Positions 1 to 64,000 of a stretch of 64,000 nt of DNA are shown one piece after another; position 1 is the stretch's first letter, and every line of letters starts with the position of its first letter. Both the position numbers and the translations under genes were made by a program. Below the pieces are notes generated by a model, which saw only the letters and a program-made list of their open reading frames with translations, ran no database searches and was not told the origin of the DNA. Source of the stretch: a virus; IMG/VR virus record IMGVR_UViG_3300032323_001070, positions 1 through 64,000 of that record; one strand, 5' to 3'.

Positions 1-123
1 AGAGAGCAGTTTGAACGCCGAGTTTTAGAAACAGATGACTATTATAATGGCATTATAAACGTCAGAGTAGGCGGATCAAACATACTTAGACAGCGTCTAG
101 AAGAACATAAAAAGGCAAAATAA
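1..123 (+). CDS. 3' end of an unidentified gene (partial)
   Basis: An open frame enters from the left edge and ends at TAA 121-123, giving the last 40 residues of a protein that ends in a charged, probably helical tail (RQRLEEHKKAK). Too little is present to name it. It is followed by a gene-free stretch that looks like a structured RNA rather than another coding gene. The reading frame is inferred only from the absence of stops and from codon use like that of neighbouring genes. Confidence 0.6.
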   Translation, partial: REQFERRVLETDDYYNGIINVRVGGSNILRQRLEEHKKAK

Positions 124-600
124 CAGCGGTTTTTGGCTAGCGCAGGCCTAACTTCATGCGCTCTAAACCTGGTCAATCGTGGTCACAGGGACGGAATTCC
201 ATGCCGCAATGGTACTCAACTACTACCCATTTATGGATGAAGATCGCTTAAAACCTGCGATTTAGTTGTTTGAAAAGGATAAGCAAAGGTAAAAAGAAGG
301 GAGAAAAACCCTACGTTTGCTAGTATGTTAGCGTATATTAGTAAACCACCGTCATATGAAGACGCAACTCGAGGTACCGGATGACCGCCTCTGTAATGTT
401 GCAACGCTAAGTGGTATTGTTCAACTCGGATAATATTTTTTTCGCCCGGCAACGGGTGAAGTGTGGCTGAACAATCTGGATAATGCTTAAATTGCGCTTC
501 GCGCAAAAAACATGTTAGCACATCTAGCTAAACATCAAAGAAGGAAAAATAGCGTTGAGCGTAAGCGAAAACGCAAATGAGCGTTAGCTCATTTTTTAAA
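124..600 (+). ncRNA. Candidate large structured noncoding RNA
   Basis: No convincing gene lies in this 500-base gap, but the plus strand is packed with complementary arms: AGCGCA/TGCGCT (139-144/157-162), AGATCGC/GCGATTT (241-247/257-263), GCTA/TAGC (319-332), GCAAC/GTTGC (364-368/398-402) enclosing GAGG/CCTC, ATTGTTCA/TGAACAAT (416-423/468-475) enclosing an 8-bp stem closed by a GCAA tetraloop (441-460), TTGCGC/GCGCAA (near 491-505), TTAGC/GCTAA (near 514-530) and a GC stem with a GTAA loop (552-574). It ends in an intrinsic terminator (575-597). Two GNRA-type loops and the 3' T-run both point to the plus strand. I do not recognise an Rfam class; large phage RNAs such as GOLLD or ROOL are the obvious comparison. 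No promoter is evident, so the 5' end is uncertain. Confidence 0.6.
575..597 (+). terminator. Rho-independent terminator ending the RNA-like region
   Basis: AAATGAGC and GCTCATTT form an 8-bp stem with a GTTA loop followed by a T-run. It lies downstream of the structured region and upstream of the late promoter of the next gene, so it most simply ends a transcript coming from the left. Confidence 0.75.
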
Positions 601-601
601 A

Positions 602-607
602 TAAATA
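602..607 (+). promoter_or_regulatory. T4-type late promoter core
   Basis: TAAATA lies 25 nt before the start codon at 633, just after the terminator at 575-597. A T4-like late start about 6 nt downstream would give a leader of about 20 nt. Confidence 0.5.
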
Positions 608-632
608 AACAATAATTCTTTGGAATCATCAC

Positions 633-2399
633 ATGCGATTAGAACAATTAAAGACCAGCTACCTTACTGAGGGTTTAGATTATGAACAGATACGTTCAGT
701 TCGACTATGGGAAAGCACAGGTCTAAAACTAAAAGAAGCAGCATTAACAGCAGATCAAATTCAGAACTTATTTGCTGAGATCGAAAAAGGAGCTACTGCC
801 GCAGGTGGCAATAGAACCATGCTAGGCAAGGGCAAAGATGCTGTCACAGCAGTAAACAAAGCGTGGGAAGATCTCAAAACAAAGATTCAAGATTCAGGTC
901 CTGTTAAAGGATTTGATCAAAAGGTCAGCGATGCACTCAGTAAAATTGGCTTGGGCACAGCTGATCCTCAATTCAACGGCGAAGTTAACAAATGGGTACA
1001 GAAGTATCGTGACTTTGCTAAAAAACATCCCATAGCACAAGGTGCTATCTATGCCACACTGATCGCTCTAGCTGGTATTTCAGGAGCAGGCGTTGGCGGC
1101 GCTGCTGCACTAGGTCTACTAAAGATGGCAGACAAACTATTACAAGGTGAACGTTTCAGTTCTGCTGCCTACTCTGGTGCGAAAACAGGCGCAATGGCCT
1201 ACGGTGCTAGCAAGATTGGCGACATGATCAAAGGCAAGCCCGAAGGTGGCGTAGGCGGCGGTGAAATGTCGCCAGATATGCAACAGGGTCTAGCTTCTGA
1301 TCAAGCATTCCAAGACCGTCTTCTTAATAAGTTTCCGCCTGATAAAGGATTTACTGTTGCCTCAGACGGCAAAGGTCTACAGGTATTAGATTCTGCAGGA
1401 AATAAAGTTTGGCAAGGTGATATTCCATTAAAAACCATGGATCCAAAGACCTTTGCCGATTTGACCAATGCTGGAAAAATGGCAACTCCTGGTATCAGCA
1501 GCGGATCAATTTCCAGTGATGCTATGGCGGGCGTTTCGGGTGATGACGCAGCATTCGATGCCATGGCCAAGGCACGTGATCTAAGAAATCAACTAGGCGG
1601 CGCAGCTGACGTTGGTGGCGCAGCAGGTGAAGTGGTCAAAGGGTCTGGTCAAGAAATGTTTAAGAGTTTGGCCACAGATCCCGCAGCCAATCCTACACTC
1701 AAAGCGTTAGCAGATAAGATCGCCAGTGGATCTTTCACTGACAAAGACTACGATGTACTAAGAGGTCAACTGGACAATGCTATTAGAATGGCAGACAACG
1801 CTGACGTTCCGGGATCATTAAAGATCGGTTCAGAAGTGTTCACTGGTGCAGACAAGGCTCGTATTGCCAAAGCTCACTATAACGTTGTTGATGCTATGAT
1901 GAATAAAGCAGTGCAGATACAGAATTCCAGCATTGAAAGAACTGGTCGCGCTCTCAGTGAAGGTCAGGTCTACATGATTTTCAATCGTGTCTGTGCTAGA
2001 AATGATCAACTGCTGTCTGAAGGAAAGCTAATTGAAGGTCCATTAGATGCGATCAAAGGTATGGCAGGCAAGGCTGCAGGAGCAGTAGCTGGCAAGGCCA
2101 AACAGATTGGCGCTAATCTTACAACTAAAGTTACCGCAGACAAATTAAATTCTGCTTGGCAAAAGGCAGGATCGCCAACAGACTCTGAACAACTAAAAGC
2201 ATTCTTAGGCAAACAGGGCGTAAGTCCAGAAGTCATTGACGGTGTTTACAAATCTTTGAAGATTCCAGCAGCAGCCGCAGCCGGCGCTGTGGATATCGAA
2301 CAGGTCAAAAAAATGATTACCGCTTTGCCCACTGATAGAAAAGCAAGACTGCTAAAATACTTAACCAAACAAGCTGGTGCACAACCTGTGGCAGCGTAA
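633..2399 (+). CDS. Probable head-internal/structural protein, 588 aa
   Basis: I do not recognise a named family. The N-terminus (MRLEQLKTSYLTEG) resembles the capsid-targeting sequences of T4 internal proteins: a short basic/amphipathic leader ending in an (I/L)-x-E site (LTE, residues 11-13) where prohead protease gp21 would cut. Residues about 130-185 hold an Ala/Gly-rich hydrophobic stretch (IYATLIALAGISGAG) that could be membrane-active; the rest is Ala/Gly/Lys-rich and probably helical. It is followed 9 nt later by two smaller genes with similar N-termini, suggesting one unit of proteins packaged in the head and perhaps ejected with DNA. The function is inference; virion mass spectrometry would decide. 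Confidence 0.6.
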   Translation: MRLEQLKTSYLTEGLDYEQIRSVRLWESTGLKLKEAALTADQIQNLFAEIEKGATAAGGNRTMLGKGKDAVTAVNKAWEDLKTKIQDSGPVKGFDQKVSDALSKIGLGTADPQFNGEVNKWVQKYRDFAKKHPIAQGAIYATLIALAGISGAGVGGAAALGLLKMADKLLQGERFSSAAYSGAKTGAMAYGASKIGDMIKGKPEGGVGGGEMSPDMQQGLASDQAFQDRLLNKFPPDKGFTVASDGKGLQVLDSAGNKVWQGDIPLKTMDPKTFADLTNAGKMATPGISSGSISSDAMAGVSGDDAAFDAMAKARDLRNQLGGAADVGGAAGEVVKGSGQEMFKSLATDPAANPTLKALADKIASGSFTDKDYDVLRGQLDNAIRMADNADVPGSLKIGSEVFTGADKARIAKAHYNVVDAMMNKAVQIQNSSIERTGRALSEGQVYMIFNRVCARNDQLLSEGKLIEGPLDAIKGMAGKAAGAVAGKAKQIGANLTTKVTADKLNSAWQKAGSPTDSEQLKAFLGKQGVSPEVIDGVYKSLKIPAAAAAGAVDIEQVKKMITALPTDRKARLLKYLTKQAGAQPVAA

Positions 2400-2408
2400 G
2401 GAACCAAT

Positions 2409-3611
2409 ATGAAAATCAATGAAATATTAATCGAAAGCCAACTACAAGAAGGTCCTTTGATGAATAAGATAGGATCAGCTGTGGGCAAGGGTGTAGGCAC
2501 ACTGGCTAAAGGTGTAGGAGCAGTCGCAGGTGGAGTTGCAGGATTAGGTCGTGCAATCAAGAAAGGATATCAAGCAGGTAAAGCCACAGTTGGTGGCGCA
2601 GGTGACGATACAGCAGCAGCACCTGCAAGCGGTGGTGGCCAAGGTGCAGCCCCAGCAGGTGGTGGCGGTGCAGCAGCATCAGCAGGTGGTGGCGATCAAG
2701 GCGGTGCAGCAGGAGCACAAGGAGCACCCGGCGCACCTGGCGCAGCAGGAGCGGCTGGTAAAGATGGAGCACCTGGCGCACAAGGAGCACCTGGCGCAGC
2801 AGGTAAAGATGGAGCAGCTGGAAAAGCTGGAGCACCCGGAGCAGCTGGCGCGGCAGGTAAAGCTGGAGCAGCAGGAAAATCAGGTGCAGCAGGAGATGCA
2901 GGGGCAGCAGGCAAAGATGGAGCCGCAGGTGCAGCTGGAGATGCCGGCGCAGCAGGAACGGCTGGTAAAGATGGAGCCGCAGGTGCAGCTGGAGACGCCG
3001 GCGCAACAGGAGCAGCCCCAGCAGCTAAAGCTAATCCGGCTGCAAGCGGACAGAGAATTGAACCTACATTAGACGAACCAGCAGCAGCAAATCCAAAAGC
3101 AGACTCTGCATATGCACAGGCACAAAAAGCAATTGCTGGTCTTGCACCCGAACAGAAAAAAGAAATCGTAACTATGCTTCAGTCTGATCCTAAAGTTAAG
3201 GCAGCTATGGCTAAACCCGCAGCCAAGAAACCTGCTGCTAAGAAACCAGGAGCAGCACCAGCAGGCGGCGCAATGGGTGCAATGGTTCAACAACTAGGCG
3301 GAGATAAACCAGCAAACACAATGGCAAATGCTCCAGTGAGTAAGACTAATACTGCTAAACCAGGCAACCCTAACGCAGCGCCAGCAGCAGAACCAGCAGC
3401 AGCGCCAGCGGCAGCACCCGCAGCAGCGCCAGCGGCAGGCGAACAACCTGCACCAGCACCTAAAAAGAGAGCAGCACCTAAAAAGAAAGCAGCACCAAGT
3501 CAAGCAGAAATTGATGCCGATCGCGAACGTCTAATGGGACCAACTAGCGACAGCATTATTAGAAAAGGAAATCTTGTTGCAGAAAGTTTTAGTTTTTTTA
3601 GGAAAAAATAA
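2409..3611 (+). CDS. Collagen-like protein with head-targeting N-terminus, 400 aa
   Basis: The first residues (MKINEILIESQLQEG) carry two possible gp21 cleavage sites, LIE (7-9) and LQE (12-14). A Gly-rich segment with repeated GxxxG spacing follows (about 20-55), then about 100 residues of Gly-X-Y triplets such as GAPGAAGKDG (about 95-200), the hallmark of collagen-like triple helices. The C-terminal half is Ala/Pro/Lys-rich with AAKKPAAKKPG and a basic tail (KKRAAPKKKAAP). A start at 2409 fits the AAGGA box 5 nt upstream. Collagen-like segments are common in phage fibres; here the N-terminus argues for a head location instead. The last 36 nt are open in the frame of the next gene, whose true start lies just after this stop. 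Confidence 0.75.
   Translation: MKINEILIESQLQEGPLMNKIGSAVGKGVGTLAKGVGAVAGGVAGLGRAIKKGYQAGKATVGGAGDDTAAAPASGGGQGAAPAGGGGAAASAGGGDQGGAAGAQGAPGAPGAAGAAGKDGAPGAQGAPGAAGKDGAAGKAGAPGAAGAAGKAGAAGKSGAAGDAGAAGKDGAAGAAGDAGAAGTAGKDGAAGAAGDAGATGAAPAAKANPAASGQRIEPTLDEPAAANPKADSAYAQAQKAIAGLAPEQKKEIVTMLQSDPKVKAAMAKPAAKKPAAKKPGAAPAGGAMGAMVQQLGGDKPANTMANAPVSKTNTAKPGNPNAAPAAEPAAAPAAAPAAAPAAGEQPAPAPKKRAAPKKKAAPSQAEIDADRERLMGPTSDSIIRKGNLVAESFSFFRKK
2700..3010 (+). repeat. Collagen-like (Gly-X-Y) coding repeat
   Basis: Imperfect 9- to 27-bp units rich in GCAGGAGCA and GGTAAAGATGGAGC repeat through this interval and encode Gly-X-Y triplets. Antisense and alternative frames also stay open here, a by-product of the repeat that should not be read as extra genes. 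Confidence 0.85.
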
Positions 3612-3612
3612 A

Positions 3613-3954
3613 ATGAGATTTCAAGAAATAGTTGAAGCCGGTTTAGTAGGAAAATTAGGAAACGCTGCAGGGGCAGGACTAGGAGCGGCCGTTAAAGGCA
3701 TCGGTGGTGTAGTCAAGGCTGCAACAAAGGCAGGTCAACAATTTGCTCAAGGTGCTGACAACTGGAAAGGAACTGGAATGTTCGGTGGTCCAAACAAAGG
3801 TGGTGGTGATCAACCAACATCGGACACAACTAATCCTGCGTTAAAAGATGTAGATACTAATGACTTAAAACAAATATTAGCAGCAGCATTACAAGGTCAA
3901 AAATTAGACGGCAAACTTCTTCAGGTTGCTCAGAGTTTAGAACAGAAACTTTAA
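3613..3954 (+). CDS. Small Gly-rich head-associated protein, 113 aa
   Basis: The start is placed at ATG 3613, one base after the upstream stop, rather than at in-frame ATG 3574 inside the collagen-like gene, because MRFQEIVEAG then matches the short N-termini of the two preceding proteins, with a possible gp21 site at IVE (6-8). Residues about 10-45 are a Gly/Ala zipper (GNAAGAGLGAAVKGIGG) resembling the equivalent segment of the collagen-like protein, so the two may share ancestry. The C-terminus looks helical. The gene converges with the minus-strand gene and the two overlap by 4 bp at their stops. Confidence 0.65.
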   Translation: MRFQEIVEAGLVGKLGNAAGAGLGAAVKGIGGVVKAATKAGQQFAQGADNWKGTGMFGGPNKGGGDQPTSDTTNPALKDVDTNDLKQILAAALQGQKLDGKLLQVAQSLEQKL

Positions 3955-4154
3955 AAGAAAGGTAATCCTGATTTTTTAGTAGTTTCGAGATTTTCTTTAA
4001 TAATCTCTCCTACAATATCTCTTTCTTCCCAACTTAAGGTCATGCCTTCGGCATAAGAAAGACCCCTCATAAACCAACACATCTTAAGGACGTCTTTCTT
4101 TATATCTCGGGCCTCTTTGTCTAAGTCTCTGGATAATTGTAAGATCTCGGGCAC
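3951..4154 (-). CDS. Small protein downstream of gp26, 67 aa
   Basis: This short reading frame starts at GTG 4154, 8 nt after the gp26-like stop, and ends in TTKKSGLPFF. The core (MCWFMRGLSYAEGMTLSWEERDI) is, from memory, a pattern common to small proteins next to gp26 in T4-like marine phages. It may assist baseplate hub assembly, as gp51 does at a similar place in T4, but it is far shorter than T4 gp51 and homology is not claimed. There is no strong ribosome-binding site, so translation is probably coupled to the upstream gene; an internal ATG is an alternative start. Confidence 0.6.
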   Translation of the reverse strand: MPEILQLSRDLDKEARDIKKDVLKMCWFMRGLSYAEGMTLSWEERDIVGEIIKENLETTKKSGLPFF

Positions 4155-4162
4155 CGAGAGTT

Positions 4163-5026
4163 TTAAGATCTTACTTCGAAAAAATTTGATTGATCCATCG
4201 ACACAGTCATATCAAATTCGTGTCCGCAACTAGAACATTTAACATGAACGTCTGGCATGTCTGCATCTTTTTTAAGCTGTTGTACATGAGCAGAAATTTT
4301 ATCAAATACGTCTTTTTGAGCATTATCAATGAATTCTCTGATAAACTGTCTATCAGTAACTTCGCTGTCCGGAGTTTCGATCTTGCTAATACATCCAGCG
4401 ATAACTTCAACAGTAAGCTCAGTTAACTTGATAAAACTTTCACCAAATTTTTTCATTTTTTCTTCATCGCTCATCTGATCATCATTAACAATGTTAAAAA
4501 TTCTCTGCTGTTCGAATGTTTTAATATTTGTTTTGGTTAGTTCGCTATAGGTATAAGGTCTAATGTGTACAATTAACGGAGAACAATCAACTACTGATTG
4601 ATATTTAAAATTTGATAATTCTTCTAATCTTCGAACTAAATCAACATCATATGAATTATCTTCTCCGCAGGCAACACACTCAGTAGAGACATCCATCTTT
4701 TCACCATAGGTAGCTACTCTAATAGCAATTAATACAGCATCTACATCAATACTGGGCATCTTCCACGGATCTAAAATAGCAGGAATACAGCTTTTTATAA
4801 CTTCGACAGTACTCTGTCCGCTGAGCAAAGCGTCCGGAGTTTTAAACATCAGTTCGTCTTTAGCAGTCATAGCAAAAACAGGATAATCGCCATTGGCACT
4901 AACATCAAGAGACCCAGGGGGATAGAACTCGCCGCCAGACGGTAGCCTAATATAAATTTTAGGTTGTCTGAACCAATGTGTTAACGGATTCTGTCCTTTT
5001 TTCTGCATCTGTTCAATTTCTGCCAT
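4163..5026 (-). CDS. 26: Baseplate hub subunit, gp26-like, 287 aa
   Basis: The protein resembles the T4 gp26 family of baseplate hub proteins: an N-terminal segment (QPKIYIRLPSGGEFYPPGSL), then a conserved DELMFKTPDALLSG motif. Two CxxC pairs, CVACGEDN (about 118) and CSSCGHEF (about 265), suggest a bound zinc ion. It would act in the hub at the tail tip. The leader carries a TTGGAGA ribosome-binding site and a perfect TATAAATA late promoter (5060-5067). Together with its small downstream partner it forms a minus-strand pair inserted between plus-strand head and tail genes. Confidence 0.8.
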   Translation of the reverse strand: MAEIEQMQKKGQNPLTHWFRQPKIYIRLPSGGEFYPPGSLDVSANGDYPVFAMTAKDELMFKTPDALLSGQSTVEVIKSCIPAILDPWKMPSIDVDAVLIAIRVATYGEKMDVSTECVACGEDNSYDVDLVRRLEELSNFKYQSVVDCSPLIVHIRPYTYSELTKTNIKTFEQQRIFNIVNDDQMSDEEKMKKFGESFIKLTELTVEVIAGCISKIETPDSEVTDRQFIREFIDNAQKDVFDKISAHVQQLKKDADMPDVHVKCSSCGHEFDMTVSMDQSNFFEVRS

Positions 5027-5059
5027 ATTTTATCTCCAATAAATACAAATAGCGAAAAG

Positions 5060-5067
5060 TATTTATA
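5060..5067 (-). promoter_or_regulatory. T4-type late promoter for gp26
   Basis: On the minus strand this reads TATAAATA, the full T4 late consensus. The predicted start is about 28 nt upstream of the gp26 start codon, leaving room for the GGAG ribosome-binding site. Confidence 0.65.
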
Positions 5068-5096
5068 TGCGCAGATTTCTTGGAAAAAAATAATAT

Positions 5097-8000
5097 ATGG
5101 CAACTCCTGTTTCAATTGATATTCCCGGTATTGGTTTAATCGAAGCCAAAAACGCTGCCACGGAAGAAACCTTACGAGAAATTCTAAAGGTCATGCAGGG
5201 TGTTCAAAAGAATACTGCGGGCGGTAGAAGAGCAGGTGGTTCTGCCGGTCGTGCCGGTGGTCCCGGAGCTGATCCAGGCGGAACGACGAATAAAGCCGCC
5301 GATACTGCTGCAAAAGGCCTAGGAGCATTTGCAAAAGGCCTAGGCGGCGTGAGCATGAAGTTTTTAGAAATAGGAGCCGCTTCTGCAAATCTAATTAAGA
5401 CCCTAGGCGGAGTCGGTGACAGTTTAGCAGGTGCAGCACAAGTATTTCAAGCAATACCGAAAATAGGCGGCCCTCTAGCTGCGGTATTCGGGGCAGTTGC
5501 TCATGCTGCTGAAACCTCTGCTAAAGCATATCAAAGCGCAGCAGCAGCCGGCGCATCTTTTGGCGGTAGCATGAATAGTTTCATTAAAACTGCCAGCCAA
5601 GCTGGCATGACTATGGAACAATTTGGTGCACTAGTCAAAAGCAACGGTTCAGGAATGTTAGGTTTTGGCGGAACCGTTGAAGAAGGTGCTAAACGATTTG
5701 GAGCAGTTTCGAAAGCATTGAGATCGTCTAGTAGTAGTCTATATGCTCTAGGATATTCAACTCAAGAAATAAATCAAGGTTTGGCTAGTTATGGTGATCT
5801 ATTGAGGAAACAAGGTCTCCAGGGAACTAAAACTAATGCAGAACTAGCAGCTGGCGCAAAAAATTACATGAAAGAATTAGATGCGTTGGCAAAAATCAGC
5901 GGAGAAGATCGAGCTACCAAAGAAGCACAGATGAAAGCATTAGCTACCGATGTTCAGGTGCAGATGTCAATGGCAGGAAAAAGTGCAGAAACTAGAGAAA
6001 GTTTTATGAAACTTGTAGGAGGTTTTGGTCCTACTCTAGGAAATTTTGTTAAAGATTTTGTAGCGAACGGCACAGTGACTTCTGAAGCGAATGCAAAAAT
6101 AGCAGCGGCTTTGGGTGGTCCAACTATGGACGAACTTCAAAAACTAAGAGCAAAATTAAATGCTAATCAACAATTAACTGCTGAGGAACAAGATAGATTA
6201 AGAGCTATTATTAAAAAATCAGCAGACGAAGGAGCAAAAAAATTAGGTACATCAATTGCTGCCAGTGGCGGAGCACTTGATGATATGGGTAAGGCTTTTA
6301 TTGAAGGTTCTCAGATACAGATAGGGGCAGTGAAAAAAAGCGCAGAGGAACAAGCGAAAGCAGCTAAAGGTCAAGACGGATTAAATCAAAAAGTTGAAGA
6401 ATCAAAAGCTAGATTGGCCGAAATGTCGAATGCTTTTAACCAGATATTATTAAACAGCGGTCTACTAGACACCATGATGAAAGCATTTGGATGGTTCGCT
6501 GATTTTGTTATGACTGTGGTTGTTCCGATATTTCAGGTATTTGGTTCAATAATCACCGCAGCCGTTGATATTCTAGACGTTGTGTTTATTCCGGCATTGG
6601 CAGGGGTAGCGGCTGGCTTATTAACTTACGGAGCAGCACTAGCGGCCAGTTCTGCAGCAAAAGCATATAATACCTTAACTACAATTTCAGAATCAGGTGC
6701 CAGAACCGGATTACTAACAGGATTAGCGGCACAAATTAAAGCTACTTGGGGAGCAGCAGCGGCAGCATTAGGGATAAGTGCTCCTATGCTCGCACTGGTA
6801 GTTGGAGTTACCGCAGTAGTAGCATTGTTTGTTGGATTGTATAGAAGCGGTTGGACATTTAGTTCAGCACTTGAAGCTATCGGTGATAATTTAAAAAGAT
6901 TTGGTTTGAATATCATGGAGCTTATAGATGATATTAAATCAAAATTTTCTTTTATGGGCGATGCTGAAAGAGATCAAAGAAAATTAGAAAGAGACAAAGT
7001 ACGAGCTGAATTAGATGCTAGAGAAGCTGCTAGAGATACTAAGCGAGAAGACGTTAAAAGAGATCGTGGCATAGACGATGATAGGAAAAAAAGAGATAAA
7101 TCATACTTTGATACTAGGGATGAACGTCAAAATGCAGCCGATGCAAAAGCAGAAGCTGCTGCTACTGCCAATGCACCAGGTGGCAAAGATTACAATGCAA
7201 ATGCTATAGACACCCTGAAACAATTTAAAGGTGGATTATCTCAGCCTGGCGCACAGACACAGACTCCGGGTGGCAGCACGGTCCCTGGTGCAGCACCTCC
7301 TGCTGTCAAGCAAGATGTTAAACAGAATATGGAGTTGATTAAAGCAGCTCTTGTTAAACAAGGTATCACAGATCCAAAAATGATTGCCGCAACCATGGGC
7401 AACGTTATGAAGGAAACAGGTGGTAAGAATATTTCTGAAAATCTAAATTACGGCACAACTAAAAATGATAGGATCCGAGATATTTTTGGTTCAAGAGCCG
7501 CAGGAAAGACAGATGCAGAATTAGATGCAATTAAAAAAGATCCGAAACAAATGGGCGAAATGATGTACGGATCAGGTACCAAGATGGGTCAACAGATGGG
7601 TAATACAGAGCCCGGTGACGGTTGGAAATATCGCGGTCGCGGATTTATACAACTTACCGGCAAGTCAAATTATGCCGCAGCATCTAAAGCAATTTTTGGT
7701 GACGATAGATTAGTTAAAAATCCAGATTTATTAGATAATCCACAGGTAGCAGCTGAAGTCAGTGCTTGGTATATGAAGAAAGGTCAGGCAGGTATGGCTA
7801 AGAAACTAGGCCTTGACACTGCGAACCTAACACAAGATCAAGCCAATCTGTTAGCAACAAGTCAAATTGCTGGTGGAGACATCCGTAAGAAAGGTAAAAT
7901 TGGTCAAGAGATTTCTGCCAAAGTAGACAAGTATTCTGCTCAAATGGCCGGACTCGCAGGTGCTCCGGTGACTGCGATGCCAGCAAGTTCTACAGTAAAC

Positions 8001-8249
8001 ACTACTCTAGCATCAAATACAGAAGTAAACAATGCCGGCAATGCAAAACAAGGCAGCAGAGCTCAGCAACAAGCAGGTGGAACTTCGCGTCCTATGGCCC
8101 CTGCTCAAGAATCCGCTGAAACATTACTAGCTAGCTTAAATAGTAAGATGGATCAATTAATTACTATAAACCGAAATCTCAGCGACGTCAATGAGAAACA
8201 GTTAAGAGTGCAGAAATCTCTTAGCTCAGACGGATATGCCGCTGCCTAA
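5097..8249 (+). CDS. Tape-measure-like tail protein with GH19 lysozyme domain, 1050 aa
   Basis: Long Ala/Gly-rich helical stretches (about 40-470), two strongly hydrophobic segments (about 483-520 and 561-582, including LALVVGVTAVVALFVGLY) and a charged coiled-coil (about 620-680) fit a tail tape-measure protein. Residues about 735-945 form a GH19 chitinase/endolysin-like domain: a KETGGKN..ENLNY region with candidate catalytic glutamates, then GDGWKYRGRGFIQLTG, a signature of the family. A plausible role is to set tail length and to cut peptidoglycan during infection. It sits between the hub gene and the portal gene. T4 gp29 is 590 aa and lacks such a domain, so gp29 homology is not assumed. 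It could instead be a baseplate-associated lysozyme. Confidence 0.7.
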   Translation: MATPVSIDIPGIGLIEAKNAATEETLREILKVMQGVQKNTAGGRRAGGSAGRAGGPGADPGGTTNKAADTAAKGLGAFAKGLGGVSMKFLEIGAASANLIKTLGGVGDSLAGAAQVFQAIPKIGGPLAAVFGAVAHAAETSAKAYQSAAAAGASFGGSMNSFIKTASQAGMTMEQFGALVKSNGSGMLGFGGTVEEGAKRFGAVSKALRSSSSSLYALGYSTQEINQGLASYGDLLRKQGLQGTKTNAELAAGAKNYMKELDALAKISGEDRATKEAQMKALATDVQVQMSMAGKSAETRESFMKLVGGFGPTLGNFVKDFVANGTVTSEANAKIAAALGGPTMDELQKLRAKLNANQQLTAEEQDRLRAIIKKSADEGAKKLGTSIAASGGALDDMGKAFIEGSQIQIGAVKKSAEEQAKAAKGQDGLNQKVEESKARLAEMSNAFNQILLNSGLLDTMMKAFGWFADFVMTVVVPIFQVFGSIITAAVDILDVVFIPALAGVAAGLLTYGAALAASSAAKAYNTLTTISESGARTGLLTGLAAQIKATWGAAAAALGISAPMLALVVGVTAVVALFVGLYRSGWTFSSALEAIGDNLKRFGLNIMELIDDIKSKFSFMGDAERDQRKLERDKVRAELDAREAARDTKREDVKRDRGIDDDRKKRDKSYFDTRDERQNAADAKAEAAATANAPGGKDYNANAIDTLKQFKGGLSQPGAQTQTPGGSTVPGAAPPAVKQDVKQNMELIKAALVKQGITDPKMIAATMGNVMKETGGKNISENLNYGTTKNDRIRDIFGSRAAGKTDAELDAIKKDPKQMGEMMYGSGTKMGQQMGNTEPGDGWKYRGRGFIQLTGKSNYAAASKAIFGDDRLVKNPDLLDNPQVAAEVSAWYMKKGQAGMAKKLGLDTANLTQDQANLLATSQIAGGDIRKKGKIGQEISAKVDKYSAQMAGLAGAPVTAMPASSTVNTTLASNTEVNNAGNAKQGSRAQQQAGGTSRPMAPAQESAETLLASLNSKMDQLITINRNLSDVNEKQLRVQKSLSSDGYAAA

Positions 8250-8262
8250 CTAAGAGAATACA

Positions 8263-9954
8263 ATGTCCTGGAAGAAATATTTTACACCGGTAAAAATCGA
8301 TAATCAAGGCGGAGGTATGAGTCCAATTTCGGGCAGAGGTCGTCCCGGCCCTGCGCGAGCAAATTATAGTAGTTTCCTACCAGATGTCTATGCAGGTGCT
8401 CCAAATCGTGTTGAGCGTTATATGCAGTATGACACTATGGATATGGACTCCGAAGTTAATGCAGCTTTGGATATCCTTGTAGAATTTTGTACTCAGAAAG
8501 ATAAAGAAAATACCACACCATTCCACGTACAGTTTCGTGGACAACCAACTTCAACTGAAGTAAAGTTAATTAAAGAAAGTCTACAGAAGTGGAGCAAGAT
8601 ACAGCAGTTTGAAACTAGAATTTTCCGTATAGTTCGTAATGCGTTCAAATATGGAGACTGTTTCTTTGTAAGAGATCCGCAGACTAAAAAATGGTTATTT
8701 GTTGACGCTGCTAAAGTTTCAAAAATCATCGTTAATGAATCTGAAGGAAAAATTCCAGAACAATATGTAATCCGTGACATTAACTTTAACTTCAAAGAGA
8801 TGGTAGCGGTTACTCCTCATGGTACAACTAACACAGCACCTAGCGGAACAAGTTCATATACCAGTGGTGGATCGTTTGGACGAGGAATGGTAGGCTCTGC
8901 TGCACAACCTCCAGGCACTAGATTCCATAATCAAACAAACGAAGTTACCATCGATGCTAAAAATGTTATTCACATTTCGATGTCAGAAGGACTAGACAAT
9001 AACTATCCTTTTGGCAACAGTCTATTAGAATCAGTATTCAAAGTCTACAAGCAGAAAGAACTGCTTGAAGATGCTATCATTATCTATCGCATACAACGTG
9101 CTCCAGAACGTAGAATTTTCTATGTTGACGTAGGTAACATGCCGGCACACATGGCTATGAGCTTTGTAGAACGTGTTAAAAACGAAATCCAACAAAGACG
9201 TATTCCTAGCTCAACAGGTGGCGGACAAAGCATGGTTGATGCTAGTTATAATCCGTTAAGCTCATCTGAAGATTACTTCTTCCCGCAGACAGCAGAAGGT
9301 CGTGGAAGTAAAGTTGAAACACTGCCAGGCGGTACTAACCTAGGCGAAATCACAGACCTACGTTATTTTACTAACAAATTATTCCGTGCCCTACGTATTC
9401 CAAGTAGTTACTTGCCTACTGCTATTGACGAGCAGGCAAACAATTTTGCTGACGGTAAAGTAGGTACAGCGTATATCCAAGAATTACGCTTCAATGAATA
9501 CTGCAAACGTCTACAATCTATGATTGTAGAAACATTTGATCAAGAATTTAAACTTTGGCTGTACAGCAACGGTATTAACATTGACAGCAGTATTTTTGAA
9601 CTTAAATTTAATCCACCGCAAAACTTTGCTGCTTACCGTCAATCAGAACTTGACACAGCTAGAGCAGCTACTTTTGCACAGTTACAAGAGATTCCACATC
9701 TCAGCAAGAGATTTGCATTGAAACGTTTCTTAGGATTAACGCAAGAAGAGATCACAGAAAATGAACGTATGTGGAAAGAAGAGAATGGCGGAACACTAAA
9801 ACCTGCCACTGACTCTGGTGCTCAAATGAGATCTGCAGGAATTACTCCTGGAGGCATAGCCGATGATGCTGCTAGCCAAGATGCAGAAGCTCCAATGGAA
9901 GCACCGCCACCTGATGCTGCCGCTGGAGGCGAGCCGGCAGCTCCTGCAGCCTAA
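8263..9954 (+). CDS. 20: Portal vertex protein gp20, 563 aa
   Basis: The sequence is typical of T4-type portal proteins, which form the dodecameric ring through which DNA enters and leaves the head. Recognisable segments are VERYMQYDTMDMDSEVNAAL (about 50), FRIVRNAFKYGDCFF (about 125), the RAPERRIFYVDVGNMP block (about 285) and RYFTNKLFRALRIP (about 370). The C-terminus is Ala/Pro-rich low complexity (EAPPPDAAAGG), longer than needed for the fold. The start at ATG 8263 has an AAGAGAA box upstream. It heads the head cluster in T4 order. Confidence 0.95.
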   Translation: MSWKKYFTPVKIDNQGGGMSPISGRGRPGPARANYSSFLPDVYAGAPNRVERYMQYDTMDMDSEVNAALDILVEFCTQKDKENTTPFHVQFRGQPTSTEVKLIKESLQKWSKIQQFETRIFRIVRNAFKYGDCFFVRDPQTKKWLFVDAAKVSKIIVNESEGKIPEQYVIRDINFNFKEMVAVTPHGTTNTAPSGTSSYTSGGSFGRGMVGSAAQPPGTRFHNQTNEVTIDAKNVIHISMSEGLDNNYPFGNSLLESVFKVYKQKELLEDAIIIYRIQRAPERRIFYVDVGNMPAHMAMSFVERVKNEIQQRRIPSSTGGGQSMVDASYNPLSSSEDYFFPQTAEGRGSKVETLPGGTNLGEITDLRYFTNKLFRALRIPSSYLPTAIDEQANNFADGKVGTAYIQELRFNEYCKRLQSMIVETFDQEFKLWLYSNGINIDSSIFELKFNPPQNFAAYRQSELDTARAATFAQLQEIPHLSKRFALKRFLGLTQEEITENERMWKEENGGTLKPATDSGAQMRSAGITPGGIADDAASQDAEAPMEAPPPDAAAGGEPAAPAA

Positions 9955-9958
9955 ACGC

Positions 9959-9964
9959 TAAATA
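9959..9964 (+). promoter_or_regulatory. Late promoter core abutting a start codon
   Basis: TAAATA followed by CACT and then ATG 9969. A T4-like start site would fall at or next to the ATG, and no Shine-Dalgarno is present. Confidence 0.5.
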
Positions 9965-9968
9965 CACT

Positions 9969-10214
9969 ATGCTTCTAAGAGAATTCATTTATTTTAAAGA
10001 TTCCACTAACGATTTTGCTGTAGATCGAAGATACAGCAACGATCGCGATTCCTCTGTGGTTGAAAAAGACGATACTCGTAAAATTAGATTGACGTTAAAG
10101 CAGATCAATATGCTAAGAACTCAAAGCGAAGCTCACGAGTTTGAAGAAGAATCAGAACTAGAATTCGTAAGACAAATGTATGGTCAACCACCCGCAGAAG
10201 CAGCAGCTGAATAA
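9969..10214 (+). CDS. Small prohead-region protein between gp20 and gp67, 81 aa
   Basis: A highly charged 81-residue protein (MLLREFIYFKDS..., KIRLTLKQINMLRTQSEA, ending in PPAEAAAE). Its position directly after gp20 corresponds to the T4 slot for prohead core proteins gp67/gp68, and from memory T4-like marine phages carry a similar small protein here. A role in the prohead core is inferred from position only. The last 35 nt overlap the next gene in another frame. Confidence 0.7.
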   Translation: MLLREFIYFKDSTNDFAVDRRYSNDRDSSVVEKDDTRKIRLTLKQINMLRTQSEAHEFEEESELEFVRQMYGQPPAEAAAE

Positions 10215-10833
10215 CGTAGCTTTTGTACTAGGAAACGGAACCAGTAGATTATCAGTAGACGTAAACACACTGATAGAACGAGGTAAAGTTTTCGGTTGTA
10301 ACGCTATCTACAGAGAATTCCAACCCCACTATCTTGTAGCTGTTGACGTAAAAATGGTCAACGAAATCATTGCCAGCGGGTATCATAAGACCAATGAAGT
10401 CTGGACAAATCCTAACAAAGGTATACTTGATAAGGATTATGTTAAATTTTTTAATCCGCATAAAGGCTGGTCTAGTGGCCCTACAGCACTGTGGTTTGCA
10501 GCAAATCAAGGACACAGAAACATTTTTATTCTAGGATTTGATTACCAAGGAACGCAGGGCAGATTTAATAATGTGTATGCAGATACATACAATTATAAAA
10601 AGAGCTCGGATGCTGCTACATTCCACGGAAACTGGTTAAGTCAAACTGATAGAACTATAAGAGAATATAGAAATACTAATTTTTACAGAGTAATTGAACC
10701 CGGATCCTATATACCGGATAAACTAGCACCGCCGCATCATACGAACCTTCGACATATTAATTTCGAAGAATTTGAAAATTTTTTTCCCGGAACTATATAT
10801 TCCGATCAAAATCATCAAAAAAGTACCATTTAA
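10180..10833 (+). CDS. GT42/DUF115-like (sialyltransferase-like) protein, 217 aa
   Basis: The N-terminal motif VLGNGTSR (about 15-22), followed by VFGCNAIYREF and later SSGPTALWFAANQGHRN and IFILGFDY, matches the pattern of GT42 sialyltransferases (CstI/CstII) and related DUF115/MptE-like Rossmann proteins: a glycine-rich nucleotide-binding loop, a CN(x)Y element and a GxDxY-like strand end. It may transfer or bind a nucleotide-activated sugar, possibly modifying the capsid, but this is inference. It overlaps the preceding small gene by 35 nt and lies inside the head cluster. Homologues may start nearer LNNVAF, where the codon is CTG, so the first residues are doubtful. Confidence 0.6.
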   Translation: MVNHPQKQQLNNVAFVLGNGTSRLSVDVNTLIERGKVFGCNAIYREFQPHYLVAVDVKMVNEIIASGYHKTNEVWTNPNKGILDKDYVKFFNPHKGWSSGPTALWFAANQGHRNIFILGFDYQGTQGRFNNVYADTYNYKKSSDAATFHGNWLSQTDRTIREYRNTNFYRVIEPGSYIPDKLAPPHHTNLRHINFEEFENFFPGTIYSDQNHQKSTI

Positions 10834-10855
10834 CACCCTTTTGTAATCTTAGTGT

Positions 10856-10861
10856 TAAATA
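10856..10861 (+). promoter_or_regulatory. Late promoter core upstream of gp67
   Basis: GTTAAATA lies 37 nt before ATG 10898; the leader contains GAAGGAGA as ribosome-binding site. A weak inverted repeat TTTAACAC/GTGTTAAA (about 10829-10859) overlaps it. Confidence 0.5.
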
Positions 10862-10897
10862 AAACGACAGCCTAACCATCTTGAAGGAGAATTAAAC

Positions 10898-11734
10898 ATG
10901 GCAGATAAAAGTAAATTAGAGCAGATGCTCGAAAGCTTGGTCAATGACGATCAAGCTAAAGCCGAAGAATTATTCCACGAGTATGTTGTAGAAAAATCTC
11001 GTGAAATCTACGAAACACTAATCGAAGCAGAAATCGAAGACGAAGAAGACGAAGAAGAAGTTGAAGAAGCTGCTGACGACGAAGATGCAGAAGAAGATAA
11101 AGTAGATGAAGAATTTGAAGATATCGCCGTTGAAGCAGACGACGAAATGGATATGGGCGGTGACCCAACTGACGATCTAGAAGCAGAACTAGACGCAGAA
11201 CAAGAAGATAACGAAGAAGGTGAAAAGTCTGAAGAAGAACTTTTCCAAGACCTAGACGCTATCGTTGACGAACTACAAGCTAAGTTCGACGAACTAAAAG
11301 GTGGCGACGAAGGCGACATGGACATGGACATGGGCGGTGACGACGAAAAAATGAAAGATGATTTCGATCTAGCAACTGTTCGTGAATATGTAGAAAAAGT
11401 TCCAGCCGGTCACGGTGCTGAAAAGAAAGGCGCTGCTGAAAAAGCTGACAACACCAAGTCAACAATTGACAACATGAAAAATGACATGGGCGGTACAACT
11501 GCTAACATTCTAAGCAGCAAAGAAGATGCAGCTACTCATGCAGGTCAAGGACAGTTAAAAGGTTCAGGTTTATTGAAAGGAACTGCAAAAGAAGACAACG
11601 CTGGTAATATCAACGTTCCAGGCGGCAAAGCCGGCAGCGCATTTAGCACAAAAGAACCAGGTCATGGTGCTGAAAAGAAAGGCGCAGCAGAAAACGCTGA
11701 TAACAAGCAAAGCCTTTTCCGTGGTCGTAGATAA
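10898..11734 (+). CDS. 67: Prohead core protein, gp67-like, 278 aa
   Basis: The first 45 residues (KLEQMLESLVNDDQAKAEE...FHEYVVEKSREIYETLIEAE) resemble the N-terminus of T4 gp67 (PIP), followed as in gp67 by a very acidic region (EDEEDEEEVEEAADDEDAEE). T4 gp67 is only 80 aa; this one is extended by Gly/Asp/Met-rich linkers and two near-identical GHGAEKKGAAE(K/N)ADN segments (about 168 and 251). Core proteins fill the prohead and are cut to small acidic peptides by gp21; (I/L)-x-E sites such as LIEAEIE are frequent. A strong GAAGGAGA ribosome-binding site precedes the start. The neighbours gp20, gp21, gp22 and gp23 support the assignment. Confidence 0.75.
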   Translation: MADKSKLEQMLESLVNDDQAKAEELFHEYVVEKSREIYETLIEAEIEDEEDEEEVEEAADDEDAEEDKVDEEFEDIAVEADDEMDMGGDPTDDLEAELDAEQEDNEEGEKSEEELFQDLDAIVDELQAKFDELKGGDEGDMDMDMGGDDEKMKDDFDLATVREYVEKVPAGHGAEKKGAAEKADNTKSTIDNMKNDMGGTTANILSSKEDAATHAGQGQLKGSGLLKGTAKEDNAGNINVPGGKAGSAFSTKEPGHGAEKKGAAENADNKQSLFRGRR

Positions 11735-11749
11735 TAGGACTTGACAAAG

Positions 11750-12379
11750 GTGAAAACTACTCTATCAGAACACTTGAGTTTTGACCAGGCTAAGATTGTC
11801 TTGGAGCGAGATGAAGGCAGCGATGGTAAAAAGTCGCTGCATTTAAACGGCATTTGCATTCAAGGAGATATCCGAAATGCAAACCAGCGTGTTTATTCTT
11901 CTCATGAAATTGGCAGGGCTGTCAAGACGCTCAACGAACAGATCTCTGGTGGTTACTCCGTTCTTGGAGAAGTTGATCATCCTCAAGATTTGAAAATCAA
12001 TCTTGATCGTGTTTCACACATGATCACTAAGATGTGGATGGACGGTCCTAACGGCTACGGAAAACTAAAATTACTCCCAACTCCAATGGGTCAATTAATA
12101 CAGACTATGTTGGAGTCAGGAGTCAAACTAGGAGTTTCAAGCAGGGGCAGTGGTGAAGTTGATTCGCAAGGTAATGTCCAAGGTTTTGAAATTATTACAG
12201 TGGACGTTGTAGCACAACCAAGCGCCCCGGGAGCTTATCCTACACCAGTTTATGAACACTTGATGAACAACACAGGTGGATATCAGGCATTTAGAATAGC
12301 ACAAGAAGTCAAAGGCGACACAAAGGCACAAAGATACATAGCAGAGAGTCTAAAGAGAATTATCTCTGGACTCAAATAA
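11750..12379 (+). CDS. 21: Prohead core scaffold and protease gp21, 209 aa
   Basis: A serine protease of the T4 gp21 family that matures the prohead by cutting scaffold and capsid proteins after (I/L)-x-E. The candidate catalytic histidine lies in LGEVDHP (about His77) and the serine in KLGVSSRGSGEV (about Ser130-131), with the conserved DVVAQPSAPGAYPTP block after it. GTG 11750 is preferred because AGGA at about 11736 then stands 10 nt upstream; TTG 11741 in the same frame is the alternative and leaves only about 1 nt of spacing. It sits between the gp67-like and gp22 genes, the usual T4 order. Confidence 0.9.
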   Translation: MKTTLSEHLSFDQAKIVLERDEGSDGKKSLHLNGICIQGDIRNANQRVYSSHEIGRAVKTLNEQISGGYSVLGEVDHPQDLKINLDRVSHMITKMWMDGPNGYGKLKLLPTPMGQLIQTMLESGVKLGVSSRGSGEVDSQGNVQGFEIITVDVVAQPSAPGAYPTPVYEHLMNNTGGYQAFRIAQEVKGDTKAQRYIAESLKRIISGLK

Positions 12380-12392
12380 TAAGGAGAATCAC

Positions 12393-13487
12393 ATGCTAGA
12401 TTTCGTTAAACAATTGTTTGAAAACAATGTGATTTCCGAGGACATCAAATCGGAGATTGAAGCTGCCTGGCAAGGCCAGATTCAAGAAAACCGTGATCAA
12501 GTTACTGCACAATTGCGTGAAGAATTCGCACAAAAGTACGAACATGATAAATCCGCAATGGTAGAAGCTGTTGAATCCATGCTAGCTGATCGCTTACAAG
12601 CAGAGCTAGGTGAATTTGCAGAAGACCGCCAAGGACTAATCGAAGCTCGTGCAAAATATGCCAAGAAAATGAAAGATGATTCCAAAGCAATGGAATCATT
12701 TGTTCTTAATAACCTTAAGAAAGAACTTTCTGAACTACACGAAGATCGCAAACAAGTTGCAGCTAATGTTGCAAAATTAGAATCTTTCATCGTGGACGCA
12801 CTAGCGAAAGAAATCGCAGAATTCCACACAGATAAGAAAGACCTAGCCGAAACTAAAGTTAAATTAGTTCGCGAAAGCAAGGCTAAGTTTGAAGCTATCA
12901 AGAAAGAATTCATTTCCCGTTCAGCTAAGATCATCGAAGAAACTGTGTCGAAAGGCCTGCGTTCTGAGATTACTCAGCTCAAGGAAGATATTGAAGCAGC
13001 ACGTAGAAACGACTTTGGTCGCAGAATTTTTGAATCATTCGCTAGCGAATATTCAGCAAGCTATCTAAATGAGAAGAGTGAAACATCTAAGCTCATGCAG
13101 ACAGTTGCACAAAAAGAAGCAGAGCTAGCAGAAGCAGCAAAAATTGTTGCAGACGCACAAAAATTAGCAGAAAGCCGTGAAACTGAAATTAGAATTATCA
13201 AAGAATCGGCACAACGCAAAGATATCATGAACGAATTACTTGGACCATTAACTGGTGACAAGAAAGAAGTTATGAAGGAACTGCTTGAATCTGTTCAGAC
13301 ACAAAAACTACACAGTGCATTTGACAAGTACTTGCCGGCCGTTATGGAAGGTCAAGCACCAGCGAGAAAAGCACTCACAGAGGCTAAAGCAATTACAGGC
13401 AATAAAGAACAGGCACCTACTTTCGGCGGCGAGGAAAAGACCGCTGAAATATTTGACATCCGCAGGCTTGCGGGACTAAAAGTTTAA
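12393..13487 (+). CDS. 22: Prohead core scaffolding protein gp22, 364 aa
   Basis: Almost entirely helical and highly charged, with long runs typical of the T4 gp22 scaffold (EFAEDRQGLIEARAKYAKKM, LVRESKAKFEAIKKEFI) and the conserved SKGLRSEITQLKEDIEAAR..FGRRIFE block (about 185-215). gp22 assembles the inner core around which gp23 polymerises and is destroyed by gp21. The start has an AAGGAGAA box 8 nt upstream, 13 nt after gp21. An (I/L)-x-E site occurs near the N-terminus. Confidence 0.9.
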   Translation: MLDFVKQLFENNVISEDIKSEIEAAWQGQIQENRDQVTAQLREEFAQKYEHDKSAMVEAVESMLADRLQAELGEFAEDRQGLIEARAKYAKKMKDDSKAMESFVLNNLKKELSELHEDRKQVAANVAKLESFIVDALAKEIAEFHTDKKDLAETKVKLVRESKAKFEAIKKEFISRSAKIIEETVSKGLRSEITQLKEDIEAARRNDFGRRIFESFASEYSASYLNEKSETSKLMQTVAQKEAELAEAAKIVADAQKLAESRETEIRIIKESAQRKDIMNELLGPLTGDKKEVMKELLESVQTQKLHSAFDKYLPAVMEGQAPARKALTEAKAITGNKEQAPTFGGEEKTAEIFDIRRLAGLKV

Positions 13488-13498
13488 GGAGAACTATA

Positions 13499-14659
13499 AT
13501 GTCACAACTACTCGAGTCACGCTGGTCGGAAACCAAGGACGCTCTATTAGAGGGTCTTCAAGGTAACAAGCGTTCAGTTATGGCAACTACTCTAGAAAAT
13601 ACTCGCAAGTATCTGTCTGAGAGTGCCACTGCTGGTGCTACATCCGCTGGCAACGTTGCAACCCTAAATCGTGTGATCCTACCAGTGATCAGACGTGTTA
13701 TGCCAACCGTTATCGCTAACGAGTTGGTAGGCGTACAGCCTATGACTGGCCCAGTTGGTCAGATCCACACACTAAGAGTTCGTTACTCTGAAGCTGGTGA
13801 ATTTGATGCTGGTACAGAAGCATTGAGCCCATTCCAAATTGCTCAAGGTTATTCTGCTTTCAGTAACTCCAGCACAGCTAAAGCTGCTTCTACAGCAACT
13901 TTAGAAGGCGTAGCCGGTAAGAAACTAAGCATTCAAATCTTGAAGCAAACAGTTGAAGCTAAGACACGTAAATTGTCTGCTCGCTGGACATTTGAAGCTG
14001 CACAAGATGCACAAGCCCAACAAGGTATTGACATCGAAGCAGAAATCATGGCTGCTCTTGCACAAGAAATTACAGCTGAAATCGACCAAGAAGTTATTGG
14101 TAGCTTAAATGCATTAGCTGGTACAGTATTAACATACGACCAAGCTGCCGTATCTGGTACAGCTACATTCGTTGGTGACGAGCATGCCGCATTGGCAGTT
14201 CAAATCAACCGTGTTGCTAACTTGATCGCTCAGCGTACACGTCGTGGTGCTGGTAACTGGGCAGTTGTATCCCCAACTACCTTGACACTACTACAAAGCG
14301 CGACAACTTCTGCATTCGCAAGAACAACAGAAGGCACATTCGAAGCTCCAACAAACACCAAGTTCGTTGGTACATTGAACAGCGCAATGAAAGTGTACGT
14401 AAACGGCTATGCATCATCTGATGATGTTCTAGTTGGTTACAAAGGTTCTAGCGAAAGCGATGCAGCAGCATTCTATTGCCCATACATTCCATTGATGAGC
14501 AGTGGTGTTGTTCTAGATCCAGCAACTTTCGAACCAGTCGTATCATTCATGACACGTTATGGTTATGTTGAGTTGACAAACACAGCGTCATCTTTAGGTA
14601 ACGCTGCTGACTATCTAGGCAAAGTTGCTGTTACAACAGCTAACTTGAAGTTTGCTTAA
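13499..14659 (+). CDS. 23: Major capsid protein gp23, 386 aa
   Basis: Recognisable as the T4-type major capsid protein by NRVILPVIRRVMPTVIANEL (about 57-77), VGVQPMTGPVGQIHTLRVRY, AKTRKLSARWTFEAAQDAQA and the C-terminal FMTRYGYVELTNT. The predicted gp21 cleavage is after LSE (39-41), leaving a mature protein of about 345 residues. It is short: T4 gp23 is 521 aa, which suggests loss or reduction of the insertion and variable regions. It has an AAGGAGAA ribosome-binding site and is followed by a strong terminator, as expected for the most abundant virion protein. Confidence 0.95.
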   Translation: MSQLLESRWSETKDALLEGLQGNKRSVMATTLENTRKYLSESATAGATSAGNVATLNRVILPVIRRVMPTVIANELVGVQPMTGPVGQIHTLRVRYSEAGEFDAGTEALSPFQIAQGYSAFSNSSTAKAASTATLEGVAGKKLSIQILKQTVEAKTRKLSARWTFEAAQDAQAQQGIDIEAEIMAALAQEITAEIDQEVIGSLNALAGTVLTYDQAAVSGTATFVGDEHAALAVQINRVANLIAQRTRRGAGNWAVVSPTTLTLLQSATTSAFARTTEGTFEAPTNTKFVGTLNSAMKVYVNGYASSDDVLVGYKGSSESDAAAFYCPYIPLMSSGVVLDPATFEPVVSFMTRYGYVELTNTASSLGNAADYLGKVAVTTANLKFA

Positions 14660-14686
14660 TTAGTAACTTTCATTTTAATGAAATTC

Positions 14687-14711
14687 AAAAAGGCTCTTCG
14701 GAGCCTTTTTG
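14687..14711 (+). terminator. Terminator after gp23
   Basis: A perfect stem AGGCTC/GAGCCT closed by a TTCG loop, flanked by A-run and T-run arms. It would end the capsid-cluster transcript. Confidence 0.9.
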
Positions 14712-14718
14712 TTTGACT

Positions 14719-14724
14719 TAAATA
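14719..14724 (+). promoter_or_regulatory. Late promoter core abutting a GTG start
   Basis: TAAATA followed by TCAG and then GTG 14729, immediately after the gp23 terminator, so this gene needs its own promoter. The spacing predicts a leaderless mRNA. Confidence 0.5.
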
Positions 14725-14728
14725 TCAG

Positions 14729-14998
14729 GTGCAGATAGAATCAGATAAAGAATTTCCAGAATTACGAAAACGCATCGATGTATGGCGTAAACAATTTCCC
14801 ATGTTCAAACATGATGTACATCAAATAGAACATATCATAGAAAAACACATTCAAAATCACAGCATTATAATGGTGCAGTTTAGACAGACTAAGAGCAAAT
14901 ATCTGTTGGAAAAAGCTCAAAAAGAAATTGACGAAATTAACAGAGTTCTTTCAACTGTAGAAAAAATTCAGTTAATGTCGATACTATCACAAGACTAA
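14729..14998 (+). CDS. Hypothetical small helical protein, 89 aa
   Basis: A charged, probably all-helical protein (PELRKRIDVWRKQFPMFKHD..., LLEKAQKEIDEINRVLSTVEK). It starts at GTG immediately after a late promoter core and has no Shine-Dalgarno. The stop TAA lies in the next promoter core (ACTAAATA). I do not recognise a family; the separate late promoter suggests a virion or assembly role. Confidence 0.7.
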   Translation: MQIESDKEFPELRKRIDVWRKQFPMFKHDVHQIEHIIEKHIQNHSIIMVQFRQTKSKYLLEKAQKEIDEINRVLSTVEKIQLMSILSQD

Positions 14999-15001
14999 AT
15001 A
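14996..15001 (+). promoter_or_regulatory. Late promoter core with structured leader
   Basis: TAAATA overlapping the stop codon of the 89-aa gene. The leader to ATG 15087 is about 80 nt, holds the perfect hairpin CCGCAA-CT-TTGCGG (15019-15032) and opens with a 12-codon frame (ATG 15004, MSIIGPQLCGLML) that ends before the gene. Confidence 0.5.
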
Positions 15002-15086
15002 CTATGTCTATCATTGGGCCGCAACTTTGCGGACTTATGCTGTAACCCGCAGCGTAGACCTAAAACGTCAACATAAGGAGAAACAA

Positions 15087-15551
15087 ATGGGACGTCCATT
15101 ATATAAAGATGTAAACGGTGACGTTGTCATCGGCACAGGCGCAGGCGCCACAACAGGTATTAGAGTAGATTTCCATGACGGAACTACATTAAGAACTGAC
15201 GGTATCATTATCAAGCAGCGTGGAGCGAAAACATTCGTAGTAGCTAGAGTAGGCACACCTGCTACTAGATTTGTTTGCAGATTGGTTGACACAACACCAA
15301 ATGCAGCTGGCGAGATGAGAATGGTTGGCTATCCAGGCGGCAACGGTAATGTAGAAGTACCAATCTCAAAAATCACTCGTAGAGTTGCTACAGGATTTCC
15401 AACAGTTCCAGTGATCAATTCCGAAGGACTATGGGACGGCGAAGATTCAGATGCTGCTACTAACCACAATCAAAAAAGATATACTTGGTTTATACAGAAC
15501 GACTCATCTGCCGATGTATTAGTCTTAACAGAAATCACAGCACAGCTATAA
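15087..15551 (+). CDS. Putative virion structural protein, 154 aa
   Basis: The start is ATG 15087 behind AAGGAGAA; an open in-frame extension to 15027 lacks a ribosome-binding site. The protein is beta-rich and Gly/Thr-rich (GDVVIGTGAGATTGIRVDFH) and ends in NDSSADVLVLTEITAQL. From memory, similar proteins follow gp23 in T4-like marine phages and are found in virions. It opens the long module of virion surface proteins. Confidence 0.7.
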   Translation: MGRPLYKDVNGDVVIGTGAGATTGIRVDFHDGTTLRTDGIIIKQRGAKTFVVARVGTPATRFVCRLVDTTPNAAGEMRMVGYPGGNGNVEVPISKITRRVATGFPTVPVINSEGLWDGEDSDAATNHNQKRYTWFIQNDSSADVLVLTEITAQL

Positions 15552-15564
15552 TTTAGGATAATAA

Positions 15565-16515
15565 ATGGGACACGTAGTTAAAACTAACGGCGACTATTCG
15601 ATTAAAACCGGAGAAGGCGCCACTATTGTTTTAGATACCGGACAAGGTGTCGGTACAACTAGAGTTACTGGAAATTTAGTTGTCGATGGCGACACTGTAA
15701 CCGTATCTGCAGAAAACTTAAATGTCCAAGATAATATTATCATAGTAAACTATGGTGAAACTGGTGCTGGCGTTACTTTACAATATTCTGGTTTAGAAGT
15801 TGATAGAGGAACGCTGGCCCGCTCTGCTTTTGTTTTCAATGAAGCAGACGATACATGGAACATTGCTATTGTAGGTGGTCCAACCTCTTATAGTTTTACT
15901 AACAGTAATTTAAGAGTAAGAACTATCTTAACTAACTCCGATACTGACAACGGAGATCTTACTTTAATCGGCACAGGAACAGGTGTTGTAAAAGTAACAG
16001 GAACATCAAATTACGAAAATCAAGTCACAGATGACGACGATATTCCAAATAAAAAATATGTAGACGATGCGATTCTTTTTAATCCATCGAGATCTATTAA
16101 CCAATTAGATACATCGGTGTTTATTGCGGACGCTGATCAACCTGGAACCACAACATGGATCGGAGCGACTCCTTTTGAAAGTGAAGTTGCAGTGATAGTT
16201 GATGGAATTCCAAATTCATTCTTCTACCCTAACAGGGCAAAGATTCAAGACCTTGAAATACAACGCAGCGAAATTAGCAACGTTGATACTAACTCAAATT
16301 TATTTTTGAGAACAAACGGTACTGGTAAAGTTCAAACAAATTATGCTATGCAGTTTGATCGAATCGCAGTAACACCGGCAGTTGTATCAAATTCTTCGTT
16401 GATATATGCAACCACTCCAGGTCCAGGAACCACAGGTTTAAAATTTATTAATTCATCTTACAACGATGAAATAGTTAGCAAGAACAGAGCATTATTATTC
16501 AGTATGTTATTTTAA
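15565..16515 (+). CDS. Fibre-like structural protein, 316 aa
   Basis: Beta-repeat composition and the motif GNLVVDGDTVTVSAENLNVQDN are typical of T4-like phage fibre or adhesin proteins, in which trimeric beta-sheets are built from such strands. The region VTDDDDIPNKKYVDDAI (about 152-168) resembles the ....IPTKKYVDDAI-type connector found before fibre tips. No enzymatic motif is seen. It is spaced 13 nt from its neighbour with an AGGATAA box and is probably part of a fibre operon running to 33634. Confidence 0.65.
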   Translation: MGHVVKTNGDYSIKTGEGATIVLDTGQGVGTTRVTGNLVVDGDTVTVSAENLNVQDNIIIVNYGETGAGVTLQYSGLEVDRGTLARSAFVFNEADDTWNIAIVGGPTSYSFTNSNLRVRTILTNSDTDNGDLTLIGTGTGVVKVTGTSNYENQVTDDDDIPNKKYVDDAILFNPSRSINQLDTSVFIADADQPGTTTWIGATPFESEVAVIVDGIPNSFFYPNRAKIQDLEIQRSEISNVDTNSNLFLRTNGTGKVQTNYAMQFDRIAVTPAVVSNSSLIYATTPGPGTTGLKFINSSYNDEIVSKNRALLFSMLF

Positions 16516-16524
16516 GGATTCAAT

Positions 16525-16866
16525 ATGGCGATTAACAGCACACAATTAACAACAAACGGTGACTCAGCGGTTTATACTAGTTCTGGTACGAATGCTATCG
16601 TTACTCTAATAATTTGTAACACTGGAAATCCGGATCCTGCAGGTGTAGACGAAACGATTAATTCTTGTACTATAACTATCAATTTTGTAAGATTAGGTGA
16701 TGTTTCAAATGTAACTAACACTGTGGTAAAAAATCTAATAGTTCCAGCAGGAGAAACTATATTTTTCTCAGATGAAAAAGTCGTATTAGACAACGGCGAT
16801 CAGGTTCGTGCCACTGCCAGTGTGGCTAACCTATTAAGCATAACTGTGAGTACCTTACCAGTATGA
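16525..16866 (+). CDS. Putative structural protein, 113 aa
   Basis: A small all-beta protein (VTLIICNTGN, NNVTNTVVKNLIVPAGETIFF-like pattern) with alternating hydrophobic strands, like small receptor-binding or decoration proteins of T4-like phages. The AAGGA box precedes ATG 16525 and the last 4 nt overlap the next start. No named family is recognised. Confidence 0.6.
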   Translation: MAINSTQLTTNGDSAVYTSSGTNAIVTLIICNTGNPDPAGVDETINSCTITINFVRLGDVSNVTNTVVKNLIVPAGETIFFSDEKVVLDNGDQVRATASVANLLSITVSTLPV

Positions 16867-17366
16867 GATATCTTAAAAATAAAACTCTATCTAAGTATAG
16901 TGCTAGTGACGATTCTCTATTCGTTAATCAATATGGTAGAGCGGTAATGGATCTCACAGGCGGTCTTAGAATACCAAAAGGTACTACAGCCCAACGTCCC
17001 TTGCTCACAGGTGTAGATATGTCAGGTGGTGCCAACGGAATGATACGTTACAACACTACAACTAATTCTATAGAAGCATACGTAGCAGGAGTATGGGAAA
17101 TTGTTAGAGCTCCGGGAGCTACAGCTATCACAAAACAAACACTAGGCCCTGGCAACGATTTACAAACCACATTTGGTCCGTTGGTACAAGAACCAAGTTC
17201 AGAAAATAACATAATAGTTTTAGTTGAAAACGTTATGCAGATATCTGATACCAACTATAATTTGGCCTACAACTATCTAGGTGTACAAGGTGACACACGC
17301 ATAGTGTTTACCAGTCCTGTACCAACAGACAAGTATATCACAATATTTTACGGATATTCTAACTAA
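16863..17366 (+). CDS. Fibre-like structural protein, 167 aa
   Basis: The segment GGLRIPKGTTAQRPLLTGV...GMIRYNTTTNSIEAYVAGVWE (about 33-80) is a motif seen at ends of phage fibre proteins: a strand, a short loop, then an N/T-rich repeat ending in a Trp. The same motif recurs near the C-termini of the 361- and 350-aa proteins downstream, so they share a tip domain. The C-terminus (VFTSPVPTDKYITIFYGYSN) is beta-rich. Starts by ATGA overlap with the previous gene. Confidence 0.65.
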   Translation: MRYLKNKTLSKYSASDDSLFVNQYGRAVMDLTGGLRIPKGTTAQRPLLTGVDMSGGANGMIRYNTTTNSIEAYVAGVWEIVRAPGATAITKQTLGPGNDLQTTFGPLVQEPSSENNIIVLVENVMQISDTNYNLAYNYLGVQGDTRIVFTSPVPTDKYITIFYGYSN

Positions 17367-17368
17367 TC

Positions 17369-18454
17369 ATGTCACAACTGGGGCGAATTTCAGGACCGTT
17401 ACTACTCAACAATCTGTTGAGAGATGGTACCGATTTATCTTTTAGAAATTTAGCGGTCAGCCCTGACTTACTTAAATTAAAAGTCAACAACAACAGAGTT
17501 GGTATTAATACTGACAATCCGTCATTCGATCTTGATGTAGTCGGAACCACAAACCTCAGCGCAGATCTGACGGCTACTGGAACTACAGCTAGATTTGAAA
17601 ATATTATTTTTAACTCTAACGGTAGCGTTACAACAGTAACAGGACCTATTATCATCAACCCTGCTGGTGGTGCAAATTCCTACATGGAATATCGTGGAAA
17701 GTCTAGAAGTGCGCAATTGGAATTTTTTGATAACAGAATTTCAAACACTATTTTAAATCAAAATATCGAAGTACGTCCTAGCGGCACAGGCGACCTCGAA
17801 GTATATGCAAACACAAATGTCTATGGAAATTTAAACACCAGTGTTGACATTAGACTAGACGGAAATGTTAGAATTGACGGATCAGCGATTGTTATTGGTA
17901 ATAATCCCTTAGACACTGTCGCATTTGTTCCTGATTTTACGCAAGACATCAATCCCGGAGTAACCGGAACTTATAAACTAGGTGATACTGGGCTACGTTG
18001 GAAAGAAACTCACATCAACACAGCCAGCGGTTTTGTTAATACCAGCACAACTACCGCTATTATCAGTGAACAGCTAAGAGCTACATCAAACATTATTTCT
18101 ACAGATCAGTCAAACGATAACATCGTTCTAGCGGCAGATTCTGGAAATGTTACTATTGAAAGTTTTACGTTCAACGGCAACAGCATTTCTGCTCCTTTAA
18201 ATACCATTTTAAACTTCACAGGCACTGGAAGAGGATATGTAAGATTTGAAGGTACGAACGGATTTAGAGTTCCCTACGGTACCAGAGATCAACGTACTCC
18301 TTACGAAGCTGGAGCTACCCGTTGGAATTCTGACGATGATTGGTTAGAGTGTTTTGACGGCACAGTTTGGCAAGTGTCCACAGGTGGCGGTAAAACTATT
18401 TCTGTAGCGGAAATGGAAGAGACTGTTAACATATTCAACCTCATCCTGGCATAA
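17369..18454 (+). CDS. Fibre-like structural protein, paralogue 1, 361 aa
   Basis: Starts with GRISGPLLLNNLLRDGTDLSF, followed by VNNNRVGINTDNPSFDLDVVG, a pattern of fibre proteins with many short strands. The next gene begins GRISGPLLKANLVRDGVDLAF and shares VGINxxxPxxxLDVVGTT and the IEVRPSGTGDLEVYANTNVYG-type block, so the two are tandem paralogues. The C-terminal tip has RDQRTPYEAGATRWNSDDDW. It lies 2 nt after the previous stop, consistent with translational coupling. Confidence 0.7.
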   Translation: MSQLGRISGPLLLNNLLRDGTDLSFRNLAVSPDLLKLKVNNNRVGINTDNPSFDLDVVGTTNLSADLTATGTTARFENIIFNSNGSVTTVTGPIIINPAGGANSYMEYRGKSRSAQLEFFDNRISNTILNQNIEVRPSGTGDLEVYANTNVYGNLNTSVDIRLDGNVRIDGSAIVIGNNPLDTVAFVPDFTQDINPGVTGTYKLGDTGLRWKETHINTASGFVNTSTTTAIISEQLRATSNIISTDQSNDNIVLAADSGNVTIESFTFNGNSISAPLNTILNFTGTGRGYVRFEGTNGFRVPYGTRDQRTPYEAGATRWNSDDDWLECFDGTVWQVSTGGGKTISVAEMEETVNIFNLILA

Positions 18455-18468
18455 AATCCAAAAAAAGA

Positions 18469-18474
18469 TAAATA
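18469..18474 (+). promoter_or_regulatory. Late promoter core with structured 5' leader
   Basis: GATAAATA begins a leader of about 105 nt before ATG 18585. The leader holds AGCCC-CT-GGGCT (about 18529-18540) and CGGTG-AAA-CACCG (about 18556-18568) hairpins and then AAGGAGAG, so ribosome access could depend on RNA folding. Confidence 0.5.
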
Positions 18475-18584
18475 TCATTAACAGAGGCAGATCAACCTTT
18501 GTTCTATTCCTGTGGTAAACCAGCATAGAGCCCCTGGGCTGAAAATTCGGTTAACGGTGAAACACCGGGTATTAAGGAGAGCTC

Positions 18585-19637
18585 ATGGCTATTGGTCGCA
18601 TTTCGGGGCCGCTCTTAAAGGCGAATCTCGTCCGTGACGGGGTAGATCTGGCCTTTGAGACCGACCTACTATACTTAGATGTCAATAACTCCAGAATAGG
18701 AATTAATTCTGCTGCTCCTCAATACGCACTAGATGTAGTTGGTACTACAAGAACCACAGACCTTAGAGTCGACAATCAATTTGATATCGGTAATTTCACG
18801 ATTACTGGTAACACAATCAGCAGTGATCTAAACACAATAAATTTACAACCTTCCGGCGACGAGCCTGTAATCTATCATTCTAGATTACAGATCGACGATA
18901 TTAATTTCCAAGCCAATGTAATTTCTACACTATCTTCTAACGTAGATTTAGAAATTAGAACCAGTGGAACTGGAGACTTGGATGTATATGCTGATACTAA
19001 CATCTACGGCAGTTTATATGTAACTGGCAACATACAAGCCGGCGGCAACTTAACTATCGGCGGGGACATTACCATTGGTGATTCACCAACAGACAGCGTA
19101 GTGATCAATGCTAGGATTAACAGTGACCTAATACCCGAAACAGACAATACCTATAGTTTAGGTAATTCATCTTTCCGTTGGGCTAGCCTAACAACTAACA
19201 ATTTATTTGCCACTACTTTAAATTTACAAACATTAACAGTAGGTAACATTTCGTTATCTAACTCAACTATTACTACTACAAGTAATACAGATTTAATTTT
19301 AGATCCAAACGGCACAGGGGTTGTTAGAACAGGCAATTTCACTATCGGAACCAACACAATTAGAAATACAGTGTCGGGTGCTATCACTTTGTTCGAAGCA
19401 AGTGGTACAGGCTATTTTAAAATCACAGGAACTAATGCCTTTGTTCCTCCGAAGGGTGGTAGCGGTACTCGTCCTACTCTATACGCAGAAGAAGGCATGA
19501 CAAGATACAATACAGATTCTAAGGCATTAGAAATCTGGAACGGAACACAATGGGCTAGCCCTGCTGGTACTTCTGGAGCGGTCAGTGAAACACAAGCAGA
19601 AGATATCGCGGCAAGATTCTCATTAATATTAGGATAA
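18585..19637 (+). CDS. Fibre-like structural protein, paralogue 2, 350 aa
   Basis: Tandem paralogue of the preceding 361-aa protein: same N-terminal GRISGPLL..NLVRDGVDLAF, same central RTSGTGDLDVYADTNIYGS and same C-terminal tip (GGSGTRPTLYAEEGMTRYNT..LEIWNGTQW). It has its own late promoter and a structured leader, unlike its twin, so the two products could be expressed at different levels or times. Probably a fibre subunit or alternative receptor-binding protein. Confidence 0.7.
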   Translation: MAIGRISGPLLKANLVRDGVDLAFETDLLYLDVNNSRIGINSAAPQYALDVVGTTRTTDLRVDNQFDIGNFTITGNTISSDLNTINLQPSGDEPVIYHSRLQIDDINFQANVISTLSSNVDLEIRTSGTGDLDVYADTNIYGSLYVTGNIQAGGNLTIGGDITIGDSPTDSVVINARINSDLIPETDNTYSLGNSSFRWASLTTNNLFATTLNLQTLTVGNISLSNSTITTTSNTDLILDPNGTGVVRTGNFTIGTNTIRNTVSGAITLFEASGTGYFKITGTNAFVPPKGGSGTRPTLYAEEGMTRYNTDSKALEIWNGTQWASPAGTSGAVSETQAEDIAARFSLILG

Positions 19638-19649
19638 GGGGTATAGAAA

Positions 19650-19979
19650 ATGCCAACCGTATTTAAACATGCAGTAACTACAGACATTGGAACAGTTCCT
19701 ATCGATGTATTGCAGATCGATGAAGGAGTCAAGTCCACAGTGATTGGATGTAACTTAGCCAACACCACAGACGATGACGTGATCGTAGATGTATTTGTAG
19801 TTGATGAAAATTCAACACAGGCATATTACGTTAGAGGTTTAATGATTCCTCCGTATAATGCTGCTAAGATCATTACAAACAGTGAAAAACTAATATTACC
19901 AGCAACTGCGGGTTTAAGAATAGTCAGCGATACCGAAAACAGTGTTGACGCTACCATAAGTTATGTTGAGATATCATAA
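19650..19979 (+). CDS. Putative structural protein, 109 aa
   Basis: A small beta-rich protein (MPTVFKHAVTTDIGTVPIDVL..., VIVDVFVVDENSTQAYYVRGLMIPP) similar in style to small virion proteins found in fibre clusters of T4-like phages. It is followed 11 nt later by another small gene with an AAGGAGA box. No enzymatic motif or named family is recognised. Confidence 0.6.
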   Translation: MPTVFKHAVTTDIGTVPIDVLQIDEGVKSTVIGCNLANTTDDDVIVDVFVVDENSTQAYYVRGLMIPPYNAAKIITNSEKLILPATAGLRIVSDTENSVDATISYVEIS

Positions 19980-19990
19980 GGAGACGTGCT

Positions 19991-20350
19991 ATGAGTAACT
20001 ATTTTTTAGGAAGATCTCCAGAAGAATTAATCGGTAATAATTTCAAATATTTCTACGCTCTAAGAAGAAATGACGAAGGCGATATTTGGTTTGCTAGAGT
20101 TAACATGTTGAGCAGAGAGGATTCTGTAACTATCAATAATCCCGGAACTGCTGAAGATAATTTTGATGGTTTCGAAGCTGGAGTGGATTTCTTTGACGGA
20201 AGAGATGCAGATACCAGAGAATTAGAATATCCAAATTTGAAGTACGAACAGTATAGATGGGATGATACCAGCATCTATTACTATATCGATGATGACGGTC
20301 AGCTGGTAGCAAGAACGCATACAAAGTACGCTTATCCGAGCGGACTATAA
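19991..20350 (+). CDS. Putative structural protein, 119 aa
   Basis: Begins MSNYFLGRSPEELIGNNFKYFYALRRNDEGDIWFARVNM, a pattern I recall from T4-like marine phages as a virion protein of unknown role. It is acidic and Tyr-rich in the C-terminal half (LEYPNLKYEQYRWDDTSIYYY). Ribosome-binding site AAGGAGA at about 19979. It precedes the large carbohydrate-binding protein. Confidence 0.65.
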   Translation: MSNYFLGRSPEELIGNNFKYFYALRRNDEGDIWFARVNMLSREDSVTINNPGTAEDNFDGFEAGVDFFDGRDADTRELEYPNLKYEQYRWDDTSIYYYIDDDGQLVARTHTKYAYPSGL

Positions 20351-20363
20351 CTGTAAGATGTAA

Positions 20364-20369
20364 TAAATA
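20364..20369 (+). promoter_or_regulatory. Late promoter core
   Basis: AATAAATA lies 27 nt before the start at 20396; the leader contains TTGGAG. Confidence 0.5.
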
Positions 20370-20395
20370 CATATAATTGATATTTGGAGCTATAA

Positions 20396-23300
20396 ATGGC
20401 TGAGTTTAAACTAGGTAGAATTAAATTTGTATGGAAAGGTGCATGGGCAGCGAGTACAACATTCGTCAAAGATGACGTCGTAAGATATGGCGGTAAGTCA
20501 TATGTTTGCGTAGAGGGACACACCTCAGGAATCGCCGCTGGCGGCTTCGAAACTGCTCTAACAGCAGGAAGATGGAGCTTAATGACCGACGGTCAAGCAT
20601 GGAATAGTAATTGGGCCACTGGCACATACTACAAAGTCAATGACGTTGTGAGATATGGCGGACGATCATATATTGCTAACACATCGCACACATCTGCTGC
20701 TACATCAACACTGGGTCTTGAAAACGACCAATCTAAATGGGACATTTTCAATGACGGTATTGCATACGCTGGTACTTGGTCATTCCCAACACGATTTAAA
20801 GTAAACGATGTTGTGGCCTACGGTGGACAGCTTTACATTTGTACTACACATCATACCAGTTCTTCAGTATTCGCAACTGGGAATTTCGCAGTGTTTGCAA
20901 CTGGTTTACAATTTGAAGGCATATATGACAACGCAACAAGCTATCAGCCAGGCGATGTTGTTGTCTACGGCGCAAACAGCTATGTAGCGATCCAAACAAC
21001 TGTAGGTAATTTACCAACCAATCCTAGTTTTTGGTCAGCAGTAACACAGGGTGTACAATATAGATCAACTTACAGCGGTGCAACAGCCTATAGAAAAGGC
21101 GATATTGTAGCCTATGGTGGATATACCTATGCAGCCAAACAAGACACCACTGGCAATGCTCCTACCGACGCTGCAAATTGGGATCTATTAAACAAAGGTT
21201 ATACATTAATCGGTGCTTACAGCGGCGCCACAGCATACAAGCCAGGTGAATTAGTCACTTATGGTGGTAATGTCTACGCTGCAAAAACAGACACTACAGG
21301 AAATTTACCAACCAGCACAGCACAATGGGATGTATTCACCAAAGGCCTTAACTGGTTAGGAACATACAGTGCAGGTACAGCATATGCCCCAGGCGATGTT
21401 GTAAAATACGGAGCAAGAATATTCGTTAATATCCAAGCTGGCACAGGAAATCTTCCAACTAACGTCAGCTTCTGGAACGTGCTTAACGACGGTGTTCGCT
21501 CTGCAGGTACTTACGCAGACGCCACAGAATATCTAGTAGGCGATATCGTACGCTATGGCGGTAGAAGTTATATCTGTATTCTAGGCCATACATCAAACAA
21601 TGCAACTAACATAGAACCTCCAAATGCCACATACTGGCAGCTACTAGCAGCAGGTATGAATTGGAGAGGCAACTACAGTGCTGTTACAGAATATGAATTA
21701 GATGATGTTGTTAACTATGCAGGTAGTTCTTGGATCAGTATCGACAACGATAACACAGGAAATCAACCAGATGCTTCACCTTTAAGATGGGCATTGGTAG
21801 CACAGACTGGTAACTTATCACCAATCCTAACTACCACAGGTGATACTTTCCGTTACGGTGCATCAGCAGTTGAAAGATTGCCGGTTGGACAAGAAGGACA
21901 AATTCTTGTTGTAAACAACAATTTACCTCGTTGGGAAGATAACAACGAAACTAGAAACGTTTATTATGTTACACCAGAAGGCAGCAACTCTAATGATGGT
22001 TTATCATATAACAGAGCATTTGCTTCAGTTAGATATGCCTGCACACAGGTAAGAGGTGCTAACTTTACCGGCTCTATCAGCGGCACTACTTTAACTGTAA
22101 CACTGGTAACATTAGGAACATTATCAGTAGGACAGGTAGTCTACGGTACAGGTATAGCACCTGTGAGAATTGCTTCTTTTGCTAGTGGTTCTGGTTTGAC
22201 AGGAACATACAATTTAGATTCTGCAAGAACATTTTCAAGCGGCTCACTAAGATCAGCAAGACCTGCTACAATCTATATCAAGGCAGGAACATACACCGAA
22301 ACATTGCCTATCGTTGTACCAGAAAGCGTACATATCATTGGTGACGGACAGAGGAATACCACAGTCCAACCAGCCAGCGGTGTTAGTGCTGACGGTTCAA
22401 CTTTAAATACTCGTTCAACAATGTTCTTGATGAGTGATGCCAGCATGTTATCAGGTATATGCATGATAGGCATGACTGGTTTTGCGATCGGTGCAAGCCC
22501 AAGCAATATCACAACATCAACTGTTGGTGGAGTATTTGTGGCATTTAACCCTGACAGTCCAATATTAACTAAGAGCCCTTACATTACAGATTGTTCAGCT
22601 TTCTCATCAGGCGGCACTGGTGCTGTAGTTGATGGTTCATTACACTCAACTGGAAATAAATCAATGCTGTTCCATGCATTTACAAACATCAACGACAACG
22701 GTGTAGGTTTCTGGGTATCAAATGCAGGTAGAGCAGAAATTGTTTCTTGCTTTACATACTACTGCGCATTTGGTTATGCAGCATCAGAAGGCGGTCAGAT
22801 CCGTGCGTTGAATGGTAACTGCTCATACGGGGAGTATGGTGCAGCCAGCGTGGGTTTTGATCCTTCAGAAACCCCAGTAACTGCGGCGTTGTATGGTCAA
22901 GAACTTAACTATCTAATTGAAAATGGCGAGTTCGTTAGCAGCGAGATTATCACTGGACAAAGCTCAGGTGCAACAGCACGAGTATTAATCAATCAACCTT
23001 CTGCTAATAAACTGTACTTTAAACAAGTTACTGGGTCGTTTACATCTGGTGAAGTTATTACCGGCGGCAGCGGAGCAAGAGCTACGGTTAATGCGGGCAT
23101 TGGAGTAGCTGGACAGAAAGGATTTATTTTAGTAGTTGACGGACTAACAGAGGAACCAAGAGCAGGTGGATCTATCACTATCGCAGGTGATGCAGTGTCA
23201 TACGTTATCCAATCTGTGTCTGAGTATACTGCTGTTCCTGCAACTTATAAACCAGCAGGTTTCGCGATCATTGTGTTAACTAACGAAAAAGGAACTAGTT

Positions 23301-23779
23301 CGGCAGAAGACGCAGCAACTACTATCAGATACAAATATAGTAAAGTACGCTTAACAGGACACGATTTCTTAAGTATCGGAACCGGAGGCATAGCTACAAC
23401 TAATCATCCAAACGATCCGATCCAAGCTCCGTCGCAGGCTGACGAGGTTATTGAATTGTTCCCCGGACGTGTATTCTATGTATCAACAGACCAAGACGGT
23501 AACTTCCGTGTTGGCGAATATTTCCGAGTTGACCAAGCAACAGGTACTGCTACTTTGAATGCTAATGCGTTTAACTTGGCAGGTTTGAGTTCGTTACGAT
23601 TGGGTTCGATCGGTGCTCAATTAGGAGCAACGATTAACGAATTCTCAACAGATGAAACATTAAGCGGAGCGTCTAACACCGCAGTTCCGACAGAATTTGC
23701 AGTTAAGACATATGTAGACAACAAGAGTAGTGAAACATACTTGCTGAATCTTGCAACGTCAGTGGCATTCGGCGCATAA
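20396..23779 (+). CDS. Large fibre/adhesin with nine carbohydrate-binding-like repeats, 1127 aa
   Basis: Nine repeats of 46-55 residues occupy about residues 12-475, each of the form W-x-G-x-Y/W...Y-x-x-GDVV-x-YGG-x-x-Y...W, the layout of CBM5/12-type chitin/carbohydrate-binding modules (for example GTYSAGTAYAPGDVVKYG). After a linker, residues about 520-760 carry a GSNSNDGLSYNRAFASVR..TIYIKAGTYTE pattern typical of pectin-lyase-like beta-helices. The C-terminus ends in a TEFAVKTYVDNK connector. It probably binds host surface glycan. It has its own late promoter and lies in the fibre module; a repeat of the same type occurs inside the neck protein at 35834-37225. Confidence 0.75.
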   Translation: MAEFKLGRIKFVWKGAWAASTTFVKDDVVRYGGKSYVCVEGHTSGIAAGGFETALTAGRWSLMTDGQAWNSNWATGTYYKVNDVVRYGGRSYIANTSHTSAATSTLGLENDQSKWDIFNDGIAYAGTWSFPTRFKVNDVVAYGGQLYICTTHHTSSSVFATGNFAVFATGLQFEGIYDNATSYQPGDVVVYGANSYVAIQTTVGNLPTNPSFWSAVTQGVQYRSTYSGATAYRKGDIVAYGGYTYAAKQDTTGNAPTDAANWDLLNKGYTLIGAYSGATAYKPGELVTYGGNVYAAKTDTTGNLPTSTAQWDVFTKGLNWLGTYSAGTAYAPGDVVKYGARIFVNIQAGTGNLPTNVSFWNVLNDGVRSAGTYADATEYLVGDIVRYGGRSYICILGHTSNNATNIEPPNATYWQLLAAGMNWRGNYSAVTEYELDDVVNYAGSSWISIDNDNTGNQPDASPLRWALVAQTGNLSPILTTTGDTFRYGASAVERLPVGQEGQILVVNNNLPRWEDNNETRNVYYVTPEGSNSNDGLSYNRAFASVRYACTQVRGANFTGSISGTTLTVTLVTLGTLSVGQVVYGTGIAPVRIASFASGSGLTGTYNLDSARTFSSGSLRSARPATIYIKAGTYTETLPIVVPESVHIIGDGQRNTTVQPASGVSADGSTLNTRSTMFLMSDASMLSGICMIGMTGFAIGASPSNITTSTVGGVFVAFNPDSPILTKSPYITDCSAFSSGGTGAVVDGSLHSTGNKSMLFHAFTNINDNGVGFWVSNAGRAEIVSCFTYYCAFGYAASEGGQIRALNGNCSYGEYGAASVGFDPSETPVTAALYGQELNYLIENGEFVSSEIITGQSSGATARVLINQPSANKLYFKQVTGSFTSGEVITGGSGARATVNAGIGVAGQKGFILVVDGLTEEPRAGGSITIAGDAVSYVIQSVSEYTAVPATYKPAGFAIIVLTNEKGTSSAEDAATTIRYKYSKVRLTGHDFLSIGTGGIATTNHPNDPIQAPSQADEVIELFPGRVFYVSTDQDGNFRVGEYFRVDQATGTATLNANAFNLAGLSSLRLGSIGAQLGATINEFSTDETLSGASNTAVPTEFAVKTYVDNKSSETYLLNLATSVAFGA
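20420..21820 (+). repeat. Nine-fold coding repeat (carbohydrate-binding-like module)
   Basis: About 140-165 bp units encode W-x-G...GDVV-x-YGG-x-x-Y modules. Units 4-7 are the most regular (GNLPTNPSFW, GNAPTDAANW, GNLPTSTAQW, GNLPTNVSFW), suggesting recent duplication. Confidence 0.8.
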
Positions 23780-23782
23780 ATA
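23777..23782 (+). promoter_or_regulatory. Late promoter core
   Basis: CATAAATA overlaps the stop codon of the preceding gene, 23 nt before ATG 23805; an AGAGGAA box lies in the leader. Confidence 0.5.
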
Positions 23783-23804
23783 AGGACTATAGAGGAAAAA
23801 TAAG

Positions 23805-26800
23805 ATGGCAAAAGCACTCGCATTTAATTACACATTCAATCCAGCAGCCGATTCGGTGACGATTGATGGCAACATATCGATCAAACGTGTGTTGCTGATA
23901 ACCAATGTTACAGATAACATTGTTATCCAAAATTTTGCAGATCCTGCAAAGAAAATTTTAAGTCGCAGCTATGATCAGGATGCCGACGAAACTACATTCG
24001 TATTACAATACGACTGTGCTTCGATGAGCGCCAGCGACAACTTACAAATTTTCTACGAAACTGATACGATCAGATTCCAACCAGACGAAACATTTATTGA
24101 CCCTGTGTCAAAAATGCGTGTATCTCAGCCAAATACGTTGATTGATACAGACTTTGAATATGGTCTACAAGCTACTAAATGGGAAACTTTAGAGCGTTTA
24201 AATCAAGTGCCAGCTTTCCACTCTGTAACAGGCGATACTCCTCTAACAAACATTTTAGATGTTACAGTCAGTGGTACTAACATTGTATCTGTAACAACTT
24301 CTAGTCCCCATGGTTTAACTGTAGGATTTCCGATTGACGTGCGAGGCGTTGACAGTCCTACAGCCGAAGGTACATTTATCGTTAAAAGAACTGGCGATAC
24401 TACATTTACCTACGAAGCAAGAGCAGTTCAAGCAGGTACAGCAACAGCCCCAGTGAGTATTTTAACTTCATATGTGAATATTACTCCTGGTCGATTCTAT
24501 GTAGGTTCTCAAATTCCTCTAGATGACAGTGTTTCAAATACCACAGGACCGATCGTAACTAACGCAGCTAGCCCAAGTACGCTAACTGTTAAGACCAACT
24601 ATACTCACGGTATGGCTGTAAGTTCTACTTACTATCTAGTCAATACCCTAAGTAACTCAAATACAAGCTTCAGTGCTCTCAGCGTTAGTGCTGGCGGTGA
24701 CGTTGAAGATCGTTCAGCGATCAGCTTATCGACTGGTAACTTCAGCATGTACGAACCATTCCACGATGGTACTAGACGTTTTGATATTTCAGACTCTGCT
24801 GTTGACACTATCAACGAAACACTGACAATTCCAAATCACGGTATGCTCACAGGCGATATGATCGCATATGTAGGCGTTAGTTCTGGCGGCGCATCACCTC
24901 AGGTAGCTTCAGTGGTTGGCGGTAGTTATCCGATTTCAGCAGGTAACTTGCCTGCATGGGCAGCAGGCACAGGTGCAGACGGCAAAATGCTATATGTGGT
25001 AAAAATCAACAACAACACCATTAGACTAGCTACCAACCCAAGAGATGCATATAATCAAACCAACTTAATTGGATTCACTGGAACAGGTTCTGGCACATTA
25101 ACATTTGCACACTTTATACGTGGAACCGATGTTGAAGAATATATCAGCACTATCACAGCCGCATCAGGTAGTTCTGAATTAGTGGTTACACTAGTATCTG
25201 GGTTTACCAATGACATGTTAAAGATTGTTCCAGAACAACAGTTTACAATCGCTGAATCAGCAGTATCAGGATTGAACGGTGTTTATTATGTTAAAACCTC
25301 AGGTTGGGATAAAGATGCTTCGACATTTACTATAATTGGCCCAACAAATTCCTCGGCTGCGCTAGCAGCTCAGGGCGCATCACAGACCTATACCATGGTC
25401 GACACTGGCGGAAACAACACAACATCGTTTGATAGATACAATTTTTTATTAAACACAGGCATGAGAATCATCGTACACAATGGTCCAACGATAAACCACA
25501 TGCGAGTATCGATGCACGATTGGAAATCTACCACAGCTAAGTTCTTTACTAGAGAAGCTATCCAGTCTGACCAGATCTTCATTAAAAATCACGGTTTAAC
25601 TGTAGGACAACCGCTGATGTTGATTCTAGGTGGTAATACATTGTCCGGCGGCACGGCCACAGACACTACAGTTTATTTCACGAATGTGATCAACAACGAC
25701 ACAATCCAGATAATGACCACAGAAACCGGCTCAGCAGGTGCAACTGGTCCTTATTCTCCAACTGTCGGTGTTACCGCAGCAACATTTGGTACACTAACTG
25801 CTGCTACATCTTTAGCGGGCGGTATTTATTCGTTACACCCAGGATTCCAAATCGCTAACTTCACTGCGCAAGGTACATCGGGTGGTAACGGTACTGGCCG
25901 TGACAGAGCTATTGGTAAGTTTACCACTGGCCCAGGATACTTATACGAAGGTGTTCCTATAGTTATCAAGACTGCCGCTGGCGCTACACAACCAGCACCG
26001 CTCACAGCCACAGTTGATACATATACCGCATATCAAAAATACTATGTAAGAACTGTTCTTTCTGCAGATAACAGATTAGAATTTTCATTGGGGTTACAAG
26101 AAAGTGCTGGTCCACTGATTGATTTTTCCGGCGCAACCACTGTGGGCTCAGGTTTCTTTGGATTTAGAATCGATGAAAACATATACGCGAACTCGTTCTA
26201 TCTAAAAAATCACGGCGGTCTTACTACAACGCAGACAGTCGGAACCACAGGTAGTCAGGGTACATATCCGGCAGGTATCGGATTCCCAGGACCATTGTTT
26301 GATAGAATTGTTGATCCGGGTACAGGCTACGATGGATTACCAAGAGTTAGAACTACACTAACCCAGGCGACTCCTATCGCTGGTCTAACAACTGCAACAG
26401 TTTATAACATGGTGCCAATCACCAACGATATCTGGAAGGTTATGGCTTGGTCAGATACAGCTCTACCAACTGGACAACCTACAGTACAATTTACCAACAT
26501 AGCCAGCAGAACATCGACTGTGGTTTTTGCTAACTCTGCTGTGGTTAATTTGAATGCTAACAGAATTGTTATTCCGTCACAGAGACTAGGCCAACTTACA
26601 GAAAATTCTGTTGTTCGATACAGAGCACAAGGTAACTTAAACATTCCTAGTTCATACACAGGATGGCCTGGCTTGATCGACAACAATCAATATATCGTAA
26701 GAAACGTTGTATCTAGTGCGTTCTTTGAAGTAGGTTTATTTACAACTCAGTCTTATGCAGCCAACGCAACAACTATCGTTCTAAACGATGCTACAGGACT

Positions 26801-29800
26801 TGCCACTGGCGACACGCTGAGAATCACCACTTTCGGAACTACTAACCCTGTTAGAGGTGTTAATGGTCCAATCCAATGGAATGACACCAGTGGTTCATGG
26901 GGTACTAAGACTGTTGAAAACAACGAACTGTTGTTGATCACTAACTTAGTTGGTGCAACACTAACAGTTACACGTGGACACAGAAATACCACTGCGCTTC
27001 CAATCTTAGCCAACACCTATATACAGAAAGAATTTGCTTCTTTCCAATTGTTTGCCACAGAGCAGACATTGCCAAGAGCATTGAACAGCGTAGTAGGTAC
27101 TACATCAACCAACTTATACCTAGCTACTGCACACGGTCTAAGAACAGGCGATACATTGTACTGGCAGTCAGGGGCATCAGGTAACCCAGCATATGTAACT
27201 AACTTCCCTTACTATGCAGTGGTCGCAGATGCCAACAACTTCGGTGTTGCTGATACACTAACACTGTCTCAAGCTGCTGTGTTACACGACGTAAACGCAA
27301 CCACTGCCACTAGCTGGACACAATTTTACAGTTCGATTCCATTAACAGGCCTAGGTTCAAGTCCTTTGGGCAGTCATGTGCTTGAAGACACTTCTGCAAC
27401 TGGAACTATCGACGGTGGCTATACCGCAACAGCAGTATCAGCAAATACTCTACAGTTCCAAACTGCATCACAGATTCCTAATAGAACTTTCACATTCTAT
27501 CCTGAAGATTCGTTGGATCTATTAACAGGCGAATTCTTTATTAGAAATCACGGATTTACCACAGGAACCAAAGTTACCTACTCAAGAAATGCACTGACAT
27601 TTGCGATAGGTGATGGATCAGGCAATCCTGTAGCTGGATATAACAGATTAGTCAATAACACAGAATATTTTGTTATTAGAACTAGTTTAAATAGCTTCAA
27701 ATTAGCAACTTCTAGAGCTAACGCATTTGCTGGTACAGCTATTCTGCGTTATTCAAGTGCTGGTACTAGCGGTGGACACACTCTGTCAACAGCACAGGTC
27801 AGTGGTGAAAGTTTACAAGCTGGTCTAGCAACTATTATTGCACGTGATATCGTGTTTAACGGTTCTGACAATAACATAGTTGTTGCAGGTGCAGATAGAA
27901 TTATCGCAACTGGACATGGTTTTAGATCAGGCGACCGAGTAATTTATCAAGTATGGGGTGGTGGCAGACAGGTTAACGGTCTAGTTAACGGACGTCAGTA
28001 CTTTATTTCTAACTCTGTGTTTACTGGTGCACCATCAGGTGGTGCTGCCGCAGGTCAAACTGCTAACCAGTTCTCGCTACACAACACATGGGTGGGTGCT
28101 TATACTAACACTGACCGTGCTGACATTTTAGGTGTTGGTACTGGTCGAGTTCACCAGTTCAAAGTTACTAACCCAACAATGTTCGGAACAACATTCAGAG
28201 GCGAATGGTCCACAGCTGACAGCTACAGAGCGGGTGATGTTGTACTGTTTAGAAACAGCTATTACATGTCCTTAACTGGTTCAGACTTTGCCACAGGTAC
28301 TTTGGTTTTCAACTCAGGAAGACAGCCAGCAGCAGAAAGCGGAGCGATCGAAACAAACTGGATGCCTTGCCCAGTGTTACCAGCATACGGCACAACATTC
28401 TTGACACAGTATAGAGGTGGTTCAAGAGTACGTCTAAGCAACACTGTAACTAGAGTAACTAGATTCTTTGATGCAGGTTCTGCTTCGCGTGTTATTGTAG
28501 CTGACGATAGAATTAGCTTTGCACAGGCTCACGGTTTATTCAGTGGTCAAGCAGTGATCTACAGAATGGATGCTAGGGGCGGATTCCACGGAGGTACTGG
28601 TGGTACTGCATCACCTTATAGAGGAACAGGCGGCTGGGCTCCACAGACAGCTATCGGCGGCCTAACTGTTAATAGAATCTATTATGTAAACTTCTTAAGC
28701 ACTACTGATATCACATTACATACAAGTCCTCCACTAGCTGTTCGCGGTGGATCTGGCGACTCTGGTAGCTTTGACTTTGCAGTTGAATTGTCTGCTGTAG
28801 GCCAAGGCGAATTCCATAGATTTGAAGTAGTTAACAACGTTGTCTATGACCTGGAAGTATTGGCAGTTACTAACAATGCTGAAATGATTGTTACAGACCC
28901 ATATCCATCACGTTCGATCACATTCAATCCGCAAGAAACCAACGTTCACGTAAGTGGTCTAGGTATGCAGGTTGTTGATATTGTTAACAACGTGATCTAT
29001 ATTCCAAATCACGGATTAGACACTGGTGTTAAGGTTTACTACTCTGCAGGCGTTATTGGTTCAGGTACAGCGATAGGCGGTCTAACAGACGGTACTGCTT
29101 ATTTCATAATTAACTTAACTCCTGATCATATTAGATTAGCTTCTAACATCGTTAACGCTTATACAGGAGTAGAGATTGACCTTACTAACACAGGTACTGG
29201 TATTCTGCACTATCTAATCGCAGCTACAACATCTGGTTCTTCATGGATCAGATACAACGGTACAGGTGATATCAACACTGATACAACTGGTTTGATCACA
29301 AACTCTAGCCCATATTCATCACAGGTTGTTGGTAATATCAGAGACGGTGTATTGATTGGTCTGCCAATGATTGGGGTAACAGAAGTATATCCAAGACCAG
29401 ATTGTACAAACGTACACAGACCATTCGATGGCGGTGTTGAAATCAACGCAAGTCGTACACCTGGTGTAAGTATTGTTCGTCAAACACGTAAGTACTTCCG
29501 TTATCAATCTGGTAAGGGTCTACAGTACTCAACTGGTATTAACTTCAGTCCAAGCATTGAAGTCAGCAGAATCGTACACGACGGTACAGCATGGGCAACA
29601 GTAACTACACGTAAGCCACATAAACTAGTGGCCGGCAATAAGATTTTTGTTCGTGATGTTGGATTTACCACAGAGTACGAAGCTGACAAGTGTGAAAGAG
29701 ATCTAGCTTATATCATTGAAGGCGGTGCATATGACGTTGCTCTAGGCACAAACTATAATGCGATATTCTTAGGAATCGCTGAAGTTAACTCTTTAGAAAT

Positions 29801-31901
29801 TTCTCAGCGTGTGATCAACAACATCACTCTAAGCAAGCAAGAAGTATCACAAATTACTGCGGTTTCCAGCGATGGCACAGCACTAAGCAGATCTAACGCA
29901 TTCTACGATGAAGTGTTAGATATTGTACAGAATGGTAGAGCTGCTGCAAATGCAGTTAGCTATACCAACCCAAGTACAGCAACAGTGAGCCAGATCGCTG
30001 CCAAAGACAAACTAGTAGCCAACAAGGCATTTATTGCTGCTGAAGTTAATGCTTGGGTAGCTGTTAACTATCCAAACTCACAGCACGATGTGGCAAAATG
30101 TACTCGTGACGTAGGTTACCTAATCGATGCAGTGGGCTACGACGTATTATACGGTGGTAACTCTGCAACTTATGATGTAGCAAGATTCTTCTTCTACGTA
30201 TATGAAAGCAAGAAACCAGGTACCAGTGCTCTACACAGAGCGCAGACAGTGGCAGCATATCAAAGAATTTCTGCTATTATCGATGATATCGTTCAAGGCA
30301 ATTCGATCGTTAAATCTGTAGGTAACGCATTATTCCAGACAACTTCTGGTAACAATGCAAACTCAGGAGACGCTGCGGTTGTTGTTAGTTTAGTTGACAT
30401 CGTTGTTAACTCTATCGACGAAGTATCACAAGAAGCTGGTCAAGCTGCGCTACCTGCTAAGGTTTATCCTTCGATTACATGGGCCGCAGCAGGTATACAG
30501 GCTGCTAAGAATGCGATCGATTCTGCCAGAAATACTATCATCCAGGATATTGTACGTGGTCTATACTACACAACACCTGAAAGCGGAAACTACTTCTTAG
30601 TAGATGCTACAAACTTAACTGATTTTAGCTTCCGCTACAGAACTACAGCAGTTCCTGCAGACCTAACACCAACAGGATATATCAGCCTTTTCGTTGAGTC
30701 TTGGACAGATGCTGCGGTACGTGCTGGTATGTTCGATGATCAAAACGGTCTATTCTACGAATATGATGGTTCAACATTGTTTGCGGTAAGAAGAAATTCT
30801 ACCAAACAGCTTGGTGGTACAGTTACAGTTACTAAAAACTCTAACACAGTTACTGGTTTGAATACTAACTTCCAGAAACAATTAGACCAAAATGACTTTA
30901 TCGTTATCCGCGGTCAAAGCTATAAAGTTACAAAGATTACTAGCGATACTGTTATCGAAATTACTCCTTCATATCGCGGCACAACAAGATCTAAGGTTAT
31001 TGTTACTAAGACTGAAGAAGTTCGTTATGCACAGCACGAATGGAGTATTGATGTCTGCGACGGAACAGGCCCAACAGGCTTTAATCTAGATATCAATAAG
31101 ATGCAGATGGCCTACATCGACTTTAGCTGGTACGGTGCTGGTAAAGTACGCTACGGCTTCAAAGGTACAGATGGTAAAGTTATCTATGTACACGAAATTA
31201 GACATAATAACAGAGAGATCGAAGCTTACATGAGATCTGGTAACTTGCCAGCAAGATACGAGGTTGTAAACGGTACAGCTCCGAGTTACGCTCCTAGCTT
31301 GTACCACTGGGGTGCTTCTGTGATCATGGACGGTGTGTTTGAAGATGACAAAGCATACTTGTTCACAGTTGCGTCTGGTTCTGGTGGTTCAGACACTATT
31401 ACTATTCCAACAGCACTAGCAGGTATTCCTGTACCAGTTCTGTCTATTAGACTAGCACCTTCCGTTGACAGCAGTATTGTTGGCGCACTAGGTGAACGTG
31501 ATTTGATCAACAGAATGAGTATTACATTGAAACAGGTTGGATTGGTTGTTACACAGACCACCAGACCAGCTTCTGTAAGATTGATTCTAAACGGAAACTT
31601 AGCGCAGGCTGCATACTTCAGTAATTATGGTGCTCCTTCGTTAACACAGCTGATCAAGCATACAGGTCAATCAACTGATAGTATCACAGGCGGCACTACA
31701 ATTTATGAATTCCGTGCTGCGGCTAACAGTCCAGTTACAGCTGAACTAGAAGCATTGGCTGAAATTGGTAATTCGATCTTAGGCGGTGACTATGTATTCC
31801 CGAATGGTCCAGATATCTTAACAGTGGCTGTGGTAACAACTGATACTACAACTGCTTCACAGATTACTGCACGTATTACATGGTCTGAATCACAGGCTTA
31901 A
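23805..31901 (+). CDS. Giant fibre-like structural protein, 2698 aa
   Basis: The largest gene of the window. It opens with MAKALAFNYTFNPAADSVTIDGNISIKRV and has a TLIDTDFEYGLQATKWETLE segment (about 110-130), seen from memory in very large virion proteins of T4-like marine phages. A degenerate module recurs at least seven times: (N/A)HG(L/F)xTGxxVxY followed by G(L)xNGxxYFV, for example near residues 345, 600, 1125, 1245, 1375, 1565 and 1730. A helical insertion of about 150 residues (2010-2160, KCTRDVGYLIDAVGYDV) interrupts the beta-rich part. Probably a long tail fibre or tip protein. It ends at a strong terminator. Confidence 0.75.
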   Translation: MAKALAFNYTFNPAADSVTIDGNISIKRVLLITNVTDNIVIQNFADPAKKILSRSYDQDADETTFVLQYDCASMSASDNLQIFYETDTIRFQPDETFIDPVSKMRVSQPNTLIDTDFEYGLQATKWETLERLNQVPAFHSVTGDTPLTNILDVTVSGTNIVSVTTSSPHGLTVGFPIDVRGVDSPTAEGTFIVKRTGDTTFTYEARAVQAGTATAPVSILTSYVNITPGRFYVGSQIPLDDSVSNTTGPIVTNAASPSTLTVKTNYTHGMAVSSTYYLVNTLSNSNTSFSALSVSAGGDVEDRSAISLSTGNFSMYEPFHDGTRRFDISDSAVDTINETLTIPNHGMLTGDMIAYVGVSSGGASPQVASVVGGSYPISAGNLPAWAAGTGADGKMLYVVKINNNTIRLATNPRDAYNQTNLIGFTGTGSGTLTFAHFIRGTDVEEYISTITAASGSSELVVTLVSGFTNDMLKIVPEQQFTIAESAVSGLNGVYYVKTSGWDKDASTFTIIGPTNSSAALAAQGASQTYTMVDTGGNNTTSFDRYNFLLNTGMRIIVHNGPTINHMRVSMHDWKSTTAKFFTREAIQSDQIFIKNHGLTVGQPLMLILGGNTLSGGTATDTTVYFTNVINNDTIQIMTTETGSAGATGPYSPTVGVTAATFGTLTAATSLAGGIYSLHPGFQIANFTAQGTSGGNGTGRDRAIGKFTTGPGYLYEGVPIVIKTAAGATQPAPLTATVDTYTAYQKYYVRTVLSADNRLEFSLGLQESAGPLIDFSGATTVGSGFFGFRIDENIYANSFYLKNHGGLTTTQTVGTTGSQGTYPAGIGFPGPLFDRIVDPGTGYDGLPRVRTTLTQATPIAGLTTATVYNMVPITNDIWKVMAWSDTALPTGQPTVQFTNIASRTSTVVFANSAVVNLNANRIVIPSQRLGQLTENSVVRYRAQGNLNIPSSYTGWPGLIDNNQYIVRNVVSSAFFEVGLFTTQSYAANATTIVLNDATGLATGDTLRITTFGTTNPVRGVNGPIQWNDTSGSWGTKTVENNELLLITNLVGATLTVTRGHRNTTALPILANTYIQKEFASFQLFATEQTLPRALNSVVGTTSTNLYLATAHGLRTGDTLYWQSGASGNPAYVTNFPYYAVVADANNFGVADTLTLSQAAVLHDVNATTATSWTQFYSSIPLTGLGSSPLGSHVLEDTSATGTIDGGYTATAVSANTLQFQTASQIPNRTFTFYPEDSLDLLTGEFFIRNHGFTTGTKVTYSRNALTFAIGDGSGNPVAGYNRLVNNTEYFVIRTSLNSFKLATSRANAFAGTAILRYSSAGTSGGHTLSTAQVSGESLQAGLATIIARDIVFNGSDNNIVVAGADRIIATGHGFRSGDRVIYQVWGGGRQVNGLVNGRQYFISNSVFTGAPSGGAAAGQTANQFSLHNTWVGAYTNTDRADILGVGTGRVHQFKVTNPTMFGTTFRGEWSTADSYRAGDVVLFRNSYYMSLTGSDFATGTLVFNSGRQPAAESGAIETNWMPCPVLPAYGTTFLTQYRGGSRVRLSNTVTRVTRFFDAGSASRVIVADDRISFAQAHGLFSGQAVIYRMDARGGFHGGTGGTASPYRGTGGWAPQTAIGGLTVNRIYYVNFLSTTDITLHTSPPLAVRGGSGDSGSFDFAVELSAVGQGEFHRFEVVNNVVYDLEVLAVTNNAEMIVTDPYPSRSITFNPQETNVHVSGLGMQVVDIVNNVIYIPNHGLDTGVKVYYSAGVIGSGTAIGGLTDGTAYFIINLTPDHIRLASNIVNAYTGVEIDLTNTGTGILHYLIAATTSGSSWIRYNGTGDINTDTTGLITNSSPYSSQVVGNIRDGVLIGLPMIGVTEVYPRPDCTNVHRPFDGGVEINASRTPGVSIVRQTRKYFRYQSGKGLQYSTGINFSPSIEVSRIVHDGTAWATVTTRKPHKLVAGNKIFVRDVGFTTEYEADKCERDLAYIIEGGAYDVALGTNYNAIFLGIAEVNSLEISQRVINNITLSKQEVSQITAVSSDGTALSRSNAFYDEVLDIVQNGRAAANAVSYTNPSTATVSQIAAKDKLVANKAFIAAEVNAWVAVNYPNSQHDVAKCTRDVGYLIDAVGYDVLYGGNSATYDVARFFFYVYESKKPGTSALHRAQTVAAYQRISAIIDDIVQGNSIVKSVGNALFQTTSGNNANSGDAAVVVSLVDIVVNSIDEVSQEAGQAALPAKVYPSITWAAAGIQAAKNAIDSARNTIIQDIVRGLYYTTPESGNYFLVDATNLTDFSFRYRTTAVPADLTPTGYISLFVESWTDAAVRAGMFDDQNGLFYEYDGSTLFAVRRNSTKQLGGTVTVTKNSNTVTGLNTNFQKQLDQNDFIVIRGQSYKVTKITSDTVIEITPSYRGTTRSKVIVTKTEEVRYAQHEWSIDVCDGTGPTGFNLDINKMQMAYIDFSWYGAGKVRYGFKGTDGKVIYVHEIRHNNREIEAYMRSGNLPARYEVVNGTAPSYAPSLYHWGASVIMDGVFEDDKAYLFTVASGSGGSDTITIPTALAGIPVPVLSIRLAPSVDSSIVGALGERDLINRMSITLKQVGLVVTQTTRPASVRLILNGNLAQAAYFSNYGAPSLTQLIKHTGQSTDSITGGTTIYEFRAAANSPVTAELEALAEIGNSILGGDYVFPNGPDILTVAVVTTDTTTASQITARITWSESQA

Positions 31902-31916
31902 TGTGAAAAGGAAAGG

Positions 31917-31956
31917 AAGCAGTAGGACAATTAACTTTGTTCTACTGCTTTTTTTT
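31917..31956 (+). terminator. Terminator after the giant fibre gene
   Basis: A 14-bp stem (AAGCAGTAGGACAA against TTGTTCTACTGCTT, one G-T pair) with a six-base loop and an eight-T tail. Confidence 0.9.
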
Positions 31957-31970
31957 AAAGGATTTAATAG

Positions 31971-32939
31971 ATGGCAAAGCCAACCTCAACTACTTTAACT
32001 AGAAATCTTCGTATTCTCCCTACTGCTGGTGTAGATACGAGAACTGGTCAATTTGGAGAAATTGGCTACGATAGAACAACCAGTACATTGGTAGTATACG
32101 ATGGTCAAACTCCTGGAGGATTTCCATTACTTAAAGCTGACCTAAGTAATCTCGAAGGTTCAGTCATCGATGTTAAAGGTTCAATATTCGGAGACGATTC
32201 TACTTTATTGGTAGATGCTGTAAGAAGTAAAATAGTTGGCCCAGTTGAAACTACTACAGTTTTAGCTAGCAGCGGCTTTACCGGTAACCTAACAGGTAAT
32301 GTTCTTGGTAATGTCACGGGTAATGTTCTCGGTAATGTCACAGGTAATGTAAGCGGCAATGCTGGAACTATAACAAGTCAGGCTAATTCAGCAACTATTA
32401 CAGCTTCGAGCACAAACACTGCTAACCAGATAGTGTTGCGTGACAGCAGTGGAAATTTCAGTGCCGGTACTATTACAGCCAACATATCAGGAAATGTTAC
32501 CGGTAATGTCACAGGTAATGTAAGCGGCAATGCTGGAACAGTGACAAATGGAATTTATACTAATCAGACGTATACTGATCCTTCATGGTTAACTATAAAT
32601 CTCAGCAAGATCACTTTTACAACAGGTCCAAGCATAACATATCAAGGAACTGGAACAAATCTAGGAGTTAGATCAACAACAACTAATCTAAATTTTGGAT
32701 CAGCACCAATATCATCAAAAACATTTACAGTAGCAGATGTCAACGCTACTACCACTAGCAAAATTGCAGTATACGCACACCCTACTACAGACAACGGAGC
32801 TCTAGGAGGAGATGAATTTGAAATGGATCCTATACATATCAGCGCAGTATGTCTGACAAATGGATCTATAACATTTTATGCGAATGCTGGTCAAGGTCCA
32901 GTGAAAGGATCGAGAAATTTTCATTACGTAGTAATATAA
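31971..32939 (+). CDS. Fibre protein with GNV/TGN repeats, 322 aa
   Basis: The N-terminus (RTGQFGEIGYDRTTSTLVVYDG) is a fibre-type cap motif. Residues about 104-130 and 173-188 are pentapeptide-like GN(V/L)TGNV repeats, common in phage tail fibres where they build a thin triple-beta shaft. The C-terminal 110 residues (TTTSKIAVYAHPTT...FHYVVI) probably form the receptor-binding tip. It lies between a terminator and a new late promoter. Confidence 0.75.
   Translation: MAKPTSTTLTRNLRILPTAGVDTRTGQFGEIGYDRTTSTLVVYDGQTPGGFPLLKADLSNLEGSVIDVKGSIFGDDSTLLVDAVRSKIVGPVETTTVLASSGFTGNLTGNVLGNVTGNVLGNVTGNVSGNAGTITSQANSATITASSTNTANQIVLRDSSGNFSAGTITANISGNVTGNVTGNVSGNAGTVTNGIYTNQTYTDPSWLTINLSKITFTTGPSITYQGTGTNLGVRSTTTNLNFGSAPISSKTFTVADVNATTTSKIAVYAHPTTDNGALGGDEFEMDPIHISAVCLTNGSITFYANAGQGPVKGSRNFHYVVI
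32280..32540 (+). repeat. Direct repeats within the fibre shaft
   Basis: Fifteen-base units GGTAATGT(N)... are repeated in tandem at 32287-32372, and the run GGTAATGTCACAGGTAATGT with its downstream neighbour AAGCGGCAATGCTGGAAC recurs near 32505-32540. Such identity over dozens of bases suggests recent duplication or a site for recombination between fibre genes. Confidence 0.65.
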
Positions 32940-32942
32940 ATA
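32935..32942 (+). promoter_or_regulatory. Full-consensus late promoter TATAAATA
   Basis: Perfect T4 late consensus overlapping the stop of the preceding gene, 20 nt before ATG 32963; the leader contains AGAGGAA. Confidence 0.65.
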
Positions 32943-32962
32943 TAGTATAGAGGAATTAAAAA

Positions 32963-33634
32963 ATGGCAATCATTCAATCAGGTGCATCAAGCGATTTATT
33001 AACAGTTGACTCCGGCTTCAAGGCTGCAAGAGTCAGTGTTCTTCCGCCGAACGCTACAGGATATTTTCAACTAGGTGCATTCACAGGCTCACTTTCCGGA
33101 ACCGGCGTGGCTGCAAACTCACCAGTATTCAGTATGCGATGGGCACCAGCAACTGGCAGGATCGCAGTTATTAGACGTATAGGTATAGGCTTTGTTCAAA
33201 CCGTAGGTTGGACTGCAGGTGCAGCACACGAATATTCATTGTTCGTTGCTAGAGGTTGGACAGCTAGTGATTCAGGCGGTACAGCGGTTACTGTAGCGGC
33301 TAACTCTAATAAAATGAGAACCAGTGGAGATCCTAGCGGTTTCAATACTCCGTCAGATATTAGGGTGGCAACAACTTCAACATATACTGCCGGTACAAGA
33401 ACATTAGATACCAATCCTGTCGCAACTACTATATTTTCCGCAAGCCAGGTAGCTGTGGCTTCTGCAATATATCCTCAACAGTATAATTTAATACATGATG
33501 TTAACACTGGTGATCATCCTATCATTTTAGATAATAATGAAGGACTTGTGATCAATAATGTAACAGTATTTCCTGCAGCAGGAAATGCAAGAATGTTTTT
33601 CAACATCGAATGGTTTGAAACAACAGCATATTGA
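32963..33634 (+). CDS. Putative virion surface protein, 223 aa
   Basis: Begins MAIIQSGASSDLLTVDSGFKAARV; residues about 55-85 (FSMRWAPATGRIAVIRRIGIGF) and the C-terminal AGNARMFFNIEWFETTAY form a beta-rich single domain. From memory, such proteins occur in tail or surface clusters of many environmental phages, possibly as head decoration or fibre tip proteins. Strong own promoter and terminator make it a single-gene unit. Confidence 0.6.
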   Translation: MAIIQSGASSDLLTVDSGFKAARVSVLPPNATGYFQLGAFTGSLSGTGVAANSPVFSMRWAPATGRIAVIRRIGIGFVQTVGWTAGAAHEYSLFVARGWTASDSGGTAVTVAANSNKMRTSGDPSGFNTPSDIRVATTSTYTAGTRTLDTNPVATTIFSASQVAVASAIYPQQYNLIHDVNTGDHPIILDNNEGLVINNVTVFPAAGNARMFFNIEWFETTAY

Positions 33635-33651
33635 TACTGTTAACATTCAAC

Positions 33652-33682
33652 AAAAAGCCGACTCTAAGTCGGCTTTTTTATT
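33652..33682. terminator. Bidirectional terminator between convergent genes
   Basis: AAAAAGCCGACT and AGTCGGCTTTTT form a 12-bp stem with a three-base loop. A-run and T-run on both sides let it serve the plus-strand 223-aa gene and the minus-strand 83-aa gene. Confidence 0.9.
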
Positions 33683-33932
33683 ACACTAAGTTTGAATGTA
33701 GATATTTTCTATAAGAAGCTATATTGGATCTAACAGTGGCAACTTGATCTGGAATATGTCTATTGAAAATAACTTCTTCGTGCAGATTTTCAATCTTATA
33801 AACTTCGTTGGTCAGCTTTAACAGAACATCTGTCATATCCTGTTTGAGTTTCCCCTCGGGAAGATTATTGATTTTTTCTAAGAACATATTTCGTTCTCTT
33901 AGAAAATTTTCGTTACTGGGCAGATCTCTCAT
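33681..33932 (-). CDS. Hypothetical protein, 83 aa
   Basis: A small helical charged protein (MRDLPSNENFLRERNMFLEKINN..., DVLLKLTNEVYKIENLHEEV). It overlaps the end of the Nudix-like gene by 20 nt, which implies co-transcription from upstream. No family is recognised; it is the last gene of the minus-strand neck operon. Confidence 0.65.
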   Translation of the reverse strand: MRDLPSNENFLRERNMFLEKINNLPEGKLKQDMTDVLLKLTNEVYKIENLHEEVIFNRHIPDQVATVRSNIASYRKYLHSNLV

Positions 33933-34302
33933 TTTCTAATAGTAGTATTGTATTGATTTTTGTCTGTATGATCTGATTATTTAAAGTATTCTTTAAACCA
34001 GTGTGCATACTCTTAGGCAAGTTTTCAAAAGTACACCATGCTAGAGTTTCGACCGCAGTGGTTAAAAACTCATCGTTAACTAAACAAACATATGTGCCGT
34101 ATTCAAAACCTCGGTCTTCGGAAAGATACAGCTCAATAGGGATAATTTTTCCCCTACTGAAATCATCTAACAAAGGAGCAGCATCGTCCAACAATGACGA
34201 TTTTCTTGGAAAAGTGGGAACAGTCCATTTTTGATCTTCGAGGACCAAAAGTATACGTTCTGTTTTTTTAGATAAGAATAATAATCCTGCTCGCTGTTGC
34301 AT
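33913..34302 (-). CDS. Nudix-fold-like protein lacking a clear Nudix box, 129 aa
   Basis: The start is ATG 34302; a TTG at 34317 in frame is unlikely because a promoter core TAAGTA ends 5 nt before the ATG. The order of elements (RAGLLFLSKKTERILLVLED, KWTVPTFPRKS, EYGTYVCLVNDEF, LAWCTFENLPKSMHTGLK) follows the Nudix hydrolase fold, but the Nudix box GX5EX7REUXEEXGU is not visible: the corresponding stretch reads PRKSSLLDDAAPLLDDF. It may be a non-catalytic descendant or bind nucleotides only. It follows gp15 by 11 nt. Confidence 0.55.
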   Translation of the reverse strand: MQQRAGLLFLSKKTERILLVLEDQKWTVPTFPRKSSLLDDAAPLLDDFSRGKIIPIELYLSEDRGFEYGTYVCLVNDEFLTTAVETLAWCTFENLPKSMHTGLKNTLNNQIIQTKINTILLLENERSAQ

Positions 34303-34307
34303 GAAAA

Positions 34308-34313
34308 TACTTA
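34308..34313 (-). promoter_or_regulatory. Variant late promoter core (TAAGTA) abutting start
   Basis: Minus-strand GATAAGTA, then TTTTC, then ATG 34302. It is a one-base variant of TAAATA at the same 5-nt spacing as other genes of the window. Confidence 0.4.
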
Positions 34314-35834
34314 TCAAGCATTCAGATCAAAGGTCCAATAACCTGGAGCATATTCTCCTTCAAAGGACTTGAGCCATTGCTCTCCGTCCCATTTATATTG
34401 GATGCCTGTTCTTAAGTTAGTAAAGTACTGAGGCGCTTCTGCGGCATATGGATCGAAAGACGTTATCCAAGTAGAGCCAGTCCATTCAACAATGGTATTG
34501 GCTTTGATAACAGGATCGTCACCGTTGAGATTTTTCCAAGCATCGGGTCCATCATAGGCATTAGCTGACGAATCGTTGGAAACCCACTTTCTAGAATCTA
34601 AAAATTGACCAACATTCTTGCTGTTATTAACGTCGTCTAACATCAAATAGCGTGTGCCTACAGGAATATTAGCGAAACTACCAAAGTTTCTAATAGGATT
34701 AAATTTATAAGGATCTATGATAGCAGTGACCGCAGGAATAGTATTTGATGGAATAGTGTCCGGATCGATATTGACTGTTATATATGTAGGATCTATTTCA
34801 TTGATTTCAAAGCTTCCTATAACCTCATACCCGTTAGGCTGTTTAAACCTAACTAAACTAGTAGAAGAATAGTTTCCTATCTTTTCAAAAACGATATTCC
34901 AATCTATTCTCGGACCAGTTTTCAATGGAGGATCTAATTTCAGTGCTTTAACAACTTCGGTGGTATCTACTATTGATAGGTCGTAACCTTGTCCCGAAGG
35001 ATTCTTTAATAATAGAACACCATAACCTGTGCTCCAAATACCAAGATTTACTTTACCGCCAATTTTATTTGGCACGGGCGAATTAAATTGACTTCCTACA
35101 TTGCCCATGTCATTGTAAATTAGATCATCTAAGGATTTTACTGTTCCCTGATCTGTAAAGATATTCATAACCAATGATTTTACAATACCAAGTCGTTTAA
35201 CCTTAGCAGGAGGAGTGATCCATATAGGAGTTTCAAATTCTATAGAACAGATATCTATATCAGATTCGGGACCTGCAGGAATAGTTCTTGAACTGAACTG
35301 TATATTTTTAATATCTAGAACGCTAAGACTGGTCCAATCAATATAGTTGTCTGTGGTCTGTATTTCTAAACTAGGATTAAACAGAACTAATATCTGTTCT
35401 AATAATTGTAATTTTTGATCAGTATTTGAAGTCCATATATCTGCTTTCATGCTGAGCTTATAAGGCGTAGGCATTAATCTTTCAACAGTATATGTTCCGC
35501 CTTGATTTTGTTGATACACAGGATTTCCCTGAGCATCAAATTCGGAATAGTCTCTTTCGAACACATTGACCTTGCTGATAAATTGAGCATCGCTGAGTCT
35601 ACTGGTATCCATCTCTAAGCCTGTGATATAGCAGGCAATGCGAGGTACAGTAGGCATTTTGTTTTCGCTGTTCTCTTTGATTAACGCAGCAACCTGTCTG
35701 GTTAGATCTCCGTACATCACGGGTACATGTCGCTCTTCGGGAGTCTCACCGCCTGTTTTATATTTGAAGCCTATGAATACACGCATGAATTGTGTAACAT
35801 ATCTTCTTACCTGCCCGTCATAAAAATGATCCAT
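34314..35834 (-). CDS. 15: Tail sheath stabiliser/completion protein, gp15-like, 506 aa
   Basis: The N-terminus (MDHFYDGQVRRYVTQFMRVF) and the block LMPTPYKLSMKADIWTSNTDQKLQLLEQILVLFNP (about 122-157) match the T4 gp15 pattern (FYN..RRY, SP.KM.YELSI.T...D...Q.VEQILP.F.P), followed by the conserved PxWITPPAKVKRLGI. gp15 caps the tail sheath and joins tail to head neck. It is nearly twice the length of T4 gp15 (272 aa); the extra C-terminal region holds two WTGSTWITSF/WDGEQWLKSF-type Trp motifs. The ATG overlaps the gp14 stop in a TAATG junction. Confidence 0.8.
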   Translation of the reverse strand: MDHFYDGQVRRYVTQFMRVFIGFKYKTGGETPEERHVPVMYGDLTRQVAALIKENSENKMPTVPRIACYITGLEMDTSRLSDAQFISKVNVFERDYSEFDAQGNPVYQQNQGGTYTVERLMPTPYKLSMKADIWTSNTDQKLQLLEQILVLFNPSLEIQTTDNYIDWTSLSVLDIKNIQFSSRTIPAGPESDIDICSIEFETPIWITPPAKVKRLGIVKSLVMNIFTDQGTVKSLDDLIYNDMGNVGSQFNSPVPNKIGGKVNLGIWSTGYGVLLLKNPSGQGYDLSIVDTTEVVKALKLDPPLKTGPRIDWNIVFEKIGNYSSTSLVRFKQPNGYEVIGSFEINEIDPTYITVNIDPDTIPSNTIPAVTAIIDPYKFNPIRNFGSFANIPVGTRYLMLDDVNNSKNVGQFLDSRKWVSNDSSANAYDGPDAWKNLNGDDPVIKANTIVEWTGSTWITSFDPYAAEAPQYFTNLRTGIQYKWDGEQWLKSFEGEYAPGYWTFDLNA

Positions 35835-37225
35835 TATTCATCCGCCTTTGGTCTAAGTGCTTTAGATAGACTTTGTTTTTCAGCGACCTGTTTGTCGTTA
35901 ATTTTGTTAACTTTATCATTGTTGATAAAGCTGGTTTTAAGAGTATCTCTGGCATCTTTGCCTTCGAATGTTTCGCCTGGCGCAACGTCTGAAGGACCTA
36001 AATTACTCATAGTCATTCTTACATTATCTTCAATCTTAATCCATCTAGTTCCACTAAATCTAAACAATCTCTTAGGCATGTAATCTGTTCTTAAACAATA
36101 TTGACCCATAATTGGATTCAATGGGAAAGCAATACCAGCAGTAAAGGCAGTACCATTAGGCGGTTCGCCATCGCCAAGTAAGTATCCTTCATATCCGGTG
36201 GTCCTTGGAGTTTCCATAACCGAGGCAGCAGTTGGATTGATGTATATAGGATTGCCGTTGCCGTCTGTTAATAAATTGCCTTCCGGATCTGTGGCCTGCA
36301 ATTGAGATGATGCATCAATAGTTGAATTGTCAACAGTAAGTAGTTCGCTGTTGCCATTTTCATAATTTTTCTGTACAGTATAATATTGAGTAGTATCGTA
36401 ACCACTCTTAGGAGAATCTGATTCAGCTTGATCAAGAACTGCCTGCGTGATCTGCATTTCTCTTTCGTAAGTTGACATAATATCACGTAGACTGTCGGCT
36501 AGTTTATAGTAGCTAGGGTTTGGAGGTGCTATTCCGGTAACTTCTCTAAGCACTTCATATTTCTTACCATCTGATCCGGTTACAATATCACCTGGATAAT
36601 ATGTAACGTCAGTACTCCAAGTTCCGACAAATCCTTCTGTGTTTGCTATGCCGTCTAGGATATCTTTAAATTCTTGACTATCTACTAGGGGTTTACATTT
36701 TGCACGATATAAATGTGGATACCAAGTTACAGAAAATCCCTCTGCTGCTCTAGTCACTTCTTCGATAACATAAAAACGTTTGAGTGCAAATGTTAGATCG
36801 TTTAGAGCGAACTCATCTTTGAGATGAGGTAATTCTAAAACATCGCCTGCGATTATTTTTCTGCCTAATTTATCAACAGTATCATTGATATGAAACGTAA
36901 TAAAAATCGTATCGTTTTGTAAAAACAATCCAAATTGACTTAGATTAAAATCTGTGTCTTGGATGTTGTAAACACCGCGCATGATAAAAATGTCTGGATC
37001 GTATTTTCTATCTCTATTTTCTAAGAATAGCAGATCTTGGATATTAGTTACGCTGTCGGTAGCATAGGTGGGTGTAGTTGGCGTATTTTCTGCAGATGCG
37101 CCAGGTCCTAGGTATTTGTGAACTAGGACGTCAGTACCGCCCACCTGAAACATTTCCCAGATAGTTTTATCGATAAATTTATAGTCGTTGCCCTTTTCTG
37201 GGCGATAAAGCGAAAGTCTTGGCAT
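35834..37225 (-). CDS. 14: Neck protein gp14-like with carbohydrate-binding-like insertion, 463 aa
   Basis: ATG 37225 is preferred because it lies 7 nt after a minus-strand TAAATA; an in-frame ATG at 37231 and an open extension to 37276 are less likely. RLSLYRPEKGNDYKFIDKT, IQDLLFLENRDRKYD, FGLFLQNDTIFITFHINDTV and GRKIIAGDVLELPHLKD follow T4 gp14, which forms the neck between head and tail. It is larger than T4 gp14 (256 aa). Residues about 195-245 (GTWSTDVTYYPGDIVTGSDGK..YEV) insert a module of the same type as the nine repeats in the 1127-aa adhesin. Expressed with gp15 on the minus strand. Confidence 0.75.
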   Translation of the reverse strand: MPRLSLYRPEKGNDYKFIDKTIWEMFQVGGTDVLVHKYLGPGASAENTPTTPTYATDSVTNIQDLLFLENRDRKYDPDIFIMRGVYNIQDTDFNLSQFGLFLQNDTIFITFHINDTVDKLGRKIIAGDVLELPHLKDEFALNDLTFALKRFYVIEEVTRAAEGFSVTWYPHLYRAKCKPLVDSQEFKDILDGIANTEGFVGTWSTDVTYYPGDIVTGSDGKKYEVLREVTGIAPPNPSYYKLADSLRDIMSTYEREMQITQAVLDQAESDSPKSGYDTTQYYTVQKNYENGNSELLTVDNSTIDASSQLQATDPEGNLLTDGNGNPIYINPTAASVMETPRTTGYEGYLLGDGEPPNGTAFTAGIAFPLNPIMGQYCLRTDYMPKRLFRFSGTRWIKIEDNVRMTMSNLGPSDVAPGETFEGKDARDTLKTSFINNDKVNKINDKQVAEKQSLSKALRPKADE

Positions 37226-37232
37226 AGTCATA

Positions 37233-37238
37233 TATTTA
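37233..37238 (-). promoter_or_regulatory. Late promoter core for gp14
   Basis: Minus-strand GGTAAATA lies 1 nt before ATG 37231 and 7 nt before ATG 37225. It diverges from the gp13 promoter within about 20 bp. Confidence 0.5.
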
Positions 37239-37247
37239 CCGCTACGA

Positions 37248-37253
37248 TAAATA
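37248..37253 (+). promoter_or_regulatory. Late promoter core abutting the gp13 start
   Basis: GATAAATA followed by CTTGT and then ATG 37259. No Shine-Dalgarno is present; a T4-like start would fall on the A of the ATG. Confidence 0.55.
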
Positions 37254-37258
37254 CTTGT

Positions 37259-38017
37259 ATGAGCCAAATTGACCAATCAAAACAAGCTGTATACGACTAC
37301 TGTAAAGCCATGCTAGGCGATGGCATGATCGATATAGAACTAGATCCTATACACTACGAAACAGCACTAAATCGCTCTCTAGCGGTTTTCCGTCAACGCA
37401 GCGATAATGCTGTAGAAGAAAGCTATGCTTTTTTAACTTTGAATAAAGATCAAAACGAGTATATTCTGCCAAAAGAAATACAGCAGGTTCGTCAGATCTT
37501 TAGACGCAGCATCGGATCAAGATCCGGTGGTGGCGGTGGCGGTACAGTGTTTGAGCCGTTCAATTTAGCCTATACAAATACCTATTTGCTAAGTTCAACA
37601 AATATGGGCGGACTGTTAACCTATGAATTGTTTAGCAGTTATCAAGAACTTGTGGGTAAGATGTTTGGTTCGTTTATTAACTTCACCTGGCATCCACAGA
37701 CTAGAAAATTAGTTATAATGCAAAGACCTCGAGGCGAAGAAGAAGTCATGCTTTGGGTTTACAATACTAAACCTGATTTTTCTATCATAGAAGATACCTA
37801 CGCCGGCCAATGGATCAAAGACTATTCATTAGCTAACTGTAAAATGATGTTAGGACAGGCCCGCGAAAAATTTGCTCAAATAGCAGGACCCACAGGCGGA
37901 TCGAGCCTCAACGGAGCAGCACTGAAAACCGAAGCCCAACAAGAAATTGAAAAGCTCACTGACGATTTGATGAAGTTAGTTCCGGGCGGCAGCGGTTATA
38001 CTTGGATTATCGGTTGA
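37259..38017 (+). CDS. 13: Neck/head completion protein gp13-like, 252 aa
   Basis: The segments GMIDIELDPIHYETALNRSL (about 22-41), FRQRSDNAVEESYAFLTL, ILPKEIQQVRQIFRRS and PRGEEEVMLWVYNTKPDFSII are, from memory, those of the gp13-type neck protein of T4-like marine phages. gp13 and gp14 form the neck collar that seals the packaged head. Its start is directly behind a late promoter and its TGA overlaps the -35 box of the gp1 promoter (TTGACA at 38014-38019). Confidence 0.75.
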   Translation: MSQIDQSKQAVYDYCKAMLGDGMIDIELDPIHYETALNRSLAVFRQRSDNAVEESYAFLTLNKDQNEYILPKEIQQVRQIFRRSIGSRSGGGGGGTVFEPFNLAYTNTYLLSSTNMGGLLTYELFSSYQELVGKMFGSFINFTWHPQTRKLVIMQRPRGEEEVMLWVYNTKPDFSIIEDTYAGQWIKDYSLANCKMMLGQAREKFAQIAGPTGGSSLNGAALKTEAQQEIEKLTDDLMKLVPGGSGYTWIIG

Positions 38018-38043
38018 CACTATAAAAATGCGTATGCTATAAT
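38014..38043 (+). promoter_or_regulatory. Sigma70-type promoter for gp1 kinase
   Basis: TTGACA (38014-38019), an 18-nt spacer and TATAAT (38038-38043): both boxes match consensus, unlike the late promoters around it. It fits early transcription by host RNA polymerase of a nucleotide-metabolism gene embedded in a late region. Confidence 0.8.
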
Positions 38044-38063
38044 ATTCTTAATTGGAGGATATT

Positions 38064-38750
38064 ATGATCATAGGTATTTGCGGGTTTATTGGCAGCGGTA
38101 AAGATACAGTCGCTGACTATCTAGTTAATTTTCACGAATTTAGAAGAGAGAGTTTTGCGTCAACTCTTAAAGATGCAGTAGCGGCAGTGTTTGGCTGGGA
38201 CCGGATGCTGTTAGAAGGACGCACCAAAGAAGCCAGAGAGTGGCGAGAGCAAGTAGATCCTTGGTGGGCACAACGTCTAGACATGCCCACACTTACTCCT
38301 AGATGGGTCCTACAATATTGGGGTACAGAAGTCTGCCGTAAATCCTTCCATGACGATATCTGGATCGCTAGCTTAGAAAACAAACTCCGCAACTCCAAAG
38401 ACCATGTAGTAATCTCCGATTGTCGTTTCCCTAATGAAATAGCCAGCATTAAAAATGCAGGAGGCAAGATTATTTGGGTACAGCGAGGAGAACTACCCGA
38501 CTGGTACGAAATAGCTGTAGAATCTAACAAAGGTCATAATTGGGCATTTCAAGAACTTAAAATGCGTAAAATCCATGCATCAGAAACTGCCTGGGTCGGA
38601 ACCGACTTTGATTCGATAGTTGATAACAATGGAACTATTGAAGATCTTTACAATCAGGCAAAATTAATAATCAGCAACGAGGTCGCCCTGTCTCCAAGTA
38701 ATGCCCAGTTTAGACAGCACTCGAGCACAATTGTAACAGATTGTTTTTAA
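38064..38750 (+). CDS. 1: Deoxynucleoside monophosphate kinase gp1-like, 228 aa
   Basis: The P-loop GFIGSGKDT (7-15) and the layout (LEGRTKEAREWREQVDPWWAQ, WGTEVCRKSFHDDIW, VVISDCRFPNEI) match T4 gp1-type dNMP kinases, which phosphorylate dNMPs for phage DNA synthesis in the cytoplasm. ATG 38064 lies 5-8 nt after GGAGGAT, a strong ribosome-binding site; an upstream in-frame TTG at 38052 is rejected. Transcribed from a sigma70 promoter. The last 87 nt overlap the antisense HNH gene, so its C-terminal tail (SPSNAQFRQHSS...) is coded on the opposite strand of that gene's 3' end. Confidence 0.85.
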   Translation: MIIGICGFIGSGKDTVADYLVNFHEFRRESFASTLKDAVAAVFGWDRMLLEGRTKEAREWREQVDPWWAQRLDMPTLTPRWVLQYWGTEVCRKSFHDDIWIASLENKLRNSKDHVVISDCRFPNEIASIKNAGGKIIWVQRGELPDWYEIAVESNKGHNWAFQELKMRKIHASETAWVGTDFDSIVDNNGTIEDLYNQAKLIISNEVALSPSNAQFRQHSSTIVTDCF

Positions 38751-38999
38751 ATTGCTGTGACGGCAGTTATCTAAATTGCCGTCAATATGAAATACACTAA
38801 AAACTTCAGAGTGCGGTGATTTGAAACCGCACTTTTCGCACTGATTTTTTACTCGATATCCTGCACGTTTCCATCTTGGAATACCATGATGCAGTCCGTT
38901 AGTCATACAGATTTCACACAGGCTTCTATAATAAGTCTTTCCATTCTTTTTATAGTTAACGGCTCTAGGTCTTTCCCCGCATTTACATAGTGGTCTCAT
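38664..38999 (-). CDS. HNH endonuclease, possibly homing, 111 aa
   Basis: Cysteine-rich zinc-binding architecture with CKCG (5-8), CEICM (32-36) and CEKCGFK (54-60), followed by an HNH-type core FHIDGNLDNCRHSNLKTIC (about 70-88) in which His71, Asn76 and His82 are plausible active-site residues. Such free-standing HNH enzymes are frequent mobile genes in T4-like phages. It lies antisense to gp1, overlapping its 3' end by 87 nt, and has its own late promoter abutting the start codon. Activity is inferred from motifs only. Confidence 0.75.
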   Translation of the reverse strand: MRPLCKCGERPRAVNYKKNGKTYYRSLCEICMTNGLHHGIPRWKRAGYRVKNQCEKCGFKSPHSEVFSVFHIDGNLDNCRHSNLKTICYNCARVLSKLGITWRQGDLVADY

Positions 39000-39004
39000 A
39001 ACAG

Positions 39005-39010
39005 TATTTA
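39005..39010 (-). promoter_or_regulatory. Late promoter core for the HNH gene
   Basis: Minus-strand TTTAAATA, then CTGTT, then ATG 38999, the 5-nt spacing seen in plus-strand leaderless candidates. Confidence 0.5.
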
Positions 39011-39075
39011 AAAGATCTGGACCTTTTTGTCCCCTTTTTCTGCTAGTATAACAGGCCGTTTTTCCGATTTACCGC

Positions 39076-39081
39076 TAAATA
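39076..39081 (+). promoter_or_regulatory. Late promoter core for tail sheath
   Basis: GCTAAATA, 35 nt before ATG 39117; the leader contains TCAGGAGAA. Together with the HNH promoter it accounts for most of the 117-nt gap 39000-39116. Confidence 0.55.
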
Positions 39082-39116
39082 TTGTTACGAGAGATTTAAC
39101 CTCAGGAGAATACAAC

Positions 39117-42100
39117 ATGGCACTAGTTTCCCCAGGCATTCAGGTTACCGTAATTGATGAGAGTTTTTATACACCAGCTGAACCTGGTACAACTCCGTTA
39201 ATTGTTGTAGCTACAGCCGAGAACAAACTTAATGGAGCGGGAACCGCAACTGCGGCAGGTACTCTAAAAGCAAACGCAGGTAAAGCGTTTAGAATGACAA
39301 GTCAGAAAGATCTTGTTGATACATTTGGTGTACCTTTCTTTGAAAAGACACCTAGCGCATCACCAATTCACGGTGGCGAAAGAAACGAATATGGTACCTT
39401 AGCAGCATACAGCTACTTAGGTGTTTCTAACTCTGCATTTATTGTACGTGCAGACGTTGATCTAAATCAATTAGAAGGCAGAACCGCTGTACCAGGCGCA
39501 GAGCCAAGAGACGGAACTTGGTGGGTTGATACCCGTAACACAGCTTGGGGTATCCAAGAGTGGAACGGTGCAGCAGGTAGCACCACAGGCGGTCAAAAGT
39601 TCGCAGCTAAAACTCCTATCGTTTTAACTGATGACGATGCAGCTAAAATTGATCAAAATACATATGCACCTTTAGAATCAGTTGGTTCTGTTGGTGATTA
39701 TTGCGTAGTAGCACTAACTGTTGGTAACGCAGCAGATGCTGATTTTAGCTTGTTCAAAGAAAACTTTAAGATCTACTACAAGAGAGATAAAAAATTATTA
39801 GGCGGTGACGCTTGGGTTCTAGTTGGCAGCAACGACTGGAAAGCTAGTCATCCAACAGTGTCAAGCGGAACTGTTTCTAACCTAACAGCTGGACACAGTT
39901 TCACAATTAACGGAACAACTGTAGCAGTACCAAGCGGCTCAACTGTAGCTGCTAGACTAACAGCATTAGTTTCAACAATTAATGGTTTGTCTATCACAGG
40001 TATTACTGCAAGAGAAAACGGCGGAAGATTGTTCATATTCACCGACGGTGCTAACGATGGCGGATTCCCAGGTAGTCCACAAGGTGCCCCTGGCGATTCA
40101 TCTTTATCCAATGCTATCGTTATTGGTGCAGGAACAGGCACAGCAGTTGGAACTTCAACAGCAAACGCAGGTGATCTTGGCATTATCGTTGGAACCTACT
40201 ATGGTCCAGAATTAGCACAGGCACCGCACACACAAGTTCCATTGTTTAAGACTTTCGATCCAACTCCACGTCCTACAGGTTCTGTATGGATTAAGACAAC
40301 TGAGCCAAACAACGGCGCTCGTTGGAGAGTTAAGCGTTGGAACTCAGCAACACAAACATGGATTCCTTATTCATCACCATTATATGAAAGCGGACACGCA
40401 GCACTGTATTTCTTAGATCGCAGTGGCGGTGGTGTTAATATTCCAACAGACGAACTGTTTGCTCAATTCAATGCTGACGAAGAGTCTGGCTACGATACAA
40501 GCCCAGCTACAGCAGCATTTAGAGTGTGGAGACGTGCAAATACTGAAAGAACTATTATTAGATCTTCAGAAATCACAGTCGGAACATTTTCGTCTGGTTC
40601 GAAAACATTTACAATTTCTGAATCTGTAAAAGGCGAACTAGCATTGAGTTCACCATTTAGCGTTACATTTACCGCAGCAGGTACAGCAGCAGATGCACAA
40701 ACTATCGCAGCAGCGATCAACGCAGCAGGTTTCACACACGTTGAAGCTGATGTTGAAGTAATTTCTGCAACACCAGCAGTTTATCAACTAGTTGTTTACC
40801 ACAAGGTCGGCGGTGATTTTAGATTAAAAGACACATCCGGAACAACATTATCATCATTGTTCACAGGATTTAACATTGATTCTGGAGCAGGCACATTAAA
40901 TTGCTACACAGCTCCAGCAGCTAGCGGTGTTGATTTTATTGCTTCTAACTGGCAACCATTTGCATCAAGAGACTTCTTTGCACAAGCAGGCGCACCATTA
41001 GACGAACCATTTGATGGTCAACTATGGTACAACCCAAGCTTCAGCGAAGTTGATATCATGATCCACAACGGTACAACCTGGGTTGGCTACAGACAAGCAA
41101 CAAGCCCATACTGGGCAGGGGCAGATGCAGATCGTACAGATCCAAATGGTCCTATCGTAAGTGCTACACAACCAGAAACACAAAGCGATGGTACTGTTCT
41201 AAAGAATGGTGATCTATGGATCAGCACAGCTGACATTGAAAACTTCCCAACTATCTACAGATACAATGGTTTATCTCTAGAGTGGGATTTAATTGACAAG
41301 ACAGACCAAACTACTGAAGACGGTGTTCTATTTGCTGATGCACGTTTTGGTTCTTCAGGAGCAACAGGCCACGTAGCAGCTACCATCAAAGATCTACTAG
41401 CTTCTAACTATCTAGATCCAGACACTCCAGATCCTGCACTATATCCAAAAGGTATGATGCTGTGGAATCTACGTAGAAGTGGCGGCAACGTTAAGAAATA
41501 CAATAACAACTATATCAATACAGCAGAAGACAATCCACGTTTAGGTAATGTAAGTATGGCAGCATACTCAACTGATCGTTGGACCACAGCTTCTCCAAAC
41601 AACGAAGACGGTTCTGGCGCATTTGGTCGCAAGGCACAGCGTAAAGTTGTTGTAATGGCAATGAAGAGTGTTATTGATACCAGTGAAGAAATTCGTGATG
41701 AAGAGCGTAGAAACTTCAATATCATCGCTGCACCAGGATATCCTGAAGTGTTAAGCAACTTGATCAACTTAAACATTGATCGTGGCGTAACAGCGTTTGT
41801 TGTTGGCGACACACCATTGAGATTGAAGAACAACGCTACAGAACTAATCAACTGGGGTACTAACGCAAGACTAGTAACAGACAACGGCGACGACGGTATT
41901 GTTAGCTTTGACGAGTATTCAGCAGTTTACTATCCAAACGGATTTACAACTGACCTAGGCGGTGCTAACGCAGTTGTTCCAGCAAGTCACATGATGCTAA
42001 GAACAATCGCCCTAAGCGATCAAGTTAGCTATCCATGGTTTGCACCAGCAGGTACAAGACGTGGTGGTATTACTAATGCAACAGCAGTTGGCTTTATCGA

Positions 42101-42560
42101 TGCAGCAACTGGTGAATTCCAGACAGTGGCATTGAACGAAGGTACACGTGATGTTCTTTATGATCTAAAAGTTAATCCGATCCCATTCTTTGTTGGAGTT
42201 GGTCTAGTTGCATACGGTCAAAAGACTCGTGCAAGAAACGCAAGTGCGTTGGATAGAATTAACGTAGCTCGTTTGATTGTTTACTTACGTAGCCAATTGA
42301 ATAAGTTAGCTCGTCCATATGTGTTTGAACCAAACGACAAGATCACCAGAGACGAAATCAAAGGCGCTGTAGAGAGCTTATTACTAGAACTAGTAGGCCT
42401 AAGAGCACTTTATGACTTTGCTGTGGTTTGCGACGAATCTAACAACACACCAAGTAGAATTGACCGCAACGAATTGTGGGTAGATATTGCTATCGAACCT
42501 GTTAAGGCCGTTGAGTTTATCTACATTCCACTACGTGTCAAGAACACAGGAGAAATCTAA
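39117..42560 (+). CDS. 18: Tail sheath protein gp18, enlarged, 1147 aa
   Basis: ATG 39117 is chosen behind CAGGAGAA; the frame is open to 39027 but the extra 30 residues have no ribosome-binding site. The N-terminus MALVSPGIQVTVIDES and C-terminal RLIVYLRSQLNKLARPYVFEPND...FIYIPLRVKNTGEI are standard for contractile sheath proteins. T4 gp18 is 659 aa; here a central region (about 220-760) is greatly enlarged and carries several GxLW...iY-x-xNG-x-x-W motifs (for example GSVWIKTTE, DGQLWYNPS, NGDLWISTAD). The insert is probably exposed on the tail surface. The next gene, tail tube, follows 2 nt later. Confidence 0.9.
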   Translation: MALVSPGIQVTVIDESFYTPAEPGTTPLIVVATAENKLNGAGTATAAGTLKANAGKAFRMTSQKDLVDTFGVPFFEKTPSASPIHGGERNEYGTLAAYSYLGVSNSAFIVRADVDLNQLEGRTAVPGAEPRDGTWWVDTRNTAWGIQEWNGAAGSTTGGQKFAAKTPIVLTDDDAAKIDQNTYAPLESVGSVGDYCVVALTVGNAADADFSLFKENFKIYYKRDKKLLGGDAWVLVGSNDWKASHPTVSSGTVSNLTAGHSFTINGTTVAVPSGSTVAARLTALVSTINGLSITGITARENGGRLFIFTDGANDGGFPGSPQGAPGDSSLSNAIVIGAGTGTAVGTSTANAGDLGIIVGTYYGPELAQAPHTQVPLFKTFDPTPRPTGSVWIKTTEPNNGARWRVKRWNSATQTWIPYSSPLYESGHAALYFLDRSGGGVNIPTDELFAQFNADEESGYDTSPATAAFRVWRRANTERTIIRSSEITVGTFSSGSKTFTISESVKGELALSSPFSVTFTAAGTAADAQTIAAAINAAGFTHVEADVEVISATPAVYQLVVYHKVGGDFRLKDTSGTTLSSLFTGFNIDSGAGTLNCYTAPAASGVDFIASNWQPFASRDFFAQAGAPLDEPFDGQLWYNPSFSEVDIMIHNGTTWVGYRQATSPYWAGADADRTDPNGPIVSATQPETQSDGTVLKNGDLWISTADIENFPTIYRYNGLSLEWDLIDKTDQTTEDGVLFADARFGSSGATGHVAATIKDLLASNYLDPDTPDPALYPKGMMLWNLRRSGGNVKKYNNNYINTAEDNPRLGNVSMAAYSTDRWTTASPNNEDGSGAFGRKAQRKVVVMAMKSVIDTSEEIRDEERRNFNIIAAPGYPEVLSNLINLNIDRGVTAFVVGDTPLRLKNNATELINWGTNARLVTDNGDDGIVSFDEYSAVYYPNGFTTDLGGANAVVPASHMMLRTIALSDQVSYPWFAPAGTRRGGITNATAVGFIDAATGEFQTVALNEGTRDVLYDLKVNPIPFFVGVGLVAYGQKTRARNASALDRINVARLIVYLRSQLNKLARPYVFEPNDKITRDEIKGAVESLLLELVGLRALYDFAVVCDESNNTPSRIDRNELWVDIAIEPVKAVEFIYIPLRVKNTGEI

Positions 42561-42562
42561 AA

Positions 42563-43192
42563 ATGGCAATTACATCATTAAATAACTACTCCGTACAGAC
42601 AGCAGGCCCTGGTAGTAACCAGAGCTTGTTGATGCCAAAGCTAAAGTATCGCTTTAGAGTGATTCTTTTAGGTTTCGGTGTTGAGCCAAGTACAGAGTTA
42701 ACAAAACAGGTCATGGATGTTACAAGACCTAAAGTTTCTTTCGAAGAAATGGACATCCCTGTGTACAACTCACGTGTTTACCTAGCTGGCAAATATAGCT
42801 GGGAAACAATGACATTGACACTACGTGATGACGCAAGCGGCCAAGTTACTAAGTTAGTTGGTCAACAGATCCAGAAACAATTCGACTTCATGGAACAGGC
42901 ATCTGCACGTTCAGGCGTTGACTACAAGTTTACGACTAAGATCGAAGTGTTAGACGGCGGTAACGGTGGCACAGGCGCTGCAAGTGTGTTAGAAACATTT
43001 GAGTGCTACGGTTGCTTCGTACAGAACGCAGACTACGGTGATTTGAACTACGGTACTAACGAACCAGCAACAGTAGCATTAACAATTAGATTTGATAATG
43101 CTATCCAATCAGCAGGTACTGTTGGTATTGGAACCATTGTTGGAAGAACCATTGGTTCAGCTATCACTGGTCAGGGCGCATTCAACGGCTAA
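42563..43192 (+). CDS. 19: Tail tube protein gp19, 209 aa
   Basis: LMPKLKYRFRVILLGFG, YLAGKYSWETMTLTLRDD, the long QQIQKQFDFMEQASARSG block and the terminal LTIRFDNA are typical of gp19-type tail tube proteins, whose hexamers form the inner tube. C-terminal residues (QSAGTVGIGTIVGRT...) are Gly-rich. Follows the sheath gene by 2 nt and precedes a terminator. Confidence 0.92.
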   Translation: MAITSLNNYSVQTAGPGSNQSLLMPKLKYRFRVILLGFGVEPSTELTKQVMDVTRPKVSFEEMDIPVYNSRVYLAGKYSWETMTLTLRDDASGQVTKLVGQQIQKQFDFMEQASARSGVDYKFTTKIEVLDGGNGGTGAASVLETFECYGCFVQNADYGDLNYGTNEPATVALTIRFDNAIQSAGTVGIGTIVGRTIGSAITGQGAFNG

Positions 43193-43211
43193 ACCATCCA
43201 GTAAATCAAAG

Positions 43212-43235
43212 AAACCCGCAGAAGCGGGTTTTTTT
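43212..43235 (+). terminator. Terminator after gp19
   Basis: AAACCCGC and GCGGGTTT form an 8-bp stem with an AGAA loop, then a T-run. Closes the sheath-tube unit. Confidence 0.9.
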
Positions 43236-43241
43236 GTGGCA

Positions 43242-43247
43242 TAAATA
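43242..43247 (+). promoter_or_regulatory. Late promoter core abutting start
   Basis: CATAAATA followed by TTATT and then ATG 43253; no ribosome-binding site. Confidence 0.55.
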
Positions 43248-43252
43248 TTATT

Positions 43253-44353
43253 ATGAATAAATTCGTGAGATATCTAACCCAAGGATTCGTCGGCGGCCTT
43301 CTAAATCCTAAAGGCAACATGGCTAACTGGCAACATGCCACGAGGCTATTTGTTGACGACAATTATAGATTAGCTCCTAGAACAAAGTTTATGTTCTATG
43401 CTCAATTTGAGCTAGATAGAACTGCGGTTAAATCAAACGTCTTTACAGAAAAACATTCAAATGAAATTGGTTTTTTGATCAAAGGAACTGATCTTCCTAA
43501 GTTTACTATTGACACAGTAACTAAAAATCAATACAACAGAAAAAAATTAGTTTATAAAAATATAACCTACGATCCGATCTCAATGACATTCCACGATGAC
43601 AATGCTGGAATCATTAACGCTTTGTGGGCGATATACTACGGATATTATTTCCAAGATCGTGCATTACCGGATGCTGCTTTTTCAGATACAAAATACAGAC
43701 CGCAATACGGACCATTAGATACATTTCGTTACGGTCTTGATAATGATAAGAGCGTTGATATTTTTAAAAGTATCAGTATCTATACACTAAGTAGAAAGCG
43801 TTTTAACGGATATACCCTGATTAATCCTAGAATACAAAACTGGGCACACGGATCCGTGGCCTATGGCGATAACGATGTTTTAGAAAGCACGATGACTGTT
43901 CAATACGAATCTGTAAGATACTCATCAGGAAACGTTAGTGTAAACAATCCTAAAGGTTTTGCTACTCTACACTATGATGTATCGCCTAGTCCTCTCAGTG
44001 TTGCTGGTGGCGGCGTTGCTAGACTTACTGGCACAGGCGGTGTCTTAGATGGTATCAGTCAGGTGTTTGGTGCAGTAGGTAGCGGTTCAGCTTTTGGTTC
44101 TGTAGGCGGATTTTTAGGCACAGCTATTGCTGCTGCTAACACTTATAATAATGCAGGACGTCTTTCTAAAGAAGGTCTTAAAGCTGAAGCGATTAACATT
44201 TTATCTAGCCCGTCGAATATCAGAGGGGCAGTTAATACAGTCAGTGGGGTTATAGGTTCAGCGTTTCCTTCAAACACCCAAGGTAGTGGCGGAACTACCG
44301 CTACTCAGAAAAATCTAACCAATAACAATCCTAGCGCAGGAACAACAATATGA
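43253..44353 (+). CDS. Baseplate tail-tube cap/initiator, gp48/gp54-like, 366 aa
   Basis: The central fold pattern (LIKGTDLPKFTIDTVTKNQY, KLVYKNITYDPISMTFHDDN, INALWAIYYGYYFQD) is of the tail-tube type seen in gp48/gp54-like baseplate proteins on which the tube polymerises. From memory, T4-like marine phages carry a similar protein annotated gp48, but the choice between gp48 and gp54 is not settled here. The C-terminal 130 residues are Gly/Ser-rich (VGSGSAFGSVGGFLGTAIAAA) and may be flexible. The next gene starts by 4-nt ATGA overlap. Confidence 0.65.
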   Translation: MNKFVRYLTQGFVGGLLNPKGNMANWQHATRLFVDDNYRLAPRTKFMFYAQFELDRTAVKSNVFTEKHSNEIGFLIKGTDLPKFTIDTVTKNQYNRKKLVYKNITYDPISMTFHDDNAGIINALWAIYYGYYFQDRALPDAAFSDTKYRPQYGPLDTFRYGLDNDKSVDIFKSISIYTLSRKRFNGYTLINPRIQNWAHGSVAYGDNDVLESTMTVQYESVRYSSGNVSVNNPKGFATLHYDVSPSPLSVAGGGVARLTGTGGVLDGISQVFGAVGSGSAFGSVGGFLGTAIAAANTYNNAGRLSKEGLKAEAINILSSPSNIRGAVNTVSGVIGSAFPSNTQGSGGTTATQKNLTNNNPSAGTTI

Positions 44354-44721
44354 GTATTACTAATTTACCGGTTCAAGGAACCGAAGACAGCGCAGACGGA
44401 ACAAAACTATTCTTCAGTCAATACGGAAGACAACCTTTAGAATTTTCCGCCAACGAAGTTTCAGCCGCAGTAGGATTTTTTGAGTCAAACGGATTTGCAA
44501 AAGAAGCAGCCCAGGTCACAGCTTCTGTGATATTGACACAGGCCAAACTCGACGGAGTTCCGGTATTCAAACTGATCGATTCATTAAAAGTTCTTAACGG
44601 TCTACAGTTAAGTTCTTTGATAGGTGAAATATTAAACAACAATAGAAATCCTTCCTCTACTCTAGGATTTAAAACTAATAGTGTGTCAAAAAGCGATCAA
44701 GTAAGAAATATCGCTGCCTAA
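44350..44721 (+). CDS. Hypothetical protein next to the tube cap, 123 aa
   Basis: A mostly helical protein with KLFFSQYGRQPLEFSANEVSAAVGFFES and a LDGVPVFKLIDSLKVLNG block. Similar small proteins between tail and terminase genes are common in T4-like marine phages; the role is unknown. Translationally coupled to the preceding gene (ATGA overlap), suggesting a partner in baseplate or tail assembly. Confidence 0.65.
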   Translation: MSITNLPVQGTEDSADGTKLFFSQYGRQPLEFSANEVSAAVGFFESNGFAKEAAQVTASVILTQAKLDGVPVFKLIDSLKVLNGLQLSSLIGEILNNNRNPSSTLGFKTNSVSKSDQVRNIAA

Positions 44722-44725
44722 CATC

Positions 44726-45166
44726 ATGGTCAAGTTTGCCCAAGGACGTTTTGAAATGAAAAACCCCAACAAGTATGTTGGGAAGAAAATGCCTTTAGCC
44801 CGCAGCAGTTGGGAATTTGTCTTTATGCGAATGCTAGACGAACATCAAGGTGTTGAAAAATGGGCTAGCGAAAGCATACAGATACCTTATAGAGATCCGT
44901 TAACTGGCAAGTACACAGTCTATGTTCCGGATTTTTTTATCGTCTACAATGATAAAACTGGTAAGAAACATGCAGAAGTTGTAGAAGTAAAACCACAAAG
45001 TCAAACTCTAAGAGAGCACGTAGGTAAAAGCGCCTATAATCAAGAACAATATATTAAAAATCTAGCAAAGTGGGAAGCTGCTACTGCATGGTGTAAGCAA
45101 CAGGGCATCAAATTTAGAGTGGTAAACGAAGGCGATATTTTCCATCAAGGCGGCAAACGTCGATAA
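44726..45166 (+). CDS. 4: Head completion protein gp4-like, PD-(D/E)xK nuclease fold, 146 aa
   Basis: Length and layout fit T4 gp4 (150 aa), the head completion protein with a predicted restriction-like nuclease fold. The catalytic signature is visible as VPDFFIVY (PD, about residue 69) and EVVEVKP (E-x-K, about 88-93). It would act on the packaged DNA or neck to allow tail joining. Stop TAA lies in the promoter core of the next gene (CGATAAGTA). Confidence 0.85.
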   Translation: MVKFAQGRFEMKNPNKYVGKKMPLARSSWEFVFMRMLDEHQGVEKWASESIQIPYRDPLTGKYTVYVPDFFIVYNDKTGKKHAEVVEVKPQSQTLREHVGKSAYNQEQYIKNLAKWEAATAWCKQQGIKFRVVNEGDIFHQGGKRR

Positions 45167-45169
45167 GTA
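45164..45169 (+). promoter_or_regulatory. Variant late promoter core (TAAGTA) abutting gp16
   Basis: GATAAGTA followed by CAAT and then ATG 45174. One-base variant of the late core with 4-nt spacing; it overlaps the gp4 stop codon. Confidence 0.4.
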
Positions 45170-45173
45170 CAAT

Positions 45174-45656
45174 ATGACCAAAAAATTAGAAGAACTTTTT
45201 AATCTTGAGGAATCTAATCCAAAGCCAGTGGAAACTGTCGAAGAGGAAAAGCCATCTCACCAAGAAGTAAAATCACTAGATGACAGCTATAAAGCAGTCG
45301 CTGAAATTACCAGAGGTCTTCCGCAGATCAAAGAGCTAGATGATCTAGACGAAAAAGAGCTAGATTCTCTAGCCAGTAAAGCAGAAGCTGCCTATGACGA
45401 TCTAATGGATCTAGGCATGAACGTAGAAGTACGTTATTCGGGACGTATTTTTGAAGTGGCTGCAAGCATGATGGGCAATGCTATCAATGCTAAAAACGCT
45501 AAAATCGAGAAGAAACTTAAAGCTATCGATCTACAATTGAAAAAATATAAAATCGATAAAGATAACAATGAAGATCCAAATGATGTGATTAACGGCCAGG
45601 GTTACATTATCACTGACCGTAACGAGCTCCTTAAGAAATTGGGTCAAAAGAGCTAA
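45174..45656 (+). CDS. 16: Terminase small subunit gp16-like, 160 aa
   Basis: Size (T4 gp16 is 164 aa), acidic N-terminus (LEELFNLEESNPKPVETVEEEKP), the DDSYKAVAEITRGL core and a helical block (LASKAEAAYDDLMDLGMNVEVRY...) fit gp16-type small terminases, which recognise DNA and regulate gp17. The gene order gp16, one gene, one gene, gp17 also fits. Sequence identity to T4 is evidently low. Confidence 0.75.
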   Translation: MTKKLEELFNLEESNPKPVETVEEEKPSHQEVKSLDDSYKAVAEITRGLPQIKELDDLDEKELDSLASKAEAAYDDLMDLGMNVEVRYSGRIFEVAASMMGNAINAKNAKIEKKLKAIDLQLKKYKIDKDNNEDPNDVINGQGYIITDRNELLKKLGQKS

Positions 45657-45659
45657 ATA
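45654..45659 (+). promoter_or_regulatory. Late promoter core abutting start
   Basis: GCTAAATA followed by CTACT and then ATG 45665; TAA is also the gp16 stop. No ribosome-binding site. Confidence 0.55.
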
Positions 45660-45664
45660 CTACT

Positions 45665-46216
45665 ATGAAAACTTTTAAAGAATATCTTACCGAAAGCAAA
45701 AAGACCTACCCGTTCCGTATCAAGGTAGCAGGCGAACTGCCTGAAGGTTTTGCTAAAAAAGTCAAAGAATATCTAGGATATTGCAGAGCTAATTTGATTG
45801 AAAAATCAAAAACTCCGATACAGGCACAACCTCTGGATTTTCCAGAATTAAGTAATATGGAAGTGCATGTGTTTGAAGTAGTATGCGAGTATCCAACTAC
45901 TGCTCCTCAGATACTTGAAAGAATTAAATGCCTAGTTCCTGAAAGTCATTTACGAGTAAGAAACGGCGGTGATCCAGGCGAAGCAGAACACGCAGGATTT
46001 AATCTAGAAGGTTCGGGTGAATCTATTCTAGAAGAGCCAGAGTATAATGATAAAGTCAAAGCCAAAGATTATTTCGGCGATGATTTTAATAAAGGTTTCT
46101 TAAAAGACCTTTCCAAGTCGTCTAAAGAACGCAAAAAGGAAGGCGTTAATACAGAATACAAATTACCAAAATCAAAAGAAGATAAAACTGGCGTTAAGAG
46201 CGCCATAGGGAGTTAA
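45665..46216 (+). CDS. Probable head-internal protein with capsid-targeting sequence, 183 aa
   Basis: MKTFKEYLTESKK resembles T4 internal-protein leaders (MKTYQEFI.E), with LTE (8-10) as the likely gp21 cleavage site. The remainder is a mixed alpha/beta domain (YPFRIKVAGELPEGFAKKVKEY, FEVVCEYPTTAPQILERI, ESHLRVRNGGD) with a lysine-rich C-terminus (SKSSKERKKEG). Proteins of this type, from memory, occur in T4-like marine phages next to the terminase. Internal proteins are packaged with DNA and injected into the host; here that is inferred from the leader. Confidence 0.7.
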   Translation: MKTFKEYLTESKKTYPFRIKVAGELPEGFAKKVKEYLGYCRANLIEKSKTPIQAQPLDFPELSNMEVHVFEVVCEYPTTAPQILERIKCLVPESHLRVRNGGDPGEAEHAGFNLEGSGESILEEPEYNDKVKAKDYFGDDFNKGFLKDLSKSSKERKKEGVNTEYKLPKSKEDKTGVKSAIGS

Positions 46217-46219
46217 TAA

Positions 46220-46927
46220 ATGGATTTCAATCAATTACTAGCAAGAATGCAGGAACTAGATCGTCCTGTGGCCGAGACAGTACCTGCTGCTGAGAATTGC
46301 GGCGGGCCAATGAGCATGCCACCGAGTCCATCTACTCCACCGGTTACACCACCAAGCATGAGTGTTAACTTAAATGCTCAAGGTATGGACAACATCGAAG
46401 ATTTACTAAAGTTAATTACTAAAGTTAATCCAGATATGGGCAAACCTGAATTACCACCTTTGCCTAGTTTAAGTATGCCACCTAGCATCACTTCAATCAA
46501 ACCTGCAATGCCACCATTGAAAATGTTACCCGACATGGACGGAGACAACGACGATAAGCCAGGTGGTGAAATGGATGCTGACTACAACGACGACGGCAAG
46601 TTAGATCGACATGAGAAAGATCATGCTGACGAAAAACCTTTATTAAAAACTCTAGATAAAGATAAAGATGGCGATCATGATATGGACGATCATGATCTAG
46701 AAAAGAAGAAAGAAGGGTTCCAGGACGCTACTACAGAACCTAATCCTGAATACCAAGACACTGACTATATGGTGAACAAATTGGCAGGCGGAATGAACGG
46801 TCCTAAAAAAATGTACAAACACAGCTATAAGCAAGGTGATAATCCAATGGCAATGGAAGGTGAAGAACTACGTGCTTGGGTTAAATCTGAACTAAAACAA
46901 CGGCTAGAAGAAGTCAAATCTAGGTAA
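46220..46927 (+). CDS. EF-hand-like acidic protein, 235 aa
   Basis: After a Pro/Met-rich region (PPSPSTPPVTPPSMS) the protein carries two loops of calcium-binding EF-hand type: DYNDDGKLDRHE (near residues 121-132) and DKDKDGDHDMDD (near residues 146-157), each with acidic residues at loop positions 1, 3, 5, 12 and Gly at 6. A charged C-terminal helix follows. It could be an internal or neck-associated protein; calcium binding is predicted only. It follows the preceding gene by 3 nt and ends before a terminator. Confidence 0.65.
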   Translation: MDFNQLLARMQELDRPVAETVPAAENCGGPMSMPPSPSTPPVTPPSMSVNLNAQGMDNIEDLLKLITKVNPDMGKPELPPLPSLSMPPSITSIKPAMPPLKMLPDMDGDNDDKPGGEMDADYNDDGKLDRHEKDHADEKPLLKTLDKDKDGDHDMDDHDLEKKKEGFQDATTEPNPEYQDTDYMVNKLAGGMNGPKKMYKHSYKQGDNPMAMEGEELRAWVKSELKQRLEEVKSR

Positions 46928-46942
46928 ATCAATTTAGCAATC

Positions 46943-46969
46943 AAATAGGCTCTACGGAGCCTATTTTTT
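46943..46969 (+). terminator. Terminator before gp17
   Basis: AAATAGGCTC and GAGCCTATTT form a 10-bp stem with a TACG loop and a T-run. Confidence 0.92.
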
Positions 46970-46973
46970 TCAG

Positions 46974-46979
46974 TAAATA
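46974..46979 (+). promoter_or_regulatory. Late promoter core abutting gp17
   Basis: AGTAAATA followed by CTCGT and then ATG 46985, directly after a terminator, so initiation of gp17 must depend on a promoter here. No ribosome-binding site. Confidence 0.6.
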
Positions 46980-46984
46980 CTCGT

Positions 46985-48571
46985 ATGGCAAAATCACTAG
47001 ACGGTAACCTAATCAAGAAGGCACACAAGCCTGAACGATACACATTAGAAGAAGTTAAGCATCTCGAAGCATGTATGGATCCAGTTACGGGTCCTTTATA
47101 TTTCTGCAAAAACTTTTTAAAGATTCAGCACCCTGTTCGCGGTGCTATTAAGTTTGAGCCTTATGAATATCAAGAACGACTAATAGATGCATATCACAAT
47201 AACAAACAATGTATTGCTATGCTACCCCGTCAGATGGGTAAAACGACCTGTGCCACAGGTTATCTATTATGGTACACGATGTTTGTACCAGAAGCACAGG
47301 TCCTGATCGCTGCTCACAAAATGGAAGGTGCACAGGATATCATGAATCGTTATCGATTCGGTTACGAAAACCTTCCAGACTTTATACGTGCTGGTGTATA
47401 TTCATATAACAGAAATACAATTGAATACGATAACGGAGCACGTATCCAAGCAGTGACAACTACGGAAAATACAGGTCGTGGTAAATCTCTTTCTCTAATT
47501 TATTGTGATGAGTTTGCATTCGTACAACCACCAGAGAAAGCCAAAGAGTTCTGGACTGCACTATCGCCAACATTGTCAACAGGCGGTAAGTGTATTATTA
47601 CATCAACACCAAACTCGGACGAAGACCAGTTCGCTTTGATATGGACTGAAGCTAATAAAAAGTTTGATGAATACGGCAACGAAAGCAAGTTAGGAACCAA
47701 CGGATTCTATAGCTACTTCGCACACTGGAGTGAACATCCAGATCGTGACGAAACATGGGCTAAGATTGAACGTGCAAAAATTGGTGAAGAACGTTTCCGC
47801 AGAGAATTCGATTGCGAATTCTTAATCTTCGACGAAACTCTAATCAACGCAGTAAAGTTAACAGAACTTGCAGGAATTGATCCAATAATGACTATGGGTC
47901 AAACTCGTTGGTACAAAGATATAGACCCTAAGGCTACATATCTAGTATCACTTGATCCTAGCCTAGGTACAGGTGGCGACTACGGTGCTATTCAAGTGTT
48001 CGAAATGCCCACTATGGAACAGGTCGCAGAATGGCGTCATAATCTAACACCTATTCAGCAGCAGGTTAAACACATGCGAGAAATACTGCGATACATTAAC
48101 GATCGTGGCCAGGAAAAAGGCGGAACTCCTCAGATATACTATTCAGTAGAAAATAACACCCTAGGTGAAGCTGCATTGATTGTTATCAGTGATATCGGCG
48201 AAGAAAACTTCCACGGACTGTTCTTAAGCGAACCTATACGTAAAGGGCATGTTCGTAAGTTCCGCAAAGGATTTAATACCACACACCGTACTAAGATCAC
48301 AGCCTGTAGTCAACTAAAAAACATGATCGAAACCCACAAAATGGTATTGAAATCAAAGCCCTTGATTTCTGAGCTCAAGACCTTTGTAGCGCACGGTGTA
48401 GGGTTTGGAGCTAAAACAGGCGAGCATGATGACCTAGTAAGTGCAACTCTATTGATCATACGTATGGCAGATGTTTTGGCAGATTGGGATCCTAAGATTT
48501 ACGAAAAAATGACGGAAAAAATCACGGAAGAACAAATGCCAATGCCAATATTCATTAGTACAGGTTTTTGA
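46985..48571 (+). CDS. 17: Terminase large subunit gp17, 528 aa
   Basis: Packaging ATPase and nuclease of T4 type. Walker A is LPRQMGKTT (80-88), Walker B LIYCDEFAF (about 171-179, DE at 175-176), and the nuclease domain starts with LVSLDPSLGTGGDYGAI (Asp324 probably metal-binding), with a C-terminal Asp in GEHDDLVSA (about 478). It pumps DNA through the gp20 portal. T4 gp17 is 610 aa; this one lacks some N-terminal residues but all motifs are present. The TGA stop is followed at once by the next promoter core. Confidence 0.97.
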   Translation: MAKSLDGNLIKKAHKPERYTLEEVKHLEACMDPVTGPLYFCKNFLKIQHPVRGAIKFEPYEYQERLIDAYHNNKQCIAMLPRQMGKTTCATGYLLWYTMFVPEAQVLIAAHKMEGAQDIMNRYRFGYENLPDFIRAGVYSYNRNTIEYDNGARIQAVTTTENTGRGKSLSLIYCDEFAFVQPPEKAKEFWTALSPTLSTGGKCIITSTPNSDEDQFALIWTEANKKFDEYGNESKLGTNGFYSYFAHWSEHPDRDETWAKIERAKIGEERFRREFDCEFLIFDETLINAVKLTELAGIDPIMTMGQTRWYKDIDPKATYLVSLDPSLGTGGDYGAIQVFEMPTMEQVAEWRHNLTPIQQQVKHMREILRYINDRGQEKGGTPQIYYSVENNTLGEAALIVISDIGEENFHGLFLSEPIRKGHVRKFRKGFNTTHRTKITACSQLKNMIETHKMVLKSKPLISELKTFVAHGVGFGAKTGEHDDLVSATLLIIRMADVLADWDPKIYEKMTEKITEEQMPMPIFISTGF

Positions 48572-48577
48572 TAAATA
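48572..48577 (+). promoter_or_regulatory. Late promoter core abutting start
   Basis: GATAAATA immediately after the gp17 stop, then TAACT, then ATG 48583; no ribosome-binding site. Confidence 0.55.
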
Positions 48578-48582
48578 TAACT

Positions 48583-50667
48583 ATGGACGCAAGAAATAAC
48601 ATTTCAACTGATTTATTCTACAAAATTCGTAGCCGCTTCTCTGGCCTTAAATTAGGGGGAGAAGACGGTGCTATTACTATCAATCCAGAAGACGCTAGAT
48701 TCTTCGACTTTGATTATATGGAGGGAGAAACTCCGTTAGGACATGTCAGCATTAGTTTAGCTGAACCCAATTCTATGAAAGTTTATTTCAGTACAGGAAT
48801 CACTGAATCAATGGAAGAGTCTCAAAAAGACAATTGGTACGGTTTCCTTAGAGAACTGAGACAGTTTGCTAAAAAGCGTCTAATGGCGTTCGATACCCGA
48901 GACATTACTAAAGACAATCTTGATAAAAGAGATTATCAATTTTTAAGTCAAAATGCTCAACCTAAACCAGAAACGTCAGCGAATATTATACAAAAACCAG
49001 TCGGAGAAAGTGTTATGAGTGAAAGCGCAATGTACGGTACAAAGACCGTCAGCTATCAAAAATTAATGGATACACGTTTGATTATTAAGCATAGTCAAGC
49101 ACTAGTAGACGATACACAGCCAGGTGCAAGAACTCGTCATATCTCTGCATTATTTGTAGAAAACCAAGACGGTGAAAGATTTAAATATCCATTCATCCAT
49201 TTAGCAGGTGCTCGTGCTATGCAACGACATGTGGCCAATGGCGGATTACCGTATGATGATCTCGGTAAGAGTATTATCACTATGAGCGAAGAAATCGCTC
49301 AACTAAAAAGTTTTTCAAACTATGTTGTTCGTAACGATCTAATGAACTCAGATACTAACGGCATCGTTGAAAGAAGCTCACAGGCATTAAACAGTTTACG
49401 TGAACAAATCAAAGCATTGGCAAAACAAGGTCATTATGAGGCTTACAAAGAAAGTTTCCAGGCACGTGAACAGGTAGAAATTCCACAAGACGTAGTAGAA
49501 GATTTTAAAGAAAAATTCACTGTAAGAAATTTTAAAGAAGATATTAAATCTGTTTTCCCTGTACTGTACAGATTAATGCAAGAAGAAAATACCTTAGGCT
49601 ATGACGACATAGTCGCAATGACTTCACATCAGGACGAAGAGCAATTTAATGACGATGTAGAAGTTTCTGAACAAATAGATGATTTTGAAAAATTTGAATC
49701 ATGGGTAATGGGACTAGGTGAAGAAAGTGCTATTGCCAGCCAAGATCAAGAAGAACAAGCAGAGGCTATCAAACAATTACAGGAATTAGTCGGCGAACAT
49801 TTCCCAGCAGGTGTAGACGGCAGCAATGCTATTGAAAGCCTTAAAGGTCTTATTGACGATCCAGAATTGTTTAAACAAATCAAAGATCAAGCCAAAGAAG
49901 ATCCAGACAGTTGTGTTCGACCACTAGTAAAACAATGGCTAGAAGATAATGCTCCAGACGTAGTAAGCAAGTTAGATTTTGGAGATATGACAGAGCCAGG
50001 TCAAGAAGAACCAGAAGCAGGTGCAGAAGAAGTTCCTGCAGATCAAGCTGCTGCAGAAGTTCCTGCAGAAGAACCAGTAACACAAGGTGACGACAACGAA
50101 GAAGGCAGAGAAGGCCGAGGTAGAATGAATGTTAAAGAACTTGCTGAATTTATTACCTCGTTCTATGACAAAGATTCAGGCACATTCCCTAAAGGACCAG
50201 AAGGCGTTTGCACTATGGTAGGCAAGAAGTTTGGTGAACAGGCAGAACAAGTTGCTCGTAAATTTGTAGAAAGAATGGCACCACAACAAACATCTGAAAA
50301 TAATCCAGAATTAGCAGAATTGGCTCGTATCGGAGAACTAGCAGGTGTTAGCGAAGGCCCGATGTGGGACAAAGTGAAAGCATTTGGAAAGGCAGCAGGT
50401 GACAAAGTCATGCGCCACGCAGACATAACTGGATATACAAAGGCCAAACAAAATTTTGAAAAATGGATCGATTCTCATCCAGAACTAGAACCAGAAAAAG
50501 AAAATCTTCTTTCTAAATTTGATGCAGAAGCAGAAGAAGATCCACATACTCCGTGGAACTGGGGTAAGTATGCACTAGAAAAATGGAAGGAAGAGAAAAA
50601 GTCCGGAGCAGTTAATCAAGAATCTAATGACGAATTATCAAGAGTAAAAGCGTTAGCAGGCATGTAA
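48583..50667 (+). CDS. Large acidic protein of unknown function, 694 aa
   Basis: The start is ATG 48583, behind a late promoter; an in-frame TTG at 48568 overlaps gp17 and is less likely. The first 120 residues (DLFYKIRSRFSGLKLGGEDG, ITINPEDARFFDFDY, WYGFLRELRQFAKKRLMAFD) form a recognisable but unnamed domain. Residues about 475-510 are Glu/Ala/Pro-rich low complexity. Late expression and position after gp17 suggest a packaged or virion protein. No catalytic motif is seen. Confidence 0.7.
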   Translation: MDARNNISTDLFYKIRSRFSGLKLGGEDGAITINPEDARFFDFDYMEGETPLGHVSISLAEPNSMKVYFSTGITESMEESQKDNWYGFLRELRQFAKKRLMAFDTRDITKDNLDKRDYQFLSQNAQPKPETSANIIQKPVGESVMSESAMYGTKTVSYQKLMDTRLIIKHSQALVDDTQPGARTRHISALFVENQDGERFKYPFIHLAGARAMQRHVANGGLPYDDLGKSIITMSEEIAQLKSFSNYVVRNDLMNSDTNGIVERSSQALNSLREQIKALAKQGHYEAYKESFQAREQVEIPQDVVEDFKEKFTVRNFKEDIKSVFPVLYRLMQEENTLGYDDIVAMTSHQDEEQFNDDVEVSEQIDDFEKFESWVMGLGEESAIASQDQEEQAEAIKQLQELVGEHFPAGVDGSNAIESLKGLIDDPELFKQIKDQAKEDPDSCVRPLVKQWLEDNAPDVVSKLDFGDMTEPGQEEPEAGAEEVPADQAAAEVPAEEPVTQGDDNEEGREGRGRMNVKELAEFITSFYDKDSGTFPKGPEGVCTMVGKKFGEQAEQVARKFVERMAPQQTSENNPELAELARIGELAGVSEGPMWDKVKAFGKAAGDKVMRHADITGYTKAKQNFEKWIDSHPELEPEKENLLSKFDAEAEEDPHTPWNWGKYALEKWKEEKKSGAVNQESNDELSRVKALAGM

Positions 50668-50690
50668 AAATTAATTACATATTAAAGATT

Positions 50691-50714
50691 GGGCACTTCG
50701 GTGCCCTTTCTTTT
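50691..50714 (+). terminator. Terminator after the 694-aa gene
   Basis: GGGCAC and GTGCCC with a TTCG loop, then TTTCTTTT. Confidence 0.9.
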
Positions 50715-50769
50715 GTCAGTTTTACCAAATCATGTTAACCACTATCTGTTCCTTTGCGTTATATATATA

Positions 50770-50790
50770 GTTGTCGAATTTCTCGACAAC
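50770..50790 (+). promoter_or_regulatory. Inverted repeat in the leader of the exported-peptide gene
   Basis: GTTGTCGA and TCGACAAC form an 8-bp stem with a five-base loop, just downstream of an AT-rich TATATATA that could act as a -10 box (about 50760). It could be an operator for a dimeric repressor or a 5' stem that protects mRNA. No matching -35 box is convincing. Confidence 0.45.
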
Positions 50791-50813
50791 AATAACAAAA
50801 TGGAGATTTTCAT

Positions 50814-51005
50814 ATGAAATCAATCGTTGCATTAACCGCTGCTCTTTTCGCAGCCACAACAGCATTTGCACAAGCACCTGCTAAGAAAGAAGAAGCCAAA
50901 CCAGCTGCACCTGCTGCCGCTGCACCGGCTAAGGATGCTAAGGCTGCTCCAGCACCTGCTGCTCCTGCTAAGAAAGAAGAAAAGAAAGACGCAGCTAAGA
51001 AGTAA
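50814..51005 (+). CDS. Small exported Ala/Lys/Pro-rich protein, 63 aa
   Basis: A canonical Sec signal peptide: MKSIVAL, hydrophobic core TAALFAATTAFA and a signal-peptidase I-type AFA-Q cleavage near residue 19. The mature peptide (about 44 residues) is low complexity: Ala, Pro, Lys and Glu in PAKKEEAKPAAPAAA-like repeats, with no cysteine. Such short periplasmic peptides are familiar in proteobacteria. GGAGATTTTCAT gives a ribosome-binding site. It is a single-gene unit with its own terminator, unlike virion genes, and may act early at the host envelope or come from the host. Confidence 0.7.
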   Translation: MKSIVALTAALFAATTAFAQAPAKKEEAKPAAPAAAAPAKDAKAAPAPAAPAKKEEKKDAAKK

Positions 51006-51015
51006 TGAGCGATTG

Positions 51016-51045
51016 AAAGGGCTCTTTTTAGAGCCTTTTCTTTTG
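51016..51045 (+). terminator. Terminator after the exported-peptide gene
   Basis: AAAGGGCTC pairs with GAGCCTTTT around a TTTTTA loop, with TTTCTTTT beyond. Confidence 0.85.
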
Positions 51046-51079
51046 GCAAAATAATCTATCACGTTTGAAAGAAAATAGT

Positions 51080-51108
51080 TTGCTTTTACTAAATAAAAAG
51101 CGCATAAT
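51080..51108 (+). promoter_or_regulatory. Sigma70-type promoter for gp32
   Basis: TTGCTT (51080-51085), a 17-nt spacer and CATAAT (51103-51108). It starts a leader of about 50 nt that includes AAGGAGGC, a strong ribosome-binding site. Consistent with early expression of gp32. Confidence 0.6.
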
Positions 51109-51164
51109 ATGTTTATGCGAAAGGCATATAAGTCATTTACACTAAGGCATAAGGAGGCTATAAA

Positions 51165-52139
51165 ATGGCAACATTAGCAGAAATTCGTGCTAAACTTCAA
51201 GAAGCACAAAATAAGAGCACAGGCTCTACATCAAGCGGCGGCGACAACGCAATTTACCCACACTGGAATATGCAAGAAGGCAAAGAAGCCGTAGTACGGT
51301 TCTTACCTGACGGCAATGCCAATAACACTTTCTTCTGGGTTGAACGAGCAATGATTAAATTGCCGTTTGCAGGAATCAAAGGCGAAACAGATTCACGTCA
51401 AGTACAAGTTCAAGTACCTTGCGTTGAAATGTACAACGATGGTTCAGTATGTCCTATCTTGTCAGAAGTTCGTGGTTGGTTCAAAGACAAGAGTCTAGAA
51501 GACATGGGTCGTAAGTATTGGAAGAAGCGTTCATATATTTTCCAAGGTTTTGTCGTTGAAGATCCAATCAAAGAAGATAAGACACCAGAAAATCCTATCC
51601 GTAGATTTATCATTGGTCCTCAAATCTATCAATTGATCCGCGGTGCATTAATGGATCCAGAGTTGGATGAGTTGCCAACTGACTACCTTAAAGGTGTTGA
51701 CTTTAAGATTGCTAAGACTAGCAAAGGTGGTTTCGCAGACTACTCTACATCAAAGTGGAGCCGTAGAGAACGTGCTCTAGCAGATGCTGAGCAGGCAGCG
51801 ATCAATCAATATGGTCTTTTTGATCTGTCTGCATTCTTACCTAAGAAACCTTCAGATATTGAACTCAAGGTCATGAAAGAAATGTTCGAAGCGTCTGTTG
51901 ACGGTGAGGCATATGACATGGATCGCTGGGGTCAATACTTCAAACCCGCAGGTATGGGCTCAGCCACAGGTGATCCTGTAGCAAAAGCCAAAGCGGTGCC
52001 ATCATCCGAAGAATACGATGACGAACCTGTAGCAGCACCTGCTCCTGCTCCTAAAGCAGAAGCTCCGGCAGCAACAGCAGATGGTGCTAGTCGTGCGCAA
52101 GACATTCTTGCCAAGATTCGCGCTCGTCAGAGTCAATAA
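51165..52139 (+). CDS. 32: Single-stranded DNA-binding protein gp32-like, 324 aa
   Basis: A T4 gp32-type helix-destabilising protein: basic N-terminus, then a DNA-binding core with AVVRFLPDGNANNTFFWVERAMIKLPFAGI (about 42-72), DMGRKYWKKRSYIFQGFVVEDP (about 112-135) and GVDFKIAKTSKGGFADY, and an acidic/Ala-rich C-terminal tail (EYDDEPVAAPAPAPKAEAPA) of the kind that recruits recombination proteins. T4 gp32 uses a zinc ribbon of His and three Cys; here only the pair CVEMYNDGSVC is visible. A strong AAGGAGGC precedes ATG. Confidence 0.9.
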   Translation: MATLAEIRAKLQEAQNKSTGSTSSGGDNAIYPHWNMQEGKEAVVRFLPDGNANNTFFWVERAMIKLPFAGIKGETDSRQVQVQVPCVEMYNDGSVCPILSEVRGWFKDKSLEDMGRKYWKKRSYIFQGFVVEDPIKEDKTPENPIRRFIIGPQIYQLIRGALMDPELDELPTDYLKGVDFKIAKTSKGGFADYSTSKWSRRERALADAEQAAINQYGLFDLSAFLPKKPSDIELKVMKEMFEASVDGEAYDMDRWGQYFKPAGMGSATGDPVAKAKAVPSSEEYDDEPVAAPAPAPKAEAPAATADGASRAQDILAKIRARQSQ

Positions 52140-52150
52140 TAATAAACAGA

Positions 52151-52176
52151 AGAGTATGGGGTAATGCCCATACTCT
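52151..52176 (+). terminator. Hairpin after gp32
   Basis: AGAGTATGGG and CCCATACTCT form a perfect 10-bp stem with a six-base loop. The tail (CTTACC) is weakly T-rich, so it may attenuate, stabilise or terminate the gp32 transcript. Confidence 0.55.
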
Positions 52177-52198
52177 CTTACCATAATAGGAGATTAAG

Positions 52199-52390
52199 AT
52201 GGCAAAATTAAGTAAACTAGCAAAGGTAAACGAATCGATTACTATCAATCGCTACGACAATGGTTGGATGATTGAAATTGGCGGTCGTGACAAAAAAGAA
52301 GAATGGAAAACCACTAAGACCATGTGTAACACAGAAGATGAATTAATTGCTGTGATCAAAGAGTGGAACTCAATGGACCTGGATAACTAA
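52199..52390 (+). CDS. Hypothetical protein between gp32 and UvsX, 63 aa
   Basis: A compact protein (MAKLSKLAKVNESITINRYDNGWMIEIGGRDKKEEWKT...) that, from memory, is a regular companion of UvsX in T4-like marine phages. AGGAGATT provides a ribosome-binding site. UvsX starts 1 nt after the stop. A recombination accessory role is suggested only by position. Confidence 0.7.
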   Translation: MAKLSKLAKVNESITINRYDNGWMIEIGGRDKKEEWKTTKTMCNTEDELIAVIKEWNSMDLDN

Positions 52391-52391
52391 T

Positions 52392-53474
52392 ATGGCTAAA
52401 GCATTTGATATTTCTAAATTTAGAAAGTCAATTACAAAGTCTATTGAAGGCTTGTCAATTGGCTTTAACGATCCAACTGATTGGGTGTCAACAGGTAACT
52501 ACGCACTGAACTATCTTATCAGCGGAGACTTTCATAGGGGAGTTCCTCTGGGCAAAGTCACTGTATTTGCTGGCGAGAGCGGTGCAGGTAAATCTTATAT
52601 TTGTTCTGGTAACCTTATCAAGGCAGCACAAGCACAAGGCATTTATCCTATCCTAATTGATACAGAAAATGCACTTGATGAAGATTGGCTTAAGGCACTA
52701 GGCGTAGACACAGCCGAAGATAAGTTGTTGAAACTTAACATGGCTATGATTGACGATGTAGCAAAAACTATTACAGAATTTGTTGCAGAATATAAACAGA
52801 TGCCAGAAGACAGTCGTCCTAAAGTGTTGTTTGTTCTTGACTCACTAGGTATGTTGTTAACTCCAACAGACGTTAATCAGTTCGAAGCAGGCGATTTAAA
52901 AGGTGATATGGGCCGTAAGCCTAAAGCACTAACAGCACTGGTTCGTAACTGTGTGAACATGTTTGGTTCATTAAACATTGGTCTAGTAGCTACTAATCAC
53001 ACATACGCTTCACAAGATATGTTTGATCCAGATGACAAGATCTCTGGTGGTCAAGGCTTTATCTATGCGTCAAGTATCGTGGTAGCGATGAAGAAACTCA
53101 AGCTCAAAGAAGACGATGACGGTAACAAGATCACAGAAGTTCGCGGTATCCGTGCGGCTTGTAAGATCATGAAAACTCGTTATGCTAAACCGTTTGAATC
53201 AGTACAAGTGAAGATTCCTTACGAAACAGGTATGAATCCGTATAGCGGACTGGTAGACCTGGCTGAAGCTAAAGGTATGCTCAAGAAAGAAGGTAACAGT
53301 CTTGTATATGTAACTAAAGACGGTGAAATCATCAAGCAGTTCCGCAAGGCTTGGGAGAGAAACGAGAATGATGGTTTAGATGCTATCATGAACGATATTT
53401 CTAAATATGGCGAAAAAGTCAATTCTGAGATAACTAATAATGATGTTGTATCTGAACCGGAGAGCGCAGAATGA
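52392..53474 (+). CDS. uvsX: UvsX RecA-like recombinase, 360 aa
   Basis: RecA-type strand-exchange protein. Walker A is GESGAGKSY (61-69), Walker B lies in VLFVLDSLGML (about 145-155), and a Glu in LIDTENALDED is the candidate catalytic residue. LKGDMGRKPKALTALVRN and YASSIVVAMKKLKLKE fit UvsX-type cores. The C-terminal 25 residues are acidic. It drives recombination-dependent replication together with the flanking genes. Confidence 0.95.
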   Translation: MAKAFDISKFRKSITKSIEGLSIGFNDPTDWVSTGNYALNYLISGDFHRGVPLGKVTVFAGESGAGKSYICSGNLIKAAQAQGIYPILIDTENALDEDWLKALGVDTAEDKLLKLNMAMIDDVAKTITEFVAEYKQMPEDSRPKVLFVLDSLGMLLTPTDVNQFEAGDLKGDMGRKPKALTALVRNCVNMFGSLNIGLVATNHTYASQDMFDPDDKISGGQGFIYASSIVVAMKKLKLKEDDDGNKITEVRGIRAACKIMKTRYAKPFESVQVKIPYETGMNPYSGLVDLAEAKGMLKKEGNSLVYVTKDGEIIKQFRKAWERNENDGLDAIMNDISKYGEKVNSEITNNDVVSEPESAE

Positions 53475-53704
53475 AAGAAGATTTAATTGCCGACTTGTGG
53501 AATGTAGTAGTAGAACATATTCCTGAAAAACAAAAGAAAGATGTAGCACATGATTTTGTTAACACACTCATGGACTACGGAATCAAAGAGTCGACCGTTG
53601 AAAGCCTATTAGGTGTCGATCCTTACCTCGATGAAGCTATTGAATACGTCATTGACGGTGAGGAAATCCAAGAAGATGAAGATTACTACGAAGACGAAGA
53701 CTAA
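53471..53704 (+). CDS. Small acidic protein downstream of UvsX, 77 aa
   Basis: Acidic, helical (MKEDLIADLWNVVVEHIPEKQKKDVAHDFVNTL) and ending in EDEDYYEDED. Starts by ATGA overlap with uvsX and its stop overlaps the next start (TAATG), so the three genes are translationally coupled. From memory a protein like this follows UvsX in many T4-like phages; no activity is known to me. Confidence 0.75.
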   Translation: MKEDLIADLWNVVVEHIPEKQKKDVAHDFVNTLMDYGIKESTVESLLGVDPYLDEAIEYVIDGEEIQEDEDYYEDED

Positions 53705-54159
53705 TGAATTGGTATGATAAAGTTTCGAGGGATATTAGTAACATCCCCGATGCCGTGGCCTATTATGAAGCCGAACTGTTAGCGGCAAAACAAGATGTCC
53801 GCGTAGCTGGTAACATCGAGAAAGCCTCAGCGCAGATGCCCGGCATCGTTGAAACTAGATTTAATCAACTTCAGGAAATTGAGGGTATCTTAGAATATCT
53901 CAATATCGAACTTCGTCGACTACGTAGTCAGCATTTTCGCAAGTATCTTGAAAACTATCAACGCAGCTTGTCCTCTAGAGACTGTGAAAAGTTTGTAGAG
54001 GGCGAAGCTGATGTTGTAGACTTTGAAAAGATCATCAACGATTTTGCACTGTTAAGAAACAAGTGGTTAGGCATTATCAAAGCCTTAGATATCAAACAGT
54101 GGCAGTTATCAAATATCGTTAAATTAAGAACTGCTGGCTTAGAAGACGCCACTCTTTAA
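53704..54159 (+). CDS. Helical protein, candidate UvsY-like mediator, 151 aa
   Basis: An all-helical protein of UvsY length (T4 UvsY is 137 aa) encoded directly after UvsX. The C-terminal part (NKWLGIIKALDIKQWQLSNI) resembles the UvsY tail pattern (LL..L..AI..RG..I..I..MR), but identity is low and the name is not assigned. Residues 23-75 form helices with an EEIEGILEYLNIEL-like pattern. UvsY loads UvsX onto gp32-coated DNA. Confidence 0.55.
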   Translation: MNWYDKVSRDISNIPDAVAYYEAELLAAKQDVRVAGNIEKASAQMPGIVETRFNQLQEIEGILEYLNIELRRLRSQHFRKYLENYQRSLSSRDCEKFVEGEADVVDFEKIINDFALLRNKWLGIIKALDIKQWQLSNIVKLRTAGLEDATL

Positions 54160-54179
54160 TTATACCAGTAAACTGCCCA

Positions 54180-54187
54180 TATAAATA
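54180..54187 (+). promoter_or_regulatory. Full-consensus late promoter abutting start
   Basis: TATAAATA, then AGACT, then ATG 54193: the full T4 consensus with the exact 5-nt spacing. It would start the glycan island as a late operon. Confidence 0.65.
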
Positions 54188-54192
54188 AGACT

Positions 54193-54960
54193 ATGAAAAT
54201 AGTCTTAGTTACAGGTGGGTTTGATCCCATACATTCCGGGCACATTGCCTATTTCAAAGCAGCACGTTCACTAGGTGATATGCTCCTAGTTGGAATCAAT
54301 TCTGACGAATGGCTTGTTCGTAAAAAGGGTCGTGCGTTTATGCCCTGGAACGAACGCCTTTGTATAATCAATAATCTATCAATGGTTGACGAAGTTTATA
54401 CCTTCGATGACGAAGACGGTTCTGCTAAAGAATTTATTAAACAGGTTCGAGCGCATTATCCAGATGCAGAATTGATATTTGCCAACGGCGGCGATCGCAC
54501 TGCAAAAAATATTCCAGAAATGGACGTTGAAGATTCTAATTTAAAATTTGAATTTGGAGTCGGAGGCGAAGATAAAAAGAATTCTAGCTCATGGATTCTA
54601 ACTGAATGGAAATCGCCCAAGACTGAAAGAACCTGGGGCTACTATCGTGTATTACACGAAATACCAGGATGTAAAGTCAAAGAACTAACTGTAGATCCTG
54701 GTAAGAGCCTAAGCCTGCAACGACATCGAGATAGAACTGAAATATGGTTAGTATCTGAAGGTCAGTGTATGGTAGAACATCACGGGCATGCCATAGAGAC
54801 TGACGAATATCTAATACACACCCCTTTAAAGGAACATACTGAGTTTCATATTCCTAGAACTAAATGGCATAGACTTTTTAATCCGTATGAAACTCCATGC
54901 CGGATCGTGGAAATACAATACGGCGATAGATGCGATGAAGAGGATATAGAAAGAAGATGA
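54193..54960 (+). CDS. Nucleotidyltransferase-cupin fusion, 255 aa
   Basis: Residues 1-140 are a cytidylyltransferase-like fold: GGFDPIHSGH (8-17) holds the HxGH motif of glycerol-3-phosphate cytidylyltransferase (TagD) and the HldE/RfaE C-terminal domain, and FANGGDRT is in the place of their GGD loop. Residues about 140-250 are a cupin like type II mannose-6-phosphate isomerase/GDP-mannose pyrophosphorylase (ERTWGYYRVLHEIPG, SLSLQRHRDRTEIWLV, HRLFNPYETPCRIVEIQYG). It could make an activated sugar for the following transferases. The substrate is not predictable here. Confidence 0.8.
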   Translation: MKIVLVTGGFDPIHSGHIAYFKAARSLGDMLLVGINSDEWLVRKKGRAFMPWNERLCIINNLSMVDEVYTFDDEDGSAKEFIKQVRAHYPDAELIFANGGDRTAKNIPEMDVEDSNLKFEFGVGGEDKKNSSSWILTEWKSPKTERTWGYYRVLHEIPGCKVKELTVDPGKSLSLQRHRDRTEIWLVSEGQCMVEHHGHAIETDEYLIHTPLKEHTEFHIPRTKWHRLFNPYETPCRIVEIQYGDRCDEEDIERR

Positions 54961-55634
54961 TTCCAATTTTTATAGGTTATGATCCTAGAGAAGCAGTAGC
55001 ATTTCACGTTTGTACAAATAGTATAATCCGTCAATCAAGTCAGCCGGTGAGTATTAATCCGCTGGCATTAAACATTCTTAAAGATTATAAAGAAACACAC
55101 ACTGACGGTAGTAATCATTTCATCTACAGCAGATTCCTTGTACCACATTTAATGAATTATCAAGGGTGGGCTATATTCATGGATGGTGATATGTTACTGC
55201 GAGATGATATAGCTAAATTATGGGAGCTTCGAGATGAATCAAAAGCAGTTCAAGTCGTCAAACATGATTATAAAACCAGACTTACTGAAAAGTATCTTGG
55301 AGCGAAGAACGAGAACTATCCTCGTAAAAATTGGAGTTCTGTTATTCTTTGGAATTGTCATCATCCTGCAAATGCTACAGTAACTCCTGACTTTGTACAG
55401 AATGCCACTGGGGCACAGGTACACAGATTTACGTGGTTATCTGATGACCTCATAGGAGAGTTACCCATCGAATGGAATTGGTTGCCGGATGAGTTTGGAG
55501 CCAACCCCGATGCTAAATTATTACATTATACATTGGGTACTCCTAGTTTCCACGAATTCGCCACAACTCCTATGGGAGATGAATGGCACAGAGAACGGAT
55601 CTATACTGAGTACTGTCTACAGCATAATCTATGA
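54957..55634 (+). CDS. GT8-like glycosyltransferase, 225 aa
   Basis: A GT-A-type transferase: IPIFIGYDPREAVAFHVC at the N-terminus, SRFLVPHLM (about 59-67), the metal-binding DxD in WAIFMDGDML (DGD 76-78) and HYTLGTPSFHE (about 194-204) follow the LgtC/galactinol-synthase pattern (GT8). It would transfer a hexose from a nucleotide sugar. ATGA overlap with the preceding gene and with the next. Confidence 0.75.
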   Translation: MIPIFIGYDPREAVAFHVCTNSIIRQSSQPVSINPLALNILKDYKETHTDGSNHFIYSRFLVPHLMNYQGWAIFMDGDMLLRDDIAKLWELRDESKAVQVVKHDYKTRLTEKYLGAKNENYPRKNWSSVILWNCHHPANATVTPDFVQNATGAQVHRFTWLSDDLIGELPIEWNWLPDEFGANPDAKLLHYTLGTPSFHEFATTPMGDEWHRERIYTEYCLQHNL

Positions 55635-56401
55635 TTTCTTACATTAAGAAAGATCTCTCCCAACAGTATAATATCGGAGATGATCTTTGCACTCCGGACA
55701 AATATTTTAAAATAGAATCTGAAAATAATCTTTTTATAATCGGCGGCGGTGCATACGTAGACCACGGATTAAAAAGATTAAAAAAATTAAATATTGATCC
55801 TAAAAAAGTAGTAGCATGGGGTCTTGGAACATCTGATAAAAAATTAACAGATAGTAAATTAAAATCTTTGCCTTATTTAGATTGGGGTGTAAGAGATCTT
55901 GATACAGTTTCAGCAGACAAATTCCTTCCTTGTGTTAGTTGTTTTAATCGACAGATAACATCAGCACCTAAAGACGATAATACCTTGATATTTTTAAATG
56001 CCAATGACAAAGTTTCTGGCGATATCGATATTGATCAACCTTATCTAACAAATGCAGTATCAATGGATGAATTTATACGACACTGGAGTATTTCAGATAA
56101 AGTTATTACAAATTCATATCATGGAATTTATTGGTCATTATTAACTGGAAGATCTGTAATGCCGTTCGGATACTCTTCTAAGTTTTTCAGCGTGTTAAAG
56201 ATGTTTGAAAAAGAATTACCACAAGAAAACTTTTATAAAATAAAAAGCAAAACTGAGCTAACTGAATTATTATCAACAGCTATTAAAGATCCTAAATTTA
56301 TATCTGTGAAAGATTCTAATCTCTTTTTAGATAGATTTAGAAGTTTAAATTATCAGTTTGCTGCGGGTCTATCTCGATTTGGTATTAGGTGCAGTCTATG
56401 A
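55631..56401 (+). CDS. Polysaccharide pyruvyltransferase-like protein, 256 aa
   Basis: FIIGGGAYVDHG (about 36-47), VVAWGLGTSD and especially DKVITNSYHGIYWSLLTGRSV (about 157-176) match the pyruvyltransferase (CsaB/PssM-like) family pattern, which adds pyruvate ketals or acts as a GT-B fold. It is a short version and the pyruvyl chemistry is uncertain. Couples by ATGA to the next gene. Confidence 0.65.
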   Translation: MISYIKKDLSQQYNIGDDLCTPDKYFKIESENNLFIIGGGAYVDHGLKRLKKLNIDPKKVVAWGLGTSDKKLTDSKLKSLPYLDWGVRDLDTVSADKFLPCVSCFNRQITSAPKDDNTLIFLNANDKVSGDIDIDQPYLTNAVSMDEFIRHWSISDKVITNSYHGIYWSLLTGRSVMPFGYSSKFFSVLKMFEKELPQENFYKIKSKTELTELLSTAIKDPKFISVKDSNLFLDRFRSLNYQFAAGLSRFGIRCSL

Positions 56402-57207
56402 GTGAATGGATTTTTCTAAGCAAAGACGGCGAAGACGAATATATCAATATGTTCGCTAAAGGATGTAAATCTCCTATAGTCAGCACAGAACATTTTGTAT
56501 ACGAATCTAGTAATGCTCCTATAGTGCTTAGGGGAATAATGAAGCACAAGATCATGAAACAATGCTGGAATGACGGCAGAACTTTTTATTATGTAGACAG
56601 TGGATACTTTGGTAATCAACCAAATCCTCTCAATCCGCAAGGTTGGAAAGTTTGGCACCGTATCGTTAAAAACGATCTTCAGCACGACAAAATCGTTGAG
56701 CGACCCAATGATAGATGGCTGCGACTTAAACAGAATTTAGAACCTTGGAAAAAGTCTGGAAGAAAAATATTGATAGCGGCGCCCGACGAAAAACCCTGTA
56801 AGTTTTACGGAATAGATTTAGAAACGTGGATCAATGAAACTATGGAGACTATTAAAAAGTATACTGATAGGCCCATAGAAGTAAGATCTCGAGCACCTAA
56901 TAGGATTGACAGGATACAGAATTCTACATTAAAACAGGCGTTAGATAACGATGTGTTTGCATTGGTCACTTACAACTCAAACGCTGCCACGGAAGCAGTG
57001 ATGTACGGTTATCCTGCATTTACCCTAGCTCCAACAAATGCTGCTGGACCAGTTAGTTCTCAAGATCTTTCCAAAATCAACGAGCCTTACTATCCTAACA
57101 GAGATAAATTATATGCCTGGGCCTGTCATTTAGCCTATGGACAATTTCACAACGACGAATTAAAAAACGGAACTGCAAAAAAAATATTGGAAGAACAGCA
57201 TGGATGA
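56398..57207 (+). CDS. GT-B-like glycan transferase paralogue A, 269 aa
   Basis: ATG 56398 in the ATGA overlap is preferred over in-frame GTG 56389. Conserved points shared by five proteins of this island: a basic/acidic K(Y)TDRPI-V(R) strand (YTDRPIEVRSRAP), a YNSNAATEAVMYGYPAF motif (about 200-216) and DLSKINEPYYPNRDKL plus LAYGQFHNDELKNGTA near the C-terminus. The SNxAAxEA motif resembles the nucleotide-sugar-binding strand of GT-B enzymes such as CDP-glycerol or Kdo transferases. Specific activity is unknown. Overlaps the next gene by 8 nt. Confidence 0.65.
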   Translation: MSEWIFLSKDGEDEYINMFAKGCKSPIVSTEHFVYESSNAPIVLRGIMKHKIMKQCWNDGRTFYYVDSGYFGNQPNPLNPQGWKVWHRIVKNDLQHDKIVERPNDRWLRLKQNLEPWKKSGRKILIAAPDEKPCKFYGIDLETWINETMETIKKYTDRPIEVRSRAPNRIDRIQNSTLKQALDNDVFALVTYNSNAATEAVMYGYPAFTLAPTNAAGPVSSQDLSKINEPYYPNRDKLYAWACHLAYGQFHNDELKNGTAKKILEEQHG

Positions 57208-57970
57208 AATACTTTATAACTACATCAAGAAAGGTTGCAATAACGCAATAGAAAGCGATCCTAATTTAGAATCTACAAAGCCTTTGTTGATTCGGGGTAT
57301 TGCTTCTAAAAAACATATCTATAAATGTCAGAATACCGGAAGAGATTTTTATTATCTAGACACAGGATATTTTGGCAACTATCCATCAAAACATAATCCA
57401 ATAGGAAAAAAATTATTTCATAGACTTGTAAAAAATGAATTGCAGTTATCAAAGATTTTAGACGTACCCGGTGATCGTTGGGAAGCAGTGGCTAAAACTG
57501 ATCCTAGATTACAATTTAAAGGTTGGAAGAAAAACGGATCCCATATATTGGTATTATTACCGACGCCTAAAGCATGTAAGTTCTATGGCTTCGAATATGA
57601 GCAATGGGTCAGTACTACTATCGAAACATTAAAAGCGAATACTGATAGAAAAATCGTATTAAGAGAAAAACCCGGTAGAAAAGACAGGAAAGTAATATCC
57701 AGTGTCTATGATCAGATGGACGGCGCCTTTGCCACAATATCTCTTAACAGTATCGCAGCTATCGAATCAATATTATACGGAGTTCCTCATTTTGCCGCAG
57801 TTTCGTGTTGCGGAACTCCTTTGGTATCAACTGACTTTTCTAAAATAGAAACTCCTTATTTTCCCGACGAGCGCCAGATACAATTAAAATGTAATAGTCT
57901 AGCTTATAATCAATTCACTACCGAAGAAATGAAAGACGGTACTGCTTGGAAAATACTCCAACAATATTAA
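57200..57970 (+). CDS. GT-B-like glycan transferase paralogue B, 256 aa
   Basis: Closely related to paralogue A throughout: YYLDTGYFGNYPS, FHRLVKNELQLSKIL, NTDRKIVLREKPGRK, SLNSIAAIESILYGVPHF, TDFSKIETPYFPDERQ and LAYNQFTTEEMKDGTAWKIL. In this copy the Ala-Thr-Glu of the NAATEA motif reads SIAAIESI, so the fold is kept but a key position differs. A cluster of cysteines (CCG, about 206) is an extra feature. Confidence 0.65.
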   Translation: MDEILYNYIKKGCNNAIESDPNLESTKPLLIRGIASKKHIYKCQNTGRDFYYLDTGYFGNYPSKHNPIGKKLFHRLVKNELQLSKILDVPGDRWEAVAKTDPRLQFKGWKKNGSHILVLLPTPKACKFYGFEYEQWVSTTIETLKANTDRKIVLREKPGRKDRKVISSVYDQMDGAFATISLNSIAAIESILYGVPHFAAVSCCGTPLVSTDFSKIETPYFPDERQIQLKCNSLAYNQFTTEEMKDGTAWKILQQY

Positions 57971-57971
57971 A

Positions 57972-59063
57972 ATGAAATTATTATTAAACAATAAAGAAAT
58001 CGCTGCCTTTTTAGTAACACAACTAGATGTGTATAGTTGCTGTGAAAAAATAGAGTTCGAAGAAATAGACATGACTAATGTTAGGGTATTCATAGAACAT
58101 GAAACTGCTAGAATAACCTATAACATCGACGATATGCGAGAATCTTTTAAAAAGAAAATAGGCAAGGCTGTGAGAAAAGATTTGAATCGATGGGTAAATG
58201 CTGTCAAAAATCAAATAGAAACCGTTAGAAAAGATTATAGATTATTAATTAACAGTCACACTGATTACTTTATAGAAAAGTTAGGTGAGAAGAATATATT
58301 AGAAGCCTACAGAAACAGCGAAGTTCACAATTTCGTTAAGAGTGTAGGTCTGCATATTGATCCTTCTGCAGAATTAATAAGAAGAAACGATTTCACCTCA
58401 GTCTCAGAAGATTGTGTCTTTCGCAATACCATAGGAAACGAACAGTTAATCATATCTAAGATCGATAACAATTATCCTTTCTGGTTTATAGATAGTGGAT
58501 ATACTAATTTTATAGAAAATAATAAAAAATGGCATAGGTTAGTTCGCAACCATATCCATTTTCATAAAGACTTTGAAGCCCCTGTTGATCGTTTAGGCGT
58601 TTTTACAGAATTTCCTAAACAGTGGCGCACTGACGGTGATAAAATTCTAATAATCGAGCCTGGTCCGTTTGCAGCAGGTATAAGTCGCATAGATTTAAAG
58701 ACTTGGAAGTATCATATAGAAGCAGAGCTAAGAAAATTTACAGATAAAAAAATCGTGTTCAGAGAAAAGGCTCCTAAAAAACAAAGAGATCCGTTATATA
58801 AACATCTACTAGATGAAGATTACTATTGTCTGGTTAATATTAATTCAAATGCTGCTACAGAAGCAGTATGGGCCGGTGTTCCTGTGATAACATTAGACAA
58901 GCATGTGACAAATAGTATAGCCAGAAGTAAATTGTCGGATATAAATGATCTGTTAAGACCTAATTTAGCCAATTGGCTTTGTATGCTGAGCTACAGTCAA
59001 TTTACCTACGACGAATTAATCAACGGAACTGCTGTAAAACTCGTTAATCAATACCATGTCTAA
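57972..59063 (+). CDS. GT-B-like paralogue C with N-terminal extension, 363 aa
   Basis: The C-terminal 240 residues follow the family (WFIDSGYTNF, HRLVRNHIHF, FTDKKIVFREKAPKK, NINSNAATEAVWAGVPVI, LSDINDLLRP, LSYSQFTYDELINGTAVKLV). The first 120 residues (KLLLNNKEIAAFLVTQLDVY, MRESFKKKIGKAVRKDLNRW) are an extra, mostly helical domain not present in the others. Starts 1 nt after the previous stop. Confidence 0.65.
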   Translation: MKLLLNNKEIAAFLVTQLDVYSCCEKIEFEEIDMTNVRVFIEHETARITYNIDDMRESFKKKIGKAVRKDLNRWVNAVKNQIETVRKDYRLLINSHTDYFIEKLGEKNILEAYRNSEVHNFVKSVGLHIDPSAELIRRNDFTSVSEDCVFRNTIGNEQLIISKIDNNYPFWFIDSGYTNFIENNKKWHRLVRNHIHFHKDFEAPVDRLGVFTEFPKQWRTDGDKILIIEPGPFAAGISRIDLKTWKYHIEAELRKFTDKKIVFREKAPKKQRDPLYKHLLDEDYYCLVNINSNAATEAVWAGVPVITLDKHVTNSIARSKLSDINDLLRPNLANWLCMLSYSQFTYDELINGTAVKLVNQYHV

Positions 59064-59982
59064 GTTAACCGCAGTCGCATATTTCAAAGGTATTCCTCCT
59101 AATAACAAAAATATGGAGAAACCTATGATACTGAATAATTTCTTACAGGGAGTAAGGCAGCTAGGCGACATTGCTATCAATAATCAAGAAATGAAGGTTA
59201 TCCCCTGCGATGTTGCTCTGATACAGGGGTTTGTACACGACGACGGAAAACAATTACCTCATCTAGAGTTAAGAAAACAGGCAATAACTCAACAAAGAAA
59301 CAGTGGCAAGAGAAGTTTAATCGTTGACAGTAATTTGTTTTTATATGCTGATCCAGGAAATACAAAAACATACCTTCGATACAGTTTTGACGGAGTATTT
59401 CCTACTACAGGATTTTATTTTGATACAGATGTTGATCCTAATCGATGGAAAAAAATCAGTAAGGACCTAGGATTAACCTTGAAGCCTTATCGATCAGATG
59501 GAGATCACATTTTAATCTGCTTACAAAGACACGGCGGCTGGAGTATGGGTGGTCTTAGTACTTTAGAATGGTTAGATCATACTATCAATAAGATAAGAGA
59601 ACAAACTTTAAAGAGACCAATCATAGTTAGAGCACATCCCGGCGATCGCAGAATAAAATCAATGCTAAGTTTAAATTATAAAAATGTTTTTCTCAGCGAA
59701 AAAGAAAAATTAGTAGATGATCTCAAAGGAGCATGGGCCAGTGTGGTCTATAATAGCAGTCCTAGTGTGGCTAGTCTTATCGAAGGTATACCTACGTTCG
59801 TAACAGACCCAACACCCCAACACAGTCAAAGTTTTGGAGTCGCTAACACTGACCTTTCTCAGATAACTCAACCTCAACTACCTGATAGACAACAGTGGAT
59901 TGAAAAAGTTTCGATGTGTCACTGGAATTTTGATGAGCTTAAATCTGGTGAGGCCTGGCAGTTTTTTAAAAAATATGTTTAA
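59056..59982 (+). CDS. GT-B-like glycan transferase paralogue D, 308 aa
   Basis: More divergent member: RPIIVRAHPGDRRIKS, WASVVYNSSPSVASLIEGIPTF, TDLSQITQPQLPDRQQW and MCHWNFDELKSGEAWQFF keep all family positions, and the N-terminus MSKLTAVAYFKGIPPNNKN.. is that of a nucleotide-binding-like start. Overlaps the previous gene by 8 nt and converges with the minus-strand transferase (4-bp overlap at the stops). Confidence 0.65.
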   Translation: MSKLTAVAYFKGIPPNNKNMEKPMILNNFLQGVRQLGDIAINNQEMKVIPCDVALIQGFVHDDGKQLPHLELRKQAITQQRNSGKRSLIVDSNLFLYADPGNTKTYLRYSFDGVFPTTGFYFDTDVDPNRWKKISKDLGLTLKPYRSDGDHILICLQRHGGWSMGGLSTLEWLDHTINKIREQTLKRPIIVRAHPGDRRIKSMLSLNYKNVFLSEKEKLVDDLKGAWASVVYNSSPSVASLIEGIPTFVTDPTPQHSQSFGVANTDLSQITQPQLPDRQQWIEKVSMCHWNFDELKSGEAWQFFKKYV

Positions 59983-60824
59983 GCAAACTGCTGCCAGTAC
60001 GGTTCTGTTCTAACTACCTTAAGATCTTCTCGTTTACTTCTACCGGCAAATTTTCTGTCACCTTTTAAGTGATCTAACCATGCTCCCCATTCGCTATTAA
60101 TCAATGGATGGCCTTCTCCTACACTGTTTCCGACTCCGGGTCGTAGATCCCCGAGAGTTTCACTCCAACTCAGCTGATTAAGAAATGGCATCTTGACTCT
60201 GACAGCATCAAATACGAAGCTATCGTGCCACTCGTCTAATAAAAATATGCCACCTTCGGCTTTATCGTACATTCTTTGGAATTCCATCAAGAACATCTTG
60301 GTCTGCTCAGTTCTTAAATTCATAGAATAGAGGCCACACTCTGAAAATTTACCTTTCCTGCCGAGGTAGCAGAGATCTTTTTCACCGGGTATCATCCTTT
60401 GAAGGTCTGTCAACGTAATAGGGCTGTGGCAAATGGTGTCAGCGTCCATCCATAACAAAATATCGGCATCACAGTTCTTGGCACAATGAAAAATTGAGTA
60501 AACTTTATGACTAAATCTCACGGCATCCCACTTGAAGCCCTTGCCAGCATCTCTTCTACGGCTGCGTATCGGATCGCTTCTAACATCTCCGTTGGCCTTA
60601 GGAACACCCTTCCACTTATTTTTAAAATTTACCAAATCTTGACTGACTGCGTGGAGGTCTAGTACTACAAGATTGTCGCCTTTTTCTGAAACAGTAACAT
60701 CTTCACCGTAGACATACAGTGTTACTTCTTTAGGCCATGTTTTTAGAAAGGTTTCTATCATCCTTTTTCCATACATCTCATAGCCCTTCTTGTGAAATGT
60801 CGTAACCACTGAATATTTTGTCAT
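59979..60824 (-). CDS. GT-A-type glycosyltransferase, 281 aa
   Basis: ATG 60824 is chosen because it overlaps the upstream stop as ATGA and a GGAAG box stands 6 nt before it; 60836 is an in-frame alternative. N-terminus KYSVVTTFHKKGYEMYGKRM, TLYVYGED, then DILLWMDADT with the DxD motif (127-129), and FGECGLYSMN-like FSECGLYSMN follow a GT-A transferase pattern known to me from T4-like marine phages. It is the only transferase of the island on this strand. Confidence 0.75.
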   Translation of the reverse strand: MTKYSVVTTFHKKGYEMYGKRMIETFLKTWPKEVTLYVYGEDVTVSEKGDNLVVLDLHAVSQDLVNFKNKWKGVPKANGDVRSDPIRSRRRDAGKGFKWDAVRFSHKVYSIFHCAKNCDADILLWMDADTICHSPITLTDLQRMIPGEKDLCYLGRKGKFSECGLYSMNLRTEQTKMFLMEFQRMYDKAEGGIFLLDEWHDSFVFDAVRVKMPFLNQLSWSETLGDLRPGVGNSVGEGHPLINSEWGAWLDHLKGDRKFAGRSKREDLKVVRTEPYWQQFA

Positions 60825-61216
60825 TTTTTCTTCCATATTTGATAACCTTTAGAGATGTCAGTTATAACATACTGACAACTTTTTAAGAAATCTGAAAATT
60901 CTTTATCAATATAATTTTCAGTATAAATCATAAGTGTTGGTTTTTGTTTAATTAACAATCTTTCCACTAATCTTAGATTTTTAATGCCGTCGACGTCAGT
61001 AAATATTAGATTAAACTTTGGCAAGTTTATTAATTCATCAAAAAACTCCTGATAGACGATATTTTTTCTTTTTACAATAACGTTATGTTCCTTGTAGACA
61101 AAAACTGTGCCAAAAATATTGGAAAAATCTTCGAGAAGATCCGCTGCTGAGTTTAAAACTAAGCAGGAGTCTACACCGTCGGCAGTTTTTGTAATTCTTT
61201 TATAGAACTTGTTCAT
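60821..61216 (-). CDS. Hypothetical protein, methyltransferase-tail-like, 131 aa
   Basis: A short protein (MNKFYKRITKTADGVDSCLVLNSAADLL..., FNLIFTDVDGIKNLRLVERLL, MIYTENYIDKEFSDFLKSC) whose strand-helix order recalls the C-terminal half of a Rossmann methyltransferase, but no SAM motif is complete. It is co-transcribed with the GT-A gene (ATGA overlap). No strong assignment is made. Confidence 0.5.
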   Translation of the reverse strand: MNKFYKRITKTADGVDSCLVLNSAADLLEDFSNIFGTVFVYKEHNVIVKRKNIVYQEFFDELINLPKFNLIFTDVDGIKNLRLVERLLIKQKPTLMIYTENYIDKEFSDFLKSCQYVITDISKGYQIWKKK

Positions 61217-61223
61217 TTTAGAT

Positions 61224-61241
61224 TAAATACTATGATATTTA
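61224..61241. promoter_or_regulatory. Divergent late promoter cores
   Basis: A plus-strand ATTAAATA (core 61224-61229) and a minus-strand AATAAATA (core 61236-61241) lie within 20 bp between the two diverging genes. The plus-strand one is followed by a five-codon frame (ATG 61232, MIFIE) before the gene at 61253. Confidence 0.45.
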
Positions 61242-61252
61242 TTGAGTAAAAT

Positions 61253-62113
61253 ATGAGATACAAACTTTATAGGTCCAACGGCGCACTAAACAGTGGCCCA
61301 GTCTTTGACGCATTTGAACAGGGTATCCGTAGCATCAAAGAATACCCAGTGTCCGATAGCGAGGATGTGGCAGTTATTTGGTCAGTGCTATGGAACGGCC
61401 GGATGCAGGCCAATCAACATATCTTTTATTCTTTCCAGAATAAGAAAAAACCTGTGGTAATCATAGAGGTTGGTAATCTCATCAGAAACAAGACCTGGAG
61501 GATATCACTTGACAATATCAATAGTCTTGGATATTTTGCCAATGACAGCGATCTGGATAAAAGCAGACCAAAACAACTAGGTATCAAGCTCAAAGATACT
61601 AACCCCAACAGACGTCCGGAGATATTGATAGCTGCTCAACATCAGAATAGTTTACAGTGGCAAGGTATGCCTCCTATGGTAGACTGGGTTAAGCAAACCA
61701 TCGATAAAATAAGGCAGTACACTGACAGAGGAATAGTGGTTCGACCACATCCTCGTTCACCATTTACTCTAAACATACCCGGAGTTAGTGTAGAAACTCC
61801 TCAAAAAATCAGAGACAGCTACGATGATTTTGACATAGATTATAACTACCATTGTGTTGTTAATCACAACAGCGGTCCTGCTGTTCAAGCAGCCATTCAA
61901 GGCGTTCCTGTGATCTGTGACTCGTCTAGCCTTGCTGGAGAATTAAGTGGAACCTTTGAAAATATTGAAAACATTCAATTGCCTGATAGAAAAGATTGGT
62001 TGATTAAACTAGCCCATACTGAATGGACTGTAGAAGAAATAGCCCAGGGTATTCCACTCAAGAGATTGAAACCTAAACTTAACCAACTTGTAGCAAATTC
62101 CTTGCTTTCTTAA
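61253..62113 (+). CDS. GT-B-like glycan transferase paralogue E, 286 aa
   Basis: Fifth and most divergent member: YTDRGIVVRPHPRSPFTLN, VVNHNSGPAVQAAIQGVPVI, LPDRKDWLIKLAHTEWTVEEIAQG keep the order of family motifs. The nucleotide-binding start is KLYRSNGALNSGPVFDAFEQG. Divergently transcribed from the GT-A gene. The PHPRS element resembles the phosphate-contacting histidines of GT-B/CDP-glycerol transferases. Confidence 0.65.
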   Translation: MRYKLYRSNGALNSGPVFDAFEQGIRSIKEYPVSDSEDVAVIWSVLWNGRMQANQHIFYSFQNKKKPVVIIEVGNLIRNKTWRISLDNINSLGYFANDSDLDKSRPKQLGIKLKDTNPNRRPEILIAAQHQNSLQWQGMPPMVDWVKQTIDKIRQYTDRGIVVRPHPRSPFTLNIPGVSVETPQKIRDSYDDFDIDYNYHCVVNHNSGPAVQAAIQGVPVICDSSSLAGELSGTFENIENIQLPDRKDWLIKLAHTEWTVEEIAQGIPLKRLKPKLNQLVANSLLS

Positions 62114-62131
62114 GTATGAATGTGTTAAAAT
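62102..62131 (+). promoter_or_regulatory. Sigma70-like promoter of the gene at 62138
   Basis: TTGCTT (62102-62107), an 18-nt spacer and TAAAAT (62126-62131). It overlaps the inverted repeat at 62121-62138. Confidence 0.4.
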
Positions 62132-62138
62132 TAACACA
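62121..62138 (+). promoter_or_regulatory. Inverted repeat at the start codon (possible operator)
   Basis: TGTGTTAA and TTAACACA, separated by AA, end on the A of ATG 62138. An 8-bp perfect palindrome over the -10 box and initiation site is a typical repressor target, or a translation-blocking hairpin. Confidence 0.5.
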
Positions 62139-63331
62139 TGCCGAACCATCTTTATTTCGAAGACGCCTTTGTGGAATTTTATTCACATGTAATGTATGGA
62201 AAAATTCCACTGCAATATCAGGATCAGCATCCCTGTGATAATTTTTACAATTTAATCACTGACAAAAAACAGTTGACCGAAAATCAAGGTCGGTTCATCG
62301 TCAAGATTTTAGAAAAATATAAGAAATTTTCTTCGAACCTCGGTCTTCGGTATCAACACCTACTAGACAACCCCAAGTGGAAAAATACGTTCCGGATCAT
62401 TGATACTTCTAAAAAGATTTTCATCGAAAACGATGATCAAAATAACCTCTGGATCAACGCAAAATTTCCGTATGCTTTGAAAGATATCTTTCAAAAAGAA
62501 ATTGTTGATCCTAGTGGATTAACTGGTAGTCATTGGGATCCTGAATCTAAAGTAAGAAGGATTCCTTTCAGAAATTGCAACATTATACACATTTATGAAT
62601 TTGCTATAAAACATGGTTTTGAGGTGGATGATTCGGTATTAACTGCCATGAGCGAGGTGGAAGAGATTTGGAACAATGCACATGATGTTGTTCCATATTC
62701 AAAAATAATCGATGACAAAGTCTATCTCATAAACGCCAACGAAGATGTAGAAGCATGGTGGTCTGAGAATTCAACAGGCACTATTCAACAAGACATGTTT
62801 TTGGCAAAAACTGCTGGATTTCCTCTACAAATTGAAGAACAGGATCACAGCGACATTCTGGAACGCATTTCAACTTCAGAAGAAACTCATTTCTGGATCA
62901 AAGACAACGATCAGTTTTTTAATCTGTACAATACCCTAGGTGGAAAGTGTGCTGTGGTATTAGATAGAAACTGTGATGTCAAAGAATGGATCGGCGATTT
63001 TGTAAATTCTGCTGAAAAAAACCAGATCAATCGAAACCTTATAAAAGTCTGTTTTAGAGAATCTCAAGAAGATAAATCAGGTTTCAATGATTGGATCAAA
63101 CAAAACAATTTGGGCGGTACGTTAGAAAATGCTGATATCTTTATTTTTCAACATAAGCCTCCCAAGTGGTTGTTCAAAGATAATATTTCTGTTAAAATAG
63201 TAGTTACGAATGGTTTATATCCTTCTACGAGTAATTTAACACAGGCATTAACAGAGTCACATCCCTGTGTGATACACCTTGGAAATATAAAGCCATCGGC
63301 ACAAAGGAAAATAACAATTGTCGACTTGTAA
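62138..63331 (+). CDS. Hypothetical protein preceding UvsW, 397 aa
   Basis: No recognised family. MPNHLYFEDAFVEFYSHVMYG starts it; an ENDDQNNLWINAKFPYALKDIFQKEI segment (about 97-122) and KCAVVLDRNCDVKEWIGDFV look like a mixed alpha/beta fold. It lies immediately before uvsW with a 14-nt overlap, so they are probably co-expressed. The strong inverted repeat at its start suggests regulated expression. Confidence 0.6.
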   Translation: MPNHLYFEDAFVEFYSHVMYGKIPLQYQDQHPCDNFYNLITDKKQLTENQGRFIVKILEKYKKFSSNLGLRYQHLLDNPKWKNTFRIIDTSKKIFIENDDQNNLWINAKFPYALKDIFQKEIVDPSGLTGSHWDPESKVRRIPFRNCNIIHIYEFAIKHGFEVDDSVLTAMSEVEEIWNNAHDVVPYSKIIDDKVYLINANEDVEAWWSENSTGTIQQDMFLAKTAGFPLQIEEQDHSDILERISTSEETHFWIKDNDQFFNLYNTLGGKCAVVLDRNCDVKEWIGDFVNSAEKNQINRNLIKVCFRESQEDKSGFNDWIKQNNLGGTLENADIFIFQHKPPKWLFKDNISVKIVVTNGLYPSTSNLTQALTESHPCVIHLGNIKPSAQRKITIVDL

Positions 63332-64000
63332 ATTAACAATCAAGGATGAAGTTAATATAAAATTTGATGGATTGGCTGTTGAAACTAGAAGAAAAATAGT
63401 CAACAAATTAAAATACGATCTTCCCTATGCACGACATATGCCTGCTTACAAATTAGGCAGATGGGACGGAACAAAAACTTTCTTCGGCATCGGCGGCACT
63501 GGATATCTAGCACATCTCGATGTGATTCTTCCTATAGTTGAAGAATCAGGATATGAAATAGAAGTTGAAGATCTTCGACAATTCCGTGATTTTAAATTTT
63601 CTCCAGTAACTGAAAACTATTGGGCTGATCAAGGCAAGACATGGCCCAAGGGTCATCCGGCCGCAGGGCAACCTATCGTACTTCGAGATTATCAGTACGA
63701 TGTGATCAATAAGTTTTTAGAAAATCCACAGAGCCTACAAGAAGTGGCCACAGGCGCAGGTAAAACGATTACTACCGCTACATTAAGTCATCTCTGCGAA
63801 CCTTATGGTCGCACTATGGTTGTTGTTCCAAACAAATCTTTAGTGGTGCAAACTGAAGAAGATTATAAAAACTTAGGCTTGGATGTTGGCGTATACTTCG
63901 GTGATCGTAAAGAACTAAATCGCACACATACTATCTGCACTTGGCAGAGTCTTAACGTCTTAGATAAGAAAAGTTATGATGATGATACGTTGACACTGGC
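63318..64000 (+). CDS. uvsW: UvsW-like DNA helicase (partial, 3' end beyond window)
   Basis: An SF2-type helicase of the T4 UvsW kind. The start TTG 63318 is inferred from AGGA at about 63305 and from the presence of a stop in frame just upstream. After an N-terminal region (KLTIKDEVNIKF, PYARHMPAYKLGRWDGTKTFF) there is QPIVLRDYQYDVINKFL (Q-motif-like) and Walker A EVATGAGKTITTA, then MVVVPNKSLVVQTEEDYK. UvsW acts on branched DNA in recombination and replication. Later motifs, including the DEAD-type box, lie outside the window. Confidence 0.9.
   Translation, partial: MSTCKLTIKDEVNIKFDGLAVETRRKIVNKLKYDLPYARHMPAYKLGRWDGTKTFFGIGGTGYLAHLDVILPIVEESGYEIEVEDLRQFRDFKFSPVTENYWADQGKTWPKGHPAAGQPIVLRDYQYDVINKFLENPQSLQEVATGAGKTITTATLSHLCEPYGRTMVVVPNKSLVVQTEEDYKNLGLDVGVYFGDRKELNRTHTICTWQSLNVLDKKSYDDDTLTL

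Follow-up and report, generated by a model that had tools for sequence, protein, structure and literature searches.

A large structured RNA of T4-like aquatic phages as the probable complete form of the Polynucleobacter-1 motif, with paired identical repeats

What lies between the stop codon of an endonuclease gene (121–123) and the start of the next gene (633) in a 64,000 nt stretch of phage DNA (hereafter, the window)? An earlier note on this DNA proposed a large structured plus-strand noncoding RNA closed by an intrinsic terminator, in a region without a credible gene. Comparison with relatives bears this out, with strong covariation in 154 non-redundant homologs and no conserved reading frame in 66: in this T4-like aquatic phage, positions 124–597 (plus strand) are almost certainly the gene for a structured noncoding RNA, which is the complete form of the Polynucleobacter-1 RNA. 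New here are the full extent of the RNA, three supported pseudoknots, the endonuclease neighborhood, a second RNA class, and covariation by identity between two segments. The features of the locus are collected in Table 1.

Table 1. Features of the endonuclease–RNA locus, in window coordinates.
Feature	Position	Strand	Evidence or remarks
SegE-type GIY-YIG endonuclease gene, 3′ end only (truncated by the start of the window)	1–123	+	ORF; stop codon 121–123
Type I RNA gene, large and structured (Polynucleobacter-1 in its full length)	124–597	+	nhmmer profile, covariation
Pseudoknot PK1, 126–130 with 203–207	126–207	+	5′ arm outside the Rfam model
5′ domain, Rfam RF01718 Polynucleobacter-1	135–271	+	cmscan 102.1 bits, model 1–141 of 141
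Tentative pseudoknot PK2, 135–137 GGC with 146–148 GCC	135–148	+	Alignment by eye
Helix 140–144/157–161	140–161	+	142/159 E 0.00; 144/157 E 0.05
Helix 168–171/186–189, invariant CCTG/CAGG	168–189	+	Part of the Rfam structure
Helix 199–202/209–212, loop is the 3′ arm of PK1	199–212	+	200/211, 201/210 covary
Helix 217–222/263–268	217–268	+	219/266, 220/265, 221/264 covary
Hairpin 226–238 and helix 242–247/257–262, both enclosed by 217–222/263–268		+	245/259 covaries
Hairpin 299–301/309–311	299–311	+	300/311 E 0.00
Long hairpin 315–326/335–346	315–346	+	317/344, 322/339, 326/335 covary
Pseudoknot PK3, loop 328–334 with 404–410	328–410	+	333/405, 332/406
Pseudoknot PK4, 351–354 with 382–385, inside the loop of 371–374/388–391	351–385	+	
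Helices 364–368/398–402 and 371–374/388–391	364–402	+	365/401, 366/400, 367/399; 372/390
Repeat 1, CTC + GGATAAT	425–434	+	428–434 = 478–484 in 154/154 homologs
Hairpin between the repeats, GCAA loop 449–452	443–458	+	443/458 covaries; RNAalifold
Repeat 2, TCT + GGATAAT	475–484	+	428/478, 432/482, 434/484 covary by identity
3′ hairpin GCGTTGAGC-GTAA-GCGAAAACGC	552–574	+	555/571, 556/570 covary
Intrinsic terminator, stem 576–582/587–593 and T run	576–597	+	Covariation
AATAAATA, resembling a T4-type late promoter, for the next gene	600–607	+	NATAAATA clusters directly after the terminator

Extent, identity and distribution of the RNA

The earlier note recognized no match to a known RNA, yet the 5′ third of the region is RF01718, the sole family that reached its gathering score (37 bits) in a cmscan of the whole window. 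By the same search, suggested by that note, the RNA is neither GOLLD nor ROOL, and there was no match to OLE, to a riboswitch or to a group I or II intron; the element, in addition, sits between complete genes. A minus-strand match to the U8 snoRNA (E 0.11) was taken as chance. The remaining two thirds of the RNA, 3′ of the RF01718 domain, lie outside every Rfam model, and the previously catalogued part of the RNA is thus its first third only. A coding region was likewise rejected, because no frame is open throughout in the 66 homologs and indels are mostly of 1–2 nt, not in threes.

The RNA is about 475 nt long in the window and about 410–475 nt among its relatives. An nhmmer profile made from 66 non-redundant sequences matched 268 fetched loci, with one copy apiece and most of them end to end, and the RNA was single-copy in 12 of 12 larger virus records tested. 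A gapped pattern derived from the Rfam core retrieved at least 119 stretches from IMG/VR, and a pattern for the middle domain, sharing nothing with that core, retrieved at least 119 in a partly overlapping set. Since the 5′ and middle domains co-occur, save at contig ends and in some divergent loci, the RNA constitutes one unit of about 410–475 nt.

In the collections searched, the RNA sits in contigs of phages. Among 84,980 bacterial and archaeal species genomes, two scans with exact patterns, which divergent copies can escape, yielded no confirmed chromosomal copy, although the family name implies an occurrence in Polynucleobacter; their lone match failed the Rfam model. Blastn comparisons of this RNA (type I) and of a second class described below (type II) against 50,697 records of isolated phages gave, within the reach of the method, short chance matches only. 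Additionally, 12 T4-like isolates contained no RF01718 match above the cut-off and no convincing match to the 3′ module, one at E 0.06, in a Vibrio phage, being without identical repeats in the expected CTC/TCT form.

Elsewhere in the window, the major capsid protein (13,499–14,659) is 66–72% identical to those of the jumbo T4-like phages Phosso, 2.275.O, PA5oct, XaC1 and GAP32, which points to a large-genome phage; the genomes of these five phages are without the RNA. A cluster of sugar-modification-like genes occupies 54,193–62,113 and includes a fusion of a cytidylyltransferase and a mannose-6-phosphate isomerase-type cupin (54,193–54,960), and a large tail-type protein (5,097–8,249) shows a weak match, below the curated cut-off, to chitinase class I (GH19).

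Fold and covariation

The minimum-energy fold of positions 124–600 has −135.6 kcal/mol (z −2.14, with 1 of 100 shuffles equally good), and folding energy on its own is only modest evidence for structure. As this energy is just moderately better than that of the shuffles, the case for structure comes from the homologs. Covariation was evaluated in the 154 non-redundant homologs by a G-test with average product correction, against a null of 20 alignments simulated along the inferred tree and compared column by column, which approximates R-scape. This check, which the earlier note had advised, identified 34 covarying column pairs at E ≤ 0.5 and 26 at E ≤ 0.05; for 19 of the latter, pseudoknots and terminator included, at least 80% of the sequences have a Watson-Crick or wobble pair. 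In an independent alignment of 51 sequences, reaching up to window position 492, 93.0% of the cells of a 75-pair model are standard pairs, against 33.6–44.9% when the 3′ partners were slid by 1–3 columns, a control that favors a structure built from the same sequences, though not to the degree observed. Compensatory change occurs in 47 of the 75 pairs, and the observed values were reached by 0 of 500 shuffles.

From these data, the predicted fold is a body with at least three pseudoknots, followed by a 3′ module in which a hairpin stands between two identical segments. PK1 is 81.5% paired, with compensation in three pairs (128/205, GC in 91 and AT in 42 sequences, E 0.05). The loop of the long hairpin 315–326/335–346, whose main helix shows compensation in all 11 pairs, forms PK3, with 98.6% of cells paired and compensation in six of seven pairs; its pair 333/405 is GC in 118 and AT in 34 sequences (100% paired, E 0.15). 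In PK4, 353/383 is TA in 92 and CG in 62 sequences, with 14 of 14 changes shared (E 0.00). PK2 varies by eye as GGC/GCC, GAC/GTC and AGC/GCT, and was not confirmed by the pair counts. Helix 168–171/186–189 is 100% paired and, because it is invariant, yields no covariation evidence. Within the small hairpin, positions 226 and 238 exchange C/U for U/C with 17 of 17 changes shared (E 0.00), an instance of non-Watson-Crick covariation.

The arms listed in the earlier note are all present, with some changes in their limits. Four of them are conserved with compensatory changes: 364–402, which is really 364–368/398–402; 241–263, which corresponds to 242–247/257–262; 441–460, with a core of 443–447/454–458; and 552–574. 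Conversely, the outer arm proposed at 416–475 (416–422/469–475), perfect in the window, is not conserved beyond the clade of the window. As for the two GNRA loops, the GCAA at 449–452 is real here and varies in relatives, while the loop at 561–564 is GNNA or GNRA in most. The proposed terminator has solid backing, since all six tested pairs of its stem, 576/593 to 581/588, covary (E 0.00–0.05). That first reading missed the pseudoknots, helix 315–326/335–346, the Rfam match and the paired repeats.

Two identical segments in two RNA classes

Segments 428–434 and 478–484 are letter-identical in all 154 non-redundant homologs, and the flank preceding each 7-mer is invariably CTC in repeat 1 and TCT in repeat 2 (154/154). 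Alignment-free pattern matching found identical repeats in 236 of 237 cases, and the exception (locus L279) was a mis-parsed identical pair, which brings the count to 237/237. A separate scan for the module pattern, whose spacing was wrong, retrieved just four stretches. This identity coexists with considerable variation, with nine 7-mer types in the first sequence set. By parsimony, there were at least 51 concerted substitutions: at least 27 at 428/478, where G and A toggle and 0 of 154 sequences are mixed, at least 4 at 429/479, at least 9 at 432/482 and at least 11 at 434/484. The tree-based test gave E 0.00 for identity covariation at 428/478, 432/482 and 434/484, and the coupling of the repeats exceeds that of the Watson-Crick pairs in the type I RNA, where 428 of 521 changes are shared. 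Divergent relatives alter more positions in both copies together, as in AGTTGAA (L227, L270, L306) and GGAAAAT (L175), and three other divergent loci (L207, L277, L285) keep the 5′ and middle domains and lack the repeat module. No other column of the alignment co-changes with the repeats, and neither the RNA nor its flanks are enriched in the reverse complement of the 7-mer that a given sequence carries, which led us to reject an antisense or cis complementary partner.

A second large RNA class, type II, follows one clade of GIY-YIG genes and has a different body, with core GTCGACGTAGGTTGGGAAAGGTCAGAGCCCAT and no Rfam match at E ≤ 0.5. As judged from sequence comparison, it appears as a class of its own, absent from Rfam, that shares the 3′ module of type I. 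It was found in at least 120 IMG/VR stretches or contigs (loci L385, L386, L387, L389 and L392–L512; e.g., L389:1936–2530), and in 86 sequences its helices are backed by 13 Watson-Crick pairs that covary at E ≤ 0.5. CTC and TCT precede the 7-mers in 86 of 86 sequences, and the changes within the 7-mers are concerted, save in three loci where pattern matching shows a difference at the final repeat position. Present in both classes, the module is what two otherwise unlike RNAs have in common.

How could two segments vary and remain the same? At least 27 G/A switches without a mixed state favor a direct contact between equal positions over a shared partner, and a contact between equal positions implies parallel strands with homo-pairs. 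We infer that segments 428–434 and 478–484 may touch in this manner, as a parallel, homo-base-paired contact; it is quite conceivable, if short of probable, that a parallel homo-base-paired RNA duplex, formed in cis or across molecules, would hold the RNAs of both phage classes together. The paired positions of such a duplex are expected to be identical despite variation, as was found in the 154 homologs. The main rival holds that the segments lie apart and that each binds the same partner in trans, either a homodimeric phage or host protein or a single RNA or DNA target, so that a change in the partner forces both segments to change. We regard this as a serious possibility of somewhat lesser weight, direct homo-pairing appearing somewhat more likely from the pattern of substitutions. 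Repeated binding sites typically have one and the same sequence, the partial identity between the repeats that extends to the outer positions 422–424 and 436–437 fits duplicated sites, and the identity rule is seen in both RNA classes. However, a tolerant partner would permit mixed states, which do not occur at 428/478, a strict one must switch specificity at every change, and the lack of enrichment of the complementary sequence also speaks against it. A sponge for CsrA/RsmA, displaying GGA in the loop-like repeat positions of the window, is most improbable. CsrA binding needs GGA; GGAT is present in both window repeats, but AGAT, GCAT or ACAT replace it in over a third of the loci, and this candidate was rejected for the absence of a conserved GGA (AG, GC and AC types).

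We know of no RNA with a parallel homo-paired contact of the kind favored here. The synthetic DNA d(ACTCGGATGAT) forms in crystals a parallel homo-paired duplex, with C.C, G.G, A.A and T.T pairs, and solution data also confirmed a parallel duplex (PMC4330391). This 11-mer equals repeat 1, letter for letter, in 13 loci, and the homo-pairs of its duplex (PMC4330391) fall at positions that covary in the phage RNA. The crystallized strands, however, were identical and of DNA (PMC4330391), whereas the phage segments are RNA (repeat 1, r-ACUCGGAUGAU; repeat 2, r-AUCUGGAUGAU). Moreover, according to its authors, the GA stacking motif of d(ACTCGGATGAT) had yet to be seen in RNA, where the 2′-OH would probably destabilize it (PMC4330391), and repeat types such as GCATAAT contain no GA step, which counts against a GA-stacked homo-duplex. 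RNA searches based on complementarity overlook signals such as perfect identity covariation; direct homo-pairing, if true, would be a contact of a kind new to natural RNA and would offer a new way of finding such contacts.

Gene neighborhood, possible role and comparison with known systems

Full-length homologs of the protein encoded upstream of the RNA match PF19835 (SegE_GIY-YIG). A SegE-type GIY-YIG gene lies immediately 5′ of the RNA in 218 of the 233 type I loci with enough sequence, with a median gap of 7.5 nt, and upstream in the same orientation in 112 of 112 type II loci tested (in 105 of them within 500 nt of the core motif, and slightly further in the rest). In a protein-first search, 73 of 87 GIY-YIG loci showed an RNA match, the others being seven distant phage isolates, six loci short of downstream sequence and one with a divergent RNA; nearly all GIY-YIG relatives of 79–99% identity in IMG/VR with enough sequence have the RNA downstream. 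Conversely, no such RNA occurs downstream of the SegE homologs of Melnitz, ACP17, V45v66, C48C1, phiN3, S-SRM01 and P-RSM4, and at some type I RNAs the GIY-YIG gene is absent or another gene intervenes. Ten type I loci have no GIY-YIG match, and one of these (L144) has a PDDEXK_15 nuclease (PF24608) upstream; by eye, L147 and L213 also contain another upstream nuclease gene. Incidentally, SegE-type GIY-YIG proteins are widely labeled 'NAD synthetase' (e.g., GU071099.1, KY979132.2; PHROG 447), probably a propagated misannotation.

These associations raise the possibility that the RNA and the SegE-type GIY-YIG protein form one ribonucleoprotein, for instance an RNA-scaffolded nuclease as in HEARO/IsrB. 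The strict gene order in both classes, two quite different RNA bodies behind the same gene and the PDDEXK_15 nuclease in some loci without GIY-YIG would agree with it; still, we consider it unlikely, as seven phage isolates carry a SegE homolog without the RNA and the gene may be absent or separated from the RNA by another one.

In most of 193 loci, the late-promoter-like motif NATAAATA stands 3′ of the terminator; it occurs nowhere else within 700 nt on the plus strand. This confinement indicates that late transcription is improbable for the endonuclease–RNA unit and probable for the next genes. No sigma-70 promoter was found directly before the RNA, and a TATAAT-like match inside the upstream gene was rejected as a promoter because it overlaps a conserved protein motif. 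Downstream of the RNA, three genes (633–3,954) have N termini that, on reading, resemble T4 head-protein targeting sequences, and a long collagen-like G-X-Y stretch (PF01391) spans 2,409–3,611.

A cis-acting element, a 3′ UTR or a leader that regulates either the endonuclease mRNA or the gene that follows, would explain why the RNA begins no more than a few bases from the stop codon and closes with a terminator. Nevertheless, its size, its conservation as one unit over 400 nt and its several pseudoknots argue against such an element, as do the separate late promoter of the next gene and the loci with another upstream gene or none; we deem it a poor candidate, weaker still than the ribonucleoprotein.

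Our preferred explanation combines these elements. The RNA would be co-transcribed with the endonuclease gene, outside of the late class, and would end at its own terminator ahead of the late-type promoter of the next gene; its two 7-nt segments would pair in parallel (A.A, G.G, U.U, C.C), either intramolecularly or across two molecules, and the homo-paired module would lock the fold or join subunits. Our best guess, by analogy with GOLLD and ROOL, is a stable RNA that serves infection as a scaffold and probably self-associates, and not an antisense regulator, a messenger or an intron, this last step being the weakest one. Taken whole, with noncoding gene, non-late co-transcription, homo-paired module and stable scaffold, we lean slightly towards this explanation; the near certainty voiced at the outset applies to identity and fold alone.

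GOLLD and ROOL are likewise large, pseudoknotted, noncoding phage RNAs of no known function (PMC12286853). The present RNA, with 410–475 nt, is shorter than GOLLD, whose members often exceed 800 nt (PMC12286853), and there is no tRNA in the 64 kb window, although a location near tRNA islands would be expected of a GOLLD or ROOL RNA. In OLE RNA, two chains are joined by a symmetric, conserved set of four A-A pairs (PMC12286853), which provides a precedent for homo-pairs between RNA loops; however, OLE is bacterial and has known protein partners, and the phage segments vary yet remain identical. HEARO/IsrB also places a structured RNA beside a nuclease gene, but the phage neighbor is GIY-YIG (or PDDEXK_15) instead of HNH/RuvC and the RNA is 3′ of the gene; there was no Rfam match to this group, nor evidence of mobility or guiding. 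The closest relative is Polynucleobacter-1 itself (RF01718; Weinberg et al., 2010, PMC2864571), so far known only as a motif of 141 nt, with which the phage RNA shares the same helices in a full-length model match. The phage RNA has about three times that length, the model covering neither the 5′ arm of PK1 nor two additional domains, and the 141-nt orphan Rfam motif thus becomes a complete phage RNA of about 410–475 nt, with a gene neighbor, a defined end and hundreds of homologs.
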